Shown: piece by piece, positions 1 to 64,000 of the stretch | Position numbering within the stretch: the stretch's first letter is position 1 | Layout of the letters: every line of letters starts with the position of its first letter | The notes under the pieces: model-generated | Database searches by the model: none | The model's input: the letters and a program-made list of their open reading frames with translations, nothing else | What the model was told of the DNA's origin: nothing | DNA from: Croceitalea dokdonensis DOKDO 023 | GTDB lineage: Bacteria > Bacteroidota > Bacteroidia > Flavobacteriales > Flavobacteriaceae | Assembly (NCBI RefSeq): GCF_001306415.1 | Contig: NZ_LDJX01000001.1 | Location: 186,001 to 250,000, forward strand | Length of the DNA stretch: 64,000 bases | Reading direction: 5' to 3' | Made by a program: the position numbers and the translations under genes

Positions 1-506
1 GCCGGTCTGGCGAACCATCTATGGAACGGTCTCCATACATAGTGTCTGTTAAATGGGTTAATGAATCCAATATGGTGACTGAATATCCCACCGTTAAAGA
101 ACAATCGCATACCGCCTATCCGGTGCACAAAACCGTTTCTATAATTAATATTGATGTTGCCAATCTGGTTTACACGTCCATAAAAATCATAAAAAACAGG
201 AACGTTCTCTACTTGGATTACGGCGCCAAAATCATCAAACTGTACAAATGGGTTGTAATTAAACCCAGAGTTAAAGGTGATACCAAGGTTACCTACATTG
301 GCACCAACACCTACATTAATACGGTTATCCACATAAAAATCGAATTCACCGTCAGGAAACACAGAAAATGTGACCCCGTTTTCTACGAAAATGAAGGAAT
401 TACCTGCGTTAAAGTTGACGGAAGTAACCTTATTTTCTGCTGCTACGGCTTGGGTCATTAAAGAACCAAAAAAGACCGCTGTCAAAATACATACAAACTT
501 TCTCAT
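1..506 (-). CDS. Partial secreted hypothetical protein, C-terminus off the left edge
   Basis: Reading leftward from an ATG at 506, the frame stays open to the window edge (168 codons). The first 23 residues form a signal peptide (MRKFVCILTAVFFGSLMTQA), followed by mature protein rich in Asn, Gly, Phe and Tyr with alternating patterns such as FDFYVDNRINVG and VPVFYDFYGRVNQIGNIN, suggesting beta strands. The last visible part is aromatic and basic (YVWRPFHRWFARP). I believe similar proteins are widespread in Flavobacteriia, but I know of no function. The opposite-strand reading at 21-461 is a shadow of this gene. Confidence 0.8.
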   Translation of the reverse strand, partial: MRKFVCILTAVFFGSLMTQAVAAENKVTSVNFNAGNSFIFVENGVTFSVFPDGEFDFYVDNRINVGVGANVGNLGITFNSGFNYNPFVQFDDFGAVIQVENVPVFYDFYGRVNQIGNININYRNGFVHRIGGMRLFFNGGIFSHHIGFINPFNRHYVWRPFHRWFARP

Positions 507-714
507 CGTATAAGGTTTTAAATTTTGGAAGTAACCATTTACTTTCCGCTTAGTACATACCAAACAGCGTGCCAAATTTTATTTCCAACTAATAACTAAT
601 TAAAAATCAGTTAATTGTATTTTTTTAAATTGTTTTTGGGTTTAATGTTTAATGGTGAACAGTTATTAAATTTAACCTTCATGATTAACAACGGAACAAT
701 GGAAAGGGACTCGT

Positions 715-2442
715 TTATTTATTTTGAATTTTTGTGGATTGAATCTGGTCGAGTAATAAATCGATTCTTAACCAATCATTTCTTACATCTAGTTTTTTAG
801 CTTCTAATAAAACTTTTTCCGCTCTTGCTAAGTCTCTTTGATTATAGTATAATTCACCTAAATTTAATCGCGGGAGAGGGTTGTTTTCATTTAAGTAAAT
901 AGCTTTTATAAATTGGTTTTCTGCTTGATTGAAATCACCTAAGCCTTTATAAACCATTGCAAGTTGCTGATAGGCTAAATAATTATTAGACTCAAGAGTT
1001 ATAGCAATATTGAGGTCATTAATTGCTGATTCAAAATCTTTTATTTTACGAAAAACATTTTGGCGCATTATATAATTATTGTAATCTGTTGAGTTTTGGC
1101 GAATAGCTTTTTCGTGATATTCAAGTGATTTAGAATAATTACCTTTTACACTGTAATAAACCCCAAGATTAGAATAAACTAAATACTTAAGTTCAGGTTT
1201 TAGGGCCATGAATTTATCAAAATATTTTCCTGCGAACATCAATTCGAAGCCGGAAGGGGAATTATGGAGTTCATGTATTCCCATTCCCAGAAACGCTTCT
1301 GCATTAAGGCTATCAACTTCGATGGCTTTGTTGAAAAAAAACCTTGCGTTTTCATTTTTAGTGTTTAGGTTATGATGTAGTTCCGTAAAATTAGTCGGAT
1401 TTTCCCTTAGAATTTCTCGCGGCTCGATGGTTCCAACATATAATTTGGCTAAATCCAAATAAAATTTGGATTTCCAGGCACTATTATCGGTTATATTCAA
1501 ACCTTTTTTTAAAATTTCTTCCGCTTTATCGTATCTCCTATTTAGAAATTGGAGTCTACTCAGAAACAGATATGAGATAGGATTTACAGAATCCAATTTC
1601 ATAGATTTTTCCAAAGCAAAATATGCCAAACTATCTTGCCTGATTTGTATAAAAGTTTGACCGAAATATGCTAGTCTTTCACTTCTAGTTTTTTGAGGTA
1701 AAGAGTGATTTCCTACAACTTTATCAATTTCTATCAAAGTTCGATAGGTTTCACCTTTTTTTATAGAATATAAGCCAATCACCCAACTTTTAAGTGTTGT
1801 ATTATCAAATGATAGCGTATTGTCCAATTGGCTGGGAATAACGGATTGAAAAGACCTATCAAATTTTTTCCCTTTAAGCTCGATTGGTGAAATGACTGAT
1901 TTAACAAGAGATTCACTTATCTGATATCTATAACACACTTGGGCTTCCTCGCAATTATTTTTAATATCATTGACTAAACCAAAAATGACCAAATCGGCAT
2001 TGTGCTTTTCTTCAATTATTCTTGCCTCATACAGGTTTTTAGGTGATAATATTGAATCTGCGTAAAAGACATTTAAACTTCTATCATTTTGGAAATCGTC
2101 AGTGTTCAAAATATCTTCAATGGTTCTACCAATGCAGTAGGTATTCTTATCTGCAACAAAATCCTCAAAACGAAGAATTAAAATATTCAATGAAGTTGAA
2201 TCTTCGTCATTGAATATAGGCGTAAATACTTTCATTGTTTCTTTTTCAGGGTATTGCCATGACTCATTTGACTGAAACCATTTTGGAGAATAATTTACCG
2301 CCAATGGTATAAGAATTAAAAAGAAAATATAGTATATAGGCTGTCTTTTATGGTCATCACAATAGAAATTTTTCCCATCTACATTTCGTTTGCATCTTTT
2401 GAGGTTTAATAAGGAAGTAAGGCCTAAACATCTTCTTTTCAT
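715..2442 (-). CDS. Membrane-anchored TPR protein with an N-terminal Cys/His cluster
   Basis: A 575-residue protein in three parts. Residues 5-31 hold C5, C17, C28 and H31, with basic residues around them, like the short zinc-finger-like N-termini seen on Bacteroidota accessory proteins (possibly DUF5763). A single membrane helix follows at about 36-51. Residues 85-210 form a soluble domain (LNILILRFEDF, HNADLVIFGLV) that recurs upstream of TPRs in this phylum. From about 255 to the end are seven or more TPR units (for example YSKSLEYHEKAIRQNSTDYN, NQAENQFIKAIYLNENNPLP). It starts 10 bp after the uvrA stop, so it may be cotranscribed. The gene looks more AT-rich than uvrA. Function unknown; a scaffold or sensor role is inference. 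Confidence 0.85.
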   Translation of the reverse strand: MKRRCLGLTSLLNLKRCKRNVDGKNFYCDDHKRQPIYYIFFLILIPLAVNYSPKWFQSNESWQYPEKETMKVFTPIFNDEDSTSLNILILRFEDFVADKNTYCIGRTIEDILNTDDFQNDRSLNVFYADSILSPKNLYEARIIEEKHNADLVIFGLVNDIKNNCEEAQVCYRYQISESLVKSVISPIELKGKKFDRSFQSVIPSQLDNTLSFDNTTLKSWVIGLYSIKKGETYRTLIEIDKVVGNHSLPQKTRSERLAYFGQTFIQIRQDSLAYFALEKSMKLDSVNPISYLFLSRLQFLNRRYDKAEEILKKGLNITDNSAWKSKFYLDLAKLYVGTIEPREILRENPTNFTELHHNLNTKNENARFFFNKAIEVDSLNAEAFLGMGIHELHNSPSGFELMFAGKYFDKFMALKPELKYLVYSNLGVYYSVKGNYSKSLEYHEKAIRQNSTDYNNYIMRQNVFRKIKDFESAINDLNIAITLESNNYLAYQQLAMVYKGLGDFNQAENQFIKAIYLNENNPLPRLNLGELYYNQRDLARAEKVLLEAKKLDVRNDWLRIDLLLDQIQSTKIQNK

Positions 2443-2452
2443 ACATGAGGCC

Positions 2453-5230
2453 TTATATTTTCTCCTTTAGATACCCAGCCGTATACGACTCCTTACGTTG
2501 TGCTACTTCTTCTGGCGTACCTTCGGCAAGTAGGTGCCCACCATTTTCACCACCTTCGGGGCCAAGGTCAATGATATAGTCCGCACATTTTATCAATTCA
2601 ATATTGTGCTCTATTACCACAATGGAGTGGCCTTTGGCAATGAGTTCATTAAAGGACTTTAGGAGCTTTTTAATATCATGAAAGTGAAGTCCCGTAGTGG
2701 GTTCGTCAAAGATAAATAGGGCCTTTTCCTTAGTGTTGCCCTTTACTAAAAAAGAAGCAAGTTTAATGCGCTGTGCCTCACCACCGGATAGGGTAGAGGA
2801 GCTTTGCCCAAGGGTAACATAACCAAGCCCAACGTCCTGTAAGGGTTGGAGTTTTCTAACAATTTTGTCCTGCTTGTGCTCCTTAAAATGTGCAATGGCA
2901 TCATCAATGGTGAGCATTAAGATATCTGTAATGCTCTTTCCTTCAAATTTCACTTCCAGTACCTCTTTTTTAAACCGGTTCCCGTTACATACGTCACACT
3001 CCAAATGCACGTCTGCCATAAACTGCATTTCTACGGTGATTTCACCTTCGCCCTTACATTTTTCACATCTACCTCCATCCACATTAAACGAAAAGTGTTT
3101 TGCCTGGTAATTGCGTAGCTTGCTCAATTTCTGCGAGGCAAAAAGTGAACGAATATCATCGTAGGCCTTGATATAGGTCACCGGATTGGACCGTGAGGAG
3201 CGGCCAATAGGATTTTGGTCCACAAACTCCACATGTTTAATTTGACTAAATTTTCCATCAATTTTAGTGAATTGCCCCGCTTTTTCACCGTAACCGCCTA
3301 CGGCCTTTAGCATGGCCGGGTACAGTAGCTTTTTGACCAAGGTGCTTTTACCGCTGCCGGAAACCCCGGTCACTACCGTAAGCATGTTCAAGGGGAAGGT
3401 CACATCAATGTTTTTTAAGTTATTCTCCCGTGCCCCAATAATCTGAACGTAATTTTTAGAAATACGCCGTTCCTTGGGAACTTCTATCGCTAGGTTACCG
3501 TTTAGATAAGAGGCGGTTAAAGATTCTGATTTTAAAATAGAATTCAAGGGTCCGGTGGCAACCACCTTACCACCAAGGGTGCCTGCTTCCGGACCTATAT
3601 CAATGACCTCGTCCGCTGCTTTCATAATATCCTCATCATGTTCCACAACAATTACCGTGTTGCCCAAATCGCGAAGAGATTTTAAGACCGCTATCAGATT
3701 CTCCGTATCTTTAGGGTGCAGGCCAATACTGGGTTCGTCCAAAATATACATGGAGCCCACCAAACTGCTTCCCAAGGATGTGGCCAAGTTAATGCGTTGG
3801 CTTTCCCCTCCAGAAAGGGTATTGGACTTTCTGTTTAAAGTAAGATAGTTAAGCCCCACGTTGTCTAGAAACTCTAAACGGGTTTGGATTTCCTTTAACA
3901 ATCGTTTGGCAATGGTACTATCATGGTCAGATAGTTGTAGTCCGTTAAAAAATGGACCTAGTTCTTTAATGGGCAGTTCTATGATGTCAGAAATGGACTT
4001 GTTGCTAATTTTTACATAATCTGCCTCTTTGCGCAAGCGTTTGCCGTGGCAGCTCCCACATTTGGTTTTTCCTCGGTAACGGGAAAGCATCACCCGGTTT
4101 TGAATTTTATAGCTCTTTTCTTCGAGCTGGTCAAAAAACTTGTGGATGCCAATAAAATGGTCGTTACCATCCCAAACCAGCTGCTTTTGGTTTTCTGAAA
4201 GTTGAAACCAAGGCTTATGGATAGGGAAATCAAATTTGTAGGCAGCGTTTACCAATTGTTCACGGTACCAGCCCATACTTTCTCCGCGCCAGGGGAAAAT
4301 GGCCTCTTCATAAACGGATAGGGCCGTATTGGGAATGACCAAGTCTGGGTCAATGCCTATTACGTCCCCATAGCCCTCGCATTTTGGGCATGCGCCATAG
4401 GGATTGTTAAAGCTAAAAAGATGGACATTAGGTTCCAAAAATTTCATTCCATCCAGTTCAAACTGATTACTGAATTCCTGTTCCAATCCGGTATCAAGGG
4501 CTTCAACGCTGCACCGGCCCTTCCCTTCAAAAAAAGCATTATCTACTGCATTTCCCAATCGGTTCCAGAAATCCTCATCGTCCTTCACCACAATCCGGTC
4601 TACTACTAGATGAAATTCCTTACCAATATCTTCTGGAGCCTGATCAATCCGTAGTACCTTATTAAGGTATTTGATACGTGCATAACCTTGTTTTGAAAAT
4701 AATTGAAGTGACTTTAAGGTATCCCTGTCCTCCCTTATACGTATAGGTGCGAGCAATAGAAGTTTGGAACCCTCCCCAAAACCTTTGACATAATTGACTA
4801 CATGCGTAACGGTATCTTTGGTCACTTCCTTACCGGAAATGGGGGATATGGTCTTCCCAATCCTGGCAAACAATAATTTTAAGTAATCATATACCTCTGT
4901 AGTAGTGCCAACGGTAGAACGTGGGTTGGTGGAATTTACTTTTTGCTCAATGGCTATCGCTGGGGCTATGCCCTTTATGTAGTCTACCTTGGGTTTGTCC
5001 AATTTCCCCAAAAATTGGCGGGCGTAGGAAGACAGGCTTTCCACGTACCGGCGTTGCCCCTCTGCATATAAGGTATCAAATGCCAAGCTAGACTTGCCAG
5101 AACCGGACAATCCTGTAATGACCACTAGCTTATTTCTTGGAATGACAACATCTATATTCTTAAGATTGTGGAGTTTGGCACCTTTTATGATTATATGTTC
5201 CTTGGGATTTACATCTTTTAATAGTGTCAT
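2453..5230 (-). CDS. uvrA: Excinuclease ABC subunit A
   Basis: Damage-recognition ATPase of nucleotide excision repair, 925 residues from the chosen start, which is normal for UvrA. Two ABC modules are visible: Walker A GLSGSGKSS near 40 and GVSGSGKST in the second half, signatures LSGGESQRI and LSGGEAQRI, and two Walker B/H-loop sets. The C-terminal zinc module is complete (CEKC and CDVC). In the N-terminal zinc module only the second pair, CPKC at 281-284, remains. The start at 5230 (MTLLKDVNPKEH) is preferred to an in-frame ATG at 5251 because a TATCTTTG -7 box spans 5249-5256, so the upstream ATG would not be transcribed. Confidence 0.97.
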   Translation of the reverse strand: MTLLKDVNPKEHIIIKGAKLHNLKNIDVVIPRNKLVVITGLSGSGKSSLAFDTLYAEGQRRYVESLSSYARQFLGKLDKPKVDYIKGIAPAIAIEQKVNSTNPRSTVGTTTEVYDYLKLLFARIGKTISPISGKEVTKDTVTHVVNYVKGFGEGSKLLLLAPIRIREDRDTLKSLQLFSKQGYARIKYLNKVLRIDQAPEDIGKEFHLVVDRIVVKDDEDFWNRLGNAVDNAFFEGKGRCSVEALDTGLEQEFSNQFELDGMKFLEPNVHLFSFNNPYGACPKCEGYGDVIGIDPDLVIPNTALSVYEEAIFPWRGESMGWYREQLVNAAYKFDFPIHKPWFQLSENQKQLVWDGNDHFIGIHKFFDQLEEKSYKIQNRVMLSRYRGKTKCGSCHGKRLRKEADYVKISNKSISDIIELPIKELGPFFNGLQLSDHDSTIAKRLLKEIQTRLEFLDNVGLNYLTLNRKSNTLSGGESQRINLATSLGSSLVGSMYILDEPSIGLHPKDTENLIAVLKSLRDLGNTVIVVEHDEDIMKAADEVIDIGPEAGTLGGKVVATGPLNSILKSESLTASYLNGNLAIEVPKERRISKNYVQIIGARENNLKNIDVTFPLNMLTVVTGVSGSGKSTLVKKLLYPAMLKAVGGYGEKAGQFTKIDGKFSQIKHVEFVDQNPIGRSSRSNPVTYIKAYDDIRSLFASQKLSKLRNYQAKHFSFNVDGGRCEKCKGEGEITVEMQFMADVHLECDVCNGNRFKKEVLEVKFEGKSITDILMLTIDDAIAHFKEHKQDKIVRKLQPLQDVGLGYVTLGQSSSTLSGGEAQRIKLASFLVKGNTKEKALFIFDEPTTGLHFHDIKKLLKSFNELIAKGHSIVVIEHNIELIKCADYIIDLGPEGGENGGHLLAEGTPEEVAQRKESYTAGYLKEKI

Positions 5231-5248
5231 TCGTCGAAAAAATTTGGG

Positions 5249-5256
5249 CAAAGATA
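5249..5256 (-). promoter_or_regulatory. -7 promoter box of uvrA
   Basis: On the minus strand this reads TATCTTTG followed by C, a good match to the Bacteroidota -7 consensus TAnnTTTG. It lies 18 bp upstream of the ATG at 5230. No clear -33 TTTG is seen at the expected 19-21 bp spacing. Confidence 0.6.
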
Positions 5257-5328
5257 CGACTCAAGACAGTTAATGTCTATTTTTGGTATAGTTGACATCG
5301 ATAATCTAGCATCTCACAACATAGTTTT

Positions 5329-5357
5329 TTCAAGGCTTTAACCTTGAACTATATTTG
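5329..5357 (+). promoter_or_regulatory. Inverted repeat plus -7 box upstream of the ECF sigma gene
   Basis: TTCAAGG (5329-5335) and CCTTGAA (5342-5348) are perfect 7-bp arms around a 6-base centre. TATATTTG follows at 5350-5357 and matches TAnnTTTG. The repeat therefore fills the spacer where a -33/-7 promoter would be contacted, as an operator might. A -33 TTTG is not evident. The leader to the sigma gene at 5478 would be about 115 bases. Confidence 0.4.
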
Positions 5358-5477
5358 GGGTGTAATTAAATTCTTATAGGCCTATACAGAGATAATTACT
5401 TTTTTAAAATTTAACTAATAACTCAAAGTCCCACCCAGTGGTGGATTGACTTTACTATTAACAAAAAAGTAATTCGT

Positions 5478-6059
5478 ATGGAACTACAAATCGATGACTC
5501 GATACTCGTAAGCAATTATGTTTCTGGAGACGAAAAAGCCCTTGAAGTCTTAATCAACCGCCACAATCAAAGAATTTCCAGTTTTATCTACTCCAAGGTT
5601 TTGGATAGGGATATCACCGAAGATATTTTTCAAGATACCTTTATTAAAGTAATTAAAACGCTTAAAAAAGGAAGCTATAATGAAGAAGGTAAGTTTTTGC
5701 CATGGGTAATGCGTATTGCGCACAACCTTATCATAGATCATTTTAGAAAGAACAAGAGAATGCCAAAATTTGAAGGCAGCGATGACTTTAATATCTTCTC
5801 TGTGATCAAGGACGATAAATTAAATGCGGAAAAGCAATTGATCAAAAATCAAATTGATAGCGATTTAAGCCTGTTAATAGAAGAATTGCCAGACGACCAG
5901 AAAGAAGTATTGATCATGCGTATCTACAAGGATATGAGCTTTAAGGAAATTTCCGAAAACACTGGGGTAAGCATCAATACCGCTTTAGGCCGTATGCGCT
6001 ATGCACTCATCAACCTTAGAAAGATTGTAGATAAGAATAATATCGTTTTAACGAATTAA
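5478..6059 (+). CDS. ECF-type RNA polymerase sigma factor
   Basis: 193 residues, the size of a minimal sigma-70 factor with regions 2 and 4 only. Region 2 covers about residues 10-95 (DITEDIFQDTFIKVIKTL and the promoter-melting stretch FLPWVMRIAHNLIIDHFRK). Region 4 covers about 130-185, with the helix-turn-helix MSFKEISENTGVSINTALGR that reads the -35 element. No anti-sigma factor with a membrane helix lies beside it. The only companion is the 51-residue protein 62 bases downstream, before a strong terminator. The regulon cannot be read from here. Confidence 0.93.
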   Translation: MELQIDDSILVSNYVSGDEKALEVLINRHNQRISSFIYSKVLDRDITEDIFQDTFIKVIKTLKKGSYNEEGKFLPWVMRIAHNLIIDHFRKNKRMPKFEGSDDFNIFSVIKDDKLNAEKQLIKNQIDSDLSLLIEELPDDQKEVLIMRIYKDMSFKEISENTGVSINTALGRMRYALINLRKIVDKNNIVLTN

Positions 6060-6121
6060 TTTGTAGTAGAACGAACGGAGCAATATTTCCATCTTACCGG
6101 CGTTATCCTATCATAACAATA

Positions 6122-6277
6122 ATGCTAGAGAATATGGAAGAAATTTACTCTGAAGAACAAAAAACATGTAAAATCGCAAAAGCTAGACCTGAGACTATCC
6201 AGTTTTTGTTAGGATTTTCAAAATCGATGAGAGTCGTTGATTACAAGAATATGCAATTTGAAACTATGTTAAACTAG
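6122..6277 (+). CDS. Small conserved protein downstream of the sigma factor (51 aa)
   Basis: ATG at 6122 (alternative in-frame ATG at 6134) to TAG at 6275-6277. The product is acidic at the N-terminus and then reads KARPETIQFLLGFSKSMRVV, a compact helical pattern; no signal peptide or membrane helix. It sits between the sigma gene and a strong terminator on the same strand, so the two probably share a transcript. From memory, short proteins with a RPET-hydrophobic-LLxFSKS pattern follow this sigma factor in other Flavobacteriia, which supports a real gene. Function unknown; a small regulator of the sigma factor is one possibility. Confidence 0.7.
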   Translation: MLENMEEIYSEEQKTCKIAKARPETIQFLLGFSKSMRVVDYKNMQFETMLN

Positions 6278-6300
6278 ACTTAGCTTCCTAAAAAATGTTG

Positions 6301-6329
6301 AAAAGACCGCCTTTAGGCGGTCTTTTTTT
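6301..6329 (+). terminator. Rho-independent terminator after the sigma operon
   Basis: AGACCGCC (6304-6311), loop TTTA, GGCGGTCT (6316-6323), then a T run to 6329. The A tract before the stem pairs with the T tract, lengthening the hairpin. Confidence 0.93.
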
Positions 6330-6529
6330 GTTGGTTCGCCAAATGGGGTGTAACGCGATACATTTTTTATATATTAAATTATTTTGAGCAGCCCTGTTGG
6401 CCCCTATGATGTTAGGTAAGCGGCTTTTTGGCAATATAAAAGAGGTATGATGTTTAATTTCTGCACAATACCTCCAAATCTTATGAGGTTCATGCCGCCA
6501 TAATCGTAGCTAAGGTTTTAAACCTAATG

Positions 6530-7204
6530 TCATCCTTTTTTATTACTTGCCCTGGCTGACTTATGGTAGGCATTGGTGACGCTTTTTCTTCCAATGGTTT
6601 TGGTAATGATATCCTTTTCCAAATTCCACCCGCGGGCAGGGGAATATTCCCTTCCATACCAAATGATTTGCAAATGCAAATCATTCCAAAGTTCTTTTGG
6701 GAACAACCGCTTGGCGTCCCGTTCTGTTTGTACCACATTTTTTCCATTGGTGAACCCCCACCGGTACATTAACCTATGGATATGGGTATCCACGGGAAAA
6801 GCAGGAATGCCAAATGCTTGGGATACCACCACACTGGCGGTTTTATGACCTACAGCGGGCAATTCTTCCAAAAGAGCAATATCCTTGGGTACCTCACCAT
6901 TATATTTATCGATTAAAATTTTAGAGAGACCGTGAATTCCCTTGGATTTCATTGGTGATAGGCCAACTGGTCTAATGATATCCCGGATTTCCTCTACGCT
7001 CATCTTCACCATATCAAATGGATTATTGGCTTTTTTAAATAAAAGTGGGGTAATCTTGTTCACCCGCACATCCGTGCTTTGGGCGGATAAAAGTACGGCA
7101 ATCAATAAGGTATATGGGTCTGTATGGTCTAAAGGCACCGGAATGGTTGGGTAAAGTTCCCTAAGGGTTTTTATTGCAAAATTTACCTTGTCTGTTTTGG
7201 TCAT
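6530..7204 (-). CDS. nth: Endonuclease III family DNA glycosylase lacking the iron-sulfur cluster
   Basis: Bifunctional base-excision-repair glycosylase/AP lyase, 224 residues. The helix-hairpin-helix is LPAVGHKTA, giving catalytic Lys121; the catalytic Asp is D139 in FPVDTHIHR. The C-terminal region where E. coli Nth has C-x6-C-x2-C-x5-C instead reads YGREYSPARGWNLEKDIITK, and the whole protein has no cysteine, so the [4Fe-4S] cluster is absent. Start at 7204 (MTKTDKVNF) is chosen because a TATTTTTG -7 box lies at 7220-7227, downstream of the alternative start at 7237. Divergent from bcp. Confidence 0.93.
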   Translation of the reverse strand: MTKTDKVNFAIKTLRELYPTIPVPLDHTDPYTLLIAVLLSAQSTDVRVNKITPLLFKKANNPFDMVKMSVEEIRDIIRPVGLSPMKSKGIHGLSKILIDKYNGEVPKDIALLEELPAVGHKTASVVVSQAFGIPAFPVDTHIHRLMYRWGFTNGKNVVQTERDAKRLFPKELWNDLHLQIIWYGREYSPARGWNLEKDIITKTIGRKSVTNAYHKSARASNKKG

Positions 7205-7219
7205 TTTGTTTAATTTTAT

Positions 7220-7227
7220 CAAAAATA
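7220..7227 (-). promoter_or_regulatory. -7 promoter box of nth
   Basis: Minus-strand TATTTTTG, matching TAnnTTTG, 15 bp upstream of the ATG at 7204. It decides between two in-frame starts. Confidence 0.5.
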
Positions 7228-7249
7228 TGATAAACAAATAACTTGTTTT

Positions 7250-7708
7250 ATGAATACCTTACAAGTAGGGGATAAAGTTCCTGATTTTTCTTCCAAAGAC
7301 CAAGACGGCAACCCTGTTAAATTAAGTGACTATAAGGGTAAAAAACTTATAATATTCTTTTATCCAAGGGCCAATACTCCCGGCTGTACGGCAGAAGCAT
7401 GCAACCTAAGGGACAATTATAAAGAGTTGCAGGCTAACGGGTACCATATTTTGGGGGTAAGTGAAGATGGAGAAAAAAAGCAAGCCAATTTTAAAAATAA
7501 ATATGACTTCCCTTTTCCACTGTTGGCAGACGAAGACCACACAGTAATTAATGCATTTGGTGTATGGGGACCAAAGAAATTTATGGGAAAAGAGTATGAT
7601 GGTCTACATAGAACTACTTTTTTAATTGACGGGGATGGCACCGTAGCACGGGTAATTTCTAAGGTAAAGACCAAGGACCACGCAGCACAAATACTCGAGG
7701 AAGCTTAA
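7250..7708 (+). CDS. bcp: Thioredoxin-dependent thiol peroxidase (Bcp/PrxQ)
   Basis: Cytoplasmic peroxiredoxin of 152 residues that reduces hydrogen peroxide and organic peroxides at thioredoxin's expense. The active-site stretch is FFYPRANTPGCTAEACNLRD with peroxidatic Cys46 and resolving Cys51, the PrxQ arrangement. The rest follows the thioredoxin fold (ILGVSEDGEKKQANF, FPLLADEDHTV, RTTFLIDGDG). The shared intergenic region with nth (45 bp) places two DNA and oxidative damage functions back to back. Confidence 0.96.
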   Translation: MNTLQVGDKVPDFSSKDQDGNPVKLSDYKGKKLIIFFYPRANTPGCTAEACNLRDNYKELQANGYHILGVSEDGEKKQANFKNKYDFPFPLLADEDHTVINAFGVWGPKKFMGKEYDGLHRTTFLIDGDGTVARVISKVKTKDHAAQILEEA

Positions 7709-7954
7709 AAGAGACTGTTAGCAGGGCGTAACCTTAGTTTACCTGACAATTTACACCTGGTGCGCCCTGGCTGACTTTTATCATTACCAACTGTCACCAT
7801 CCTAAGCTATACCACAAGGGGGTTATTCCATTTTAAAAGGCACTTTTACATAGTATTGCATAAAACTCATCTAATGTTGTGGGCAGTGGGCTGTGAGTTT
7901 AAAATTACTTTCTGTAGTGTTCATGAGGTTGGAAAAACAGGTAATTTTGTCTTT

Positions 7955-9424
7955 TTATTCTTCGTTCACCTCTTCTTCAACTTCCTTATTTTTTTGTCTA
8001 ACAAAAAGATTATCCTTCTTAATCATTTCAGCAATGCCTTCTGGTAGCATTTCTTCCCAACCTTTTTCACCTTGGGTGATGCGTCTTAGGACCTCCCTAG
8101 AAAAAATATCCATGATATCGGGGTCATAATCTATAATGTCCATCACCTTTCCGTTATACTTAAAAAACTTGTACAGTTCCTTCATTCTGGGATGCACCTT
8201 TACGTTATTACTGGTCATAATCTGTCCAGTTTCCGCATCTTTCATAGGGTAGAGGTAGACTTTTAAGTCTTTAAAGAATAATTTACCAAATGCTTCCAGA
8301 ATACCACCACTTAAATGGCGGTAGTATTTTTCATCGAACACATCCACCAAGTTGTTGATACCCATGGTGAGCCCAATTCTTGCTTTGGTGTAATTGTTAA
8401 AATATTCTACAAGTTTGTAGTATTCCTGAAACTTGGAAATCATTACCGTATGGCCCAGAGAACTTAGTAGTTCTGCACGGTCTAGAAAATCTTGTTCATC
8501 TATTTCGCCAGAAGCTTTAAGATTGGATAGGGTAATTTCAAAGATGACTATGGTGTTGTCCACATCCACGGTTTGCTCGCGAATAAAAATATCATAGGAC
8601 TTTTGGAACATATCCATGTTCACCTTGGTCACCGGTCTAAAACTACCGCGCAATGCCAAGATATTTTTTTTGTATAGGATGGCTGCCGGCAATAGGTTGT
8701 GGCCATCAGAACCGAACATGACCGCATCAGTCATATCATTACGGACAAGTTGAAGGCTCATTAAACGATTGTCCACGTTCCTAAAATTAGGACCGGTAAA
8801 ATTGATCATATCAATCTCTAGGGTGTCCTTATCAATATGGTCGTAGAGGTATTTTAATAATTTTTTGGGCTTATCGTATTTAAAAAATGCACCATAAATT
8901 AAATTTACGCCTAGGATACCTAAGGTTTCCTGTTGTAAGCGCGCTTCGTTCTGCTTAAAACGCACATGCAAGATAATTTCATCGTATTCCTTTTGTTTGG
9001 GATCTAACTGAAAACGGAGTCCTACCCAACCGTGGCCCTTGTAACGCTTGGAAAAATCTATGGTGGCCACGGTGTTCGCATAGGAAAAAAACAACATTTC
9101 AGGTTTGTTTTCCCTACTGATGCGTTCTTCCACCAATCTCATTTCATGGCGCAGCATGGTTTTTAAACGTGCCTGGGTCACGTACCGTCCATCCTTTTCC
9201 ACCCCATAGATGGCATCACTAAAGGATTTGTCGTAGGCGCTCATGGCCTTTGCAATGGTGCCGGAGGCACCACCGGACCTAAAAAAATGCCGCGCGGTTT
9301 CCTGGCCTGCGCCTATTTCCGCAAAGGTGCCATAGATATCTGGATTTAAGTTGATGCGAAGGGTTTTCGCTTTAATTGAAGGAACATTTTCAAACCCCAA
9401 AACCTTTGTATTTACTGGTGCCAT
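7955..9424 (-). CDS. Conserved protein of unknown function (489 aa)
   Basis: Large soluble protein with no signal peptide or membrane segment. I recall near-identical N-termini (NPDIYGTFAEIGAGQETARH) in many Bacteroidota, so it is a well-conserved phylum protein, although public names for it vary and I do not trust them. Visible features are a Gly-rich stretch FFRSGGASGTIAKAMSAYD near residue 50 and an acidic C-terminus. The start at 9424 (MAPVNTKVLGF) is supported by the -7 box at 9445-9452; a longer reading from 9595 would overlap the divergent hydrolase gene and is rejected. Possible nucleotide or metabolite binding is only a guess. Confidence 0.85.
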   Translation of the reverse strand: MAPVNTKVLGFENVPSIKAKTLRINLNPDIYGTFAEIGAGQETARHFFRSGGASGTIAKAMSAYDKSFSDAIYGVEKDGRYVTQARLKTMLRHEMRLVEERISRENKPEMLFFSYANTVATIDFSKRYKGHGWVGLRFQLDPKQKEYDEIILHVRFKQNEARLQQETLGILGVNLIYGAFFKYDKPKKLLKYLYDHIDKDTLEIDMINFTGPNFRNVDNRLMSLQLVRNDMTDAVMFGSDGHNLLPAAILYKKNILALRGSFRPVTKVNMDMFQKSYDIFIREQTVDVDNTIVIFEITLSNLKASGEIDEQDFLDRAELLSSLGHTVMISKFQEYYKLVEYFNNYTKARIGLTMGINNLVDVFDEKYYRHLSGGILEAFGKLFFKDLKVYLYPMKDAETGQIMTSNNVKVHPRMKELYKFFKYNGKVMDIIDYDPDIMDIFSREVLRRITQGEKGWEEMLPEGIAEMIKKDNLFVRQKNKEVEEEVNEE

Positions 9425-9444
9425 GTAAGCCGTTTTATGGTAAA

Positions 9445-9452
9445 CAAAGTTA
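9445..9452 (-). promoter_or_regulatory. -7 promoter box of the 489-aa protein gene
   Basis: Minus-strand TAACTTTG, a TAnnTTTG match, 20 bp upstream of the ATG at 9424. Confidence 0.5.
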
Positions 9453-9486
9453 ATAAGATAGTCCGGTCTTTTCCATAAATATGTTA

Positions 9487-9494
9487 TAATTTTG
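9487..9494 (+). promoter_or_regulatory. -7 promoter box of the metallo-hydrolase gene
   Basis: TAATTTTG matches TAnnTTTG and ends 18 bp before the ATG at 9513. It overlaps the alternative ATG at 9492. Together with the box at 9445-9452 it makes a compact divergent promoter. Confidence 0.5.
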
Positions 9495-9512
9495 ATAATG
9501 ATGAGCCAAAGG

Positions 9513-10277
9513 ATGCAGATTACTTTTTTGGGTACCGGTACATCCCAAGGGATACCCATATTGGGAAGCAAACATCCGGTCTGTTTAAGTGACAACCAGA
9601 AAGATAAACGTTTGCGGGTGTCTGTCTTGGTGCAATGGGAGGGCCAAAACTATGTGATTGACTGTGGTCCCGATTTTAGACAGCAATTGCTTAAAAATCC
9701 CATTGACCGTTTGGATGGTATTCTTTTTACCCATGAACATTCTGATCATACCGCTGGGATTGATGATATTCGCCCCTTTTTTTTTAGACAGGGAGATATT
9801 GATATTTATGCCCATGAGCGGGTGATTACGGCTTTACGAAGGCGGTTCGATTATATTTTTGCAGATGAGGATAGGTATCCCGGTGCTCCTGCGGTTTCCG
9901 TGCACCCCATAGATAAAGACAGTTCTTTTATATTGAACGGGGCTAAGGTGGTACCCGTGGAGGTCTTGCATAACCGATTGCCCGTTTTGGGCTTTAGAAT
10001 AAAGGATTTTGTATACCTCACCGATGCAAAAAAGGTGGAACCAGAGGAAATGATAAAATTAAAGGGCTGCAAGGTATTGGTGGTAAATGCCTTGAGACTA
10101 GAGCCACACCACAGCCACTTTAGTTTGGACGAAGCAGTGGCCTTTGCAAAAGAAGTAGGGGCAGAGCGTACCTACTTTACCCATATTAGCCATCACTTAG
10201 GTTTTCATGATCAAGTGCAGGCCACCTTGCCGGAGAACGTATTTCTAGCCTATGATAATTTAAAAATTACCTTGTAA
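9513..10277 (+). CDS. Metallo-beta-lactamase-fold hydrolase (PhnP / RNase Z-like)
   Basis: 254 residues. The N-terminus MQITFLGTGTSQGIPILG is the strand-turn-strand start of the fold. The zinc motif HxHxDH is THEHSDH (H74, H76, D78, H79). Further ligand regions include EVLHN, YLTDAK and the terminal THISHHLG. This layout fits the PhnP-like phosphodiesterase branch rather than class B beta-lactamases. The substrate cannot be read from sequence. It is followed after one base by the next gene, so the two are translationally close. Confidence 0.9.
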   Translation: MQITFLGTGTSQGIPILGSKHPVCLSDNQKDKRLRVSVLVQWEGQNYVIDCGPDFRQQLLKNPIDRLDGILFTHEHSDHTAGIDDIRPFFFRQGDIDIYAHERVITALRRRFDYIFADEDRYPGAPAVSVHPIDKDSSFILNGAKVVPVEVLHNRLPVLGFRIKDFVYLTDAKKVEPEEMIKLKGCKVLVVNALRLEPHHSHFSLDEAVAFAKEVGAERTYFTHISHHLGFHDQVQATLPENVFLAYDNLKITL

Positions 10278-10278
10278 C

Positions 10279-10773
10279 ATGAAAAAGAACATCTTTCTAT
10301 ATTTATTTGTTTTTGTGGGGTTGATATTGCTGTACACTTTGGTCAATGGTAATAAAATACAGGAGTCCAATGCTGCCGAAATTCAGGAATTGATGTCGGA
10401 GAACAAAGGGTTAAAGGATTCCTTGCAGAAAGAAACCTTGCAACGTCTGGACATGCAGTACTTTTCGCTCGAAAATAATGATGATGCCCTAGCCTACTAC
10501 GATCATTTAACCTTGGAAAACCCTACCAGATATATTGAGGATAAGTTATTGGAAACCAATGAAGAAAAAGGGGATAATCCTTTAATCCCCTATGAAGGGA
10601 TGGAAAGCGATTTTAAAATCAATAAAATTAAGGTAATGAACCATAGGTGGATTGTTGCCGATTTTTCTGATGGAAAATACTGGGGCGACATCATTATTAA
10701 ATACGAATTGAAGGATGATATGAGCGTAGATTTTACCTTACTGGACCATTTGCTCTATACCCGAAGCAACTAA
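10279..10773 (+). CDS. Membrane-anchored conserved hypothetical protein
   Basis: 164 residues starting one base after the hydrolase stop, so in the same operon. Residues 5-22 form a membrane helix (FLYLFVFVGLILLYTLV). It is followed by a short coiled-coil-like stretch (EIQELMSENKGLKDSLQKET) and a compact alpha/beta domain ending in IVADFSDGKYWGDIIIKYEL. Probably anchored on the outer face of the inner membrane. I recognise it as a recurrent partner of this hydrolase in flavobacteria but know no function. Confidence 0.8.
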   Translation: MKKNIFLYLFVFVGLILLYTLVNGNKIQESNAAEIQELMSENKGLKDSLQKETLQRLDMQYFSLENNDDALAYYDHLTLENPTRYIEDKLLETNEEKGDNPLIPYEGMESDFKINKIKVMNHRWIVADFSDGKYWGDIIIKYELKDDMSVDFTLLDHLLYTRSN

Positions 10774-10846
10774 AGCGGAAGAAGGCTTTTGAAGTCTTTT
10801 GCCCAATGGGTCCTTAGTGGTTTTGACTTTTAGTAAAAGCGCTGTT

Positions 10847-11144
10847 TTACAGGATTGATGTATCCCCATTCCAAGCCTTATCTTCCACTATGCTTACGTC
10901 CTTGTCCATATACAGTAGTTCGGCCGTTGTGATTAACCTCTCGCAGATATCGGAAACAATGGCACTGTAACCATTGTTGAAGCCGCCCTTGAACAAATGC
11001 ATTAAAACCCTCTTCCAACATGATCATCCCAAACAAAAGAATGGCTACCCCTGCAGCAATTTCCGTAAAGGTCTCGCTAATAAAAAAGAGGATGCCAATT
11101 AACAATAAGAAAGCAGTAAAAACGAGTTTTTTAAAGAGCCCCAT
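10847..11144 (-). pseudogene. Na/Pi cotransporter family gene reduced by internal deletion
   Basis: The first 38 codons (MGLFKKLVFTAFLLLIGILF, then FTEIAAGVAILLFGMIMLEE) match the N-terminus of the NptA-type sodium/phosphate symporter. That frame degenerates after about 11020 and stops at 10878. In a second frame, from about 11020 to the stop at 10847, the sequence reads NNGYSAIVSDICERLITTAE and then LLYMDKDV. This resembles the C-terminal helical end of the same family, which normally lies some 500 residues later. All transport helices are missing and the junction is out of frame. It lies 4 bases after the VOC lipoprotein gene. It is a deletion scar, not a functional gene. Confidence 0.7.
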
Positions 11145-11148
11145 GACC

Positions 11149-12366
11149 TTAGTCGTTTCCTAGGTTATAGCGGTAATTTTCTGGTCCTACAAAGCTTTTC
11201 CTGCTAGCATCATACTGGTTGAATAAGGTTGGTGCATGGGTGTAAAAGCTTTCTACCTTGGCTAGCCCCCATGTTAGCTCTACAGCTTTTTGGTCCGCAT
11301 AGTTTTCCATTCCGCGACATTCATCTACCAAACCCACAAAACTATTTTCGGCAGTTTGGTAAATTTTGGCCCAGCCTTGGTCGGCAACTAGTTCAAAACC
11401 TAATTTTTCTTGATAAAACCGCTGCATTTTTTGCATGTCCTTATGGTATGTCCATGTAATGGTGCCAAAGAAATCAAGATTGTTGTGGGATGTACTAATG
11501 CGTTCAGCTTTTGATAGAATGGCCATGAACAGCTCATTTTCAGGATGTTGTTTAAACGTTTCGAACTCCAAAAAATATCCTCCTGGATCAATAGCGACAA
11601 AGCCATCATGTGGTCCTCCCTGTTTTGGATTAAAGCTATATTTTAAAGGAATGTTCTTGTCTTTCATTATGGCGTACCAAGCGGGGAGTTGATTGGTGAG
11701 CAAGGCCACTGCGGTAGATTTGGGTTGCCCTATGGGATGTGCACTGTCCGTGGAATGTAGTTTTAAAAAACCATCTTTAGATATCTTAAAGGTATTGGCT
11801 GCAGGGCTGGAAAGCCCTAAAATAGTTTCGTAAAATGCTGTGGCTTCCTCGAGCTTTTCATAATAAAGATGTGTGGTTTGCGTGTTTGTGCCAAAGCTTG
11901 CTAGGGTTTTGATATTGGAATTTTTTTCAAGAAGTTGATTGATGCCCAAGTCACTATACCCTAAAAGCCTGCCTAGGCGCCTAGCTAACTTTTCTTGGGT
12001 ATACCTATTAGTGGTGTCAGCTGCCAATGCATCCACCTTCCACTGCTGGTATTGGATTAATCTATCTCCTTTATAAATGATTGCCACGGTTTTGTCATTG
12101 GTATCCGTCTGGGCAAAAAGTAGGGTAGCGGGGAAGTTGTCTTCCCGGAATAAGGAAACCTTATGTTCGTTTGCTATCGTTTTAAATTCTTCCCAATACC
12201 TATCAATCTCATTGCGGTTCATGGGATAATGGAACGCCATAGGTTTGGCCCCATTGGCAACCATTTCCGTATATACGGTAAAAGCTTCGGTGACTGCTGT
12301 CTTATCATAAGTGCAAGCGCTGAACAAGATGGTAACGGCCAAACCAAGGAAACAGCGTTTACCCAT
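11149..12366 (-). CDS. Glyoxalase/VOC-fold lipoprotein
   Basis: About 405 residues from the chosen start (MGKRCFLGLAVTILFSACTY), with a lipobox ending at Cys18; an ATG six codons upstream is possible. After an N-terminal region of about 150 residues come two VOC-like halves: TTHLYYEKLEEATAFYETIL with PGGYFLEFETF, and ITWTYHKDMQKMQRFYQEKL with FVGLVDE. VOC enzymes bind a divalent metal through His/Glu at such positions. Export as a lipoprotein is unusual for the fold, so a periplasmic or surface role is likely; substrate unknown. Downstream of the esterase gene on the same strand. Confidence 0.8.
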   Translation of the reverse strand: MGKRCFLGLAVTILFSACTYDKTAVTEAFTVYTEMVANGAKPMAFHYPMNRNEIDRYWEEFKTIANEHKVSLFREDNFPATLLFAQTDTNDKTVAIIYKGDRLIQYQQWKVDALAADTTNRYTQEKLARRLGRLLGYSDLGINQLLEKNSNIKTLASFGTNTQTTHLYYEKLEEATAFYETILGLSSPAANTFKISKDGFLKLHSTDSAHPIGQPKSTAVALLTNQLPAWYAIMKDKNIPLKYSFNPKQGGPHDGFVAIDPGGYFLEFETFKQHPENELFMAILSKAERISTSHNNLDFFGTITWTYHKDMQKMQRFYQEKLGFELVADQGWAKIYQTAENSFVGLVDECRGMENYADQKAVELTWGLAKVESFYTHAPTLFNQYDASRKSFVGPENYRYNLGND

Positions 12367-12430
12367 AAAAGATGTAAGGTGCATAGAAAAAGAAATTGGT
12401 TAATTACTCTTCAAAAGATAACCAATTAAA

Positions 12431-13090
12431 TCAAATACGCTTGGACAGCCAGTCTTTAAAGGAATAAAAATTTTGTGGTGCCACCCCATGCCCAACAGGA
12501 TATTCCTCAAATACATTTGGGATATTGAGCTGATTCAAAAAAATAGGGGTGCGTTGGGCCCATTCAAGCGGTAGTACCTGGTCTACCTGCCCATGGGAGC
12601 TGTAAACCTGAAGTTGGCTGTGGTCTTTTTCTTGGTAACCGTCCAGCAGTATCTGTTCATTGATATAGCCGCTTAGGCCAATGACATTTTTAATCTTTTC
12701 TGGATAGGACAAGGCCACGGAAAAACTCAGAATGGTTCCTTGGCTAAAGCCAAGCAGGGTCACCCTGTTAGGGTCCAAGTCGTAGGCATTGCACGCTTCA
12801 TCTATAAAACCCACAATTTTTTCACGTGATTCGACGGCCTGTTCATCATCACTCCACTTTCCATTTACCGCATCAAAATTTATGGCATACCAAGCGTGTC
12901 CAAAAGGTTGTAAATCGTATGGGGCCCGGACGGAGATGATACATAGTTCCTCCGGAAGTTCTTCCACAAATGAAAACAAATCTTCTTCATTGCTGCCATA
13001 ACCATGTAACATAAAAAGTACAGGAGGGTTGGATTTCTTAGTTTTAGCTTCCCTAATGATATGGTGTAATTGTAAAGATTTGGGAGTCAT
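12431..13090 (-). CDS. Alpha/beta-hydrolase, phospholipase/carboxylesterase family
   Basis: 219 residues, cytoplasmic, typical of small carboxylesterases such as YpfH. The nucleophile elbow GFSQG gives Ser116; Asp170 (GQVDQVLP) and His201 (VGHGVAPQN) complete the triad. The oxyanion-hole loop MLHGYGSNEEDL is near residue 28. It is cotranscribed with the BatA/dihydroorotase-like/small membrane protein genes upstream (gap of 15 bases). Natural substrate unknown; short-chain esters or acyl-thioesters are usual for the family. Confidence 0.92.
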   Translation of the reverse strand: MTPKSLQLHHIIREAKTKKSNPPVLFMLHGYGSNEEDLFSFVEELPEELCIISVRAPYDLQPFGHAWYAINFDAVNGKWSDDEQAVESREKIVGFIDEACNAYDLDPNRVTLLGFSQGTILSFSVALSYPEKIKNVIGLSGYINEQILLDGYQEKDHSQLQVYSSHGQVDQVLPLEWAQRTPIFLNQLNIPNVFEEYPVGHGVAPQNFYSFKDWLSKRI

Positions 13091-13105
13091 TAATAGGTGT
13101 TTTAG

Positions 13106-13435
13106 TTATTGTACGAATGTAAACCACTTTTGAAAATACCTACCAACAAAAGGCAAGGGGTCTGTTTTTCCTTTAATGGCCTGCCAAAAACCAAAGCCCC
13201 AAAGCATGAGGTACCCTATAAACAAAAGGAGGGAAACGATGGAAATATTTGCGTAAGACATGCCAATGGCAAGCGCATGGTATAACAAATGGATGCCAAA
13301 GGCTTGCCTTATGTGAAATCTGGCAAAGGCATTTTTTGGCTCATTGTTCATCGTAAGCGCTATTAAGCTTCCTACAATGGTGAAATATCCTATGAGGGCG
13401 GTATTTTTACCGGCAGCTATTTCTTTTTGATTCAT
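13106..13435 (-). CDS. Small multi-pass membrane protein (DUF4870-like)
   Basis: 109 residues with three hydrophobic helices: TALIGYFTIVGSLIALTM, a middle helix from AFGIHLLYHALAIGM, and SIVSLLLFIGYLMLWGFGFW. The pattern ARFHIRQAFGIHLL between the first two is like the FHxRQA motif of DUF4870/Tic20-like proteins. The start overlaps the stop of the dihydroorotase-like gene by 4 bases (ATGA), so translation is coupled. Function unknown. Confidence 0.8.
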   Translation of the reverse strand: MNQKEIAAGKNTALIGYFTIVGSLIALTMNNEPKNAFARFHIRQAFGIHLLYHALAIGMSYANISIVSLLLFIGYLMLWGFGFWQAIKGKTDPLPFVGRYFQKWFTFVQ

Positions 13436-14691
13436 GGATTTAAAACTAATCTACCGTTGTTGATGCTACCGTACACCTTCCCGTGCATCGGCATGTTTTT
13501 ATACAAACTATTTTTTGAGGTTGATGCACTGTGCGCTACATCGTAGGTAAGTTCCCCTTCAGGATTGAAAAGTGCCAAGCAGGCCAATGCTCCTTCCTTA
13601 AGTTCTGGCTCCGCGATGTTAAACCGTTTTCTCCCTTTGGTAAGTAGGCTTATGGCTTTTTCCTTACCAAAAATCTTGTTGAGCACCCCAAAGCTGTTTT
13701 CAAGTGCTATGGAACCAAAAGCAGCATTGTCAAACTCAATCCTTTTTTCTTCGATATCTATGGGTGTGTGGTCCGAGGTCACTAGATCAATGGTGCCATT
13801 CTCCAAACCTTTTATCAAGGCTTTTACGTCCCTAGGGGTGCGTAAAGGCGGTTGTACCTTAAAGTCCGTATCAAATTCCTCCAAAATAGCATCAGTAAGG
13901 CATAAATGGTGCAATGCCACACTGCAGCTCACGTTCAATCCTTTCTTTTTGGCAGCCGCAATGAGCTTTACGCTTCCGGCGGTTGAAATGGTTGGGATAT
14001 GAAGTTGGCCTCCAGTATACTCCAATATGTAAAGGTCTCTTGCAATTTGTAGTTCCTCCGCCAATGCTGGAATCCCTTTTAACCCCAATTTTGTGGAGAC
14101 CTCACCTTCATTGACCAAGCCTTTCCCTTTAATATGGTTGTCCATCGGGTAGGAGCATACCAGCCCGTTAAAGTTTTGTGCGTACAACAAGGCAATCTTT
14201 AGGAGGTTGGCGTTGGTGATGGGCGTTTTAAAATCGTAAAATGCTTTGGCACCTACATTTTGCATGTCAAAAAGTTCTGCCAAATGTTCACCTTTTGCCC
14301 TAGCAGTCATTGTCCCCATGGGGTGCAAATTACAGGACTGTCCAGATGCACGTTCCTTTAAAAATACGATATGGGAACTGCTGTCTGGCTTGGGCGCCGT
14401 ATTGGGATTCAATAAAATATCTGCAAAACCACTTGCAGCTGCCACATGTAATCCGTTGGCAATGGTCTCACGTTCTTCAAAACCAGGCTCCCCAAAACAA
14501 ACGCCACTATCAAACCAACCTTTGGAAACATGGAGGTTGTCTAAAAGGATCTCCTTATAGCCCGAAACTGCTTCTAGTCGGCTCGCAATTTTTTCAATTT
14601 TGCCATTCTTTATGAGTATATCCCGTTTCTTACCATGCAGGCTTGTGTTGGAAGCGTCAATAAGCGTGGCGGATTTTAGAAATAGGTTCAT
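13432..14691 (-). CDS. Dihydroorotase-like amidohydrolase lacking metal-binding histidines
   Basis: 419 residues with the overall fold of type I dihydroorotase, the third step of pyrimidine synthesis. The metal motif DxHxHxREPG is DSGVCFGEPG at 61-70, so both histidines are replaced (Gly63, Cys65) and the Arg is Gly67. The motif LHVCHVST is LHIPTIST at 230-237, so a third metal ligand His is Thr234. TSDHTP (Asp307) and HH261-262 are kept. It is probably not a dihydroorotase; a structural partner or altered enzyme is more likely. Overlaps both neighbours by 4 bases, inside the BatA-esterase operon. Confidence 0.85.
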   Translation of the reverse strand: MNLFLKSATLIDASNTSLHGKKRDILIKNGKIEKIASRLEAVSGYKEILLDNLHVSKGWFDSGVCFGEPGFEERETIANGLHVAAASGFADILLNPNTAPKPDSSSHIVFLKERASGQSCNLHPMGTMTARAKGEHLAELFDMQNVGAKAFYDFKTPITNANLLKIALLYAQNFNGLVCSYPMDNHIKGKGLVNEGEVSTKLGLKGIPALAEELQIARDLYILEYTGGQLHIPTISTAGSVKLIAAAKKKGLNVSCSVALHHLCLTDAILEEFDTDFKVQPPLRTPRDVKALIKGLENGTIDLVTSDHTPIDIEEKRIEFDNAAFGSIALENSFGVLNKIFGKEKAISLLTKGRKRFNIAEPELKEGALACLALFNPEGELTYDVAHSASTSKNSLYKNMPMHGKVYGSINNGRLVLNP

Positions 14692-16616
14692 GAAATGAAT
14701 TTTTGAATCAAGAGCTCAAACACTAGAAAAGCTAAGGCAAAAATAACAAACCATTTCCAATAGTTAGTAATTTCATTGTTGCGGCTTAAGTTGTCAAATA
14801 GGGCGGTAATGGAGTTGTTTTTAGTGGTAGCATTGAGGTTCTCCAAGGACTGGTATTCCAATAGGCTTTCTTTCCGTTGGTGGTTAAAAGCAATGTGGCG
14901 TATGGTATCCTTCTCATGGACTGCTGCATAAATTCCGGCGGTTTCAGGGTTTTCAAAGAACGAAAGTCTGGTTTTGGTATTTAAGTTTTGTTGGAGCGGA
15001 ACAAACTTATAAGATGTGGAAACCAAAGTGATAATATCATCCCGGTCCAAGGTTTTTGCAATATCAATACTGCTGTTAGTGCCAATGGTGTGGTATAGGT
15101 CCCCTTGTTTAAGGCTAGATTGGGCCATGTTATAAAACGTTGGGACTATCAGTGGTGAAGCGGTAAAATTGGAGTTGTCCAAGTTAAGGGAACCCGTAAA
15201 GAAATAGGTATTGCCCTTATTGACCAAAAAACCATTATCATTCGCAAATTTTAGCACCTTGGGAGCATTTCCCGATAAAGTGTAGCTTAGGCTCACCTGG
15301 GGATAATCAAAGTTAGTGACCCTTTCTTCAAATACGTTTTGGTAAAGTGGATGACCAAAGGAAATGCCCGTTACATTCTGTGGAATCTCTACCTCCTGTT
15401 GAATCCGTGAATTTAAGGTTGCTATTAGCAGTGTATCATAGGATGGTTGGTCTATTTGGGTGGGAGGTACCACCGCTAAAACCCCGCCATTTTTTTGGTG
15501 GGCCACTAGAACATCCACCAAACTATTGGGAAGTCTTTCAATTTCGTTAAGTACAATCAGATTTTGCTGGGAAATACTTCCATAATTTAAACGGGCCAAG
15601 GGGGTAGTGGTAAATTCAAATTCTTCATTGTCAAAAAGCCTTTTTAAGTAATCACTGGTGCCGTCATCAATCGCCAACACCTTGATCAAGGGCCGCTTTT
15701 CAATGTTAAAAAAAAGTTGGTTGTCAAAGGTCAGGCTGTTGTCATCAATCGTCAGCTTCCCTTTAATGGGTTGGTCAACGGGTATGGACAGTAGAGCCTC
15801 ACCCAAGCTACCGGACAAAGGTTCTACGGCCGTCTTTGCAATAAGGGTATTGTTGTTATAGAGGGCAATGGGTAAATTAAGTTGACCTTCCTGTGACAGG
15901 CCAGAAATTTTAACAACCAGCTCTAGTTGTTGGTTGACTTTTTCCCCGAGGTAGAGGGAATCGATACTTATATTCTCCTGCTTGTCCGGTGATATTTGTA
16001 CAAGGTGTAGCTGTACATCCTGAAGGCTGTCCAAAGACGCCTCAAAAGCTTCTTTTTGAAAATCCGAAATGACAATAACCTCCTTTTGCACAGACTTGTC
16101 CTTGGTGAAGAGGGCTTGCGCTTTGATCAAGATTTCTTGTAGGGAGATTTGCCTTTGTTGTGTTTCCCAGCCCAAAAGCCTATTCTTAACTTCCTTAACC
16201 GTAGCGTTCCTAATGGTTTTGGTATTGGTGATAAAATGATATTTACGGTCATCTGGTAGTGTTGTAACCAATTCTTGAACAGCTGTTTCCAACAACTTGG
16301 AACCAGCAGCCTTGGCTTGCATGCTAAAACTATCATCTACGTAGATAACCGTCTCTTTCTTGGTCAGAGCCGTTTTATTTGCAAAAAAGGGCTGTGCAAA
16401 GGCTAGGATGATACAACCCAAAAGCCCCAATCTAGCGAACAGCAACAACCATTTTTTTAAGCGTTTGCTCTTGCGGGACTTCGATTCCACCCTTTGGAGC
16501 ATGGCCACGTTGGTAAAGGGCGTGCGCTTAAATTTTCTAAGTTGGAATAGGTGGATAATGATAGGAATCAACAGCAGCAATAAGGCCCAAAGAAGTTCCG
16601 GATGTTTTAGTTGCAT
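14688..16616 (-). CDS. BatA-domain membrane protein with von Willebrand A-like region
   Basis: 642 residues. The N-terminus is the BatA signature: membrane helix ELLWALLLLLIPIIIHLFQL, then RKFKRTPFTNVAMLQ, then a second helix (LLFARLGLLGCIILAFAQPF). A vWA-like domain begins near 88 with the metal-adhesion site DDSFS (VIYVDDSFSMQ). The rest is periplasmic, ending in a helix at about 620-640. BatA proteins are linked to stress tolerance in Bacteroidota, but the exact function is not settled. First gene of the operon; a -7 box lies 18 bp upstream. Confidence 0.9.
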   Translation of the reverse strand: MQLKHPELLWALLLLLIPIIIHLFQLRKFKRTPFTNVAMLQRVESKSRKSKRLKKWLLLFARLGLLGCIILAFAQPFFANKTALTKKETVIYVDDSFSMQAKAAGSKLLETAVQELVTTLPDDRKYHFITNTKTIRNATVKEVKNRLLGWETQQRQISLQEILIKAQALFTKDKSVQKEVIVISDFQKEAFEASLDSLQDVQLHLVQISPDKQENISIDSLYLGEKVNQQLELVVKISGLSQEGQLNLPIALYNNNTLIAKTAVEPLSGSLGEALLSIPVDQPIKGKLTIDDNSLTFDNQLFFNIEKRPLIKVLAIDDGTSDYLKRLFDNEEFEFTTTPLARLNYGSISQQNLIVLNEIERLPNSLVDVLVAHQKNGGVLAVVPPTQIDQPSYDTLLIATLNSRIQQEVEIPQNVTGISFGHPLYQNVFEERVTNFDYPQVSLSYTLSGNAPKVLKFANDNGFLVNKGNTYFFTGSLNLDNSNFTASPLIVPTFYNMAQSSLKQGDLYHTIGTNSSIDIAKTLDRDDIITLVSTSYKFVPLQQNLNTKTRLSFFENPETAGIYAAVHEKDTIRHIAFNHQRKESLLEYQSLENLNATTKNNSITALFDNLSRNNEITNYWKWFVIFALAFLVFELLIQKFIS

Positions 16617-16633
16617 TCCTTTGATTGAAAGCC

Positions 16634-16641
16634 CAAAGATA
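16634..16641 (-). promoter_or_regulatory. -7 promoter box of the BatA operon
   Basis: Minus-strand TATCTTTG followed by GG, matching TAnnTTTG, 17 bp upstream of the ATG at 16616. It would drive the BatA / dihydroorotase-like / small membrane protein / esterase run. No -33 element seen. Confidence 0.55.
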
Positions 16642-16712
16642 CAGTATTATGAAATTTTGTTGGGCGGTGTACCTTGTTAATGCTTTGGTAATTTTGGATT
16701 GGCCTAAAAGGG

Positions 16713-17714
16713 TTAACAAAAGAAGTAATAGTCTTCCATGGGGTGTTGGGACAAGGCATCCAAATACTGTCTTATTTCTTTTTGCGCTATTGTATTTGCC
16801 ACTGTAATAATACTTTGTGGTTCATTTAAGGCGGTGAGTTTGGAAAAGTGGTGTAAGGGTTGTCCGTAGATTTTTTTGCCAATTTTTTTGGGATTGTCGC
16901 AAAGCCAGGTAAAATCAATTTTTTTCTCAACCAGGCTTTTCGCAATCTGTTTCCCTTTAAAGCCAGCTCCCCAAATCACCAAGGCCCTGTTGGGCGTGTA
17001 GTGCAATTTTAAAAAATAGTATAGCTTGATGTCCAAAAAATAATTTTGTGCGTAGTGCAAGTGGGTCCTAGAAGTACGCGTAGGGTAATCTCGCCACAGA
17101 TGCAGGACTTCTTTGCACGGGATTACTTGAAGCCCTTCTTGGTAAAAACGAAAAGTAAGGTCATAATCTTCGGGATATCGGTTGTGTTCAAACCCGCCAC
17201 AGCGTTCAAAATCCTCCACATGGACCATCCAACAGGGCGATGGGATTACACATTCTTTGTAGATTTCAATAAAATTTGCTCCTTTTTTTGTTAACTGGTT
17301 GAGCCAAGCTTCATAGCGCTGATACCCATTACTGATGCCTTGGTCCGAAAAATACGCCACCTGCCCTACGGCAATATGGCCAACACCTTTCTGCTGCAGG
17401 GCATTGACCATTAACTCCAAACGCCGAGTTTTCATGATATCATCAGAATCCATTCTGGTGATATAATTACCGGAGGCGTAGCCGTAAGCCGTCTGCAAAG
17501 CGGGGATGATGCCTTTGCCTTTATTGTCAAAACAGCGTATTCTACCATCCTTTTGGGCAAAGCGCGAAACCACTGCTGCACTAGGGTCCGTAGAGCCATC
17601 ATTTACCGCCAGTACTTCCCATTCTTGGTAGGTTTGGTTTTGAATGCTCTCCAGACAGTCAACTAGAAATTTCGATGTATTTTTAAAGGGTACAACAATA
17701 CTAACCTTGCCCAA
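16713..17714 (-). CDS. Family 2 glycosyltransferase with a C-terminal Rossmann-like domain
   Basis: 333 residues. The GT-A domain (about 1-225) begins VSIVVPFKNTSKFLVDCLES, with nucleotide-binding VNDGSTD at 38-44 and the metal-binding DSDD at 89-92. The region GGFEHNRYPEDYDLTFR is the usual acceptor-side ED motif. Residues 247-333 form a second domain starting VIWGAGFKGKQIAKSLVEKK, a GxGxxG nucleotide-binding turn, ending in YFFC. Sugar and acceptor unknown. It lies 3 bases after the SGNH hydrolase, last gene of a four-gene operon. Confidence 0.9.
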   Translation of the reverse strand: MGKVSIVVPFKNTSKFLVDCLESIQNQTYQEWEVLAVNDGSTDPSAAVVSRFAQKDGRIRCFDNKGKGIIPALQTAYGYASGNYITRMDSDDIMKTRRLELMVNALQQKGVGHIAVGQVAYFSDQGISNGYQRYEAWLNQLTKKGANFIEIYKECVIPSPCWMVHVEDFERCGGFEHNRYPEDYDLTFRFYQEGLQVIPCKEVLHLWRDYPTRTSRTHLHYAQNYFLDIKLYYFLKLHYTPNRALVIWGAGFKGKQIAKSLVEKKIDFTWLCDNPKKIGKKIYGQPLHHFSKLTALNEPQSIITVANTIAQKEIRQYLDALSQHPMEDYYFFC

Positions 17715-17717
17715 AAC

Positions 17718-18401
17718 TTATTCTTTTAGGGCTTGGGCAATTGCTTTTTCAACAAGGTCGCCCATAACTTCATATCCTTTTGGGGTAATATGTACTTCGT
17801 CCGTGGTCCATTTTTTGGGAAGTCCGTTCCTTTCATCCGCCATTGCGGAAAAATAGTCCAGATACGGGACCTCTTGCTCTTGTGCCATGGCCAACAAAAG
17901 GGCATTTAATTTTGGTATTTTAATATTGGGCTGTAAACCTGGCCTCCATGGATAGTCATAGGCAGGAAGCACCGAACAAACAATGGGAACAATCTTGTTG
18001 GATTTGGCCAATTCTACCATGGATTCTATATTGTCCCTAATTTGTTCCAAGGTCATTGGGCCGGTATTTCCGGCAATATCATTGGTGCCGGCCAAAATGA
18101 CCACTGCTTTAGGTTGTAAATTGATGACGTCTTGCCTAAACCGCAGCAGCATTTGTGGGGTGGTTTGTCCACTGATTCCGCGATTAAGGTATGTTTTACC
18201 TTCAAAAAATTCCTTTGGCCACCCTTCCGTGATGGAGTTGCCCATAAAAACCACTCGGTTTTTTTGACTTTCATCAAATTCAACAGCTTTATTGGCCTTT
18301 TGATATTTTGTGAGATTTGCCCAATCTTGAGCCTTGAGCGGTTTAGAAAATGAAAAAAGCACAAGCAGTATAATTAGAGGGGTTGTTTTTTTGGTCTCCA
18401 T
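17718..18401 (-). CDS. Secreted SGNH/GDSL hydrolase
   Basis: 227 residues with a signal peptide ending near KAQ (residue 25). Block I is GNSITEG with nucleophile Ser56, block II Gly78 in GISGQT, block III Asn107 in GTND, block V Asp201-His204 in DEVH. This is the platelet-activating-factor-acetylhydrolase-like branch, often acting on acetylated sugars. It starts 2 bases after the preceding gene's stop and ends 3 bases before the glycosyltransferase, so it is firmly in the operon. Likely periplasmic esterase; substrate unknown. Confidence 0.92.
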   Translation of the reverse strand: METKKTTPLIILLVLFSFSKPLKAQDWANLTKYQKANKAVEFDESQKNRVVFMGNSITEGWPKEFFEGKTYLNRGISGQTTPQMLLRFRQDVINLQPKAVVILAGTNDIAGNTGPMTLEQIRDNIESMVELAKSNKIVPIVCSVLPAYDYPWRPGLQPNIKIPKLNALLLAMAQEQEVPYLDYFSAMADERNGLPKKWTTDEVHITPKGYEVMGDLVEKAIAQALKE

Positions 18402-18403
18402 AC

Positions 18404-18988
18404 TTATTCCTTAGGAGGTGTTATCATTATATGTGCCCTGTGGGTACCGGGATTCATTAACCACGCATGGCCAGGAGGGGAGGGAGTGGTTGGTAAACCC
18501 GTGGTTTCCCCAGTCGCAAAAGGAATGTAAAATACGTAGCGTACGTAGGGATTTTCAATTTGCATGGTGGTTTTATTGACCTCTCCCGTAAAAACGCAGA
18601 GCGTGGCCTTATCGGGCATTTTAAGCTTTCCAGATTTTACCTCTGTTTCACGAATATCAAAAATCTCCTGAAATTCTTTGCCCTCAGCCTTAAGTTGCCT
18701 ACCCCTCTCCATAAATTCATCCAAATCTTTATGGTAGGCTGCGGTAGAAAAATTCTCTTTGTACGGGTCGGATGCTATGGCAATATAGTCGTTTGTTCCT
18801 TCCTTTAAGGTGATAAATTTTCCATCAGCACCATAGCCATATACTTTGGCTCCCTTTCTAAATTCATCAGGAACGGCCATCAGCGCGGTTTTTATCTGCC
18901 AATCTTTTGCAGGTATTTCTTGCGCCAGTCCAACGCCGGCAAAAGTTAGAAGGCAGCAAATCAAAATCAACTTAAACGGCTTAGTCAT
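18404..18988 (-). CDS. Secreted protein of unknown function
   Basis: 194 residues from MTKPFKLILICCLLTFAGVG with signal cleavage near LAQ-EIPA. The start at 18988 is preferred to an ATG at 19036 because it gives a clean signal peptide. The mature protein is a single alpha/beta domain with KGAKVYGYGADGKFITLKEG, a long charged helix (KDLDEFMERGRQLKAEGKEF) and a C-terminal Pro/Gly/His-rich tail (PSPPGHAWLMNPGTHRAHIM). I do not recognise a family. Positioned between the S10 peptidase and SGNH hydrolase in the same operon. Confidence 0.8.
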   Translation of the reverse strand: MTKPFKLILICCLLTFAGVGLAQEIPAKDWQIKTALMAVPDEFRKGAKVYGYGADGKFITLKEGTNDYIAIASDPYKENFSTAAYHKDLDEFMERGRQLKAEGKEFQEIFDIRETEVKSGKLKMPDKATLCVFTGEVNKTTMQIENPYVRYVFYIPFATGETTGLPTTPSPPGHAWLMNPGTHRAHIMITPPKE

Positions 18989-19065
18989 GGGAGGTGACGC
19001 AACGTCACGCTCCTTAAAACAGTATTCTTTTAGCATGTCTTCCCTGCTTTTATGAGTGGTTATCC

Positions 19066-20553
19066 CTATTCATATTTCGCACTTTTATTGGTGTTGGATG
19101 TCCTTAAAATAAAGGCCCTTAAATCATCGTTAGCCTTTTTTAAATCTTCGCGACGTAGGTACATCATATGTCCAGAACGGTATCCTTTGAACTCAAACCT
19201 ATCTTTCATTTTTCCACTGGGGTCTACTTGCCACATGGTATATTTACCCTGAAAATAGGTGGTTGCCCCATCATAATAACCAGATTGTATCAAAACATTG
19301 AGATAGGGATTTTGTGCCATGGCCTGTCTTAGGTTGTCACGAGTGTTGTCGTTTTCATTGTTCCAAGGCCGCACGGGGCCAAACATATTGTATTTAATAT
19401 CCGTTTTAAAGTTGAGCTCTTCTTGCAGATAATAATTAATTGCGGGGGTAAAGCTATGCAACCAAGAAGTTAGTTCGGCACTGTAGTCTGGGCCCATGCC
19501 GGCCAGTTGCCTGTCCAGCCCTAAATATCTAGAATCCAATCTTCCCACCGTATATCCACGGTCTTTAAGTAGGTTTTTCCAGAAATACTGCACAGGTACC
19601 ACTAAATTCTGGTCTAATATCCCCTGTTTGGAAAGTCCGGAATAGTAGGCCATTTTTTCTGCTACCTCATTCTTTTTGCTCTCGTCAATAAAGCCGCCCT
19701 TGGCCAATGCTGGAATCAATTCATTGATAGCATAATCTTCTGATTCTGGAAGCACTTCTAACAAATCTTTTTGTTGTAGGGGAGCTGGAAGTGCTTTGTG
19801 GTGCCATGCTGCGGCGGTAAAATAGGGAAGACTAATGGCATTTTCAACCGCACCGCCGGTATTGTAAAGCTTGTAATCTGCCGGTGAAACCATAATGACC
19901 CCATTCAGATACATCCATTGCTGGTCTTGTAAGGCCAATGAAAGCCCCATGACTCGGGTGCCTCCATAGCTCTCGCCAACTATGTATTTTGGAGATCTCC
20001 AACGATTATTTCTGGTTACAAAGGTATTTAGCCATTCCGCTAGGTATTTGATATCCGCATTAATGCCAAAAAACTTTTCACGGTCCACTTCCTTGCCCAT
20101 TTCCGGTATGGTTCTAGAGTAGCCGGTATTGGCCGGATTTACGTAAACAATATCCGTCACATCCAAAACCGAGTATGGGTTTTCCTTAACCCCGTATGGT
20201 TGTACAGGGTAGCCCTCGTCGTCAATTTTAAGTACTCGTGGACCTGTGTAGGCTAAATGCATCCAAACGGAACCCGATCCCGGACCTCCGTTAAAGGAAA
20301 TTAACAATGGCCTACTTTCCCTATTTTTTACATTGTTCTTGGTGTAGTAGGTATAATGTAGGGCAGCAATGGGTTTCCCCATTTCATCCCAAACGGGTTG
20401 GGTGCCCGTGCTTGCCGTATAGGTAAAGGTATTCCCGTTTACCGTGACGGAATGTTGTGTGGTCACAGTAGTATCAATAGGTAATTTTCTATGTTGCGCA
20501 GCCGCCACAACAAAGGCGGAGGTACACACTAAAAGGCATAATTTATTCAACAT
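19066..20553 (-). CDS. Secreted S10 family serine carboxypeptidase
   Basis: 495 residues with signal peptide (cleavage near AAAQ at 20). The oxyanion motif is FNGGPGSGSVW at 87-97, the nucleophile GESYGG gives Ser195, Asp428 is in YYDGAT and His462 in SGHMMYLR, in the order expected for the carboxypeptidase Y-like family. Acts on peptides from the C-terminal end in the periplasm or outside the cell. First gene of the S10 / unknown / SGNH / GT2 operon, divergent from the oxidoreductase gene. Confidence 0.93.
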   Translation of the reverse strand: MLNKLCLLVCTSAFVVAAAQHRKLPIDTTVTTQHSVTVNGNTFTYTASTGTQPVWDEMGKPIAALHYTYYTKNNVKNRESRPLLISFNGGPGSGSVWMHLAYTGPRVLKIDDEGYPVQPYGVKENPYSVLDVTDIVYVNPANTGYSRTIPEMGKEVDREKFFGINADIKYLAEWLNTFVTRNNRWRSPKYIVGESYGGTRVMGLSLALQDQQWMYLNGVIMVSPADYKLYNTGGAVENAISLPYFTAAAWHHKALPAPLQQKDLLEVLPESEDYAINELIPALAKGGFIDESKKNEVAEKMAYYSGLSKQGILDQNLVVPVQYFWKNLLKDRGYTVGRLDSRYLGLDRQLAGMGPDYSAELTSWLHSFTPAINYYLQEELNFKTDIKYNMFGPVRPWNNENDNTRDNLRQAMAQNPYLNVLIQSGYYDGATTYFQGKYTMWQVDPSGKMKDRFEFKGYRSGHMMYLRREDLKKANDDLRAFILRTSNTNKSAKYE

Positions 20554-20750
20554 TGTAAATGGTTTTAGTCAATTCTTAAAAGTACAATTTAGATAATGAA
20601 ATTTAAAATGAATCGCATCCAATCCTATTCTTTGGTATTTTTAAGGATCATTGGGTAAATTGACCATGAAGATACTGTTGATCGCGGAATAATAACGTCA
20701 TGTTACCCAAGCCTATCCGTTAAAGGGTGTAGCAATAAAAAGGAAAAGTT

Positions 20751-21860
20751 ATGGACAGAAGAACATTTACACAGTCAATCACATTGGGAACCACCGCAGC
20801 GGTGGTGACCCCCAATCTTGCCTTGTCATGTGCAATGCCAGCGTCATCCGATAAAAAATTGGGTATTGCATTGGTAGGCCTGGGCAGCTATAGCACGTAT
20901 CAATTAGCACCTGCCTTGCAGGATACCCAACATTGTTATTTGGCAGGAATCGTGACAGGAACTCCAAATAAAAAGCAAATTTGGAAGGAAAAATATGCAA
21001 TTCCAGAGAAGAATTGCTATGACTACGAAAACTTTGACTCCATTAAAAATAACCCGGACATAGATATAGTTTACGTGGTATTGCCCAATAGTATGCATGC
21101 GGATTTCTGCATTAGGGCCGCCAAAGCTGGCAAGCATGTTATTTGTGAAAAGCCCATGGCCATGAACGTGGAGGAGTGCGATGCCATACTAGCGGCCTGT
21201 AAAAAAGCCAAGGTAAAGCTTGGGATGGGCTACCGTCTACATTCTGAGCCGTATACCCAAGAGATAAAACGGCTTATAAAGGAAAAAACATTTGGTGAGG
21301 TGCGCTATGTAAATGCAGAGGCGGCCTATTATTCCGGCGGTAACCCCAATCAATGGCGTTTGAACAAAGCCTTGTCCGGGGGCGGGGCATTGGTGAACAT
21401 GGGGGTATACTCCATACAGAGTCTTATCTATGGCACCGGTGAGAATCCCATTGCCGTTTGTGCCCAGGAGTACAGTACACGTCCTGAGTATTTTAAGGAT
21501 ACGGATGAGACCATTACCGCCCAATTTAAATTTAAAAGTGGCGCAGTGGGCCATATGATGACGTCCCATAACATAAATGCCAACAAACTGCACGTAAACT
21601 GTTCCAACGGATGGTTTGTTTTGGAGCCGGCCAACAATTATGGTCCCCTTAGCGGCATAACGTCTAACGGTACAAAGTTCAACTTTCCGCATGAAAGCCA
21701 GCAGAAACTCCAGATGGATGACTTTGCCAAACATGTGTTATACAATGCCCCTAACTTGGCTCCAGGGGAAATGGGCAGGCGGGATATGGTCATTGTGGAA
21801 GCCATATACCGATCTATCGCAAAAGGGGGTTCTTGGCAAGTTTTAAGTTTAGGGGCTTAG
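20751..21860 (+). CDS. Tat-exported Gfo/Idh/MocA oxidoreductase
   Basis: 369 residues. The N-terminus MDRRTFTQSITLGTTAAVVT carries a twin-arginine motif (RRTFTQS) and ends at LALSCA, which could also be processed as a lipoprotein. The nucleotide-binding turn is ALVGLGSYSTYQLAPAL (near 40) and the dinucleotide-sugar motif EKPMAMN is near 134, as in glucose-fructose oxidoreductase, a periplasmic enzyme with tightly bound NADP. The C-terminal alpha/beta domain includes GGGALVNMGVYSIQ. A perfect terminator hairpin follows. Sugar or polyol substrate cannot be assigned. Confidence 0.93.
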   Translation: MDRRTFTQSITLGTTAAVVTPNLALSCAMPASSDKKLGIALVGLGSYSTYQLAPALQDTQHCYLAGIVTGTPNKKQIWKEKYAIPEKNCYDYENFDSIKNNPDIDIVYVVLPNSMHADFCIRAAKAGKHVICEKPMAMNVEECDAILAACKKAKVKLGMGYRLHSEPYTQEIKRLIKEKTFGEVRYVNAEAAYYSGGNPNQWRLNKALSGGGALVNMGVYSIQSLIYGTGENPIAVCAQEYSTRPEYFKDTDETITAQFKFKSGAVGHMMTSHNINANKLHVNCSNGWFVLEPANNYGPLSGITSNGTKFNFPHESQQKLQMDDFAKHVLYNAPNLAPGEMGRRDMVIVEAIYRSIAKGGSWQVLSLGA

Positions 21861-21937
21861 CATGGGGTTACAAGTACTTGCTCTTTTCATTTAGGTCGTG
21901 AAAACATCAAAAATCATTCTAAATCTATATCATTCTT

Positions 21938-21975
21938 AAAGGTTAACATTTATTTTAAGTCTTAACCTTTTTTTT
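21938..21975 (+). terminator. Terminator after the oxidoreductase gene
   Basis: AAAGGTTAA (21938-21946) pairs perfectly with TTAACCTTT (21962-21970) across a 15-base loop, followed by five more T. Confidence 0.75.
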
Positions 21976-22071
21976 ATGGCTTGTTCATTTTAAGACTACA
22001 CTTCCTTAACATGCCTAACATGAGGTCTAAAGTACTTTTGGTTCAGATGAAAACCTAAAAACTTTAACATC

Positions 22072-23679
22072 ATGAAAATGAAACAAATTGCAGTATTATT
22101 TATGTCGGCTTCGCTAGCAGTAATGCTAACCAGCTGCGAAGGTGAAGATGGTCTTGACGGGATGGACGGACGGGATGGCATTGACGGTATTGACGGACGT
22201 GACGGAACGGACGGCGAGGACGGCGAGGATTTAACGCTCACAGATTTAATGCCCTTGGAATCCTCCGTTGTGCCGGACGATGTTTTTGAACTCAAAGGGG
22301 CCTTTGCGGGAAGTGCCAATTTAGAAATGCTACTTTCTTCTGCAGACATTTTACCATCAGATTCCACTTTTGTATACGGGTCGTTTATGGATGGTGCTGC
22401 CCTTTTTCCCAACAATGATGGCACTTATGCGTTCATTAATAACTTGGAATCGGATTATTCCATTGCACGTATTCGCATGAATCGTGATTTAAAGCCGTTA
22501 GAGGGTGATTATATCGTAAATGCCACAGCAACTGCATTTACTGCGCAATGTTCAGGTTCTTCCATAACCCCCCAAGAGCACGGTTTTGGACCTTTATATC
22601 TTTCTGGAGGCGAATGGGGTGGTAATGCAAAGGGCGTTTACAGGGTGAATCCCTTTAGAGATACGGAAGATCGCGTAGAAGCACAACGCTTACCTGCCCT
22701 TGGGGAATGGTCCACAGAGAACGCTGTGGTAATTGGTAAAGACGCTTATCCACGACAAACTGTTGTTTTTATGGGTGATGATGACAGTAACAATACCTAC
22801 CCAGAAGCCCACTTTGCCATGTATGTAGGTAGTCGTGGTGACCTTAATGGAGGCGAGTTATATGTTTTACGAGGAAAAGATACCACGGAAACAGCAATTG
22901 GTGGCGGCGGTCTTAAATTTGAAATGGGTGCTGTTGAGGATAATGAATACGATGTGGAATGGGTAAAGGTAAACGAAAGAACGTTGGCGGAACTTAACCA
23001 AGAGGCCATTGACTCCGTTGCCATTGGTTTCCAAAGAATAGAGGATATTGACTGGCAGCGAGGATCGGCAGAGAATAATAGAAACATCTTTTTTAATGCC
23101 ACCGGGCGCTATCGTTCTGATAATCCTGACTTGGCAAATAGAGGCACTACTTTTGGGAGGGTCTATAAATTGGAATTAAACCCAGACGACCCCACGGGCG
23201 ATGCCAAGCTTTCTGTGGTAGTTGATGGTGACCGCGTTGGAGGAAAGGGTGATGGAATGCACTCTCCAGATAATATTTTAGTTACAGAGAATTACGTATA
23301 TATCCAAGAAGACCCCAACGGATACCAAGATTTAAATCCCAACATTCAAGGGTACGCCAAACTTTGGCAGTATGAAATTGCAACGGGGAATTTGGCAGAG
23401 GTTATGGAGTGTAACCAGATAGCCGCAACCGATTTAGGCTTTGGTACTTTAACCAACTACTGGGAAATTACGGGCCTCATTGACGTAACGGAGATTATTG
23501 GTGCAAGTGAACCAACTTTCATGGGCGGTGCGCAGGTCCATGGTTGGAATTATTCCACAACACCAGCAACGGCTGTTAGGGCGGATGGAGCCAAATTTTA
23601 TGACCCAACTGCGATAAATGAAGGCTCCGCAAGGTTAGAAGGTTCTTTTCTGTTTAAGATTACAGGCCTTCCAAGATAG
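22072..23679 (+). CDS. Collagen-like-repeat lipoprotein with a PhoX-like domain
   Basis: 535 residues. A signal peptide ends in lipobox MLTSC (Cys22). Residues 24-53 are ten uninterrupted Gly-x-Asp triplets. The remaining 480 residues look like a beta-propeller of the PhoX/DUF839 type: EAHFAMYVGSRGDLNGGELY, GRVYKLELNPDDPTG and SPDNILVTENYVYIQEDPNG resemble PhoX repeats, which bind calcium and iron. I rate the PhoX assignment as likely but unproven; phosphatase activity should not be assumed. The di-haem peroxidase gene follows 80 bases downstream behind a hairpin. Expected on the cell surface or periplasmic face. Confidence 0.8.
   Translation: MKMKQIAVLFMSASLAVMLTSCEGEDGLDGMDGRDGIDGIDGRDGTDGEDGEDLTLTDLMPLESSVVPDDVFELKGAFAGSANLEMLLSSADILPSDSTFVYGSFMDGAALFPNNDGTYAFINNLESDYSIARIRMNRDLKPLEGDYIVNATATAFTAQCSGSSITPQEHGFGPLYLSGGEWGGNAKGVYRVNPFRDTEDRVEAQRLPALGEWSTENAVVIGKDAYPRQTVVFMGDDDSNNTYPEAHFAMYVGSRGDLNGGELYVLRGKDTTETAIGGGGLKFEMGAVEDNEYDVEWVKVNERTLAELNQEAIDSVAIGFQRIEDIDWQRGSAENNRNIFFNATGRYRSDNPDLANRGTTFGRVYKLELNPDDPTGDAKLSVVVDGDRVGGKGDGMHSPDNILVTENYVYIQEDPNGYQDLNPNIQGYAKLWQYEIATGNLAEVMECNQIAATDLGFGTLTNYWEITGLIDVTEIIGASEPTFMGGAQVHGWNYSTTPATAVRADGAKFYDPTAINEGSARLEGSFLFKITGLPR
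22141..22230 (+). repeat. Ten Gly-x-Asp codon triplets (collagen-like)
   Basis: Nine-base units GGN-NNN-GAY/GAT encode GED GLD GMD GRD GID GID GRD GTD GED GED. Every third position is Asp, unlike animal collagen where Pro/hydroxyproline is common. The DNA units vary at the second codon and at wobble positions, so this is an old repeat, not a recent slippage array. Confidence 0.9.
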
Positions 23680-23701
23680 TTTTTCTAATTATTTATTAAA
23701 C

Positions 23702-23738
23702 AAACAAAGAGTTCCCTGTTTAGGGAACTTCTTTGTTT
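23702..23738 (+). terminator. Long hairpin between the PhoX-like gene and the peroxidase gene
   Basis: AAACAAAG-A-GTTCCC pairs with GGGAAC-TT-CTTTGTTT around a short loop (14 paired bases with one bulge). The A-rich 5' arm and T-rich 3' arm make it able to terminate in both directions. Since the next gene begins 22 bases later on the same strand, it may attenuate rather than end transcription. Confidence 0.7.
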
Positions 23739-23759
23739 ATGATTTAAATCCAAGTATTT

Positions 23760-25589
23760 ATGAAGGCGATAATTTATTTTTTGGCAGCTAGCATGCTAGT
23801 CAGTTTTTTTTCCTGCAAAAAGCAAGAAAAACTATTGGCCATGGCTACAACTGATGATGGTGTCTCAATGTTCAATGAGCCCGTACGCAACCATTATTTT
23901 AAAACCTTGGACAGTGCAGGTTTTTATATGCAAAAAATAGACACTACAAAAACACTTGCCAATAACAAGGCCAATTTTCTGGAAAGCAGAAAATGGTACA
24001 AAAGGATGGAACCTATGCTTATGGCATATGACTATGAAAATTATCTTTCTATGAATGCCCCAAACCTATTGAAGGTTGAGATAGATGATTATACGGACAT
24101 TAAAGTATTAAAGCCAAAAAGCTATCAAGTTTTGGAAGAATTATTGTATTCGGAGGATGGTTTTGATAATGCAGATTTAAATTTTGTGCTGGAATATCTC
24201 AAGGTCAGAATTCCCTATATCAGAAGGAATCATATTTTATTTCGGCAAAATGACCGGCATCACTTAAAAATGCTCCGTGACGCCATTGTCAATATCGCAA
24301 CCAAGGGCATTACCGGTTTTGATTCACCCATGCTTGCCAATTCATTGAATGAGGCTATATATAATTACGAGACCATACGAGAGGTACTTCACATTTACGA
24401 GCCCGCTTTCTCAAGCAAAGCACTTTACAAGACGTGGTTAACGGAGATAGGGCGGACAATTTCAGATTTGGGGAATGGAGAATTTGATACGTTTGATAGG
24501 TACACTTTTATTAAGGAACATACGAACAAACAACTGAAATTAATTCATAAGACTGCGGTAGATTGGAACATTAAATTAAATACCTCCCGAGCTTTAAATC
24601 CAAGCGCGACAAACCTTTTTGATAAAGACTTCTTCAACATAAAATTATTTTCACCACCAGGTGCCCCAGCAATTTCACAGGATCGTATTGCCTTGGGAAA
24701 GATGCTATTTAATGACCAATCATTGTCTAGCTCAGGGAATATTAGTTGTGCAACCTGTCATCAGACAGAAAAAGCATTTACGGACGGTTTTAAGAAGGCT
24801 AAAGGCATTGATGGTATCGAACTTTTAAGAAACACCCCAACATTAACGTACGCTGTTTATCAAAAAACTATGTTCTATGACGGCCGTGCTACGGGTTTAG
24901 AGGACCAAATTGTGAATGTGGTAAACGACAAAAATGAGTTTCATTTGGATTTAAATACCTTGGAAAAGCGAGTACAGGAAAATCCTAGGTATGTTGTTAT
25001 GTTCGATTCCCTTTACAATGGACAAATAACCAATAGAAATGCGAGGCACGCAATTGCCACGTATATTAGAAGTTTAGCGCCTTTTGATTCAAAATTAGAT
25101 AAAAACATGCAAGGTGTGGAAGACTCCATGACCCAAGAAGAAATTTTAGGATTTAATCTTTTTATGGGGAAAGCGGCATGTGCTACCTGTCATTTTCCTC
25201 CGGCATTTAACGGTACGGTACCCCCAAAATATATGGAGTCTGAATTTGAAAATTTAGGGGTTCCAAAAAATGCAAGTTTTGAGCATCCGGTTTTAGATGA
25301 AGACCCAGGGCAATACTATCCTTACAAGGTGGAGGAAAAAAGAAGTTTCTTTAAAACATCTACGGTAAGGAATATTGAATTTACGGCACCATATATGCAC
25401 AACGGTGTTTATGGCACCCTTGAGGAAGTTGTTAACTTTTATAACGTTGGCGGGGGTCAAGGGATGGGTTTAGAAGTACCTTATCAAACCTTACCGGCAG
25501 ATTCATTGCATCTCTCCGATAAAGAATCGAAAGCACTGATTGCCTTCATGAAAACCCTTAATGATGAACAGTTTGAAAAAATAAATTAA
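23760..25589 (+). CDS. Di-haem cytochrome c peroxidase with imelysin-like N-terminal region
   Basis: 609 residues; lipobox FFSC gives Cys19. Residues 40-285 are all-helical (ANFLESRKWYKRMEPMLMAY, LKVEIDD, GFDSPMLANSLNEAIYNYE) and resemble the helical imelysin/EfeO-like domain, though the GxHxxE motif is not evident. The C-terminal half is the MauG/CcpA fold with haem c sites CATCH at 330-334 and 474-478. Periplasmic, likely lipid-anchored. Such proteins reduce peroxide or oxidise protein partners. Companion of the PhoX-like lipoprotein. The stop overlaps the convergent neighbour's stop by 4 bases. Confidence 0.92.
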   Translation: MKAIIYFLAASMLVSFFSCKKQEKLLAMATTDDGVSMFNEPVRNHYFKTLDSAGFYMQKIDTTKTLANNKANFLESRKWYKRMEPMLMAYDYENYLSMNAPNLLKVEIDDYTDIKVLKPKSYQVLEELLYSEDGFDNADLNFVLEYLKVRIPYIRRNHILFRQNDRHHLKMLRDAIVNIATKGITGFDSPMLANSLNEAIYNYETIREVLHIYEPAFSSKALYKTWLTEIGRTISDLGNGEFDTFDRYTFIKEHTNKQLKLIHKTAVDWNIKLNTSRALNPSATNLFDKDFFNIKLFSPPGAPAISQDRIALGKMLFNDQSLSSSGNISCATCHQTEKAFTDGFKKAKGIDGIELLRNTPTLTYAVYQKTMFYDGRATGLEDQIVNVVNDKNEFHLDLNTLEKRVQENPRYVVMFDSLYNGQITNRNARHAIATYIRSLAPFDSKLDKNMQGVEDSMTQEEILGFNLFMGKAACATCHFPPAFNGTVPPKYMESEFENLGVPKNASFEHPVLDEDPGQYYPYKVEEKRSFFKTSTVRNIEFTAPYMHNGVYGTLEEVVNFYNVGGGQGMGLEVPYQTLPADSLHLSDKESKALIAFMKTLNDEQFEKIN

Positions 25590-26350
25590 AATTTCTCAAA
25601 AACACCAAGGCCAAAAAGGGCAAAATCATATTTTACCGGGTCTTCTGGGTCCATTTTTCTAAGATTCTTATCCAATTCGGCCAGTGCCTTAGCATCGTTC
25701 TGTTTGCGTTTTAACAAGTTGAGTTTCCGGGCAACATTTCCGGAATGGACGTCCAGCGGACAGGAAAGTTGTTTTGGGGAAATGGAGTTCCAAAGCCCAA
25801 AATCAACCCCCTTTTCCGCGGGGCGTACCATCCACCGTAGGTACATATTTATGCGTTTTGCGGCTGATCCCTTTCGGGGGTCGGACACGTGTTTTTGGGT
25901 TCTAGGCTGGTGTGGAAGCTCAAAAAATAATTGTTTAAAGGCACTTATCCCATCTTGTATGGATGCCTTCTGGGGTGCTTTTGTAAACATGGCTTCCAAC
26001 CCACCATGATTGGCGTAGCTATTTTGTAGTGAGCACAAAAAGTAGTGCAAATCTTCCATATTAAATGTACGGTGAACAAAATGCCCTAAACGTGCAAGGT
26101 CTTTTTTAGTATGGTTTTGGACAAAGTCATACGGTGCGTTGTCCATCATTTCCATGAGTTTGGAGGCATTGTTAATAATGCTTTTACGGTTGCCCCAAGC
26201 AATGGTCGCAGTTAAAAACCCACTAATTTCTATATCCTCCTTTTTAGTAAACCGATGTGGAATTTGGATGGGATCATCTTCCAGGAATTTTGGATGCTCA
26301 TATTGCGCTGCTTTTTCATCCAAGAAGATTTTGATTTCTTTTTTGGTCAC
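25586..26350 (-). CDS. TIGR02757 family protein
   Basis: 254 residues matching the conserved bacterial family TIGR02757 (DUF2400). Typical pieces are FLTATIAWGNRKSIINNASK, RTFNMEDLHYFL, SAAKRINMYLRWMVR and PLDVHSGNVARKLNLLKRKQ. The helical core resembles the HhH-GPD glycosylase family, but no catalytic assignment exists that I know of. Start is GTG at 26350. It lies 12 bases after the LolD-like ATPase gene, so probably in its operon. Confidence 0.9.
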   Translation of the reverse strand: MTKKEIKIFLDEKAAQYEHPKFLEDDPIQIPHRFTKKEDIEISGFLTATIAWGNRKSIINNASKLMEMMDNAPYDFVQNHTKKDLARLGHFVHRTFNMEDLHYFLCSLQNSYANHGGLEAMFTKAPQKASIQDGISAFKQLFFELPHQPRTQKHVSDPRKGSAAKRINMYLRWMVRPAEKGVDFGLWNSISPKQLSCPLDVHSGNVARKLNLLKRKQNDAKALAELDKNLRKMDPEDPVKYDFALFGLGVFEKF

Positions 26351-26362
26351 CCTTCTAGTATT

Positions 26363-27025
26363 TTACTGAATTTGACCATCGACCATGATCAGCTTTCTAT
26401 CGGCCATATTGGCCAATTCCTTGTTGTGGGTCACAATGACGAAGGTCTGTCCAAATTCTTCACGCAATTTAAAGAACAATTGGTGCAGATTTTCTGCACT
26501 TTCTGAATCCAAGTTCCCGCTGGGCTCGTCCGCAAAGATTACAGAGGGGTTGTTAATCAATGCCCTTGCGACGGCAACCCGCTGCTGCTCTCCACCGGAT
26601 AATTCCCTTGGACGGTGATCGTACCTTTGGGACAAGCCTAAAAAATCCAACAATTCCCTGCCCCGCACCTCTGCCTTGGCTTTTGGTGTTTTTTTGATGA
26701 ATGCAGGGATACATACATTTTCAAGTGCCGTAAACTCCGGTAACAGCTGGTGAAACTGAAAAATAAAACCGATGTTTTCATTTCTGAATTTTGCCAATTG
26801 TTTGTCTCTCAAATCGGTAACATCAACCCCATTGATCATAATGCTGCTGTCTTTTGGATTGGAGGGCGTGTCCAAGGTGCCCACCAATTGTAGCAAGGTG
26901 GTTTTACCCGCTCCAGAGGGTCCTACAATAGAGATGACTTCACCTTTTTTTATGCTGATGGAAACACCCTTTAACACCTTAAGGTCCCCATAATTTTTTT
27001 TAATATTGGTTGCCGTTATCATCAA
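26363..27025 (-). CDS. ABC transporter ATP-binding protein, LolD-like
   Basis: 220 residues, cytoplasmic ATPase of the LolD/MacB/FtsE type. Walker A is GPSGAGKTT at 35-43, the Q-loop [16 protein letters not shown], the signature LSGGEQQR, Walker [13 protein letters not shown] and H-loop VTHN. The characteristic sequence around the Q-loop and PSGNLD fit lipoprotein-release (LolCDE) ATPases, but no permease is adjacent, so the partner lies elsewhere on the chromosome. Symbol left blank for that reason. Confidence 0.92.
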
Positions 27026-27137
27026 TAGTAAAATTTAAGGTGAAAATACGTAAAACACATCCAGTACTGCAATCACAAAGGTGAAAGAATATGAAATTTT
27101 AACCGACTATTAAGCAAAAGTTAAAAATAGAAGTACT

Positions 27138-27155
27138 ATTGCGTAATAACGCAAT
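27138..27155. promoter_or_regulatory. Palindrome upstream of msrA
   Basis: ATTGCGT-AATA-ACGCAAT: perfect 7-bp arms around 4 bases, 20 bp before the msrA ATG. A candidate operator for the msrA-folE operon; the regulator is not in sight. Confidence 0.45.
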
Positions 27156-27175
27156 TTGTTTAACATTTACATTAT

Positions 27176-27739
27176 ATGAGTAAACAAAACACAAATCAAT
27201 TGGAAACGGCTATTTTGGCCAATGGGTGCTTTTGGTGCACGGAATCTGTATTTCAGCAACTTAAGGGGGTAAAAGAAGTAATCTCCGGGTATACTGGGGG
27301 TACCATCAAAAACCCATGCTATCGGGAAATTTGTACCGGTCGTACGGGTCACGCAGAGGCCATAAAAATTGTTTTTGATGCTACGGAAGTAAGTTTCGCA
27401 GAAATCTTGGAGGTATTTTTTGCCACTCACGATCCAACCACGCTCAACCGCCAGGGGAATGATGTTGGGACCCAGTATCGCAGTGGAATTTTTTACACCA
27501 ACGCTGAACAGGAAAAGATTGCCAAATCCTATATTCAACTATTGGATAAAGAAGGTATTTTTAGTGCGCCCATTGTAACCGAAGTAACCCCCGAAGCCCC
27601 GTTTTATAAGGCCGAGGAGGAGCATCAAAATTTTTATAACAACAACCCCAACCAACCGTATTGCCAATATATCATTAAACCAAAACTACATAAGATCAGG
27701 AAATACTTCCCCAACAAATTAAAAACCGTTAGTACATAA
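27176..27739 (+). CDS. msrA: Peptide-methionine (S)-S-oxide reductase
   Basis: 187 residues. The active-site motif GCFWCTE lies at 17-23 with nucleophile Cys18 and Cys21; downstream are SGYTGGTIKNPCYREICTGR, TGHAEA and DPTTLNRQGNDVGTQYRS, which contact the sulfoxide substrate. Repairs oxidised methionine using thioredoxin. No signal peptide, so cytoplasmic. No fused MsrB domain. It is 3 bases ahead of folE and shares its transcript. Confidence 0.97.
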   Translation: MSKQNTNQLETAILANGCFWCTESVFQQLKGVKEVISGYTGGTIKNPCYREICTGRTGHAEAIKIVFDATEVSFAEILEVFFATHDPTTLNRQGNDVGTQYRSGIFYTNAEQEKIAKSYIQLLDKEGIFSAPIVTEVTPEAPFYKAEEEHQNFYNNNPNQPYCQYIIKPKLHKIRKYFPNKLKTVST

Positions 27740-27742
27740 CAT

Positions 27743-28342
27743 ATGGCTCCATACCAAAATTTAGAAGAATATAATATCAGCATTACCAACGAGGTAAAGG
27801 ACAGATTTTCAAAAATCATAGATGAGATTGGCGAGGATGTGGAACGTGAAGGTTTGGTTAAAACCCCGGAACGTGCCGCCAAGGCCATGCTTTTTTTAAC
27901 ACAGGGTTATAAACAGGACGCAGCTGCCATCTTAAAAGGGGCCATGTTCAAGGAGGACTACGATGATATGGTGATTATAAAGGATATAGAACTCTATAGC
28001 CTCTGTGAGCACCATATGCTTCCCTTTTTTGGGAAGGCCCATGTAGCTTACATTCCTAATGGACATATTGTAGGGTTGAGCAAAATACCACGGATTGTTG
28101 ATGTTTTTGCAAGAAGATTGCAGGTACAGGAACGCTTGACCCATGATATTTTGGAATGTTTGAATGATACCTTAAAACCTAAAGGGGTTGCGGTGGTCAT
28201 TGAGGCGTCACATATGTGTATGATGATGCGTGGGGTGCAAAAACAAAACTCCGTGACCACAACATCAGGATTTAGGGGACAGTTTGAAAAAATTGAAACC
28301 CGTAACGAGTTTCTGAAGCTGATCAGTTCTACCCTTTCCTAA
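27743..28342 (+). CDS. folE: GTP cyclohydrolase I
   Basis: 199 residues. Converts GTP to dihydroneopterin triphosphate, the first step of folate synthesis. Zinc ligands are Cys88 and His91 ([20 protein letters not shown]) and Cys159 ([11 protein letters not shown]). The motif [20 protein letters not shown] is intact, so it should be a functional zinc-type enzyme. Second gene of an operon with msrA. Confidence 0.98.
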
Positions 28343-28393
28343 TTTTTTGGCATTGGTTTTGCTCCAATACGGGTGAAATCATTATTTTTCAAC

Positions 28394-28675
28394 ATGTCAA
28401 AAATAAAAGAGAACAAAATTCGCAACCTTTTCTTGGGTTTGCTTTTTGATGCCATAGGAATGCTTTCCTTTACGGTACCTGCCATTGGAGAGTTCTCCGA
28501 TGTTATTTGGGCTCCTCTGGCTGGCTGGCTGATGACCAGAATGTATAAGGGAAAATTGGGGCAGGCAGCAGGTGTGGTGACCTTTGTGGAGGAGTTGATC
28601 CCAGGGTTGGATGTAGTACCTACCTTTACCATTATGTGGGTGTATACCTATTTGTTATCTGGTAAAAAGAAATAG
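28394..28675 (+). CDS. Small conserved membrane protein (93 aa)
   Basis: ATG at 28394 (a GTG at 28373 is also in frame). Two hydrophobic segments: LFLGLLFDAIGMLSFTVPAI and VVPTFTIMWVYTYLLSG. Between them GEFSDVIWAPLAGWLMTRMY and VTFVEELIPGLDVVPTF carry conserved-looking acidic residues. I recall it as a common flavobacterial family, with no known function. Same strand as folE, 51 bases downstream. Confidence 0.8.
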   Translation: MSKIKENKIRNLFLGLLFDAIGMLSFTVPAIGEFSDVIWAPLAGWLMTRMYKGKLGQAAGVVTFVEELIPGLDVVPTFTIMWVYTYLLSGKKK

Positions 28676-28691
28676 TTTCCAAATCAGTACA

Positions 28692-29768
28692 ATGATATTA
28701 ATCCATACGAACAGAAGGTTGAAAAGGGGACTACTAATTTTAGGTACTTTACTAGTTCATTGTTTACAAGCCCAAAATGATTTCAGACTTCGTTTTGAAA
28801 ACGCGGAAAGACCCTCGCGGCACAACCTTAAGATTGCTGTTTCAGATAGTTTTGGCAATGAAGGTTATTTGCCGGTTTCCATATTTAAAGGAAAAGTGGA
28901 TGGCCCGGTCTTTACCATAATATCCGGGGTACATGGCTTAGAATATGCCCCGATTATTGCAGTACAACAAATCATGCAAGAGGTGGATTTAGATTTGCTA
29001 TACGGTACGATAATTTTTATCCCCATAGCCAGTAGGGGGTCCTTTTATACCCGTACACCCTATAAGAACGGCGAAGATGGGGTAAATTTAAACGGGGCTT
29101 TCCCAGGAAATAAAGACGGTTCCATAACCCAAAAAACGGCCTATTTAATCACTAAAAATATCATTCCGGTAAGCGATGTATTTTTAGATATACACGGAGG
29201 TGATGCCCCTGAGGACCTATTGCCTTTTATTTGTTATTACAACAATAAAAACCGACCTGAACAAACCCAACTAGCAAAAGAACTGTCAGATGTTAGCGGA
29301 TTTGAATATGTGGTTTCTTATCCTTACACGATTACGGATGAAGAGCCCGCCAAATATGTTTTTAAGCAGGCTGTTCAAGATGGTAAAACAGGATTGAGTA
29401 TTGAAGCCGGTAAATTGGGGATTGTGCAAGAAGAAGCAGTTGCCTTGATAAAAAAGGGTGTTTTTAACATGCTTGGCAAAATGAAGATGTATCGTAAGGT
29501 TTCTGATTCAAACCACACAATTACCAGATTAAATGACCAGGTTTACATAAAATCAAAAACCAAGGGCATTTTCTATAGTTCCCTAAAAGCTGGTGATTCC
29601 GTTCAAAAGGAGCAGGTCGTTGGTTATACCACGGATGAGTTTGGTGCGGTATTGGAAGAATACAAGGCCTCAAAAACAGGTCTAATTTTATATATGCTTG
29701 CAACACCAACTATTAATAAAGGAGAAACGTTAATGTGTCTTAGTTCTTTTATCAGTACAAATGAATAA
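28692..29768 (+). CDS. Exported M14-fold deacylase (succinylglutamate desuccinylase/aspartoacylase family)
   Basis: 358 residues with signal peptide ending near LQAQ (28). Zinc ligands are His81 and Glu84 in SGVHGLEYAP and His168 in LDIHGGD; the catalytic Glu is probably E238 in GLSIEAGKLG. The C-terminal 80 residues (KSKTKGIFYSSLKAGDSVQK) form the beta domain common in this group. Export is unusual for aspartoacylase-like enzymes, so the substrate is likely an extracellular or periplasmic acylated amine; not predictable. Confidence 0.88.
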   Translation: MILIHTNRRLKRGLLILGTLLVHCLQAQNDFRLRFENAERPSRHNLKIAVSDSFGNEGYLPVSIFKGKVDGPVFTIISGVHGLEYAPIIAVQQIMQEVDLDLLYGTIIFIPIASRGSFYTRTPYKNGEDGVNLNGAFPGNKDGSITQKTAYLITKNIIPVSDVFLDIHGGDAPEDLLPFICYYNNKNRPEQTQLAKELSDVSGFEYVVSYPYTITDEEPAKYVFKQAVQDGKTGLSIEAGKLGIVQEEAVALIKKGVFNMLGKMKMYRKVSDSNHTITRLNDQVYIKSKTKGIFYSSLKAGDSVQKEQVVGYTTDEFGAVLEEYKASKTGLILYMLATPTINKGETLMCLSSFISTNE

Positions 29769-29794
29769 GAAGATCGTGGGTTTTCTCATAGAAA

Positions 29795-30205
29795 TTAATT
29801 AAGCGCACAACATTCTTCATCTTGGCATTGACAATACTTTGTATTGTATAAATGAAAGATAATCAATGAAATAGATGGAATGTAAATCACCTCCTCTTTT
29901 ATGTGAAACATGCCTATTTTTTCATTTAAAATAATTAGTGCAAGAGAAGCCCAGCTCAGCCACAATAAATAACTAATCCATTTTTTTGAAGTATGCCTAG
30001 ATGACAAGAACACGCTAAAGAAAGAAATCACTAAAAATAGTATATCTATAAATCCCCACCATTGTGGGGCCGAATGATGACCTTGAACATGCCCCGCGTG
30101 TGCAGCAAATAAAAAAGGTGTGCCTATACAATGCGCTAAGCATAAACCGCTAGCAAAACTTCCCCAGATATTTGGTTGATTTTTAAATCTCACAATTGCT
30201 CTCAT
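29795..30205 (-). CDS. MerC-family membrane protein
   Basis: 136 residues, four membrane helices. The first helix carries CLAHCIGTP, the paired-Cys motif of MerC metal transporters. It continues with AAHAGHVQGHHSAPQWWGFI, rich in His, and ends in the Cys cluster CQCQDEECC (a possible metal site in the cytoplasm). In Bacteroidota MerC-like proteins are often found next to zinc-regulated genes rather than mercury operons; no other mer gene is here. Last gene of the ABC/DUF5916 run, 7 bases after its neighbour. Confidence 0.88.
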   Translation of the reverse strand: MRAIVRFKNQPNIWGSFASGLCLAHCIGTPFLFAAHAGHVQGHHSAPQWWGFIDILFLVISFFSVFLSSRHTSKKWISYLLWLSWASLALIILNEKIGMFHIKEEVIYIPSISLIIFHLYNTKYCQCQDEECCALN

Positions 30206-30212
30206 ATCGTAA

Positions 30213-32423
30213 TTAAAATTGTTTTAGAAGTGTTATTTTACTTATCGTTTGTATGCTACGCTGCACCGGGTCAAACAATTCTGTTTGTGTATCGTTAAAT
30301 ACAAGGTAAATAAAGGAAAGGGGCATATATTCCCAACTAAAACGGACATTCCATCGCCCTTGTTGGTCAAAACTATTGTACTGATAAAAAGTGGATAACT
30401 GAACCCGGGGATTCAAGGCTAAACGTACACTTGCAGTATATAAATCGGTGTTTAGATCTTGAGAACGAATACCAACATTGTTAATGTTGTTGTGTTCATA
30501 ATCTATGTTCATGGCCACATGTGGCACGGGAGCATATCGTAGTCCGGTGGTCACCGAATTTCTCACCCCATTATAGAAATTACCAAAATCATATCGAATG
30601 GAACCTGAAAACTTTTTGGATCTATCGGAATTATAACGAAGGGTGTAGCGGGTGTAGCGGTAACGACCCTCTTCAATGTCTAGGCCCAAAGGGGCAAAAT
30701 CAAAATTGATATTTTGCCAAGTTGGGGTGAAGGAAGTTTCAATAAAACTGTTATCCTTAAACCATAAGAAAATGGGGAAGATGTATATGTTGGCCTGCTG
30801 AAAACGGCCAAAATCCTCAAAATCATGATAGTAATTCACAAAAACACCGGGATCCCAGCGGCGAATAAAAGGTAGATTTTTGGGACGTAATATGGCGTAA
30901 CCTCCGGGACTATGGTACATCACATCTTTTTGACTGACAAAGCCCATATCTGGACTATAATTTTTGCTGACAAAATTATTCAGGTATCCCAAATATGACT
31001 TGTTTGTAGTTTGCCCGGCAAAAAATTGGCCAGCATATCCGGTTGAATTGACTTCACTATCCCATGATGCAGAAAGCATGTAGGTGATAGACAATTCGCT
31101 CTTGGGCCGTATCAGGCCATCTACTGAGACGGTAGTGTTATCTTGACTTGTAACATTTAAATCTACCAAGGAATCATCTCTTCTGTAAGTGACCATAGCC
31201 CCAAAATTGTTTTCCCTTCCGTAGTTTTTCGTGTACCGAGCAACACCAAAAGTAGCACTGGGACTGTCACTGGTCTCACGTTGTCTAACCACTAATGCGG
31301 CAAGCGTTCGCTTTTCATCACGATCCGTATATCTTGCCCCTAAATCCAATGGGGCGGGTGCTGCATTAAAACTATTGGAAAGCCCAATGGTTCGGCTAAA
31401 GAATGGACGAATAAAGCTACTGTTGCTTCCTGCCCATATGCCAGAGTTTTCTAAAAAGAACTGCCTTCGTTCAGGGAAAAAGATATTGAACCGTTCCAAG
31501 TTGTTTACAGCTTGGTCAACGTCAGCCTGGGCAAAGTCTGTATTTATGGTCAAATCTAGAACAGCATTAGGATTGATGGCCCATTTTACATCAACCCCAA
31601 CTTTAGGATCATTGAGTTTATTGGTCAACGCGTTACCGGTCCTGTTTTCATCATACTGGTAGAGCGCGTAGGGTTCTATTCTAATATTGGCCGATGGCGG
31701 AGGCACTTCCAATCCGGTCAATTTGGCCGCATAGGTCATTCGGTTTTCTGAAAAGGACTGTGGTATGGCCGGAAAAACGGTCTTCTCATAGTCCTTTCTA
31801 GCCAATCTAAAAAAGGTGATACCCCATTCTACCGGAACTCCATCGATTGGATTATCATACCTAATAGATTTAAACGGAATGGCATACTCAGCATAATAGC
31901 CCTTATCAGTGCGTTGGGTACGAACACGCCAAAGGGCGTTCCAATCTTCATCACGATTGTTATCGTTAAAATTTTGGACGTCTTGCTGGTTACCATAAGG
32001 TGTGGTCTGAAAGGAAACCGCATATTGCTTGGTGTTCTGTGCATCAATCTGAATACCAAAGACATCATTTTCCAAGCCATTGAAATCCCTGCTCAAGTCT
32101 TGCATTCGCACCCCCTTTTTGCCCATGGAGTCTTTGGCAAAAACCCCAAAGTAAATGTTCTTGTCGTCGAAGAGCACACGAACTTCAGTTGGGTTTTTTA
32201 TACGTCCCCCTTGGTCAGGTTCCACCCTAAAAAAATCGGTAATAGGTTCGGCCATGTCCCAATCGGGTTCCTCCAATCTTCCATCAATAGTAATGGTACC
32301 ACTGGTTTTTGAGGCGTTTATTTTAACCGGAACTTCAGGAGGGGGGAAGTTGTCAGTTTCATCCTCCTGCGCCAGTCCTGCAAAACATCCCAAAACAAGA
32401 AAAACTAGTAGTGCATTTTTCAT
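30213..32423 (-). CDS. DUF5916 outer-membrane protein with N-terminal CBM9-like domain
   Basis: 736 residues, signal peptide ending near GLAQ. Residues 35-230 are a carbohydrate-binding-module-9-like beta sandwich (SGTITIDGRLEEPDWDMAEP, VRVLFDDKNIYFGVFAKD). The remaining 500 residues are DUF5916: repeated amphipathic strands (FRPFFSRTIGL, YKYD-like alternations) ending in SKITLLKQF, compatible with a beta-barrel C-terminus ending in Phe. Despite the module, sugar binding is not established for the family. It follows the second permease gene by 12 bases, and MerC follows it by 7. Confidence 0.9.
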   Translation of the reverse strand: MKNALLVFLVLGCFAGLAQEDETDNFPPPEVPVKINASKTSGTITIDGRLEEPDWDMAEPITDFFRVEPDQGGRIKNPTEVRVLFDDKNIYFGVFAKDSMGKKGVRMQDLSRDFNGLENDVFGIQIDAQNTKQYAVSFQTTPYGNQQDVQNFNDNNRDEDWNALWRVRTQRTDKGYYAEYAIPFKSIRYDNPIDGVPVEWGITFFRLARKDYEKTVFPAIPQSFSENRMTYAAKLTGLEVPPPSANIRIEPYALYQYDENRTGNALTNKLNDPKVGVDVKWAINPNAVLDLTINTDFAQADVDQAVNNLERFNIFFPERRQFFLENSGIWAGSNSSFIRPFFSRTIGLSNSFNAAPAPLDLGARYTDRDEKRTLAALVVRQRETSDSPSATFGVARYTKNYGRENNFGAMVTYRRDDSLVDLNVTSQDNTTVSVDGLIRPKSELSITYMLSASWDSEVNSTGYAGQFFAGQTTNKSYLGYLNNFVSKNYSPDMGFVSQKDVMYHSPGGYAILRPKNLPFIRRWDPGVFVNYYHDFEDFGRFQQANIYIFPIFLWFKDNSFIETSFTPTWQNINFDFAPLGLDIEEGRYRYTRYTLRYNSDRSKKFSGSIRYDFGNFYNGVRNSVTTGLRYAPVPHVAMNIDYEHNNINNVGIRSQDLNTDLYTASVRLALNPRVQLSTFYQYNSFDQQGRWNVRFSWEYMPLSFIYLVFNDTQTELFDPVQRSIQTISKITLLKQF

Positions 32424-32435
32424 CTTTATTTTATG

Positions 32436-33866
32436 CTATCCCTGATTCAAAATAATATTGCGACCGCGATTCTTTGACAGGACGAATCCCGTGGCAAATA
32501 ACCCTATCGACATTAGTAATATGGCTATTATGACCATCCAAGGGTTATTGCTTTTAGTTTGATAATCAAATGAGGGTAAGTCGCCGTAGTCCGCTTGGGT
32601 AAAGTCTTGATTATTGTACAAAAAGGGAATCAAATGCTCTCGCCATTTTTCAGCAAAAGCTACCACCTGCTTCCTGTAGTCTTCATAGTCGCTTTTTGCC
32701 GTTCCTGCCATTTTGTTCAAGGATTCTTGGCTAAGGACTGCTGGGGAAAGCCATTTGTATCTTGCTATCCAATTTTGTTGCTTTTGCAATTGTTCTTCAA
32801 AGGAATTTACCAAAGGAGCCAATTCTTCACGTATTAATTTTTGGGAGGCCATGTAGCGATGATAAAAGCCGCGAGCTTGGGTCGAATCATTTAGGGCATA
32901 TTCTGGATGGTCACGTAAAAAGTTATCCAATATTTCATCTTGCCTCTCGGTAACTTCAGCCTTTAAGCTACGCATTTCATTAATCATTAAATTGCGGGAG
33001 GGCATGGGATATATGGTATTTCCCAGTTGGTTCAAGACCGATGGTATCAAAAGCACAAAAGTCACCCACAGCCCCAAAAGCGCGACCGCATTTTTAGCAG
33101 AGCTACCTACCCAAAGATTGACAAGGAAGGCAATGGCAAACCAAAAAAGTGTATATGCTAAGATTAACCCCACTAGCCCCAAGAAAGTGGAGAACTCCGA
33201 TAAGAAATCCAACCTCAAAACAACAAAAACCAAAATTAAAGAAACGACGACCAAGAGCACTAACCAAAAAAACCGAAGTCCTAATTTCTGTAAGACCCAA
33301 CTTTGGATACGAATAGGTTGTGCGGCCAATAATCGTAGGGAACCGCTTTCCTTTTCAGCCGATAGCACATTGTAGGAAAAGGCTATAATCAGCAAAGGCA
33401 ACAAATAAATTACTACAAATGCCAAATCAAAACTTCCGAACAGCAATTGTACGGGACTGGTCATTTCGGTAAAGTTTAAATCAAAAGCGTCACTTCGCAC
33501 TGTGGGTTTTACAAAATGCGTGAAAAGGTCGGCCTGTCCCGTTGACAGGAATGCCATGGGCCGCGGCTCCATGGCTGCCACCCTTGGATGATAGGTTCCA
33601 ACGGCCATTGGGCTGGTTGGTATGGTCCATGGTGAGGCATTGACAGAAAGGCCCCGTTCCACGGAATCCAGTAACTTCAGCATCATTTCGTCATTTTCCT
33701 TGACCTCATTTTTTGCCGCAAGGATGTCGCTCTTCCTTTTTTCAACTTTCTGCAAACCATTATATGTAGCAAAACCAAAAATTAGCAATAAAACTAAGCT
33801 TAGGAGTTGGATCCATCGACTTCTGAGTAAAAGTTTTAGTTCGTATTTAAAATTATAAGAAAACAT
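32436..33866 (-). CDS. ABC-2 type permease (DUF3526-like), second copy
   Basis: 476 residues. A helix near 18-36 anchors the N-terminus, then a periplasmic loop (about 40-150), four to five helices (VVIYLLPLLIIAFSYNVLSA, FFWLVLLVVVSLILVFVVL, AYTLFWFAIAFLVNLWVG, VTFVLLIPSVLNQLG), a second large extracytoplasmic loop and a last helix near 445-463. This is the layout of DUF3526 ABC permeases. It shares the motif SAEKESGSLRLLAAQPI after the second helix with its neighbour's TKESEMGTLTLLKSQGI. Pairs with it and the ATPase. Confidence 0.88.
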   Translation of the reverse strand: MFSYNFKYELKLLLRSRWIQLLSLVLLLIFGFATYNGLQKVEKRKSDILAAKNEVKENDEMMLKLLDSVERGLSVNASPWTIPTSPMAVGTYHPRVAAMEPRPMAFLSTGQADLFTHFVKPTVRSDAFDLNFTEMTSPVQLLFGSFDLAFVVIYLLPLLIIAFSYNVLSAEKESGSLRLLAAQPIRIQSWVLQKLGLRFFWLVLLVVVSLILVFVVLRLDFLSEFSTFLGLVGLILAYTLFWFAIAFLVNLWVGSSAKNAVALLGLWVTFVLLIPSVLNQLGNTIYPMPSRNLMINEMRSLKAEVTERQDEILDNFLRDHPEYALNDSTQARGFYHRYMASQKLIREELAPLVNSFEEQLQKQQNWIARYKWLSPAVLSQESLNKMAGTAKSDYEDYRKQVVAFAEKWREHLIPFLYNNQDFTQADYGDLPSFDYQTKSNNPWMVIIAILLMSIGLFATGFVLSKNRGRNIILNQG

Positions 33867-33868
33867 GG

Positions 33869-35275
33869 CTAAATGATTTTAGTGGTGAAGAACATTAATC
33901 CAAAAGAAGCGAAAAGCCAGATGCCAAGGACCATCATGTTTGAGGAGTTGCGATGAAGAACGGTATCCAATTCTGGCGGTTCGTATGCAAAGGCAGGCAG
34001 TTGTTGCCAAAAGTTGGCACTGGCCTTATAGCCCCTTTCTCCATATCTGGTATTCTGCGCTGTATTGTCATTTAAAAACTTTTGGGTCGCGATGCGATAG
34101 GTCTCCGCTGCGTCTGCAAAATCCCAATGGGTATCATAATCCGTTGACGCTATCGCCATACTTAGGAATCGTGTGGGCAAGTACGGCGAAATGGCCGCGA
34201 GGTTTCTGTAAACCTTGGACTGGTTTGCATATTGTTCTTTGAGGTAATTGTAATGCTTAAAATAAACTTCGGCCTCGTGCTCTTCACCTTTTTGCATGCG
34301 ATAGGCACTGAAATTAAAGGGCAATTGATGCAGGCTATCCACACCATACTCTTGTAATACTTTCTTTTCCAATAGTTTGGATTCCTTGCTCCAAGGGTCG
34401 TGCCCATCCAACCCCTCTTTTTTGTCTTTGAGCACATTGGCAGCGAATTCTTGTCGCGTAGGGTAGGGGTGTTTACTTTCTGCAATATTACTGGCTGCTT
34501 TAGGCGCTGCCAAACAGGCCAGAATCCAAACGCACAATGAAAGCACCAGCGAAATCCCGGATTTTTTGACCAAGGATGAAATCAGGAGAACAATATTGAT
34601 AAAAATGATGTAGTACCCTATGTAGACCAAGAACATGACTCCTAGGGAAGTCCAGTTGAAGACCCCAAAATCATTAAGATTGTTTAGCACTATTCCGGCA
34701 ATCAAAAACAATACCGCAGTTTTTACAAAAATGGGAAAGAATAGGGCGCTCCATTTCCCCATCATCCATGAAAAAGAAGAAATACCTTGACTTTTGAGTA
34801 GGGTTAAGGTACCCATTTCGCTTTCTTTGGTAAAACTGTTGTACCCCAATAAAATGATGAGTAATGGAATAATGAATAAGAGGATAAAATCTGGAGTCAA
34901 ATCACCAAATCTGGCCAGTCCAGTCTGATCTGCCGCGGCACTAAATTGGGCCTCGTTGCGTTTGTGGGCCTCCAAAAAGATGGAAGTGCCTGCGTATTTA
35001 TCTACTCCTTGATCCACCAAAGACAACGGATATTTTGGCTTAAATGCATAAGTGCCATAATGAGCGGCAGAATGCGGATTTTTTTCACCTTGGTTGTCCC
35101 AAACTTCCCGCTCTGCAGTTTTTGCCATTGCGTATTGCTCGTTGATGTTTTGATATTGTTTGGCACTTATCCAAACGGCTACCCCAAGAAGCAAAAGGAC
35201 AATGAACAATGATATTCTTACCCGTCCTTCCCGGAAAAGCTCTTTAGTTTCCTTGATAAACGTTTTTGAAATCAT
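33869..35275 (-). CDS. ABC-2 type permease (DUF3526-like), first copy
   Basis: 468 residues with the same plan as the following permease: N-terminal helix (SLFIVLLLLGVAVWISAKQY), large loop with SLVDQGVDKYAGTSIFLEAH, helices DFILLFIIPLLIILLGYNSF, FVKTAVLFLIAGIVLNNL and VYIGYYIIFINIVLLISSLV, another loop with many charged residues, and a terminal helix. The start overlaps the ATPase stop by 4 bases and the stop is 2 bases from the next gene, so ATPase and both permeases are translationally coupled, implying a heterodimeric transporter. Confidence 0.88.
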   Translation of the reverse strand: MISKTFIKETKELFREGRVRISLFIVLLLLGVAVWISAKQYQNINEQYAMAKTAEREVWDNQGEKNPHSAAHYGTYAFKPKYPLSLVDQGVDKYAGTSIFLEAHKRNEAQFSAAADQTGLARFGDLTPDFILLFIIPLLIILLGYNSFTKESEMGTLTLLKSQGISSFSWMMGKWSALFFPIFVKTAVLFLIAGIVLNNLNDFGVFNWTSLGVMFLVYIGYYIIFINIVLLISSLVKKSGISLVLSLCVWILACLAAPKAASNIAESKHPYPTRQEFAANVLKDKKEGLDGHDPWSKESKLLEKKVLQEYGVDSLHQLPFNFSAYRMQKGEEHEAEVYFKHYNYLKEQYANQSKVYRNLAAISPYLPTRFLSMAIASTDYDTHWDFADAAETYRIATQKFLNDNTAQNTRYGERGYKASANFWQQLPAFAYEPPELDTVLHRNSSNMMVLGIWLFASFGLMFFTTKII

Positions 35276-35988
35276 AGCGTTTCCTCTTTATAGGTCATCG
35301 TATCTAAATAGAACATCTCCAATTCATTGAGCGTAATGTTGTCCACAATGAATTCCTGCTTCAATCGCCCATCTTTCATGATGCCGACGTGGGTGCCAAT
35401 TTCCTTTGCCCTAAAAAGGTCATGGGTTGCCATTAAGGTGGCCACCCCTTTATCCCGAAGTTTTTGTAAAAGCTGTCCAAATTCATTGCTGGCCTTGGGG
35501 TCCAATCCTGAAGTGGGTTCATCCAACAAGAGGACTTTGGCGTCTTTTGCCAACGCAATGGCAATGCCCACCTTTTGGCGCATCCCTTTGGAAAAGGCTG
35601 AAATACGTTTGTCAAAGGCTTCGGACTGTAGACCCGCTTCTTCAAGAAAATCCTTTAATATGGGGGTTGATAGCTTTTTACCTGAAATCCCAGAGAAATA
35701 GTCCAAGTTCTCCACGGCCGTCAAACTTGGGTATAACATTAAATTTTCTGGGATATAAGCTAAAAGTTGTTTGGTTGCCTTTGGGTTTTTATGAACGTCC
35801 AATTGATTAATGGAAGCATTGCCAGAGGTTGGTTCCGTAAAACCTAGAAGTAAATTTATAGTTGTGGACTTACCAGCACCATTGGCACCCAAAAGGCAAT
35901 AGATTTCACCTTCGCCCACCTTTAGGGTTAGCTGGTCAAGGGCAATCTGGTCGCCGTACTTTTTTGTGAGATTGTTTGTGATGATCAT
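35272..35988 (-). CDS. ABC transporter ATP-binding protein
   Basis: 238 residues. Walker A is LLGANGAGKST near 33-43, Q-loop PENLMLYPSLTAVENL, signature FSKGMRQKVGIA (divergent from LSGGQ but usual for CcmA/NosF-type ATPases), Walker B VLLLDEPTSGLD and H-loop ATHD. With the two DUF3526-like permeases it should form an exporter or a lipid/protein-extruding complex. First gene of this tight five-gene run; no clear -7 box upstream. Confidence 0.92.
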   Translation of the reverse strand: MIITNNLTKKYGDQIALDQLTLKVGEGEIYCLLGANGAGKSTTINLLLGFTEPTSGNASINQLDVHKNPKATKQLLAYIPENLMLYPSLTAVENLDYFSGISGKKLSTPILKDFLEEAGLQSEAFDKRISAFSKGMRQKVGIAIALAKDAKVLLLDEPTSGLDPKASNEFGQLLQKLRDKGVATLMATHDLFRAKEIGTHVGIMKDGRLKQEFIVDNITLNELEMFYLDTMTYKEETL

Positions 35989-36131
35989 TAATGTAAATTT
36001 TGGTCATTTTAAATTGCTATTTTTTAATTCGTAATGAATCGCATAAAATAATAGAGTGATGACCTTGGCCAACAGTTTGGGCACCGTTGACAATTACTCA
36101 CAGAGGTTGAGTTTAAAGAGGTCATTATCCA

Positions 36132-36464
36132 CTACAATAAAGTAGGGGGAGGTTTGTTGTGAAAATAATCGGAGAGTTGTATTTTTTGGTTCGGTCCACG
36201 GTATAAAAGAATCGATTGGGGACTGTCGCAATCCACTGGCTCTTTAAGACTAAGAGCGTCGTCCGTGGAAATTGGCTGCAAGGGCGTACCTTGCTTGGTG
36301 TGGTTTACAAAGTCGCAAAGCTCACAATGTGGTAACTCGTCATCTGATAAAAGATGGGAAAGTGTATGGATATTCACTACCTGCAACAGTAGGAAGGCTG
36401 CTAGGAAAAAGAACGCCAAGTTATGGTTTCTTCTAGGTGACATTTCCATTGAATTTAGGGGCAA
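36132..36464 (-). CDS. Small single-helix membrane protein with His/Cys motif, paralogue of the one at 39616-39918
   Basis: 110 residues (in-frame starts also at 36449 and 36443). After a basic N-terminus there is one membrane helix (LAFFFLAAFLLLQVVNI), then HTLSHLLSDDELPHCELCDF, with three His and a CxxC. The C-terminus is YFHNKPPPTLL. The 100-residue protein at 39616-39918 has the same order of features: helix, SHL-acidic-HCExC, and a PPP-hydrophobic end. Likely anchored in the inner membrane with a metal-binding periplasmic stub. Function unknown; family not recognised with certainty. Confidence 0.75.
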   Translation of the reverse strand: MPLNSMEMSPRRNHNLAFFFLAAFLLLQVVNIHTLSHLLSDDELPHCELCDFVNHTKQGTPLQPISTDDALSLKEPVDCDSPQSILLYRGPNQKIQLSDYFHNKPPPTLL

Positions 36465-36528
36465 TTCTTAAAATTTTTATCTTATTGGTAGTTGGATGCA
36501 TTGAAAGAAAGGTATCGGTAGTAGGGTC

Positions 36529-36555
36529 GTCGAACACGGTTTGTCCGTGTCCGAC
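36529..36555. other. Intergenic hairpin between the lipoprotein and the second His/Cys protein
   Basis: Eleven positions pair around the 5-base loop TTTGT, with one A/C mismatch (arms GTCGAACACGG and CCGTGTCCGAC). There is no T run on either side, so it is more likely an mRNA stability or processing element than a terminator. Confidence 0.45.
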
Positions 36556-36592
36556 AATCCAACAACCTTATGCAATTTATTGAATGACCAAT

Positions 36593-37144
36593 TTATTGTA
36601 CCGTTAAATTGAAGGTCTGTGCAATATCCGTTTCACCACCGGCATCGGCCAAGGTACCATCGTTTGGCTTTTTAGGCTCATGACGCAATGTAATGGTCAA
36701 GGAGGCGGCACCAGCTGTGGCCGTTTCCAAACCAAAAGTAATGCCCAGTGGGTTACCGTCCCCATCAAAATCACCATAGGTCACACCGTTGATGGAACCC
36801 GTAGTCTGAAAAAAGAATTGGTGTTCATCATCTTCCTCCGCTACTTCCTCGGTAATGTTTTCTGGCGGTGTGTCGGTTTCATCCAACAATAGAATGGCAC
36901 CTCCATAGGTAGTGTTGCCTGCCAATGGACCAGACACGCTCACGGTTGGTGCGGCCGGGCCATCACCATCCAAATCCTGCGTCTGTAAGGTTACGGTATC
37001 CCCACCACCTACGGGAATAAGGGTAACGGTCATGGTGGTAATCGTTTCCTCTTCGTTCACAACCTCTGGGTCATCGTCATCCGAGCAAGACACAAATAAC
37101 AGACTGGCCGTAGCCAACATACTTAAAAATTTAATAGTTCTCAT
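36593..37144 (-). CDS. Lipoprotein paired with the TonB-dependent receptor
   Basis: 183 residues with signal peptide and lipobox LLFVSC (Cys20). The mature part begins with acidic linker DDDDPEVVNEEETITTMTVT, then a beta-rich domain (VSVSGPLAGNTTYGGAILLL) and contains EEVAEEDDEHQFFFQ, a strongly acidic stretch with His. It closes with TLRHEPKKPNDG and AGGETDIAQTFNLTV. I recall near-identical architecture in lipoproteins encoded next to TonB-dependent receptors in flavobacteria. It starts 20 bases after the receptor stop, so it is probably its surface partner; ligand unknown. Confidence 0.82.
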   Translation of the reverse strand: MRTIKFLSMLATASLLFVSCSDDDDPEVVNEEETITTMTVTLIPVGGGDTVTLQTQDLDGDGPAAPTVSVSGPLAGNTTYGGAILLLDETDTPPENITEEVAEEDDEHQFFFQTTGSINGVTYGDFDGDGNPLGITFGLETATAGAASLTITLRHEPKKPNDGTLADAGGETDIAQTFNLTVQ

Positions 37145-37164
37145 AACATTGAATTTAATTGAAA

Positions 37165-39564
37165 TTAATAATTGAGTTTTAATTGTAAAATGATATTTCT
37201 TCCTAGGTCATCAGCAAAAAAACGTTGCCTATTCAGGTATTCCCGGTAGGTTGTATTCAATGCATTATTGATGGTTAAACTGGTGGTTAACTTTAGTTTT
37301 TTGTGCAGCTCAAAAACTGCCCTGGCGTTTAGCCCCATGACATGGTATGCATCTGGCGGGGTGTTTACTTCCAGCAGTACCTCTTCTTGCTGCTGCGGTG
37401 AGAATACCATGATGTTTTCTGGAAATTCGTTTTGACGAAAAACATATTCGCTCCGCAATGAAAGCTCAAAATTGTTCCATTTGGGTTGGGAGTAAGTAAG
37501 CTGATTCTCCATTCTCGCCGATGGCATATTGACCAGTGGAATATCCAAACCGCTGTCCCTGCCTTTTACAATGGAAAATTGATGGTTACTGGTAAGATGG
37601 TTGGAATAGGTGTAGTAACCCGATGCATCCAGTCCTATTAAACTGGCATTGGTTTGGCGGTACGCCCAAACGGGAAACGCACCACGAATGGAAAATTCAA
37701 CACCAGTGGGCTCCAACAGTATAAAGTCTTGGATACGGTTGATGTATGGTTCCACCAAAAAGCCACCTTTTTTAAAGTCATGTTGATAGGAGGCAGATAG
37801 TTTGTGCGATGTTTCATTCCCAATACGGAGATCACCAAGTTCAATCCGTGCCGCAGAGTGGTGCAAACCGTCGCTAAAAAGCTCGGCAGGATTTGGCGCA
37901 CGTTGGGAAAGCGAATAATTCAACCTAAAGCTACGTTCATTCGTAGGTTGGTACCGCACTCCTGTTGATGCTGAAAAGTTATGGTAATCCAATACGGGAT
38001 TCACCAATAATTGGGTTCCAAGATTATCAATCACCAAATCTTCAAACTCACTATCATAACCGCGTTCTTCCCAGCGAGAGCTACGATAGAATTTTTTAGC
38101 ATCAATTTGTGTAAAATCGTATCGGAGGCCGCCATCTGCTTTCCAAGTATCGGATAGTTCATATTCCCCAATGGCAAATACCCCTAAATCATATTTATCG
38201 TAGTCCGGAATCAATCTACGTACCCCGGTGTCAGGATTGGCAAAATTATTCTGATACCTACCCATCATCCCAAAATGCCCAGAAAATCTCTTTGGAGCGT
38301 CATAGACAAAATCGGCCAACAGGCTATGGGTGGTTAATTGCAGATCCAGGGCTGCACGATCACCACGCCCACCGCGGCGCACGTCAAATTCCAAACGGTT
38401 GTTTTGTTGAAAATCATATTGGAGGTTTAATTTTCCAAGACCTTCAAATCGTTTGTAAAAACTGCCCTTGGCCAAATGGTGGGTCACTTGTTGTTTAGGG
38501 TTTTGGATATCGTAGGTAAATGAATTGATCACATTTGGACTACCGCTGTTGATACTTCTGATCAAATCGTCCACATTACCAATATGTGAGGCCCTTAAAA
38601 TCCCTATTTCTGCCTCGTAATAGCTATACTGGGCGTCCCATCCCCAAGTAAATTCCTTTTTTCCCAGATGAAGTGTTCCGGCAATTTCATTCATTCCCGT
38701 ATTGGACAGCACATAATCCGGAGCTTCTTGGTCTCCCAGTTGCTTGTAACTGCCCTGTGCCTTTAAAAAGAGTCCGTTTTTAAATACCTTGGTGATTTCG
38801 GTATTGGCGTTGCCGCCTTGGCCATTGGTCATTCCGGTAAACATGGTCTGTCCAAAGAGGGTATCCTTAGCTGCCAGTAGTTGGGGTTTCATAACAATGA
38901 CGCCACCTATGGCATCACCACCGTATTGCAGGGCGGCAGCTCCTTTGATCACAGCAATCCTATCTACGGAATTGATGTCTACATTAGGGGCATGTTCATC
39001 TCCCCATTCCATATCCTGCATGCGAACCCCATTGTTCAATATTAGAATCCTGCTACCACTTAAGCCATGGATAATGGGCTTTACTATGGTAGCTCCCGTA
39101 TTTAATGTAGAAACACCGTTTATGGTAGCTAGGGCATCTGCTAAGGTGCCGCTGCTGTATTCTTCCAAAGTTTGCTGTCGCAATGCCAATTCTTGGGCAG
39201 AATTGGTGGTTTTGGCCACTTTCCCAACAACATCCACCTCACTAAGCTCTTCTAAATGGTGCTCTAGTTTTATGGTTAGGTTTTTATAGGTGTCTAAACG
39301 GACGGAAATCATGGTATCTGAACATTCTGGATGCGAAATGGCTAAATCGTAGGTTCCTGGGCAAAGGTTGGTTATCTCAAAACTACCTTGGGTGTCTGAG
39401 TACACGGTAATGGACTTGTCCAATACTTCTATTGTGGCATTTCCAAGGGGTGTTTTGCTATGGTAATCCGATATCTTGCCTTCAATTTTAGCATCGCAAA
39501 CGGACTGCCCTTTGGCAATAACAACAACAAGAAAACAAAACAAAATGAAGAACAAACTTCTCAT
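37165..39564 (-). CDS. TonB-dependent outer-membrane receptor, metal-type candidate
   Basis: 799 residues with signal peptide (cleavage near KGQ). Residues 25-110 form a carboxypeptidase-regulatory-like domain (AKIEGKISDYHSKTPLGNAT), then a plug with GLSGSRILILNNGVRMQDME and EHAPNVDINSVDRIAVIKG, then a 22-strand barrel ending in IILQLKLNY (terminal aromatic). No SusD-type gene follows, which argues against a glycan system. The plug wording is like that of receptors in zinc/copper uptake loci; this is an impression, not proof. The upstream small His/Cys gene is 51 bases away. Confidence 0.9.
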   Translation of the reverse strand: MRSLFFILFCFLVVVIAKGQSVCDAKIEGKISDYHSKTPLGNATIEVLDKSITVYSDTQGSFEITNLCPGTYDLAISHPECSDTMISVRLDTYKNLTIKLEHHLEELSEVDVVGKVAKTTNSAQELALRQQTLEEYSSGTLADALATINGVSTLNTGATIVKPIIHGLSGSRILILNNGVRMQDMEWGDEHAPNVDINSVDRIAVIKGAAALQYGGDAIGGVIVMKPQLLAAKDTLFGQTMFTGMTNGQGGNANTEITKVFKNGLFLKAQGSYKQLGDQEAPDYVLSNTGMNEIAGTLHLGKKEFTWGWDAQYSYYEAEIGILRASHIGNVDDLIRSINSGSPNVINSFTYDIQNPKQQVTHHLAKGSFYKRFEGLGKLNLQYDFQQNNRLEFDVRRGGRGDRAALDLQLTTHSLLADFVYDAPKRFSGHFGMMGRYQNNFANPDTGVRRLIPDYDKYDLGVFAIGEYELSDTWKADGGLRYDFTQIDAKKFYRSSRWEERGYDSEFEDLVIDNLGTQLLVNPVLDYHNFSASTGVRYQPTNERSFRLNYSLSQRAPNPAELFSDGLHHSAARIELGDLRIGNETSHKLSASYQHDFKKGGFLVEPYINRIQDFILLEPTGVEFSIRGAFPVWAYRQTNASLIGLDASGYYTYSNHLTSNHQFSIVKGRDSGLDIPLVNMPSARMENQLTYSQPKWNNFELSLRSEYVFRQNEFPENIMVFSPQQQEEVLLEVNTPPDAYHVMGLNARAVFELHKKLKLTTSLTINNALNTTYREYLNRQRFFADDLGRNIILQLKLNY

Positions 39565-39615
39565 TTGTTGTGAAAAACATTAAAGTGTACAAAGAATTAC
39601 TAGGGTGCTGGATAA

Positions 39616-39918
39616 CTAAACCAGAAAAGGAGGGGGTCTGGAGCAGATAGTATGATCCAGCTCGCTCACAAAAATGTCAAAAACGTAAGATGGAATTGTA
39701 CCTGTTACGGAGAGAACAGGGGGTTGTTGAATAGCTATCTCCCCTTGAAGAAGTGCAGGTGTGTGCTGGTTTTCAATGGCCAGTTCACAGCCTTCACAAT
39801 GCTCAATGGGATTCTCGTCCACTTCATCCAAATGGGAATATATATGGAAGTTTGATACTTTAAATAGTATCAAAACCAATAGAAGCATTGCAGAAATAAG
39901 ATTAATGGTCTGTTTCAT
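39616..39918 (-). CDS. Small single-helix membrane protein with His/Cys motif, first in the receptor operon
   Basis: 100 residues. One membrane helix (INLISAMLLLVLILFKVSNF) is followed by HIYSHLDEVDENPIEHCEGC, with three His, many acidic residues and CxxC. The C-terminus is TICSRPPPFLV. It is the paralogue of the protein at 36132-36464, with conserved SHL, HCExC and PPP elements and similar length. It lies directly upstream of the TonB-dependent receptor on the same strand. A periplasmic metal-binding helper is my inference. Confidence 0.78.
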   Translation of the reverse strand: MKQTINLISAMLLLVLILFKVSNFHIYSHLDEVDENPIEHCEGCELAIENQHTPALLQGEIAIQQPPVLSVTGTIPSYVFDIFVSELDHTICSRPPPFLV

Positions 39919-39978
39919 CCTAAGAACTGCGAATTTAGCGTTTTCCTGGTTCTAAATTTAGTTAACAAAATCATAATT

Positions 39979-40299
39979 CTAAGAAACCCAGCGACCTAGA
40001 CCCATGCGTTTGAGCATTTTTTTTTCAAAATTCCAAAAAAACTTAAACTGTCCAAAAAGCCAACCAAAACCCACTAAAAGCACTTGGTAAATAGGAAAGA
40101 TGATAACAAGCCTTAAAAACCCATACAAAAACCCACCCCACCAGAAATCCGGGGAGAAAACCTCCCTTTTGAGTCCAATAAGGTCCAGAAAGGGCCTGGC
40201 TACAAAAAGGGATGATGATCCTGTGATTCCAAAAACAATGAATATAATCAGTATCTGAAAATTGGAGGTAATGCCCCAACGTTCTTTTAATTTTTCCAT
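39979..40299 (-). CDS. Conserved membrane protein (DUF6787-like)
   Basis: 106 residues. N-terminus KLKERWGITSNFQILIIFIV contains the first helix; then DLIGLKREVFSPDFWWGGFL and a second helix (FLRLVIIFPIYQVLLVGFGWL), ending with basic FEKKMLKRMGLGR. Known to me as a frequently conserved flavobacterial protein near the serine-biosynthesis cluster; no function assigned. A TATTTTTG -7 box lies at 40316-40323 on the same strand, 16 bp upstream. Confidence 0.82.
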   Translation of the reverse strand: MEKLKERWGITSNFQILIIFIVFGITGSSSLFVARPFLDLIGLKREVFSPDFWWGGFLYGFLRLVIIFPIYQVLLVGFGWLFGQFKFFWNFEKKMLKRMGLGRWVS

Positions 40300-40315
40300 A
40301 AGGTTAAATTCTGGG

Positions 40316-40323
40316 CAAAAATA
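40316..40323 (-). promoter_or_regulatory. -7 promoter box of the DUF6787-like gene
   Basis: Minus-strand TATTTTTG matching TAnnTTTG, 16 bp upstream of the ATG at 40299. No -33 TTTG at the right distance. Confidence 0.4.
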
Positions 40324-40328
40324 AGGCT

Positions 40329-40823
40329 TTAAATCCTAGGAAGAAAAGGGCCAAGCCTTTGGTTGTAGCGTCGTTGGAAATAAATAAAATAATTGTAAAG
40401 CTGATAGTTTACATCATAGCCATAGTCAATAGTTGGGTCGTAATCTATCTGCAGCTCATACAATAATGGTGGGAATTGGTCTGGCTGTAATACGCGCCTG
40501 TTCCACTCCAGAACATAGATATAATTGCGGGATTCCATAAAACTCTGGGAATAATACCCCTTAGGCCTGGCAATGCCCTGTAGCCAAGCATTAAACCCAA
40601 TATCTATGATAATGATATCATATTCCGTACTGTCCGCTTCCATTTCTATGTTTGCCTTATTAGGGTCGTCCAACTGCTCAAAGAGTTGGGTTTCCTCTTC
40701 AGAAAGAACTACGGGCAGGTTACCTTGGGTGGCTTTCGTGAGGTTTTGCTTTGTGGTACAGGAAAGGACAAAAAGTAGGAAACATGCTATAGGCGTCAGC
40801 GATTTTAATCGGGAATAATCCAT
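40329..40823 (-). CDS. Lipoprotein (DUF6146-like)
   Basis: 164 residues from MDYSRLKSLTPIACFLLFVL with a lipobox ending at Cys. The mature protein has acidic linker and the compact domain STEYDIIIIDIGFNAWLQGI, then YYSQSFMESRNYIYVLEWNR and a Tyr-rich tail (YGYDVNYQLYNYFIYFQRRY). The start at 40823 is preferred to an ATG at 40859 because the longer form would begin inside the terminator hairpin of the upstream gene. Conserved in flavobacteria, function unknown. Confidence 0.8.
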   Translation of the reverse strand: MDYSRLKSLTPIACFLLFVLSCTTKQNLTKATQGNLPVVLSEEETQLFEQLDDPNKANIEMEADSTEYDIIIIDIGFNAWLQGIARPKGYYSQSFMESRNYIYVLEWNRRVLQPDQFPPLLYELQIDYDPTIDYGYDVNYQLYNYFIYFQRRYNQRLGPFLPRI

Positions 40824-40842
40824 TAGCAGAAAAATAAATAAA

Positions 40843-40869
40843 AAGCCGCTTAGATACACTAAACGGCTT
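40843..40869 (-). terminator. Terminator of the DUF937 gene
   Basis: Minus-strand reading: AAGCCGTTTAG, loop TGTAT, CTAAGCGGCTT (11 pairs, one mismatch), then TTTATTTATTTTT. It separates the DUF937 gene from the lipoprotein gene and supports the start at 40823 for the latter. Confidence 0.85.
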
Positions 40870-40892
40870 GTTAATTTTAACGGTTGATTTTT

Positions 40893-41534
40893 TTATTTCC
40901 CAAACAAACCGCCCAAAAGGCCACCTAGTCCGCCTTTCTTTTGTCCACCGCTGTTCAATACCATCCCGGCCAAATCGTCCATAATACTGCCATCACCATC
41001 AGAATCCAAAAAGCTTTCAATCAGTGATTGTTGTTTATTGGCCGCACTACCACCGCCCATGAGACCGCCCAACAAACCGTTTAAGCCTTCTGGACTGTTT
41101 ACGTTTTGCTGTCTTGTCTGTTTGCCTAAAATTCCCAAAAGGATAGGGGCGGCCACTTTTAAAATCTGACCTATGGAACCGGCATCGATACCCGTTTTGC
41201 TACTTAATGCGTTTTCTACTTGAGGCTGCTTGGCCCCCAATACGTGCCCTAAAATACCTGCGCCATCATCCATGACGCTTTGGTCCACACCGCCTCCAAA
41301 AAGACCACCAAGGTTGTCCAAGATGCTTCCATCATGTTTGGAGGACAAAGCGTTCATTAAACCTTGTGCGCCACCGGGCGTTGTGGCATTTTTTTTCATC
41401 GCTCCCATTAATAAGGGCATGGCCATTGCCAATACGTCCGCTGTTTTGTTCTCTGGTTGTCCCGTCTGGCCAGATACTCCGCTGATAAGTTGTTTGCCCA
41501 TTGGGCTATTTAATAAATCCAATAATCCTGACAT
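40893..41534 (-). CDS. DUF937 domain protein
   Basis: 213 residues, Gly-, Leu- and Gln-rich, no signal peptide. Repeating helical pieces (MGKQLISGVSGQTGQPENKT, VLAMAMPLLMGAMKKNA, IGQILKVAAPILLGILGKQ) match DUF937, known from YidB-like proteins. The tail LDSDGDGSIMDDLAG is an EF-hand-like DxDxDG calcium loop, and the end is GGLGGLLGGLFGK. Homologues were crystallised as helical bundles; function unknown. Confidence 0.9.
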   Translation of the reverse strand: MSGLLDLLNSPMGKQLISGVSGQTGQPENKTADVLAMAMPLLMGAMKKNATTPGGAQGLMNALSSKHDGSILDNLGGLFGGGVDQSVMDDGAGILGHVLGAKQPQVENALSSKTGIDAGSIGQILKVAAPILLGILGKQTRQQNVNSPEGLNGLLGGLMGGGSAANKQQSLIESFLDSDGDGSIMDDLAGMVLNSGGQKKGGLGGLLGGLFGK

Positions 41535-41603
41535 GTTTTTAGTGTTTAAATTTTAGTGTGGTAAAATACAAAAAGAAGTTGACTGCCAAGGATTCTTAAC
41601 AAG

Positions 41604-42554
41604 CTATTTTAATAGGCTTATAATTTGATGCGCCAATTCCAGACCAATTCTATCCTGGGCCTCTTTGGTAGCCGCCCCAATGTGTGGTGTCAAGGATATA
41701 TTGGGATGCATTAATATTCTTATCTCTGGTTTTGGTTCCGATTCGTACACATCAAGACCTGCAAAAGCTACTTTGCCAGATTCCATGGCATCTATTAAAG
41801 CTACCTCGTCCAAAATGCCCCCACGCGCCGCATTGATAATCCCCACACCATCCTTCATCTCTGCAAATTCTTTTTTACCAATGAGGTATCCCTTTTGCGC
41901 CGGGACATGCAACGTAATAAAATCCGAACTTTCCAATACCTCTGAAAAGGAGCTTGCGGTTAAAGTTACCATGATTCTTTGCCCATCAAAAATTTCCAGT
42001 GTCAATTGTTTTGATGTTATCCGGTGGTCCGTAAAAATAACCTTCATCCCAATTCCAATGGCAATGTTGGCAACAGCTTGCCCAATACGGCCAAAACCGA
42101 TGATTCCCAACGTCTTGCCTCGCAATTCCATCCCCGAGGCATATGCTTTTTTAAGTTGATTGAACCTAGAATCACCTTCCAAGGGCATATTTCTGTTGGC
42201 ATCATGTAAAAACCGTGCACCGCTGAACAAATGTGCAAAAACAAGTTCTGCCACTGACGCAGATGACGCCGCTGGCGTATTGATGACCTTAATGCCCTTT
42301 AAGGTAGCGTGGTCCGCGGCAATATTGTCCATGCCAACACCAGCCCTACCTATAAGTTGAAGACCTGGGCAGGAGTCTATGATTTTCTTATCTACCTGTG
42401 TAGCACCCCGCACCAAAAGTATATCTATTTCATTTTCATTGATATACGTGTCTAATTGTTCGTTGGCCACTTTTACGGTAACAACATCAAAACCGGCTTC
42501 TTGCAAGATAGTTTTACCTTTTGCTGAAATCCCGTCGTTTGCTAGTATTTTCAT
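41604..42554 (-). CDS. serA: D-3-phosphoglycerate dehydrogenase, short form
   Basis: 316 residues, first step of serine biosynthesis. The NAD-binding turn GIIGFGRIGQAVANIA, RAGVGMDNI at 90-98, the catalytic Arg in INAARGGILDE and His in LTPHIGAATKEAQDR are all visible. No ACT domain, so no serine feedback via that module. It sits 18 bases after serC, together giving phosphoserine from 3-phosphoglycerate; no serB in the window. Confidence 0.95.
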   Translation of the reverse strand: MKILANDGISAKGKTILQEAGFDVVTVKVANEQLDTYINENEIDILLVRGATQVDKKIIDSCPGLQLIGRAGVGMDNIAADHATLKGIKVINTPAASSASVAELVFAHLFSGARFLHDANRNMPLEGDSRFNQLKKAYASGMELRGKTLGIIGFGRIGQAVANIAIGIGMKVIFTDHRITSKQLTLEIFDGQRIMVTLTASSFSEVLESSDFITLHVPAQKGYLIGKKEFAEMKDGVGIINAARGGILDEVALIDAMESGKVAFAGLDVYESEPKPEIRILMHPNISLTPHIGAATKEAQDRIGLELAHQIISLLK

Positions 42555-42572
42555 ATAAACTTTTCTTGGTTG

Positions 42573-43637
42573 CTACCCTTTTCGTTCCAAATCGCTCATA
42601 ATATCCACCAAAACGCCAACGCTATCCAAACTTAGCGCGTTGTACATGGAAGCTCGGTAACCACCAACGGACCTATGGCCTTTAATGCCATTAATTCCCG
42701 CTTCCATGCATTTGGCATCAAACAAATCCTTAAGGGTGTCATCCGTAATAGTAAAGGTTGCATTCATCACAGATCTATCTTCCTTTGCCGCGAAACCCGA
42801 GAACACTGGATTTAAATCAATTTCTGAGTAGATGAGATTGGCCTTTTTTGTATTGATTTCCTCAATGGCCGCAATGCCACCAAAATCCTTTAACCATTGT
42901 AGGGTAAGCATGGATACATAGACGGCAAAAACCGGCGGTGTGTTGAACATACTGTCTTTTGAGATATGGGTCTGGTAATTGAGCATTGAGGGCACTTGTC
43001 TGCTAACCTTACCTAAAATATCCTCCTTGACCACCACTAAGGTGGCTCCGGCCGGTCCCATGTTTTTTTGCGCGCCGGCATAGATGAGGTCAAATTTTGA
43101 AAAGTCCAGTTGCCTGGAGAAAATATCAGAACTCATATCACAGACCAGAGGACAATCTACCTTGGGAAAGGATTTTAATTGCGTTCCAAAAATGGTGTTG
43201 TTAGAGGTAACATGCAGGTAATCCAACCCTTGTGGTACGACATAGTTTTTAGGGATATGATTAAAATTTTGCTCTTGGGAGGAGGCCACTTCCAGCACCT
43301 CTCCATATAGTTTCGCTTCCTTTATTGCCTTTAAGCTCCAGGTGCCTGTGTTAAGATATCCCGCTTTGGATTCCAAGAGATTGTAAGCCACCATTAAAAA
43401 CTGCATGCTAGCACCACCTTGCAAAAACAGCGCTTTGTACCCTTTGCCAGTAAGTCCTAGTAGTTCCAGCGCTAAGGAACGTGCTGTTTCCATAATTTCT
43501 ACAAAGGCGTCACTTCTATGGGAGATTTCAATGAGGGAAAGTCCGCTTTCTTCAAGTTCAACAACCGCCTCCGAAGCTTTTTTCATGACTTCTTTGGGCA
43601 AGATACACGGTCCTGCGCTAAAATTATGTTTTTGCAT
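42573..43637 (-). CDS. serC: Phosphoserine aminotransferase
   Basis: 354 residues, PLP-dependent, second step of serine synthesis. N-terminus KHNFSAGPCILPKEVM is typical; PLP-Lys is K191 in YAGAQKNMGPAGATLVVV; Asp in CDMSSDIFSR and the ending SVGGYRASMYNALSLDSV. Also serves pyridoxine synthesis in many bacteria. Followed by serA in one operon. Confidence 0.97.
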   Translation of the reverse strand: MQKHNFSAGPCILPKEVMKKASEAVVELEESGLSLIEISHRSDAFVEIMETARSLALELLGLTGKGYKALFLQGGASMQFLMVAYNLLESKAGYLNTGTWSLKAIKEAKLYGEVLEVASSQEQNFNHIPKNYVVPQGLDYLHVTSNNTIFGTQLKSFPKVDCPLVCDMSSDIFSRQLDFSKFDLIYAGAQKNMGPAGATLVVVKEDILGKVSRQVPSMLNYQTHISKDSMFNTPPVFAVYVSMLTLQWLKDFGGIAAIEEINTKKANLIYSEIDLNPVFSGFAAKEDRSVMNATFTITDDTLKDLFDAKCMEAGINGIKGHRSVGGYRASMYNALSLDSVGVLVDIMSDLERKG

Positions 43638-43950
43638 GCGTTAAAGGTTTTAAGTATAAAAGGGGTAAAGGTCAGAAAATATTAATGAAGTTAAAAGAAA
43701 GCCACTGCATTCTAAACTTTAATTTTTTTGGTTGATGTTGATGCTACCCTAAATCCTGCGTTAAATCCTAGCGTATTTTTAAAAATTTTGTCAATTCAGG
43801 CGAAAATTACCGATGTAAAAAGTAATGTATTTAAGCCTAATCAAAATTTTAGTTCAATAAACCGTTTGCTAACGCCAAAGAATTAGACGTGCCATGTTGT
43901 TGTGTAGGCAGCTGGTGATGCACAATGGGTTCACAATAGATGAATTAACA
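43638..43950. other. Intergenic stretch without a gene
   Basis: Between serC and the acyl-CoA reductase stop. AT-rich, no reading frame of note, no tRNA-like fold and no clean terminator. It must hold the serC promoter, though no TAnnTTTG box is evident on the minus strand near 43637. Confidence 0.5.
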
Positions 43951-45012
43951 TTACCCTTGCTGTGCTTGTAAATTCAACAAAAACGACACGGTATCCACAC
44001 CATCTGCATAATCACCCAAGTTTGGCCGTTGGGTCTGGCCAAAATCCATGCAATTTCCCATACAGCCATTGGCAACAATACACTGTAACTGATTCCGGTC
44101 TTCCCTAAATCTTTCTTGTAGCTGTGTGATAGTATCATAAAACTCGTAAAAAAGGGTGCCGATGGGAGAGGCGTATTGGGTATCTTCCTTGAGGAGTAGA
44201 AAATTATTGTCCAAAATCTTGTATTCAGACATTAAATATACCGCCTTGTTATAATCATAATTATTGGCGTATTTGTGGTTGTTGATGATGTCTTTAAACC
44301 CATAAATAGCTTCAAAAAAAACATCGAAACCATAGTCCTTGGGCACAAAAATTTTGGAGACACTGCGGCATCCCAACCCAAAGTAGGTAAAGATATCGAT
44401 GCCTAAAGCTCGCAGTTGGGCTTTTGTCTCATTACCGGTAAGCACTGCCACCGAGTTCCGGTTTTTTCTTATAATACTGGGGTATTTACCAAAATAGTAC
44501 TCAAAATATCTTCCGGTATTGTTGCTTCCCGTTGCTATGACCGCATCAAAACCTGTTAGTTTTTCTTGGGTAAATGCCATCTGTCCGCTCAATGCGGGTT
44601 CCCTTTCCATCAGAAATTCTGCGATTAGCGGTAAAAGCACCTCATCATTGGATGATAGTTTTGCCAGGACTTTGTTCCCTGTCACCAGAACGCTTAGAAA
44701 ATCATGCAACCCCACCAAGGGGATATTACCTGCCATGATCACAGCAACGGTTTTTGGTGCGCCATTAACGGGTATTTGGTATGAGGCCATCCAATTTTCC
44801 AAGTTGGACTTGGTGAGCAGGTTGCCCCATTGATGAAGGGCAAACAGCACATTTTCCCTGGTAAACCAGCTATTTTTATGCTGCGCAATGCGGATGGCAT
44901 CTTCCAACTTGGTGTGCCAAAGGCCTTCTTTTGTTTCCGTAGGGTCACAAAAACCTGTTAAAAATGAACCTAGTTCCTGAAGTGGTTGCAAAATAGGGGG
45001 TTGATTGGCCAT
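43951..45012 (-). CDS. Acyl-CoA reductase (LuxC-like)
   Basis: 353 residues of the acyl-CoA reductase family. The aldehyde-dehydrogenase-like fold shows NIPLVGLHDFLSVLVTGNKV near 95-115, TGSNNTGRYFEYYFGKYPSI near 161-180, and the candidate catalytic Cys215 in FGLGCRSVSK. No luxD, luxE or luciferase is nearby, so no luminescence is implied; it likely makes fatty aldehydes or alcohols. Divergent from ferredoxin. Confidence 0.9.
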   Translation of the reverse strand: MANQPPILQPLQELGSFLTGFCDPTETKEGLWHTKLEDAIRIAQHKNSWFTRENVLFALHQWGNLLTKSNLENWMASYQIPVNGAPKTVAVIMAGNIPLVGLHDFLSVLVTGNKVLAKLSSNDEVLLPLIAEFLMEREPALSGQMAFTQEKLTGFDAVIATGSNNTGRYFEYYFGKYPSIIRKNRNSVAVLTGNETKAQLRALGIDIFTYFGLGCRSVSKIFVPKDYGFDVFFEAIYGFKDIINNHKYANNYDYNKAVYLMSEYKILDNNFLLLKEDTQYASPIGTLFYEFYDTITQLQERFREDRNQLQCIVANGCMGNCMDFGQTQRPNLGDYADGVDTVSFLLNLQAQQG

Positions 45013-45016
45013 AATA

Positions 45017-45048
45017 TTTGTAAACTAAGTGGGTTGGGGTTATTTTTG
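45017..45048 (+). promoter_or_regulatory. Promoter of the ferredoxin gene
   Basis: TTTG at 45017-45020, 20-base spacer, TATTTTTG at 45041-45048: a full Bacteroidota promoter. A short inverted repeat (GCCAC at 45064-45068, GTGGC at 45075-45079) lies in the expected 5' leader. Confidence 0.6.
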
Positions 45049-45095
45049 TGTAAAAATAGCAATGCCACGCAATTGTGGCGTAAAAAAAGAGAATT

Positions 45096-45449
45096 ATGGC
45101 CATTATAATAACAGATGAGTGTATCAATTGCGGTGCTTGCGAGCCGGAGTGCCCAAACACTGCTATTTATGAAGGTGCGGATGAGTGGAGATATAGTGAT
45201 GGTACTTCTTTAGAAGGTGATGTGGTCTTGCCTAACGGTAAGGCGGTAAATGCGGATGAAGTTCAAGAACCTGTAAGTGATGAGGTATACTATATAGCAC
45301 CGGATAAGTGTACGGAATGTATGGGATTCCATGAAGAGCCACAATGTGCTGCCGTATGTCCGGTGGATTGTTGCGTTCCTGATGAGGATATCGTGGAAAC
45401 CGAGGAGGAATTATTGGGCAAGCAAAAGTTTATGCATCCAGACGGTTAA
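45096..45449 (+). CDS. 2[4Fe-4S] ferredoxin
   Basis: 117 residues, cytoplasmic electron carrier. Cluster motif I is C9-x2-C12-x2-C15-x3-C19; motif II is C72-x2-C75-x8-C84-x3-C88 with the longer loop of the Allochromatium-type (Alvin) ferredoxins; Cys92-Cys93 follow. An insertion of about 35 residues with [14 protein letters not shown] separates the motifs. Strong promoter upstream, strong terminator downstream, so probably monocistronic. Confidence 0.95.
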
Positions 45450-45463
45450 CGAATTTAAAATTG

Positions 45464-45490
45464 CCCGAATCGTTCCGATTCGGGTTTTTT
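45464..45490 (+). terminator. Terminator after ferredoxin
   Basis: CCCGAATCG (45464-45472), loop TTC, CGATTCGGG (45476-45484), six T to 45490. Perfect 9-bp stem. Confidence 0.93.
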
Positions 45491-45616
45491 ATGAAAGAAG
45501 AAAAAGAATATTCGGGAATTTGGAAAAATATTGGCTGCATATTAAGTGCAGTGGCCATCATAGCTTTGGTGGTATTTTTAGGCATTTTGGCCTACCAGCT
45601 CTTCTCCGGGGCCTAA
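45491..45616 (+). CDS. Possible small single-pass membrane protein (41 aa)
   Basis: ATG at 45491 immediately after the ferredoxin terminator's T run; TAA at 45614-45616. The product begins with charged MKEEKEYSGIWKN and continues with one hydrophobic helix (IGCILSAVAIIALVVFLGIL) and a short AYQLFSGA tail, a clean membrane-peptide pattern. Against it: no promoter of its own, and it would need read-through. Could also be chance. Confidence 0.4.
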   Translation: MKEEKEYSGIWKNIGCILSAVAIIALVVFLGILAYQLFSGA

Positions 45617-46065
45617 TAATGGTTTACAGTTATGCGCCTAAGCTTATCCGGTAACCCATAGTGTATTTTTAAAATTTTTATATCTGGGAGGAATCTCTTG
45701 ATGAAAGTAGAGTTGGATGTAACCGTCTGATTACGGGTAAAACGAAACCTGTAAATCTCAGCGAAAAAAAACATTCTGGTCCTTCATTTTCGTACCTCAA
45801 AATCTACCGATTTGACATATTGTGGATTACGCTGGCAACAATGCGTAATGGGTTAATTTTACTACTAAACACCTCTGATATAATCGTGTTATTTTAGAGG
45901 TGATTGTGGGTTTTTGCTCAACTTCCTATGGACGTATGGTATACATTACGGTACTTTAATAGACAATACCTCTCTAAAAAACCATGACTTCCAATCCTAA
46001 ACTTAGGCTTATATTTGCACGCTGTTTTAGTCCATTGTTTAATATCTTGAGTCAACGCTATTTTT
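45617..46065. other. Intergenic region before ychF
   Basis: No convincing reading frame and no RNA gene recognised. A TATATTTG box at 46010-46017 is the probable ychF promoter. Near 45886-45902 the phrase ACACCTCTGATATAATCGTG... TTTTAGAGGTG forms a loose inverted repeat (CACCTCT/AGAGGTG) of unknown meaning. Confidence 0.5.
46010..46017 (+). promoter_or_regulatory. -7 promoter box of ychF
   Basis: TATATTTG followed by C, a TAnnTTTG match 48 bp upstream of the ATG at 46066. No -33 TTTG seen. Confidence 0.5.
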
Positions 46066-47160
46066 ATGAAAGCAGGAATCGTAGGATTGCCCAACGTAGG
46101 TAAATCCACCCTTTTTAACTGTTTGTCCAATGCCAAAGCACAAAGTGCCAATTTCCCTTTCTGTACCATTGAGCCCAATATAGGGGTGGTGAACGTACCA
46201 GACGCAAGATTGGAAAAGTTGGAATCTTTGGTAAACCCAGAAAAAGTAATTCCTGCAACGGTAGAAATTGTTGATATTGCCGGTTTGGTAAAAGGGGCCA
46301 GCAAAGGGGAAGGACTAGGCAACCAATTTCTTGGGAATATAAGGGAAACCGACGCCATACTTCATGTTCTGCGCTGTTTTGACAACGATAATATTGTACA
46401 CGTAGACGGTTCCGTAGACCCCGTTAGGGACAAGGAAACCATTGATATGGAGCTGCAATTAAAAGACCTTGAGAGTGTGGACAAAAAGCTGGACAAGGTT
46501 AAAAGAGCTGCAAAAACAGGCAATAAGGAGGCGCAAAAAGAAGAAGCGGTACTCCTAAAACTTAAGGAGGGGTTGGAGGCCGGCCAATCCGTCCGTGCGA
46601 TTGAGCTCTCTCCAGAGGAAAGGACGGAATTTGCAAAACCCTTACAATTGATCACGGACAAGCCGGTCATGTATGTTTGTAATGTTGATGAAGGGGCGGC
46701 CGATAGCGGTAATGCTTATGTAGAAAATGTTAGGGCAGCAGTGGCCAACGAGAACGCGGAAGTCATTTTTTTGGCCGTTGGAACAGAAGCGGATATTACG
46801 GAACTCGAAACTTTTGAGGAGCGGCAGCTATTTTTGGAAGATTTGGGACTGTCAGAGCCGGGTTCCGCAAAATTGATTCGTGGCGCTTACCGCTTATTGA
46901 ATCTGGAAACATACTTTACCGCGGGCGTGAAGGAAGTTAGGGCATGGACCATTCCCGTGGGAGCCACCGCTCCACAGGCAGCAGGGGTCATCCATACAGA
47001 TTTTGAAAAAGGGTTTATCCGAGCCGAGGTGATTTCATATGATGATTACGTGGCTTATGGCAGTGAGGCAAAAGTCAAGGAGGCCGGAAAAATGCGGGTC
47101 GAAGGAAAGGACTACATTGTAAAGGATGGTGATGTGATGCATTTTAGGTTTAATGTATAA
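46066..47160 (+). CDS. ychF: Redox-regulated ATPase YchF (OLA1 family)
   Basis: 364 residues. The Obg-like P-loop GLPNVGKST lies at 7-15, followed by [11 protein letters not shown] (switch I) and [20 protein letters not shown] (G3 region). The G4 position reads CNVDE instead of NKxD, which in this family changes specificity to ATP. The C-terminal TGS-like domain ends [18 protein letters not shown]. Ribosome-associated in other bacteria. Confidence 0.97.
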
Positions 47161-47509
47161 GTGATTCTGGGGGCTTACCGTATTACAGGAAACGATACTT
47201 GGATGGGGAGGTATCGCTTTAACTATATCTTTGGAAGAAGGACCTGCACAAACTACCATTGCGGTTGTATTTGGAAAATTTCAAAGACATCAGCACTACA
47301 GGGTTCTTTAAAAACAGGTGTTGTTTCAAAAGTTTAAGAAAATACGTGGTTGCGCCTAAGATTTTCTCCGAAAAATTTGTTCCCGAACAGCCCAAGGCAC
47401 ACAATACGGCGGGTATCAACAGGTTTACGCTTTTTTGTTAATTACTTTCCCATCCATCCATTTCTAATTATCCTCCTAAATTCTATATTAGCATGATATC
47501 CTAGATTTA
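47161..47509. other. Intergenic region between ychF and parE
   Basis: Short readings exist on both strands (plus 47259-47441, minus 47219-47419) but neither has a convincing start, domain or codon pattern, and they overlap each other. I treat this as non-coding or a decayed gene. No clear promoter box; TATATTAG at about 47486 is one base off the -7 consensus. Confidence 0.45.
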
Positions 47510-49360
47510 ATGGAAAATACACAGTATACCGAAGATAATATACGATCGCTCGATTGGAAAGAGCATATTCGTATGCGTCCCGGTATGTACATTGGTAAAC
47601 TGGGCGATGGCTCTTCCGCGGATGATGGCATCTATATCCTATTGAAGGAAGTCATTGATAACTGTATCGATGAGTTTGTGATGGGAGCAGGCAAGACCAT
47701 TGAAATCAATATAAAAGATAATGAGGTTCGCGTCCGTGATTATGGCCGTGGAATTCCGCTAGGTAAAGTGGTGGATGTTGTCTCTAAAATGAATACAGGC
47801 GGCAAGTATGATTCCAGGGCCTTTAAAAAATCGGTAGGGTTAAATGGGGTGGGTACCAAAGCGGTCAATGCGCTTTCCAATTTCTTTAAGGTGGAATCCG
47901 TTAGGGACGGACAACATAAATCGGCAGAGTTTAAAGCTGGAAATTTGGTCAAGGAAGACCTGACAGAATCTACCAAACGAAAGGGGACCAAGGTTACCTT
48001 TATCCCGGACGAATCCATTTTTAAAAAATTTAAATACCGAAACGAGTACGTTGAGCGCATGCTCAAGAACTATGTCTACCTAAACCCGGGCCTAACCATT
48101 GTTTTTAACGGGGAAAAATTCCATTCAGAAAATGGGCTCAGGGACTTACTGGAAGATAACAACAACCAAGAGGATTTTCTCTACCCCATAATCCACTTAA
48201 AGGGGGACGATATTGAAGTTGCCCTTACCCATAGCAAAACGCAATATAGCGAGGAGTACCATTCTTTTGTAAATGGCCAGAATACCACACAAGGGGGTAC
48301 GCACCAAGCTGCGTTTCGTGAGGCTTTGGTTAAGACCATCCGCGCACATTATGACAAGAACTATGACGCTTCGGACATTCGGAAATCCATCATTTCTGCC
48401 ATTGCCATCAAAGTAATGGAGCCTGTTTTTGAAAGTCAGACCAAGACCAAATTAGGCTCTACGGATATGGGCGGGGATTTGCCCACCGTGCGGACATACA
48501 TTAACGATTTTATCGGAAAGTACCTGGATAACTACCTTCATAAAAATCCCAATGTTGCAGAGGCTATCCAAAAAAAGATCGTTCAGGCAGAAAAAGAACG
48601 GAAAGAACTTTCCGGGATACGGAAATTAGCTAGGGACAGGGCCAAGAAAGCCAGCTTGCACAATAAAAAACTTAGGGATTGCCGCATTCATTTGCAGGAT
48701 ATGAAAAAAGACCGCCGCTTAGATTCTACCTTATTTATAACAGAAGGGGATTCGGCTTCCGGTTCCATAACCAAATCCAGGGACGTGAACACCCAAGCGG
48801 TATTCAGCCTTAGGGGCAAGCCCTTGAACTCCTATGGGATGTCCAAAAAAATTGTTTATGAAAATGAGGAATTCAATCTGCTACAGGCGGCATTGAATAT
48901 AGAGGATTCCATGGAAGACCTGCGGTACAATAATATTGTCATTGCAACGGATGCGGATGTAGATGGGATGCATATTAGGCTGTTGTTGATTACCTTTTTT
49001 CTGCAATTCTTTCCTGAGTTAATCAAGGAAAACCATTTGTATATCCTGCAAACCCCACTTTTTAGGGTGCGTAATAAAAAAGAGACCATTTACTGTTACA
49101 GTGAGGAAGAACGCCGGGAGGCCATCGCAAAGCTTGCCGGAAAACCAGAAATTACCCGTTTTAAAGGACTCGGCGAAATATCCCCGGACGAATTCAAACA
49201 CTTTATTGGGGATGATATCCGCTTGGAGCCCGTAATGTTGGATAAGGCCATGTCCATTGAAGAGTTACTTAAATTTTACATGGGCAAAAACACCCCTGAC
49301 CGACAGGATTTCATTATAAAAAATCTTAAAGTAGAACTAGATTTGGTTGAAGACAACTAA
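47510..49360 (+). CDS. parE: DNA topoisomerase IV subunit B
   Basis: 616 residues. GHKL ATPase N-terminus with [11 protein letters not shown], the Asn/Asp box [12 protein letters not shown] and [11 protein letters not shown]; transducer with [20 protein letters not shown]; Toprim with [19 protein letters not shown] and [13 protein letters not shown]. Ends after [17 protein letters not shown] and the basic tail. The Toprim motif is EGDSASGS rather than the EGDSAGGS of GyrB, which fits the Bacteroidota ParE branch. parC follows after 33 bases. Confidence 0.95.
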
Positions 49361-49393
49361 TTATGAATCAAAAGAATAATTAGTTATTGATTT

Positions 49394-52012
49394 ATGGAAG
49401 AGGAAAACGAATTTACAGCAGATAACCAAGCTCCCGAGGAGGGGGGTGGTGATGCGTTGACCCGGGTAACGGGCATGTACAAAGACTGGTTTTTGGACTA
49501 CGCCTCTTATGTTATTTTGGAGCGTGCAGTGCCGGCCATTGAGGATGGTTTTAAACCGGTGCAACGCAGGATCATGCATTCTCTTAAGGAACTGGACGAT
49601 GGCAGGTACAATAAGGTGGCCAATGTGGTTGGCCATACCATGCAATACCATCCCCATGGGGATGCGAGTATCGCTGATGCCATGGTCCAGATTGGGCAAA
49701 AAGACCTTTTGATAGATACCCAAGGCAACTGGGGCAACATTCTTACTGGCGATAGGGCGGCAGCCTCCCGGTACATTGAGGCAAGATTGTCCAAATTTGC
49801 TTTGGACGTTGTTTTTAGCCCAAAAATCACGGAATGGCAGATGTCTTATGACGGTCGTAAAAAAGAACCAGTGAACCTGCCAGTGAAATTTCCATTGTTA
49901 CTGGCTCAAGGGGCGGAAGGCATCGCGGTAGGTTTGTCCACAAAGGTGCTACCGCACAATTTCAACGAGCTCATAGAAGCCTCCATAAAACACCTAAAAG
50001 GACAGCGGTTTAAGTTGTATCCTGATTTTCCCACGGCGGGCATCATAGATGTCACTAATTACAACGATGGATTACGCGGCGGTAAGATACGCGTACGTGC
50101 CAAGATAGAAAACTTGGATAAGAACACATTGGTTATTAGGGAGATACCTTATGGAACTAATACCTCTAGTTTAATTGATTCTATTCTTAAGGCCAACGAC
50201 AAGGGCAAAATCAAAATCAAAAAAATTGAGGACAATACGGCGGCAGAAGTGGAGATTTTGGTGCATTTGCCCAGCGGTATTTCCCCGGACAAGACTATTG
50301 ACGCGCTCTATGCCTTTACAGCCTGTGAATCTTCCATTTCGCCCTTAGGCTGTATTATTGAGGACAACAAACCCATTTTTATGGGCATGACAGAGATGCT
50401 CAAACGTTCCACAGAGAACACGCTGGAACTGCTGAAGGCAGAATTAGAGCTGCAGTTGCACGAGTTGGAGGAACAATGGCATTTTGCCTCCTTGGAGCGC
50501 ATTTTTATAGAAAACCGCATTTACCGTGAAATTGAGGAAGAGGAAACTTGGGAAGGGGTAATTGCCGCCATTGATAAAGGATTGCAGCCCCACATTATCC
50601 ACTTACGCAGACCGGTGACCAAGGATGACATTGTTAGGCTAACGGAAATACGGATTAAGCGCATCTCCAAATTTGATCTGGACAAGGCCAAACAGTATTT
50701 GGAAACCTTAGAGGAAAAAATTGCAGAGACCAAACACCACTTGGCCCATTTGGTAGACTTTGCCATCGCCTACTTCCAAGAGTTAAAAAAGAAATATGGT
50801 GAGGGAAGGGAACGGAAATCCGAAATCCGGATTTTTGATGATATCGAGGCCACCAAGGTGGTGATACGCAATACCAAACTGTACGTCAATAGGGAAGAGG
50901 GTTTTATCGGCACCTCACTTCGGAAAGATGAGTATGTAACGGATTGTGCGGATATTGATGACATCATCGTCTTTACCAAAAAAGGGGAGATGATGGTGAC
51001 CAAAGTGGATTCCAAAATCTTTGTCGATAAAAACATCATCCATGTGGCGGTCTTTAAAAAGAAGGACAAACGCACCACCTACAATATGATTTACAAGGAA
51101 GGTAGGGGCGGCCCAAGCTACATTAAACGCTTTAATGTCACCAGCATAACCCGTGATAAACTATACCCCTTGACCACCGGAAAAGCGAGTGCAGAGGTCC
51201 TTTATTTTACCGCCAACCCTAATGGTGAAGCAGAGGTGGTGACGGTGCACCTAAGGCAATCCGGAAGCATCAAAAAATTAAAATGGGATATAGATTTTGC
51301 GGATGTATTGATTAAGGGCAGGAGCTCTAAGGGCAATATTGTGACCAAATATCCGGTAAAACGCATCGAGCTAAAGGAAAAGGGCCTGTCTACCCTAAAA
51401 CCAAGGAAAATTTGGTTTGATGATATCGTTAGACGACTCAACGTAGATGAACGGGGAGAGCTGTTGGGAGAGTTTAGGCCAGATGATATGCTGCTGGTGG
51501 TAAACCAAAAAGGCTACGTAAAAACCATAACACCGGACCTCAACAGCAGGTTTGATGATGATATGATTGTGCTGGAAAAATGGATACCGGAGAAGCCCAT
51601 TTCCGCCATTTATTTTGATGGGGAAAAAGAACGCTACTACGTAAAACGTTTCTTGATCGAAAACAGCAACAAAGAGGAGCTGGTAATCACCGAGCACCCT
51701 AAATCCCAGTTAGAACTGATTTCTACCGATTGGCGACCCATGGTGCAGCTGCAATTTGTAAAACCAAGGGGAAAAGACCCAAAACCGGACCAAGAAGTAA
51801 ATTTGGAGGAGTTTATTGCCATTAAGGGCATTAAGGCCATGGGCAATCAATTAACTCCGGAAAAGGTTAAAAATGTAAATGCGTTGGAGCCTTTACCCTT
51901 TGAAGCACCGGATACCCCAAATACCGAGGACATTGAGGTGGTGGACGAGGAAAATGTGGACAATAGCCCAAAACAAAAGGGGGGTACGGACGACCAGCCC
52001 ACCTTGTTTTGA
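49394..52012 (+). CDS. parC: DNA topoisomerase IV subunit A
   Basis: 872 residues. Breakage-reunion domain with catalytic Arg-Tyr at R126-Y127 (RAAASRYIEARLSK) and PHGDASIADAMVQIG at 88-101. Coiled-coil tower around 390-450, then a C-terminal six-bladed domain (about 500-800) with ILVHLPSG and GYVKTITPDL. The position of the quinolone-contact Ser is Ala91. The last 50 residues are acidic and Pro-rich, probably disordered. Decatenates daughter chromosomes with ParE. Confidence 0.95.
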   Translation: MEEENEFTADNQAPEEGGGDALTRVTGMYKDWFLDYASYVILERAVPAIEDGFKPVQRRIMHSLKELDDGRYNKVANVVGHTMQYHPHGDASIADAMVQIGQKDLLIDTQGNWGNILTGDRAAASRYIEARLSKFALDVVFSPKITEWQMSYDGRKKEPVNLPVKFPLLLAQGAEGIAVGLSTKVLPHNFNELIEASIKHLKGQRFKLYPDFPTAGIIDVTNYNDGLRGGKIRVRAKIENLDKNTLVIREIPYGTNTSSLIDSILKANDKGKIKIKKIEDNTAAEVEILVHLPSGISPDKTIDALYAFTACESSISPLGCIIEDNKPIFMGMTEMLKRSTENTLELLKAELELQLHELEEQWHFASLERIFIENRIYREIEEEETWEGVIAAIDKGLQPHIIHLRRPVTKDDIVRLTEIRIKRISKFDLDKAKQYLETLEEKIAETKHHLAHLVDFAIAYFQELKKKYGEGRERKSEIRIFDDIEATKVVIRNTKLYVNREEGFIGTSLRKDEYVTDCADIDDIIVFTKKGEMMVTKVDSKIFVDKNIIHVAVFKKKDKRTTYNMIYKEGRGGPSYIKRFNVTSITRDKLYPLTTGKASAEVLYFTANPNGEAEVVTVHLRQSGSIKKLKWDIDFADVLIKGRSSKGNIVTKYPVKRIELKEKGLSTLKPRKIWFDDIVRRLNVDERGELLGEFRPDDMLLVVNQKGYVKTITPDLNSRFDDDMIVLEKWIPEKPISAIYFDGEKERYYVKRFLIENSNKEELVITEHPKSQLELISTDWRPMVQLQFVKPRGKDPKPDQEVNLEEFIAIKGIKAMGNQLTPEKVKNVNALEPLPFEAPDTPNTEDIEVVDEENVDNSPKQKGGTDDQPTLF

Positions 52013-52102
52013 TATTTTTTAAGCCCCTTGCCAACAAAACCCCAGTGCTTTGTTTAGCCATTAAGGCTAAATTATTGGCATTACCACTTAATTATTGAAC
52101 AG

Positions 52103-52135
52103 TTTGCGATTGGGTATTGAAGTTGGTTATATTTG
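52103..52135 (+). promoter_or_regulatory. Promoter of the sterol desaturase family gene
   Basis: TTTG at 52103-52106, spacer of 21 bases, TATATTTG at 52128-52135. This is one of two full Bacteroidota promoters found here; ATG follows at 52156. A 7-bp hairpin (TTTAGCC/GGCTAAA, 52053-52071) just upstream could end parC transcription weakly. Confidence 0.65.
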
Positions 52136-52155
52136 ATTAAAAAATTATCTTATTT

Positions 52156-53115
52156 ATGGATTTTACCAATCCCTTAGTGTACGGTGGACCGTGCTTTATC
52201 ATTTTTATCTTACTGGAATTGGCCTATAGCAAAACCCATGATGAACATCATGACCTGTATGATTGGAAAGACCTTTTTGCTAGTGGTTTTATGGGCTTGG
52301 GTTCGGCGGTATTGGCGGCCTTGTTAAAAGTGGTTTCCGCCATTGTCATCTTTACTTTTGTGTACGACCTTTTTAATCCGGAGGTGAATGGGGTGCGTAC
52401 GAACATTATGGGGTATGAGGCGTTTGGCTACGCTTGGTATGTGTGGTTGCTCTGCCAATTGGCGGACGATTTCACCTATTATTGGTTCCATAGGGCCAAT
52501 CACGAGATTCGTATTTTATGGGCGGCCCATATTGTACACCATTCCTCGGACAATTTTAACTTGGGCACGGCGGTAAGGAACGGGTGGTTTACGCTTTTGT
52601 ACAAGCCATTGTTTTATATGTGGATGCCGGCCATTGGTTTTGCCCCGGAAATGGTGGTCTTCTGTTTGGGCATTGAGGCCCTATGGCAGTTTCAACTGCA
52701 TACCGTGCTGTTACCCAAGCTGGGCATTTTTGAAAAATTCATGAATACCCATACCATGCACCAGGTGCACCACGCCCAAAACGTGGAATATTTGGATAAG
52801 AACCACGGAGGGTTTTTAAATATTTTTGACCGAATGTTCGGTACTTGGTTACCGCTGGACGACAGTGTAGACGTAAAATATGGGGTAATCCATGCACCCA
52901 ACTCCAATAACCCAATTGTCATTCTTACCCACGAGTTTAAGGACATTTGGAACGATATGAAAAAATCCCCCAAACTCTCCCACAAGCTGATGTATATTTT
53001 TGGCCCACCAGGTTGGAGCCATGATGGCAGTACCATGACGGTAAAACAACAACAAGCCTTGTTTAAAAAACAAAAGGATGCCAACCCGGATATGGCCTTT
53101 AGCCGACCTAATTAG
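52156..53115 (+). CDS. Sterol desaturase / fatty acid hydroxylase superfamily membrane protein
   Basis: 319 residues, four to five membrane helices (starting VYGGPCFIIFILLELAYS). The di-iron histidine boxes are HRANH (HxxxH), HIVHH (HxxHH) and HTMHQVHH (HxxHxxHH), all on the cytoplasmic side in this family. Such enzymes hydroxylate or desaturate lipids; in Bacteroidota they may act on fatty acids or hopanoid/ornithine lipids. Substrate not assigned. Single gene between a full promoter and the convergent terC. Confidence 0.9.
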   Translation: MDFTNPLVYGGPCFIIFILLELAYSKTHDEHHDLYDWKDLFASGFMGLGSAVLAALLKVVSAIVIFTFVYDLFNPEVNGVRTNIMGYEAFGYAWYVWLLCQLADDFTYYWFHRANHEIRILWAAHIVHHSSDNFNLGTAVRNGWFTLLYKPLFYMWMPAIGFAPEMVVFCLGIEALWQFQLHTVLLPKLGIFEKFMNTHTMHQVHHAQNVEYLDKNHGGFLNIFDRMFGTWLPLDDSVDVKYGVIHAPNSNNPIVILTHEFKDIWNDMKKSPKLSHKLMYIFGPPGWSHDGSTMTVKQQQALFKKQKDANPDMAFSRPN

Positions 53116-53317
53116 CCTTGTTTTGGCTCTATTTTAGACCTAGCCAAATGTTGTAAAACGACTGCTAAAGGTATCTATGTGGGATAAGTATGCTGAGTTA
53201 TTCAAGGTTTAAATGAAGCCGAGGATTCTTTTATGTTTATCTGAACCCAACCTAAAATTGGATTTTTTAAGTTGGATTGTTCAAATAAATACCTTCAAAT
53301 CTAATTCGGCACCTGTT

Positions 53318-54130
53318 CTAATCCTCTAGCTCCGCCGTTGGTTTTTTCTTGTTTCTGCGCATCCGCATGTCCAAAAATTCTACCATAAGTGAAAAGGCGA
53401 TAGAGAAATAGAGATAACCTTTGGGTATGGCACCCACTTCATTGCCAAAGATCACTAAATGGGATAAATGGGCCGCCTCGGCAATCAACATAAAACCTAT
53501 CAAAATTAAAAAGGAAAGCCCCAACACTTGGATGGAAGGATGCTTGTTCACAAATTCCCCAACAGGATTAGCAAACAGCATCATAATCACTACAGAAATG
53601 ACCACTGCAACAATCATAAGCACCAGAGCGTCATTTGGGTTGGGGGAGATGCCATTGGTCATCCCTATGGCCGTGAGAATGGAATCGAACGAAAACACGA
53701 TATTGATGACAGTGATTTGAACAATGGCATTACTAAAAGAAGAAGAGCGTCCTTTTTTTACCTCGCGTTCATCATGCCCGCGATCCTCTACTTTTTCATG
53801 GATTTCCTTGGTGCTCTTGTATAATAAAAAGAGTCCACCTAGAAACAGGATAAGGGCCTGCCAACTAATGCCTCCATGAATCCAGGACTCCGTAAGTACT
53901 AAAAACGGTTTTTTAAGGGAAACTAGCCAGGTGATACCAAACAATAGGACAATCCGCATGACCATAGCTAGGACAAGACCTAGATTCGTAGCTTTTTTTC
54001 GGTCTTTTTCTGGGAGTTTTCCCGCAGCAATGGAAATAAAGATAATATTGTCAATACCCAAGATAATCTCCAAAAACGTCAGTGTCAATAGGGCAATCCA
54101 AGCATCTGGATTCGTAAAAATTTCAAACAT
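53318..54130 (-). CDS. TerC family integral membrane protein
   Basis: 270 residues, seven helices. The family signature LTFLEIILGIDNIIFISIAA opens the protein, and IVFSFDSILTAIGMTNG in the middle carries the second conserved acidic motif. TerC/Alx proteins are linked to manganese export and metal ion metabolism of exoenzymes; the name from tellurite resistance does not imply that here (no other ter gene). Ends with basic RMRRNKKKPTAELED. Confidence 0.93.
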   Translation of the reverse strand: MFEIFTNPDAWIALLTLTFLEIILGIDNIIFISIAAGKLPEKDRKKATNLGLVLAMVMRIVLLFGITWLVSLKKPFLVLTESWIHGGISWQALILFLGGLFLLYKSTKEIHEKVEDRGHDEREVKKGRSSSFSNAIVQITVINIVFSFDSILTAIGMTNGISPNPNDALVLMIVAVVISVVIMMLFANPVGEFVNKHPSIQVLGLSFLILIGFMLIAEAAHLSHLVIFGNEVGAIPKGYLYFSIAFSLMVEFLDMRMRRNKKKPTAELED

Positions 54131-54137
54131 GGTTGGC

Positions 54138-54524
54138 TTATTGTTGTTTATTTATTTTGGTTGCAGTGCCCCGTAAACGTTTGGCGTCGCCCACCACACC
54201 GTATTCAAACGTATAGGAGGTCTCGGAGGTGGTCAATATTTTAATGAGTATGGGTTTTTCCTCTGCTTTATTGCGGGGATTTATGCGTTTAAGCACGTAT
54301 TCACAGTCATTTACCCATCTAACGGTGGCAGAATCCTGTTTTCCTTCAAAGTATTCAATCTCCAAATCCTTGGTCCGTGTAAAACTGCTCTTTGTCTCTT
54401 TGCCGTCTATCACGGATTGGAACTCAAAACTACCGGTCTTAAAAGCCTGGCAATTCCTTTCTGGTGGTGCTTGGCAGCCAAGTAAAAGGATACAAGCCAC
54501 CATAAGGGAAACACTATTTTTCAT
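54138..54524 (-). CDS. Conserved lipoprotein
   Basis: 128 residues, lipobox LLLGC (Cys17). Mature part NCQAFKTGSFEFQSVIDGKE then a beta-rich small domain (LEIEYFEGKQDSATVRWVND, CEYVLKRINPRNK, SYTFEYGVVGDAKRLRGTAT). Similar proteins in flavobacteria are sometimes called 'DNA topoisomerase IV', which is a naming error as there is no such domain. Function unknown. terC follows 8 bases after its stop. Confidence 0.8.
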   Translation of the reverse strand: MKNSVSLMVACILLLGCQAPPERNCQAFKTGSFEFQSVIDGKETKSSFTRTKDLEIEYFEGKQDSATVRWVNDCEYVLKRINPRNKAEEKPILIKILTTSETSYTFEYGVVGDAKRLRGTATKINKQQ

Positions 54525-54560
54525 GGGCGCAAATTAGCAAATACGGCACAGCTTAAAAAA

Positions 54561-54938
54561 TCATTCTTGAGGTTTATAGGCCGTAAACGTGCCGTCCTCG
54601 TAAAAAATGATGACCTGTTTAATGTTTTTCCCAAAGGTTGTGGACCTATCGGTTTCGTTCTGATTGGTTCCCTCTGTTGCTGCGGATTTTGGTTGTGCTT
54701 CCGATGGTTGGGATGGTGTGTTGGATGGAAACGATCCTTTGCCATTTAACAACCAATAGAGGTTTACCTCAGGATAGGCCTGTATCACTTTCATCACAAA
54801 ATCAAGGCTAGGACGATTTCTTCCTGAAAGGACATGGGACATTCTAGATCTTGGGATATCTACCTTGTCGGCAAAAGCCGACGGGGAGAGGTTGTAGTGA
54901 GTGAGCAGCTGTTGTAATCGCGTTATAAATCCAGACAT
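54561..54938 (-). CDS. XRE family transcriptional regulator
   Basis: 125 residues. HTH in residues 1-65: LLTHYNLSPSAFADKVDIPR, then SRMSHVLSGRNRPSLDFVMK (recognition helix RSRMSHVLSGR), and NLYWLLNGKGSF. A Ser/Pro/Gln-rich linker (residues 70-100) leads to a short C-terminal piece KQVIIFYEDGTFTAYKPQE. The start codon abuts the perfect palindrome TTACAATTGTAA, and two more copies lie within 215 bp upstream, so autoregulation is likely. Confidence 0.9.
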   Translation of the reverse strand: MSGFITRLQQLLTHYNLSPSAFADKVDIPRSRMSHVLSGRNRPSLDFVMKVIQAYPEVNLYWLLNGKGSFPSNTPSQPSEAQPKSAATEGTNQNETDRSTTFGKNIKQVIIFYEDGTFTAYKPQE

Positions 54939-54949
54939 TACAATTGTAA
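54938..54949. promoter_or_regulatory. XRE operator, site 1 (TTACAATTGTAA)
   Basis: Perfect 12-base palindrome overlapping the ATG of the XRE gene by one base. Copies: 55140-55151 identical; 55076-55087 TTAGAATTGTAA with one change. Confidence 0.6.
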
Positions 54950-55021
54950 ATTTTTAATGTGACTAAATTACGGGTAAAAGTCAATTATTTATAAAGTTTC
55001 TCGCCAAAAGCAGAAACAATA

Positions 55022-55045
55022 ACATTATATAATAAATTATAATGT
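55022..55045. promoter_or_regulatory. AT-only inverted repeat upstream of the XRE gene
   Basis: ACATTATA (55022-55029) and TATAATGT (55038-55045), perfect 8-bp arms around 8 bases, between operator sites 1 and 2. It is rich in TA steps and could be promoter or operator DNA; low sequence complexity keeps confidence modest. Confidence 0.35.
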
Positions 55046-55075
55046 ACTGATATTGTTTATATTATATACATAAGA

Positions 55076-55087
55076 TTAGAATTGTAA
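55076..55087. promoter_or_regulatory. XRE operator-like site 2 (one mismatch)
   Basis: TTAGAATTGTAA differs from the perfect palindrome at one position (G for C). 138 bases centre to centre from site 1. Confidence 0.45.
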
Positions 55088-55139
55088 ATTTTAGTTCGCT
55101 TAGATAGTGATTTTTTCTAGGTTTCATTACCTATTTTAG

Positions 55140-55151
55140 TTACAATTGTAA
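55140..55151. promoter_or_regulatory. XRE operator, site 3 (TTACAATTGTAA)
   Basis: Perfect copy of the site-1 palindrome, 202 bp from it and 64 bp from site 2. Confidence 0.55.
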
Positions 55152-55597
55152 TTTTATAAGAACAAAAGCTTACGGTTTGTTGGTTGTTTTTGACGTTAAA
55201 ATCATGGTTAATCAGATGTTCCCATAGGAAGGTTTTACCCTAGGTGCTTCGCTCAAATAGACGCTAACAGGAGGATAGTGTCAAGAGTATTCCAGACAAA
55301 ATAAGGTAGTCCTTGGACCATCAATGATGTTTATGATTTCAATGAATTGGGTGTGGTCTGGAGGTCTATATTAAAAAATGCCTATCTAAGGATTAGGTAT
55401 TTTAGGGCAACATCGCTTGGGAGTTACCCGTAAGGTTAGAAAGCGATATGCCTAGCGGAAGTTTGGTGTATTGATGCCCTATTGGCCAAAAATGCCAAAA
55501 AAGGAGATTCTTTGAATCAAAATAGCATATCGAAAGCCTTTTCTTACAGTATATTCAAAAAAATAGCGGTTATGTTATATATTATTTCTTAATTCAT
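55152..55597. other. Gene-free region before the Lrp-type regulator
   Basis: No reading frame with a recognisable product on either strand, and no tRNA or known RNA fold that I can see. Mixed composition, less AT-rich than the preceding 200 bases. Could be a decayed gene or hold an unknown small RNA. Confidence 0.4.
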
Positions 55598-55605
55598 TAA
55601 TTTTG
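55598..55605 (+). promoter_or_regulatory. -7 promoter box of the Lrp-type regulator
   Basis: TAATTTTG matches TAnnTTTG, 18 bp before the ATG at 55624. It overlaps the TTG at 55603 that could otherwise be read as a start. Confidence 0.45.
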
Positions 55606-55623
55606 TTGAAAAATAATGAAGAG

Positions 55624-56103
55624 ATGAATAAGGTTAAATTAGATGAAATAGATCATCAAATACTAGATATGCTCATTGACAATACCAGAACGCCGTTTAC
55701 TGATATTGCCAAAAAATTATTGATTTCTGCCGGTACGGTGCATGTTAGGGTAAAAAAAATGGAAGAGGCAGGTATCATCCGAGGATCCTCCTTGACCCTG
55801 GATTATATGAAGCTGGGTTATTCCTTTATTGCCTATGTGGGGATATTTTTGGAAAAAACCCATCAAACCAAATTTGTATTGGAGCGGCTTAACCAAATAC
55901 CCTACGTGACCGTAGCACATATAACCACAGGTAAATTTAATATCTTTTGTAAAATACGTGCCAAGGACACTACCCACGCCAAAAATATTATTTTTAAGAT
56001 AGATGATATTGATGGTATTAGCCGCACAGAAACCATGATTTCCTTGGAGGAGAGCATCAACGACAAAAAACGTTTGATGCATACTATTTTTAATGAGCTT
56101 TAA
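55624..56103 (+). CDS. Lrp/AsnC family transcriptional regulator
   Basis: 159 residues. N-terminal HTH (DEIDHQILDMLIDNTRTPFT through KKLLISAGTVHVRVKKMEEA) followed by the RAM/ACT-like ligand domain (GYSFIAYVGIFLEKTHQTKF, VLERLNQIPYVTVAHITTGK, FNIFCKIRAKDTTHAKNIIF). The feast/famine regulators bind amino acids in that domain. Target genes may include the neighbouring amino-acid genes (proline and alanine dehydrogenase at 58-61 kb), but no binding sites are identified. The DinB gene begins 11 bases inside its 3' end. Confidence 0.93.
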   Translation: MNKVKLDEIDHQILDMLIDNTRTPFTDIAKKLLISAGTVHVRVKKMEEAGIIRGSSLTLDYMKLGYSFIAYVGIFLEKTHQTKFVLERLNQIPYVTVAHITTGKFNIFCKIRAKDTTHAKNIIFKIDDIDGISRTETMISLEESINDKKRLMHTIFNEL

Positions 56104-56632
56104 TTTGGCCAATATTACGGCCATGGATTTGGACACTGGGGAGTTTGACCCCTATTATGGCCCTTATGTACAAATAGTAAGTGGGTTGAGCTTACAGCAG
56201 GCTTTGTTGGATAGCCTTTCCGAGATTTCTTCCCTTGCCGATAAAGTTGCCGCCCAAAGCGTATTGCACCATAGGTGCCAAGCGGGAAAATGGAGTGTTG
56301 CGGAAATCTGGCAGCACCTCGTTGATACGGAAATTATTTTTCAATATCGTGCCTTAAGGATTGCTAGGGGGGATACCACCAACTTGGCGGGTTTTGACCA
56401 AGATGAATTTGTACAACAAAGCAGGGCTTCTGGCAGAAACTTGGAAGAACTCAGGCAGTTAATGTTAGCGGTTAGGAATTCCTCTCTATTGTTGTTCCAG
56501 ATGTTTAATGACGAGGAATTAAAGAAACGTGGGGTGGCAAGTGGTTCGGAAATTAGCGTAAGGGCCCTAGGTTTTTTAATTTGTGGCCATCAGAAACACC
56601 ACTTTAAAATCATAAGGGAACGCTATTGCTAA
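56093..56632 (+). CDS. DinB-like four-helix-bundle protein
   Basis: 179 residues from the ATG at 56093 that overlaps the regulator's stop; an ATG at 56123 is an alternative. Metal-ligand histidines are visible in IWQHLVDTEIIFQYRALRIA and CGHQKHHFKIIRER, the DinB/YfiT pattern of three His. These proteins are putative metal-dependent thiol (bacillithiol/mycothiol-type) transferases in other phyla; role here unknown. Translationally coupled to the Lrp gene. Confidence 0.88.
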   Translation: MSFNLANITAMDLDTGEFDPYYGPYVQIVSGLSLQQALLDSLSEISSLADKVAAQSVLHHRCQAGKWSVAEIWQHLVDTEIIFQYRALRIARGDTTNLAGFDQDEFVQQSRASGRNLEELRQLMLAVRNSSLLLFQMFNDEELKKRGVASGSEISVRALGFLICGHQKHHFKIIRERYC

Positions 56633-56641
56633 AACGTAAAC

Positions 56642-56923
56642 TTAGTTGTCCTCAGGTTCAAAATTTTCTTCCAATAACTTGTCGTCGTTCAGTTCCTTCT
56701 CCATACTATCTTCAAAATTGGCGATAAAACTGGATAGGCTCTTACTGATTTTAACCAAGTAAACGGTATCATCGGTGGTGATTTCCACGGCTTCCACTAA
56801 CTCACCTCCTGGTTTTTTTAAGACAATGATGTCATCATCCCCATATCCGTGCGGATAGGTGTCTATTAGCTTGGCCGCTAGGCTATGGTCCAGTTTTTTG
56901 TAGTCTATGATAATTCTCCTCAT
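56642..56923 (-). CDS. Conserved hypothetical protein (93 aa)
   Basis: Begins MRRIIIDYKKLDHSLAAKLI with a compact alpha/beta domain (PHGYGDDDIIVLKKPGGELV, VEITTDDTVYLVKISK) and ends in a very acidic tail (MEKELNDDKLLEENFEPEDN). No signal or membrane segment. It is a recurring neighbour of aroB in flavobacteria as far as I recall. No function known. Confidence 0.8.
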   Translation of the reverse strand: MRRIIIDYKKLDHSLAAKLIDTYPHGYGDDDIIVLKKPGGELVEAVEITTDDTVYLVKISKSLSSFIANFEDSMEKELNDDKLLEENFEPEDN

Positions 56924-57015
56924 GGGTATTGGTTTGGATTAGTCATACCTAAACTACACATTTTCAATGACCGTAAAACTTTAGAGTTGTAAAACCCTAA
57001 AAACAGTATATGTAA

Positions 57016-58068
57016 CTATGGTTCTTTGTAGTAAGCAAAGGCATCTGGAAATAGGGCAGGAGGTACTTTAACATCTATGGTGGCCTCTCCAATGGTTTTT
57101 AACAACACAAAATTGATGTCATTATTAACATTCTTTTTATCGTGCTTTAATAAATGGATAATAATGTCAATGTCCTTTGCAGTAAAGCTCACCTTTGGAA
57201 AAAAAGTTAGGAAAGTCCGTTTTATTTCTTGAAGGTCTAGGCCGGACAGCCCGGTGAGCTGGTGGGACAGATAGGCTTCCAACACCATTCCGATGGCTAT
57301 GGCCTCGCCGTGAAGCAAAGTTTTTAGGGAGACGTGGTCCAAAAAATAAGACTCAATGGCATGTCCCAAAGTATGCCCAAAATTCAGTTTTTTTCTGATA
57401 TTTTTTTCCGTGGGATCCTTGGTGACAATGGCACTTTTGATGTCAACGGAGGTTCTAATATGGTGTTCATTATAAAAATCGATGCCCTCCTTCAATGCAT
57501 TCCAATAATTCTGGTCACAGATCAATCCATGTTTCAGCATTTCTGCAAACCCACTATAAAGCTCGTTCTTTGGTAGTGTTTTTAAAAACTCTGGAAACAG
57601 CAATACCATTTGGGGTTGGTTGATTACCCCAACCTGGTTTTTTAGAACCCCAAGATCTACCCCGGTCTTACCGCCAACGGAAGCATCTACCATGGCCAAA
57701 AGAGTGGTAGGAATGTTGATAAAATCAATCCCCCTTTTAAAGGTAGAGGCCACAAAACCACCTAGGTCCGTAACCACGCCGCCACCAAGGTTTACTAAAA
57801 TGCTTTTTCTGTCACCGCCTTTTTGTGAAAGAGCTTCCCAAACGTTGATGCAAGCTTGGATGGTTTTATGGATTTCACCTGCTTTGATTTCCAAAATGGC
57901 CGCCGGAGCTATTTCCAGCTTATCCAAAAAAATAGGCAAACAGTGGTGCTTGGTATTCTCGTCTACCAATACAAATATTTTAGAATAGGCCTTTGCCGCC
58001 AAAAATTGGTTAAGGGCCGCAGTTGCCAGCTCCGTGTAATAAATCTCGTGTGTGGTGTTCTCCGTCAC
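57016..58068 (-). CDS. aroB: 3-dehydroquinate synthase
   Basis: 350 residues, second step of the shikimate pathway. NAD-binding GGGVVTDLGGFVASTFKRGI, TTLLAMVDASVGGKTGVDL and the zinc-ligand region FAEMLKHGLI, LNFGHTLGHAIE, HGEAIAIGM are intact. Start is GTG at 58068; no ATG is available upstream before a stop. Divergent from proline dehydrogenase. Confidence 0.96.
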   Translation of the reverse strand: MTENTTHEIYYTELATAALNQFLAAKAYSKIFVLVDENTKHHCLPIFLDKLEIAPAAILEIKAGEIHKTIQACINVWEALSQKGGDRKSILVNLGGGVVTDLGGFVASTFKRGIDFINIPTTLLAMVDASVGGKTGVDLGVLKNQVGVINQPQMVLLFPEFLKTLPKNELYSGFAEMLKHGLICDQNYWNALKEGIDFYNEHHIRTSVDIKSAIVTKDPTEKNIRKKLNFGHTLGHAIESYFLDHVSLKTLLHGEAIAIGMVLEAYLSHQLTGLSGLDLQEIKRTFLTFFPKVSFTAKDIDIIIHLLKHDKKNVNNDINFVLLKTIGEATIDVKVPPALFPDAFAYYKEP

Positions 58069-58137
58069 GTCTTAGTTGATTTTCAGCCCTCGCAAAATAA
58101 AGGTTTAAATTACATATTTCTGTGTTCTTTTTGAGCT

Positions 58138-58145
58138 TATCTTTG
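58138..58145 (+). promoter_or_regulatory. -7 promoter box of the proline dehydrogenase gene
   Basis: TATCTTTG followed by C, a TAnnTTTG match; ATG at 58168 is 22 bp on. Supports that start over a GTG at 58153. Confidence 0.55.
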
Positions 58146-58167
58146 CAGCCTTGTGAATTTGATAAAT

Positions 58168-59334
58168 ATGAGGTCTATTTTTGAGGATACCGCAACCGCC
58201 TTTCGGTTAAAAAGCGACTCCGAATTGGAGCGCGCCTACTTTTTATTCAAAATGATTGCCAATCAGCCCTTGGTTCGCATAGGCACCGCGGTTACCAATT
58301 TTGCCATTAACGCCAGGTTGCCTGTGGAAGGGCTAATAAGGGCCACGGTTTTTGACCATTTTTGTGGCGGGGTAAATGAGGAGGACTGCCTGCCCATCAT
58401 AGACAAAATGTACGACCATGGCGTATCTTCCATCTTGGATTATTCCGTGGAGGGAAAACGGGTAGAAAACCAATTGGATAGTGCCCTAGAGAAAATCCTA
58501 AGGGTGCTGGATTTTGTAAAGGAAAAACAGGCCATCCCCTTTGCGGTATTTAAGCCATCTGCATTCGCACGATTTGCCCTGCTAGAAAAAGTCAGTGCCA
58601 AATTGGAACTTAATAAAGATGAAGCCGAAGAGTGGCAACGTGTGGTCAACCGCTATGACAAGGTCTGTAAAAAGGCCTATGATTTGGACGTGGCCCTGTT
58701 GATTGATGCCGAGGAAAGTTGGATACAGGATGCCGCAGACGAGCTTGCGCATGACATGATGAAAATATACAACCAACAAAAAGCGGTGGTGTTCAATACC
58801 GCACAATTGTATCGTTGGGACAGGGTAGCTTATTTAAAGCAGCTTAAGGAACTTGCGGAACAGCAGGGTTTTAAGGTTGGTATCAAAGCGGTTCGTGGGG
58901 CCTATATGGAAAAAGAAAATGAACGCGCCAATGAGATGGGCTATCCAACGCCTATTTGTGCCTCTAAACAGGCCACGGATTTAAACTTTGATGCGGGTAT
59001 CACCTACATGCTGGAACATCTTGCTATTTTTTCCATTTTTTCTGGTACCCATAACGAGCAAAGCACCAATATGTTGATGGAAAAAATGGAGGAAATGGGA
59101 ATTGAGCGAGGTAACGACCATATTTGGTTTGGGCAGCTTTTTGGAATGAGTGACCACATTAGTTTTAACTTGGCCAAGGAAGGTTATCATGTGGCCAAGT
59201 ATTTGCCCTATGGACCTGTAAGGGATGTAATGCCCTATCTTATCAGAAGGGCAGAGGAGAATACGTCCGTGGCCGGACAAACGTCCCGGGAACTCCAACT
59301 TTTGAAAAAGGAAAAGGAACGCAGAAAACTATAA
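58168..59334 (+). CDS. Proline dehydrogenase (single-domain)
   Basis: 388 residues, FAD-dependent first step of proline catabolism to pyrroline-5-carboxylate. Barrel motifs include VTNFAINARLPVEGLIRATV, CGGVNEEDC, AVKPSAFARF, VGIKAVRGAYMEKENERANE (FAD/substrate site), SGTHNEQS and the C-terminal RRAEENTSVAGQTSRELQLL. Not fused to the P5C dehydrogenase domain. Overlaps the convergent 121-residue gene by 6 bases at the 3' end. Confidence 0.94.
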   Translation: MRSIFEDTATAFRLKSDSELERAYFLFKMIANQPLVRIGTAVTNFAINARLPVEGLIRATVFDHFCGGVNEEDCLPIIDKMYDHGVSSILDYSVEGKRVENQLDSALEKILRVLDFVKEKQAIPFAVFKPSAFARFALLEKVSAKLELNKDEAEEWQRVVNRYDKVCKKAYDLDVALLIDAEESWIQDAADELAHDMMKIYNQQKAVVFNTAQLYRWDRVAYLKQLKELAEQQGFKVGIKAVRGAYMEKENERANEMGYPTPICASKQATDLNFDAGITYMLEHLAIFSIFSGTHNEQSTNMLMEKMEEMGIERGNDHIWFGQLFGMSDHISFNLAKEGYHVAKYLPYGPVRDVMPYLIRRAEENTSVAGQTSRELQLLKKEKERRKL

Positions 59335-59694
59335 GCGTTCCAGAAAGGCCTTTTCTGGGCAATTTTTTATCCGGATGCTGCGCTCTTTACCATCACTAAA
59401 AATTAAATAGGTCTTGCAGGGCGCTGTTTTGGTGTCACTGGACTTAAAATCAATTTCGCCGTTTTTTAGGATGTCCTTGGTAAGGCTATCCAATTGTTCA
59501 TAGGTGTAGAGCGTATCGGGAGCCCCTTCTATTGAAAAGGATTTGGAGCGGATATCCTTTAATACCCTGCAATTGGGAAAATAACAAAACTCGGTCCCTG
59601 TTTCCTCCGATTTCTTTTTTAAAAAAATGGAAAGAAAAATAATGCCAATGGAAAGGCCGACCAAATACCAGCCCAAGCGTTTTATAAATGCCAT
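59329..59694 (-). CDS. Membrane-anchored hypothetical protein (121 aa)
   Basis: N-terminal helix MAFIKRLGWYLVGLSIGIIF then an extracytoplasmic domain with three Cys (FCYFPNCRVLKDIRSKSFSI, KTAPCKTYLIFSDGKERSIR, NCPEKAFLERL), perhaps disulfide-bonded. The start overlaps the alanine dehydrogenase stop by one base. Conserved-looking but family unknown. Confidence 0.78.
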   Translation of the reverse strand: MAFIKRLGWYLVGLSIGIIFLSIFLKKKSEETGTEFCYFPNCRVLKDIRSKSFSIEGAPDTLYTYEQLDSLTKDILKNGEIDFKSSDTKTAPCKTYLIFSDGKERSIRIKNCPEKAFLERL

Positions 59695-60893
59695 TAAAAT
59701 ATCAAAAAGTTAATATCGCTGTAGGATAGTGCAAACCAGTCCCCAACAGATTTATTGGTAAGGATGCCATGGTACATATACAGGCCATTGCGCAACCCAC
59801 GATCAAAACGGAGCGAATTTTCCAATCCGCCATCTTCCCCCAATTTTAAAAGGTAAGGCGTGAAAATATTGCTTATGGAAATGGAGGAGGTCCTTGGGTA
59901 CCTAGACGGAATATTGGGTACCCCGTAATGGATCACTCCAAAATGTTCTACCGTAGGATGTTTATGGGAGGTGACCACAGAGGTTTCAAAACAGCCCCCC
60001 ATATCAATGCTCACATCAATGATTACGGCACCTTTTTTCATATGCTCCACCATGGTGGAAGTGACCACCACGGGGGATCGGTCCTTGCCCCTGGTGGCCC
60101 CTATGGCCACGTCACAGCGTTTGAGCGCCTTTAATAGATTCTTTGGTTGTATGGTAGAGGTATAAACGGTTTGTTTAAGATTGGTCTGGATATTACGCAG
60201 TTTGGTAATGGAGTTGTCAAAAATTTTAATGTTGGCCCCAAGTCCCAAAGCGGATCGTGCCGCAAACTCCCCAACGGTGCCGGCCCCTATGATCACAACT
60301 TCCACCGGCGGTACACCACTGATGTTACCAAACATCAATCCATTTCCTTGGTTGGTGGTAGCCATTAGTTCCGATGCTATAAGTACGGAGGAGATGCCCG
60401 CAATTTCGCTCAGGGAGCGCACGGCGGGATATTTGCCATCCTCATCCCTAATGTATTCAAAAGCGATGGCGGTGATTCTCTTCTTGGCCAATTGCTCAAA
60501 ATAGGTTTTGGTCTGGGTTTTGATCTGCAGTGCGGAAATGATGGTGGTCTGCGGATGGATCATTTCAATTTCTGCCAGGGTGGGCGGTTCTACCTTTAAG
60601 AGTAGGGGGCAGGCAAACACCTTTTTGGTGTCGTTGGAAATCTCAGCGCCCGCCTCCGTGTAATCCTTGTCTGAAAAATTGGAGGCTTGCCCCGCCCCAG
60701 CCTCGATCATCACCCGATGACCATTGGCGGTAATGGCGTTTACGGCATCTGGGGTAAGGCAAATGCGTTTTTCCTGGTATTGGTTTTCTTTGGGGAGGCC
60801 AATAAAAAGCTCTCCTTTTTGCCTTAAAACCTCTAGGGTTTCTTCCTGTGGTAAAAGTTGTTGTTTACTAAACGGTGAAGACGGTTGGTTCAT
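59694..60893 (-). CDS. ald: Alanine dehydrogenase
   Basis: 399 residues. N-terminal domain QEKRICLTPDAVNAITANGH and ALQIKTQTKTYFEQLAKKRI; NAD-binding turn VVIIGAGTVGEFAARSALGL near 196-214; KRCDVAIGATRGKDRSPVVV and VPNIPSRYPRTSSISISNIF as in AlaDH and PntA. Interconverts alanine with pyruvate and ammonia. Because the neighbour is a single-domain gene and no PntB is present, AlaDH is preferred to transhydrogenase. Confidence 0.9.
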   Translation of the reverse strand: MNQPSSPFSKQQLLPQEETLEVLRQKGELFIGLPKENQYQEKRICLTPDAVNAITANGHRVMIEAGAGQASNFSDKDYTEAGAEISNDTKKVFACPLLLKVEPPTLAEIEMIHPQTTIISALQIKTQTKTYFEQLAKKRITAIAFEYIRDEDGKYPAVRSLSEIAGISSVLIASELMATTNQGNGLMFGNISGVPPVEVVIIGAGTVGEFAARSALGLGANIKIFDNSITKLRNIQTNLKQTVYTSTIQPKNLLKALKRCDVAIGATRGKDRSPVVVTSTMVEHMKKGAVIIDVSIDMGGCFETSVVTSHKHPTVEHFGVIHYGVPNIPSRYPRTSSISISNIFTPYLLKLGEDGGLENSLRFDRGLRNGLYMYHGILTNKSVGDWFALSYSDINFLIF

Positions 60894-60918
60894 AAAAAGC
60901 TAGCAATGCAATTCTTTC

Positions 60919-60926
60919 CAAATTTA
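60919..60926 (-). promoter_or_regulatory. -7 promoter box of ald
   Basis: Minus-strand TAAATTTG matching TAnnTTTG, 25 bp upstream of the ald ATG, inside the stop region of the upstream gene. No -33 seen. Confidence 0.35.
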
Positions 60927-61493
60927 CATTTTTTTCTCTAGCGTTTTCTTTAGTTGTTCCAGCTTTTCGCGCTCTCTACGAAGTTCTTCCTTGGCTTTTA
61001 TAATGTTAAGCTCCTCATCCATGGCCTCTAGGTCTATTCCATGTACATGTTTGTCGTACAGCTTTAAGCGGATAAAGTAGACAAAGGGAATGACCACGAC
61101 ACAAACGGGAAGTAACCACATTAAATTTTGGCTATCTGTTATTGCGTTCAATTCCGCCGGAGTGAAAAATAATTCAAACAATTGAAATGCATACATCAAT
61201 ATAGGAAGCAATATGATATGATACCACCAATGTTTACAGGTAAAAAACCAAATGACCAACAGGTACAATGGCACTAATTTGCCCATTATAAACCAGCCGT
61301 GCCCCTCTATGGAACCAAATCCATTCTGACCCATTTCAAACCAAAGAATTTTAATACTTTCTATGTTTTCGTCCTCCGGTAAATATTCATGACTTTTAAA
61401 GACAAAGGGCGAAAGAATAATTAAAAACGCTACGAACGATTCTATGATAATTCGCTTTTTCGCAAGTTTATTAAATCGCGTCTTTACGGGCAT
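60924..61493 (-). CDS. Multi-pass membrane protein with coiled-coil tail, paralogue of the one at 62321-63355
   Basis: 189 residues with four helices (ESFVAFLIILSPFVF; LVPLYLLVIWFFTCKHWWYH; ILLPILMYAFQLFELFF; LPVCVVVIPFVYFIRL). The phrase VIWFFTCKHWWYHIILLPIL plus FQLFELF and a terminal coiled coil (KAKEELRREREKLEQLKKTL) line up with the C-terminal half of the 344-residue protein at 62321-63355. No function known. It lies in the ald-tsaE region, which is shared with the small secreted peptide gene. Confidence 0.8.
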   Translation of the reverse strand: MPVKTRFNKLAKKRIIIESFVAFLIILSPFVFKSHEYLPEDENIESIKILWFEMGQNGFGSIEGHGWFIMGKLVPLYLLVIWFFTCKHWWYHIILLPILMYAFQLFELFFTPAELNAITDSQNLMWLLPVCVVVIPFVYFIRLKLYDKHVHGIDLEAMDEELNIIKAKEELRREREKLEQLKKTLEKKM

Positions 61494-61522
61494 TGCAACT
61501 GTTTGGTAGAAAACTATAAACG

Positions 61523-61553
61523 AAAAAGGGATAACAATAGTATGTTATCCCTT
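61523..61553 (-). terminator. Terminator after the small secreted peptide gene
   Basis: Minus-strand reading AAGGGATAAC, loop ATACTATT, GTTATCCCTT then a run of T. Perfect 10-bp stem. Confidence 0.85.
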
Positions 61554-61574
61554 AAACTTTAATGAAAGGTAAGG

Positions 61575-61715
61575 TTATTTACCAATACTTCCCTTGCGGA
61601 TGGTATGTCCTTTTCTTACCCCATTGTCTTCGCTGTCAATTGTGATGGTCGAAACTGAAGTAGCTACCAACATCACAACAGCCAAGATTCCAAAAATTAA
61701 TCGTTTAGTGTTCAT
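61575..61715 (-). CDS. Small secreted peptide (46 aa)
   Basis: ATG at 61713-61715, TAA at 61575-61577, product MNTKRLIFGILAVVMLVATS and VSTITIDSEDNGVRKGHTIR then KGSIGK. The first 23 residues are a signal peptide or anchor; the mature tail of about 20 residues is Asp/Glu at first and basic after. A perfect terminator follows, arguing for an independent transcript. Conserved-looking small proteins of this type occur in flavobacteria, but function is unknown. Confidence 0.7.
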   Translation of the reverse strand: MNTKRLIFGILAVVMLVATSVSTITIDSEDNGVRKGHTIRKGSIGK

Positions 61716-61894
61716 CGTACTAAATTTTGGGTTAATTAATGAATTCATTCAACAACGAATGTAGGAAAAATAAGCCACAAACAATGTATTTCATCGAAAA
61801 AAAATGCATTTCAACTGACTTTTTGCACCATTCACCGAAGCTATGAATGATAGGTTAAAGTGCTAAACGGTTTCTTTGAACTGAATTAACCCAC

Positions 61895-62305
61895 TTAAAA
61901 CTCGATACGACGGGTATTTTCATCGACAAGCTGCAATTTTATGTGAACCGCATCCTCAGGAAGCAGATTTGGAATGCGTTCTGGCCATTCAATAAATACA
62001 TAGGCCCCACGGTTCACATAGTCTTCAAACCCCATATCATATACTTCTTCCTCGCTATGTATACGATAAAAGTCAAAATGATAGGCAAGCGGCTGGCCGT
62101 GCACATCATGGTATTCGTTCACCAAGCCAAATGTAGGGCTATGGCCAGCGTCTTTTGCCCCCAATCCTTGTAGCATGGCCTTGATCAAGGTGGTTTTGCC
62201 AACGCCCATTTGACCATGGAAACAGTAAACGTTATCCTCTGTTTTTCTTAATATGAATTCTGAAATATCGGGAATATCCTTCTTAATATAGATTATATTC
62301 TTCAA
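61895..62305 (-). CDS. tsaE: tRNA threonylcarbamoyladenosine biosynthesis protein TsaE
   Basis: 136 residues. P-loop GQMGVGKTT at 31-39, SPTFGLVNEYHD (switch I), HFDFYRI and the Trp-Glu motif FIEWPERI of the TsaE family. An ATPase that turns over the TsaB-TsaD complex for t6A modification. Start is TTG at 62305; there is no in-frame ATG upstream before a stop. Its start lies only 15 bp from the divergent membrane protein gene. Confidence 0.92.
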   Translation of the reverse strand: MKNIIYIKKDIPDISEFILRKTEDNVYCFHGQMGVGKTTLIKAMLQGLGAKDAGHSPTFGLVNEYHDVHGQPLAYHFDFYRIHSEEEVYDMGFEDYVNRGAYVFIEWPERIPNLLPEDAVHIKLQLVDENTRRIEF

Positions 62306-62320
62306 AAATGTTATATTTAT

Positions 62321-63355
62321 ATGATGTTAGTTCTACCAACTATCGCATTATCAAACTATCTTAAACAGGTGGTCTTTGCGATTTTATTGTTTTTTCTTCC
62401 TTTGATTCTTCTGGTACATAAATTGTTCAGTGATAATAGTGTTAACAATTTTACAATATTAGGTTTAAATTTTGTGAACAAGACTAATAGCGATCAGGTT
62501 TTGGTTTGGAGCTTTTTAGTTATGATTTTACCGTTGTGCTATCTAATTTTGATGTTTTATCATGGGGTCACACAACATCGAATTGCGTCTTTTCCAATTA
62601 TTTGGTGGCTATTTTTTGAGCTATTTGGTGAGGTTTTTTGGCAAATTAGGGAAGTTACTGAAGAGTGGATGTTTTATAGTGCTCTATGTTCATCGGTTCT
62701 GATAGTATTACTTTTTGTTCCAGAGTTTAAGAATCGGAGAAATATCCTGACCAAATTGAATAGTACATCAATTTTTGAAAAGGTAAGATTTTTATCTTTT
62801 ATGATTTTGGTTTTATTGACGGTTAGTTTTTATAGATTCATTGCTCAAGATATCCTAGATTTAGAACTCCTTGGATTTGATTTATCTAATCTTATCATTG
62901 ATGATTTAAGGTTAACAGTTTGGATTTACGGATTAAAAATTTGTTTGTTACTGGTTTTAGTGTTTTGGTTTTTTTCGGTAAACAAATGGTGGAAATATGC
63001 ATTGCTTAGCCCGATATTAATTACGATATTTCAAATACGCAACTTATTAAATCCAAACCAAGATGTTTTTGACGAATACGAAATTATAGAAGCCCTGCCT
63101 TTATTAACTTTCTTAGCTTTATTGTTGATTGTCCTTTCCAAAACTGCGAAAGACAAATATATATTTAGGGCTATTTTTGACCAAACCGTAATGTTGATTG
63201 AACGCAAAGCGCAACGAAAGAACCAAAAGGAAATGCAACGAATAGAAAAGGCTAAAGAAGAACTTCATCACCTTAAAAGAACAGGAAAAGAGACGGATTT
63301 AAAAAAATTGATGGATTTAAAAAAGAAGCTAGAAGTGCAACTGCACAAAGAATAA
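62321..63355 (+). CDS. Multi-pass membrane protein with coiled-coil tail (344 aa)
   Basis: Eight or so helices in two halves, a probable internal duplication: QVLVWSFLVMILPLCYLILM with WWLFFELFGEVFWQ in the N-half; LLLVLVFWFFSVNKWWKYAL, SPILITIFQIRNLL and LPLLTFLALLLIVLS in the C-half. The C-half and tail (RIEKAKEELHHLKRT, KKKLEVQLHKE) match the 189-residue protein at 60924-61493. Strikingly AT-rich codon use compared with the metabolic genes to the left, hinting at different ancestry. Function unknown. Promoter must overlap tsaE's start region. Confidence 0.78.
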   Translation: MMLVLPTIALSNYLKQVVFAILLFFLPLILLVHKLFSDNSVNNFTILGLNFVNKTNSDQVLVWSFLVMILPLCYLILMFYHGVTQHRIASFPIIWWLFFELFGEVFWQIREVTEEWMFYSALCSSVLIVLLFVPEFKNRRNILTKLNSTSIFEKVRFLSFMILVLLTVSFYRFIAQDILDLELLGFDLSNLIIDDLRLTVWIYGLKICLLLVLVFWFFSVNKWWKYALLSPILITIFQIRNLLNPNQDVFDEYEIIEALPLLTFLALLLIVLSKTAKDKYIFRAIFDQTVMLIERKAQRKNQKEMQRIEKAKEELHHLKRTGKETDLKKLMDLKKKLEVQLHKE

Positions 63356-63362
63356 ACACTAC

Positions 63363-63390
63363 CCCTAGGTATCGCTAGGGACTCTTTTTA
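63363..63390 (+). terminator. Probable terminator between the membrane protein and the XRE gene
   Basis: CCCTAG (63363-63368), loop GTATCG, CTAGGG (63375-63380), then CTCTTTTT. Stem of 6 bp only, so weak. It includes the stop codon of the convergent XRE gene. Confidence 0.45.
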
Positions 63391-63755
63391 GAAGTACGCT
63401 TTTCTATTTCTTTGGTAACCTCATCGAGTAAATCCCTTAATTCCTCTTCATGCCGCTTTTTGATTTTGGCTTCAACGATGCGTTCTATTTCTTTTTGTTG
63501 GCTTAAGGGTAACTCACCTGTTTCTAGTATACTTTTATCCGGATTAAGCATCTCGCCTTCACCTGTCAATAACCAAATCAAATTGAGTTTGGGATAGGTC
63601 TTGATAATATTTTCTATAATGTCACTACCAATGGATGCATGGTTCTTTTTCATCCGTAGCGTATACCCATTACTGGCACCAATGCTTAAATCAAACTGCC
63701 TGGCACTGATTCCGGTATAGGTTATAAACTCTAGTAAACGATCTATTGCTTTCAC
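63375..63755 (-). CDS. XRE-like transcriptional regulator, second copy
   Basis: 126 residues. HTH in the first 65: LLEFITYTGISARQFDLSIG, then ASNGYTLRMKKNHASIGSDI, then IIKTYPKLNLIWLLTGEGEM, the same ending as NLYWLLNGKG in the regulator at 54561-54938, so the two are related. The C-terminal half is a charged coiled coil (RIVEAKIKKRHEEELRDLLD). The palindrome found at the other regulator is not seen here. Confidence 0.85.
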   Translation of the reverse strand: MKAIDRLLEFITYTGISARQFDLSIGASNGYTLRMKKNHASIGSDIIENIIKTYPKLNLIWLLTGEGEMLNPDKSILETGELPLSQQKEIERIVEAKIKKRHEEELRDLLDEVTKEIEKRTSKKSP

Positions 63756-63907
63756 AAAGTGGTATTTTACTTACAAAATAAAAATCAAAAGTAAGGATTT
63801 TTATAGAATATCCACATAAAAACTAGGGTTTTAAGAAATTCTTTCGTTAAAAAATATATAAAATATTCTACAATATAGATTATTTACTACATTTAAAGAA
63901 AAAATAA

Positions 63908-64000
63908 ATGCAACTTTTCCCTAAAGAAATTATAGAGAGTACTACCCAATACTTCATACCGAAAAACGCTATTAGAAGCAAAGTGATTTATGGGATAATA
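63908..64000 (+). CDS. Partial HlyD-family secretion protein, N-terminus only
   Basis: ATG at 63908 to the window edge: 31 codons reading MQLFPKEIIESTTQYFIPKN then AIRSKVIYGII, where the last part starts a membrane helix. In flavobacteria this beginning (FPKEII...T) is typical of the HlyD-like adaptor of ABC secretion systems for peptides or proteins. The rest lies outside the window, so the call rests on this short match. Preceded by a 150-bp AT-rich region shared with the divergent XRE gene. Confidence 0.6.
   Translation, partial: MQLFPKEIIESTTQYFIPKNAIRSKVIYGII

Follow-up and report, generated by a model that had tools for sequence, protein, structure and literature searches.

Zinc-linked envelope systems and layout of the locus

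To our knowledge, the path that zinc takes from outer membrane to cytoplasm in Bacteroidota without ZnuABC has received little study. NosDFY is an ABC machine that works with envelope partners on a metal, with NosY serving copper delivery. For zinc, the available text of one study of Caulobacter crescentus describes znuK, which encodes a TonB receptor, and znuGHI, which encodes an ABC-2 ATPase and two permeases (CC1517-CC1520), as bound and repressed by Zur, with znuK required for growth in zinc starvation and znuGHI presented as a putative high-affinity uptake system (PMC4176598). The two Zur sites given there are reverse complements, so receptor and ABC genes look divergent in that organism. 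In Pseudomonas aeruginosa, the Zur-controlled MacB-type exporter PA4063-PA4066 is assigned to metallophore export in the accessible part of its source (PMC11481552).

We analyzed a locus in a 64,000-nucleotide stretch of the Croceitalea dokdonensis DOKDO 023 genome (contig C1, positions 186001-250000; genome size, 3.88 Mb), referred to as the window. Open reading frames confirmed the initial annotation of nine consecutive minus-strand genes between 29795 and 39918 (Table 1), and the intervals from upstream of HC1 through MerC are 60, 51, 20, 128, 143, -4, 2, 12, and 7 bases. Pfam families above cut-off bore out the names of six of the nine proteins, whereas HC1, HC2, and the lipoprotein matched none. 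The label "membrane protein" first given to HC1 and HC2 is uncertain, as each has a single N-terminal hydrophobic stretch.

Table 1. Features at the locus; positions are those of the window.
Feature	Position	Strand	Evidence
HC1, small His/Cys protein (HxxxH, CxxC, C-terminal RPPP), heads the receptor half	39616-39918	-	ORF and 25-sequence alignment
TonB receptor: carboxypeptidase-regulatory-like N domain, plug, barrel	37165-39564	-	Pfam TonB barrel 90.1 bits, Plug 65.1
Lipoprotein, invariant His108 and His155	36593-37144	-	N-terminus and invariant Cys20, 21 sequences
13-pair hairpin in the lipoprotein/HC2 interval, possible transcript boundary	36527-36557	-	Fold z -3.7
HC2, second small His/Cys protein, heads the pump half	36132-36464	-	ORF and alignment; TTG start
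ABC ATPase	35272-35988	-	Pfam ABC_tran 106.2 bits
DUF3526 permease 1, NosY fold	33869-35275	-	Pfam DUF3526 (the two permeases: 91.3 and 100.8 bits)
DUF3526 permease 2	32436-33866	-	Pfam DUF3526 (the two permeases: 91.3 and 100.8 bits)
CBM9_1 and DUF5916 protein	30213-32423	-	Pfam DUF5916 67.2 bits, CBM9_1 40.9
MerC-family membrane protein, Cys-rich tail	29795-30205	-	Pfam MerC 67.9 bits (cut-off 27.6)
AstE/AspA-type hydrolase, convergent neighbor, possible member	28692-29768	+	Pfam scan

The initial annotation had seen no described pathway that resembles the locus, but the Caulobacter genes do: as far as the available text of that study goes, both systems place a TonB receptor gene by genes for an ABC-2 ATPase and two ABC-2 permeases. 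In the window, the lipoprotein and HC2 intervene between receptor and ATPase, and its small His/Cys proteins, lipoprotein, DUF5916 protein, and MerC are not named as parts of znuK-znuGHI in that text. Among 14 control genomes, DUF3526 was matched in Caulobacter alone (a genome-level match, putatively to znuH and znuI), and the ABC-3 family was matched in 13, with Caulobacter as the exception. The window system is a variant of the znuK-znuGHI kind, and it probably works like the Caulobacter ZnuK-ZnuGHI proteins, to which it is probably homologous.

With NosDFY the locus shares the permease fold: the DUF3526 permease has the fold of NosY, and the eleven top Foldseek matches in the PDB were all NosY, yet none reached an E value of 0.001 or lower. 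Unlike NosDFY, the locus encodes two diverged permeases with long extramembrane stretches and conserved His residues in one of them, its nine proteins include no member of the NosD or NosL families, and the DUF3526 module is linked to TonB and zinc-regulon genes. The conserved residues of permease 1 are His68, His72, His104, and His341, all outside the membrane segments, and permease 2 has no His conserved at 90% (13 sequences). A literature search returned no paper naming DUF3526. The likeness to PA4063-PA4066, as described in the accessible part of its source, lies in an exporter-type ABC system under Zur control, which is predicted for relatives of the locus, and in the recurrence of a MacB/FtsX-like unit beside DUF3526 loci; the difference is a MacB fold there versus NosY/DUF3526 in the window.

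Several other known systems were considered and rejected. ZnuABC resembles the locus in the proposed role in zinc supply, but no ABC-3 permease (PF00950) was found among the nine proteins or in the genome. SusC/SusD glycan uptake was set aside since the nine proteins include no SusD family, as had been noted at the outset, and the SusC signature scored 12.7 bits against a cut-off of 46.2. MerC is the only one of MerC, MerA, MerR, MerT, and MerP among the nine, unlike a mer mercury resistance system, and the Gld gliding transporter models scored far under their cut-offs (GldA, 155.6 of 402.6; GldF, 26 of 288.5).

Component proteins and gene order in relatives

HC1 and HC2 are 100 to 110 amino acids long (hydrophobic stretches were judged by eye) and share HxxxH and CxxC motifs and a run of prolines at the C terminus. 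Across 25 aligned sequences (HC1, HC2, and 23 small proteins of relatives), the first Cys of CxxC does not vary, conservation of the second Cys and of two prolines is 90% or more, and the two His are majority residues. Neither HC1 nor HC2 matched DUF2946 (PF11162) at E values up to 1, and only 2 of the 25 aligned members did. For HC2, an internal ATG near 36449 is as likely a start as the TTG. By sequence, the nearest solved structures to the TonB receptor are 9gbc and then ZnuD (4rdr); the NCBIfam models for ZnuD, copper, and heme receptors all score it under their cut-offs. The DUF5916 protein is probably an outer-membrane barrel. One of our alignments (A3) contains a member, L122, foreign to its family.

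Counting the window's genome, DUF3526 was found in 13 of 59 near relatives and, at the level of the order, in 45 of 296 genomes. Gene order was compared in two sets of relative loci, in both of which neighbor gene families were single-linkage BLAST clusters, with TonB-type clusters named through members matching the window's TonB protein (13 of 37 and 31 of 41). The first set comprised 55 loci from a smaller number of genomes (L029 overlaps L030, and a single genome contributed L031 and L032 as fragments); no permease was called in L035, which was dropped, leaving 54. For the second, at least 586 loci identified by a single peptide pattern were ranked by tblastn against permease 1 of the window and the best 80 were kept; together with the window, these formed 64 groups at 85% identity.

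An adjacent permease pair occurs in 51 of the 54 loci; a TonB-type gene is no more than three genes away from this pair in 37 and sits between the ATPase and the permeases in 24. The order small protein-ATPase-TonB-permease-permease was found in 22 of these loci and TonB-permease-permease-ATPase in 8, with an AstE-type hydrolase gene behind the permease pair in 5. The co-occurrence check suggested at the outset was positive for the core, with ATPase-permease-permease (one intervening gene allowed) in 77 of the best 80 of at least 586 loci; none of the 80 shows TonB to MerC in the window's order, or all nine genes so arranged. Within the same best 80, a small His/Cys protein is encoded at or one gene ahead of the ATPase in 47, DUF5916 immediately follows ATPase-permease-permease in 26, a TonB-family gene is present in 35, and the lipoprotein gene is present in 20 (19 of them within 4 kb of the permeases). 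The order small protein-TonB-lipoprotein-ABC recurs in 10 of these best 80 loci, and small protein-ABC-DUF5916-MerC in 2, those of Flagellimonas allohymeniacidonis and Aquimarina algicola.

Relatives of the module were also found on twelve plasmid records, eight of which we examined. In six (Aureibacter, Comamonas, Spirosoma, Blastomonas, Hymenobacter, and Eleftheria, where a DUF2946 gene stands in front), a TonB gene is no more than two genes from the ATPase/DUF3526 block; the Methylocystis plasmid has no annotated TonB gene, and the Novosphingobium record carries no annotation. The Hymenobacter plasmid has an M14 metallopeptidase gene behind the DUF3526 pair. Gene neighborhood is conserved where DUF3526 occurs, so the core is an old shared system of which the window carries one version, and the locus is a real, conserved system.

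These comparisons do not support a single unit of all nine genes, as the two halves occur apart in relatives. Together with the hairpin between the lipoprotein and HC2 genes, this suggests two units, one for the receptor (HC1-TonB-lipoprotein) and one for the pump (HC2-ATPase-permeases-DUF5916-MerC). The hairpin pattern is a single site in the genome at up to three mismatches; no T run follows it, and it is missing from the list of predicted terminators.

Zinc-regulon neighbors and a candidate operator

DUF1826 and FolE belong to Zur regulons. We named the recurrent neighbors of the 80-locus set by Pfam, using one representative per cluster. Among the best 80 of at least 586 loci, a Fur-family regulator is encoded in 17 (14 within 4 kb of the permeases), a COG0523/CobW GTPase in 18 (15 within 4 kb), and DUF1826 in 6 (5 within 4 kb), with one or another of the three in 33. 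FolE is found in 12 of the best 80, in some placed as in the window; its name comes from L036 and L083, whose copies group with the frame at 27743 of the window. These best 80 also include a MerC-type gene in 18 loci, a recurrent MacB/FtsX-like permease in 8 (clusters 7 and 24), and a Peripla_BP_2 family in 4. COG0523 proteins are common in Zur regulons, according to the available text of PMC6103462. A search of titles and abstracts gave no description of a Zur regulon for Bacteroidetes or Flavobacterium, and the subject of PMC11960050, as far as its available text shows, is ZntR of Riemerella.

Intergenic DNA of relatives contains a dyad, TGCAAC-N3-GTTGCA, which was spotted by eye and then counted against controls in largely the same loci plus a second set. 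The 55-locus set has 27 dyad sites with at most one mismatch, in 21 loci, and 21 of these sites, spread over 19 loci, precede by no more than 300 nucleotides a gene that leads into the permeases; for ten control dyads the total was 12 sites, none so placed. By the same rule, 36 of the 55 loci have no dyad at the module. Counting the window, the best 80 of at least 586 loci contain 57 sites (13 in called frames), versus 0 to 5 for each control. Across the order, the exact dyad is present in 69 of 296 genomes and is commoner in those with DUF3526 (21 of 45 versus 48 of 251; P = 1.8e-4, genomes taken as independent).

The exact dyad is rare, with one or two copies in 10 of 20 chosen genomes (14 sites). 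Four of the 14 sites are at DUF3526 loci (that of L104 not upstream of the permeases), and the other ten are distributed among MerC-type genes (five), reading frames (three), and positions before other genes (two); the five, named by eye, are at MerC-FolE-COG0523, Zur-like/MerC, MerC/MacB-like, or MerC genes. Two Croceivirga loci close to the window's architecture (L138, and L161, which lacks HC2) carry the exact dyad before the lipoprotein gene, and that of Aquimarina algicola (L144) has a one-mismatch dyad before small protein-ABC-DUF5916-MerC-FolE. The exact dyad also occurs on the Aureibacter and Spirosoma plasmids (Cytophagales), and none with up to one mismatch was found in the proteobacterial plasmid loci. 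We propose TGCAAC-N3-GTTGCA as a candidate Zur box and predict that the module of these relatives belongs to the Zur regulon. Two other searches were abandoned: an automatic palindrome search upstream locked onto the end of the TonB gene before permease genes, and a TATGTT-N6-AACATA dyad before HC1 of Flagellimonas-type relatives was unenriched in the window's genome (14 sites versus 23 for the control).

At the window itself, the suggested search for a Zur box upstream was negative. Its promoters carry no TGCAAC dyad at up to two mismatches, the sole two-mismatch site (28108-28122) lies inside the folE frame and outside the cluster, sites at up to three mismatches number 23 versus 29 expected by chance, and the genome has no exact copy. 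The Caulobacter-type operator TGTTAT-N3-ATAACA, present at znuK-znuGHI according to the available text of that study, is likewise absent from 29000-40400 at up to two mismatches, with six scattered sites at three mismatches. The genome encodes one Fur-family protein, between frames resembling relA and purA, and no Zur-like regulator was found in it. In the window's clade, Zur control has apparently disappeared or given way to another form of control, and the comparison is no proof of zinc for the window itself. The initial annotation proposed metal handling and left the metal open; zinc is favored because of the zinc-regulon neighbors and the dyad in relatives.

Proposed function and alternative explanations

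The metal is quite likely zinc, and a role of the locus as an envelope system that scavenges zinc under zinc scarcity is, from sequence comparison, rather likely. In such a system, the TonB receptor would bring free or chelated zinc across the outer membrane, and HC1, HC2, and the lipoprotein, with their conserved His and Cys residues, would likely serve as periplasmic zinc carriers. The ATPase and two DUF3526 permeases would form a NosY-type ABC machine in which the conserved His of permease 1 would, by analogy with NosY, face the periplasm, and ATP could drive the loading, release, or transport of a zinc species, with MerC and DUF5916 as presumed accessories.

Within zinc scavenging, relay, import, and metallophore export are competing candidate mechanisms. 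A relay is a tentative proposal, on balance unlikely: the DUF3526 ABC would be a zinc counterpart of NosDFY, with ATP pulling zinc off the receptor-side carriers (HC proteins and lipoprotein) through the permease 1 His site and handing it on in the periplasm, none crossing the inner membrane, from Bacteroidota to Proteobacteria. We rank after it, as doubtful, an ABC that takes the place of ZnuABC and itself imports zinc through the inner membrane, as the description of Caulobacter znuGHI and the lack of a PF00950 match in the window's genome would have it; strong ABC-3 matches, at a cut-off of our choosing, also occur in 3 of 45 genomes with DUF3526 versus 54 of 251 others (Fisher P = 0.022, genomes taken as independent). 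The fold, however, belongs to exporter and mechanotransmission ABC proteins, the nine proteins include no periplasmic binding protein (though Peripla_BP_2 recurs among the best 80 relatives), and the genome encodes a ZIP transporter, so this ABC need not be the zinc import route. More doubtful still is a pump that exports or recycles a zinc-binding metallophore whose loaded form the TonB receptor retrieves. The exporter-type ABC-2/NosY fold, the TonB-type gene lodged between ATPase and permeases, the AstE-type hydrolase after some permease pairs, and the role assigned to the Pseudomonas exporter fit this mechanism, but no metallophore biosynthesis genes were recognized among the nine genes or the scanned recurrent neighbor clusters.

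Outside the zinc reading, the metal could be another, such as copper, iron, or a mercury-like one, with the zinc links of relatives not transferable to the window's clade. The absence of a promoter dyad and of a detectable Zur-like regulator would agree with this, MerC could point to another thiophilic metal, the NosY of copper delivery is a precedent, and the TonB protein also has matches, under cut-off, to copper and heme receptor models. In sister genera, however, this gene order goes together with zinc-regulon families and the dyad, and we regard another metal as improbable. Least probable of all is that a TonB receptor operon and an unrelated ABC-DUF5916 operon are neighbors by chance: the hairpin separates them and fewer than half of the best 80 loci have a TonB-family gene, but in the 54-locus set and on the plasmids this gene is repeatedly found close to the permease pair or its block.

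The locus thus most likely aids zinc scavenging along a barely studied route, and the NosY fold may be used for zinc in addition to copper. The system provides a defined set of genes with a wide distribution, a candidate operator at which its regulator would act, and four His residues as targets for mutation.

Genes flanking the nine-gene cluster

Of 54 relative loci, 5 have an AstE/AspA-type gene behind the permease pair; at that position Hymenobacter has a gene for an M14 metallopeptidase. Based on these arrangements, the AstE/AspA-type hydrolase encoded convergently to the cluster in the window may be a member of the same system. The gene set upstream of HC1, the small His/Cys protein gene that opens the receptor half (HC1, TonB-dependent receptor, and lipoprotein), was found at the equivalent position in Flagellimonas/Croceivirga-type relatives, so the receptor half holds a fixed position in those relatives. 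In some relatives, a FolE gene lies together with MerC, both downstream of the TGCAAC dyad (TGCAAC-N3-GTTGCA), a candidate Zur box. By eye, the ATPase, permease, and third small protein at the exact dyad in locus L222 resemble PA4064-PA4066 of the Zur-controlled Pseudomonas aeruginosa exporter (PMC11481552).

Features flanking the cluster in the window, and features at loci of relatives (L prefix)
Feature	Position	Strand	Context
msrA-like and folE-like frames (named from appearance)	27176-28342		adjoin the cluster
AstE/AspA-type hydrolase	28692-29768	+	convergent to the cluster
Two short genes, serA-like and serC-like frames (named by eye)	39979-45012		upstream of HC1
ATPase called as a 646-aa frame	L036:6364-8304		usual length, 231-238 aa
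His-rich lipoprotein-like frame	L041:12226-12579		small-genome relative; adjoins the TonB gene and a gene judged Fur-like by eye
Region with an exact TGCAAC dyad (rare)	L222:4341-7193		MerC-like gene on one side; ABC ATPase, MacB-like permease, and third small protein on the other

Transporter variants and candidate binding proteins

Two types of DUF3526 ABC transporter lie in tandem in a genome of the window's genus (L029 and L030): the window type and a type with a TonB gene in its operon, with MerC between them and AstE behind. The overlong ATPase frame of L036 is possibly a fusion or a start-call artefact. In Cyclobacteriaceae MAGs (L169, L172, and L174), Peripla_BP_2-family genes occur in tandem and adjoin the DUF3526 ABC genes; the family is present in 4 of the 80 named loci, the best 80 of at least 586 by tblastn to the first window permease. 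The Peripla_BP_2-family protein could be a binding protein for the substrate of the DUF3526 ABC transporter.
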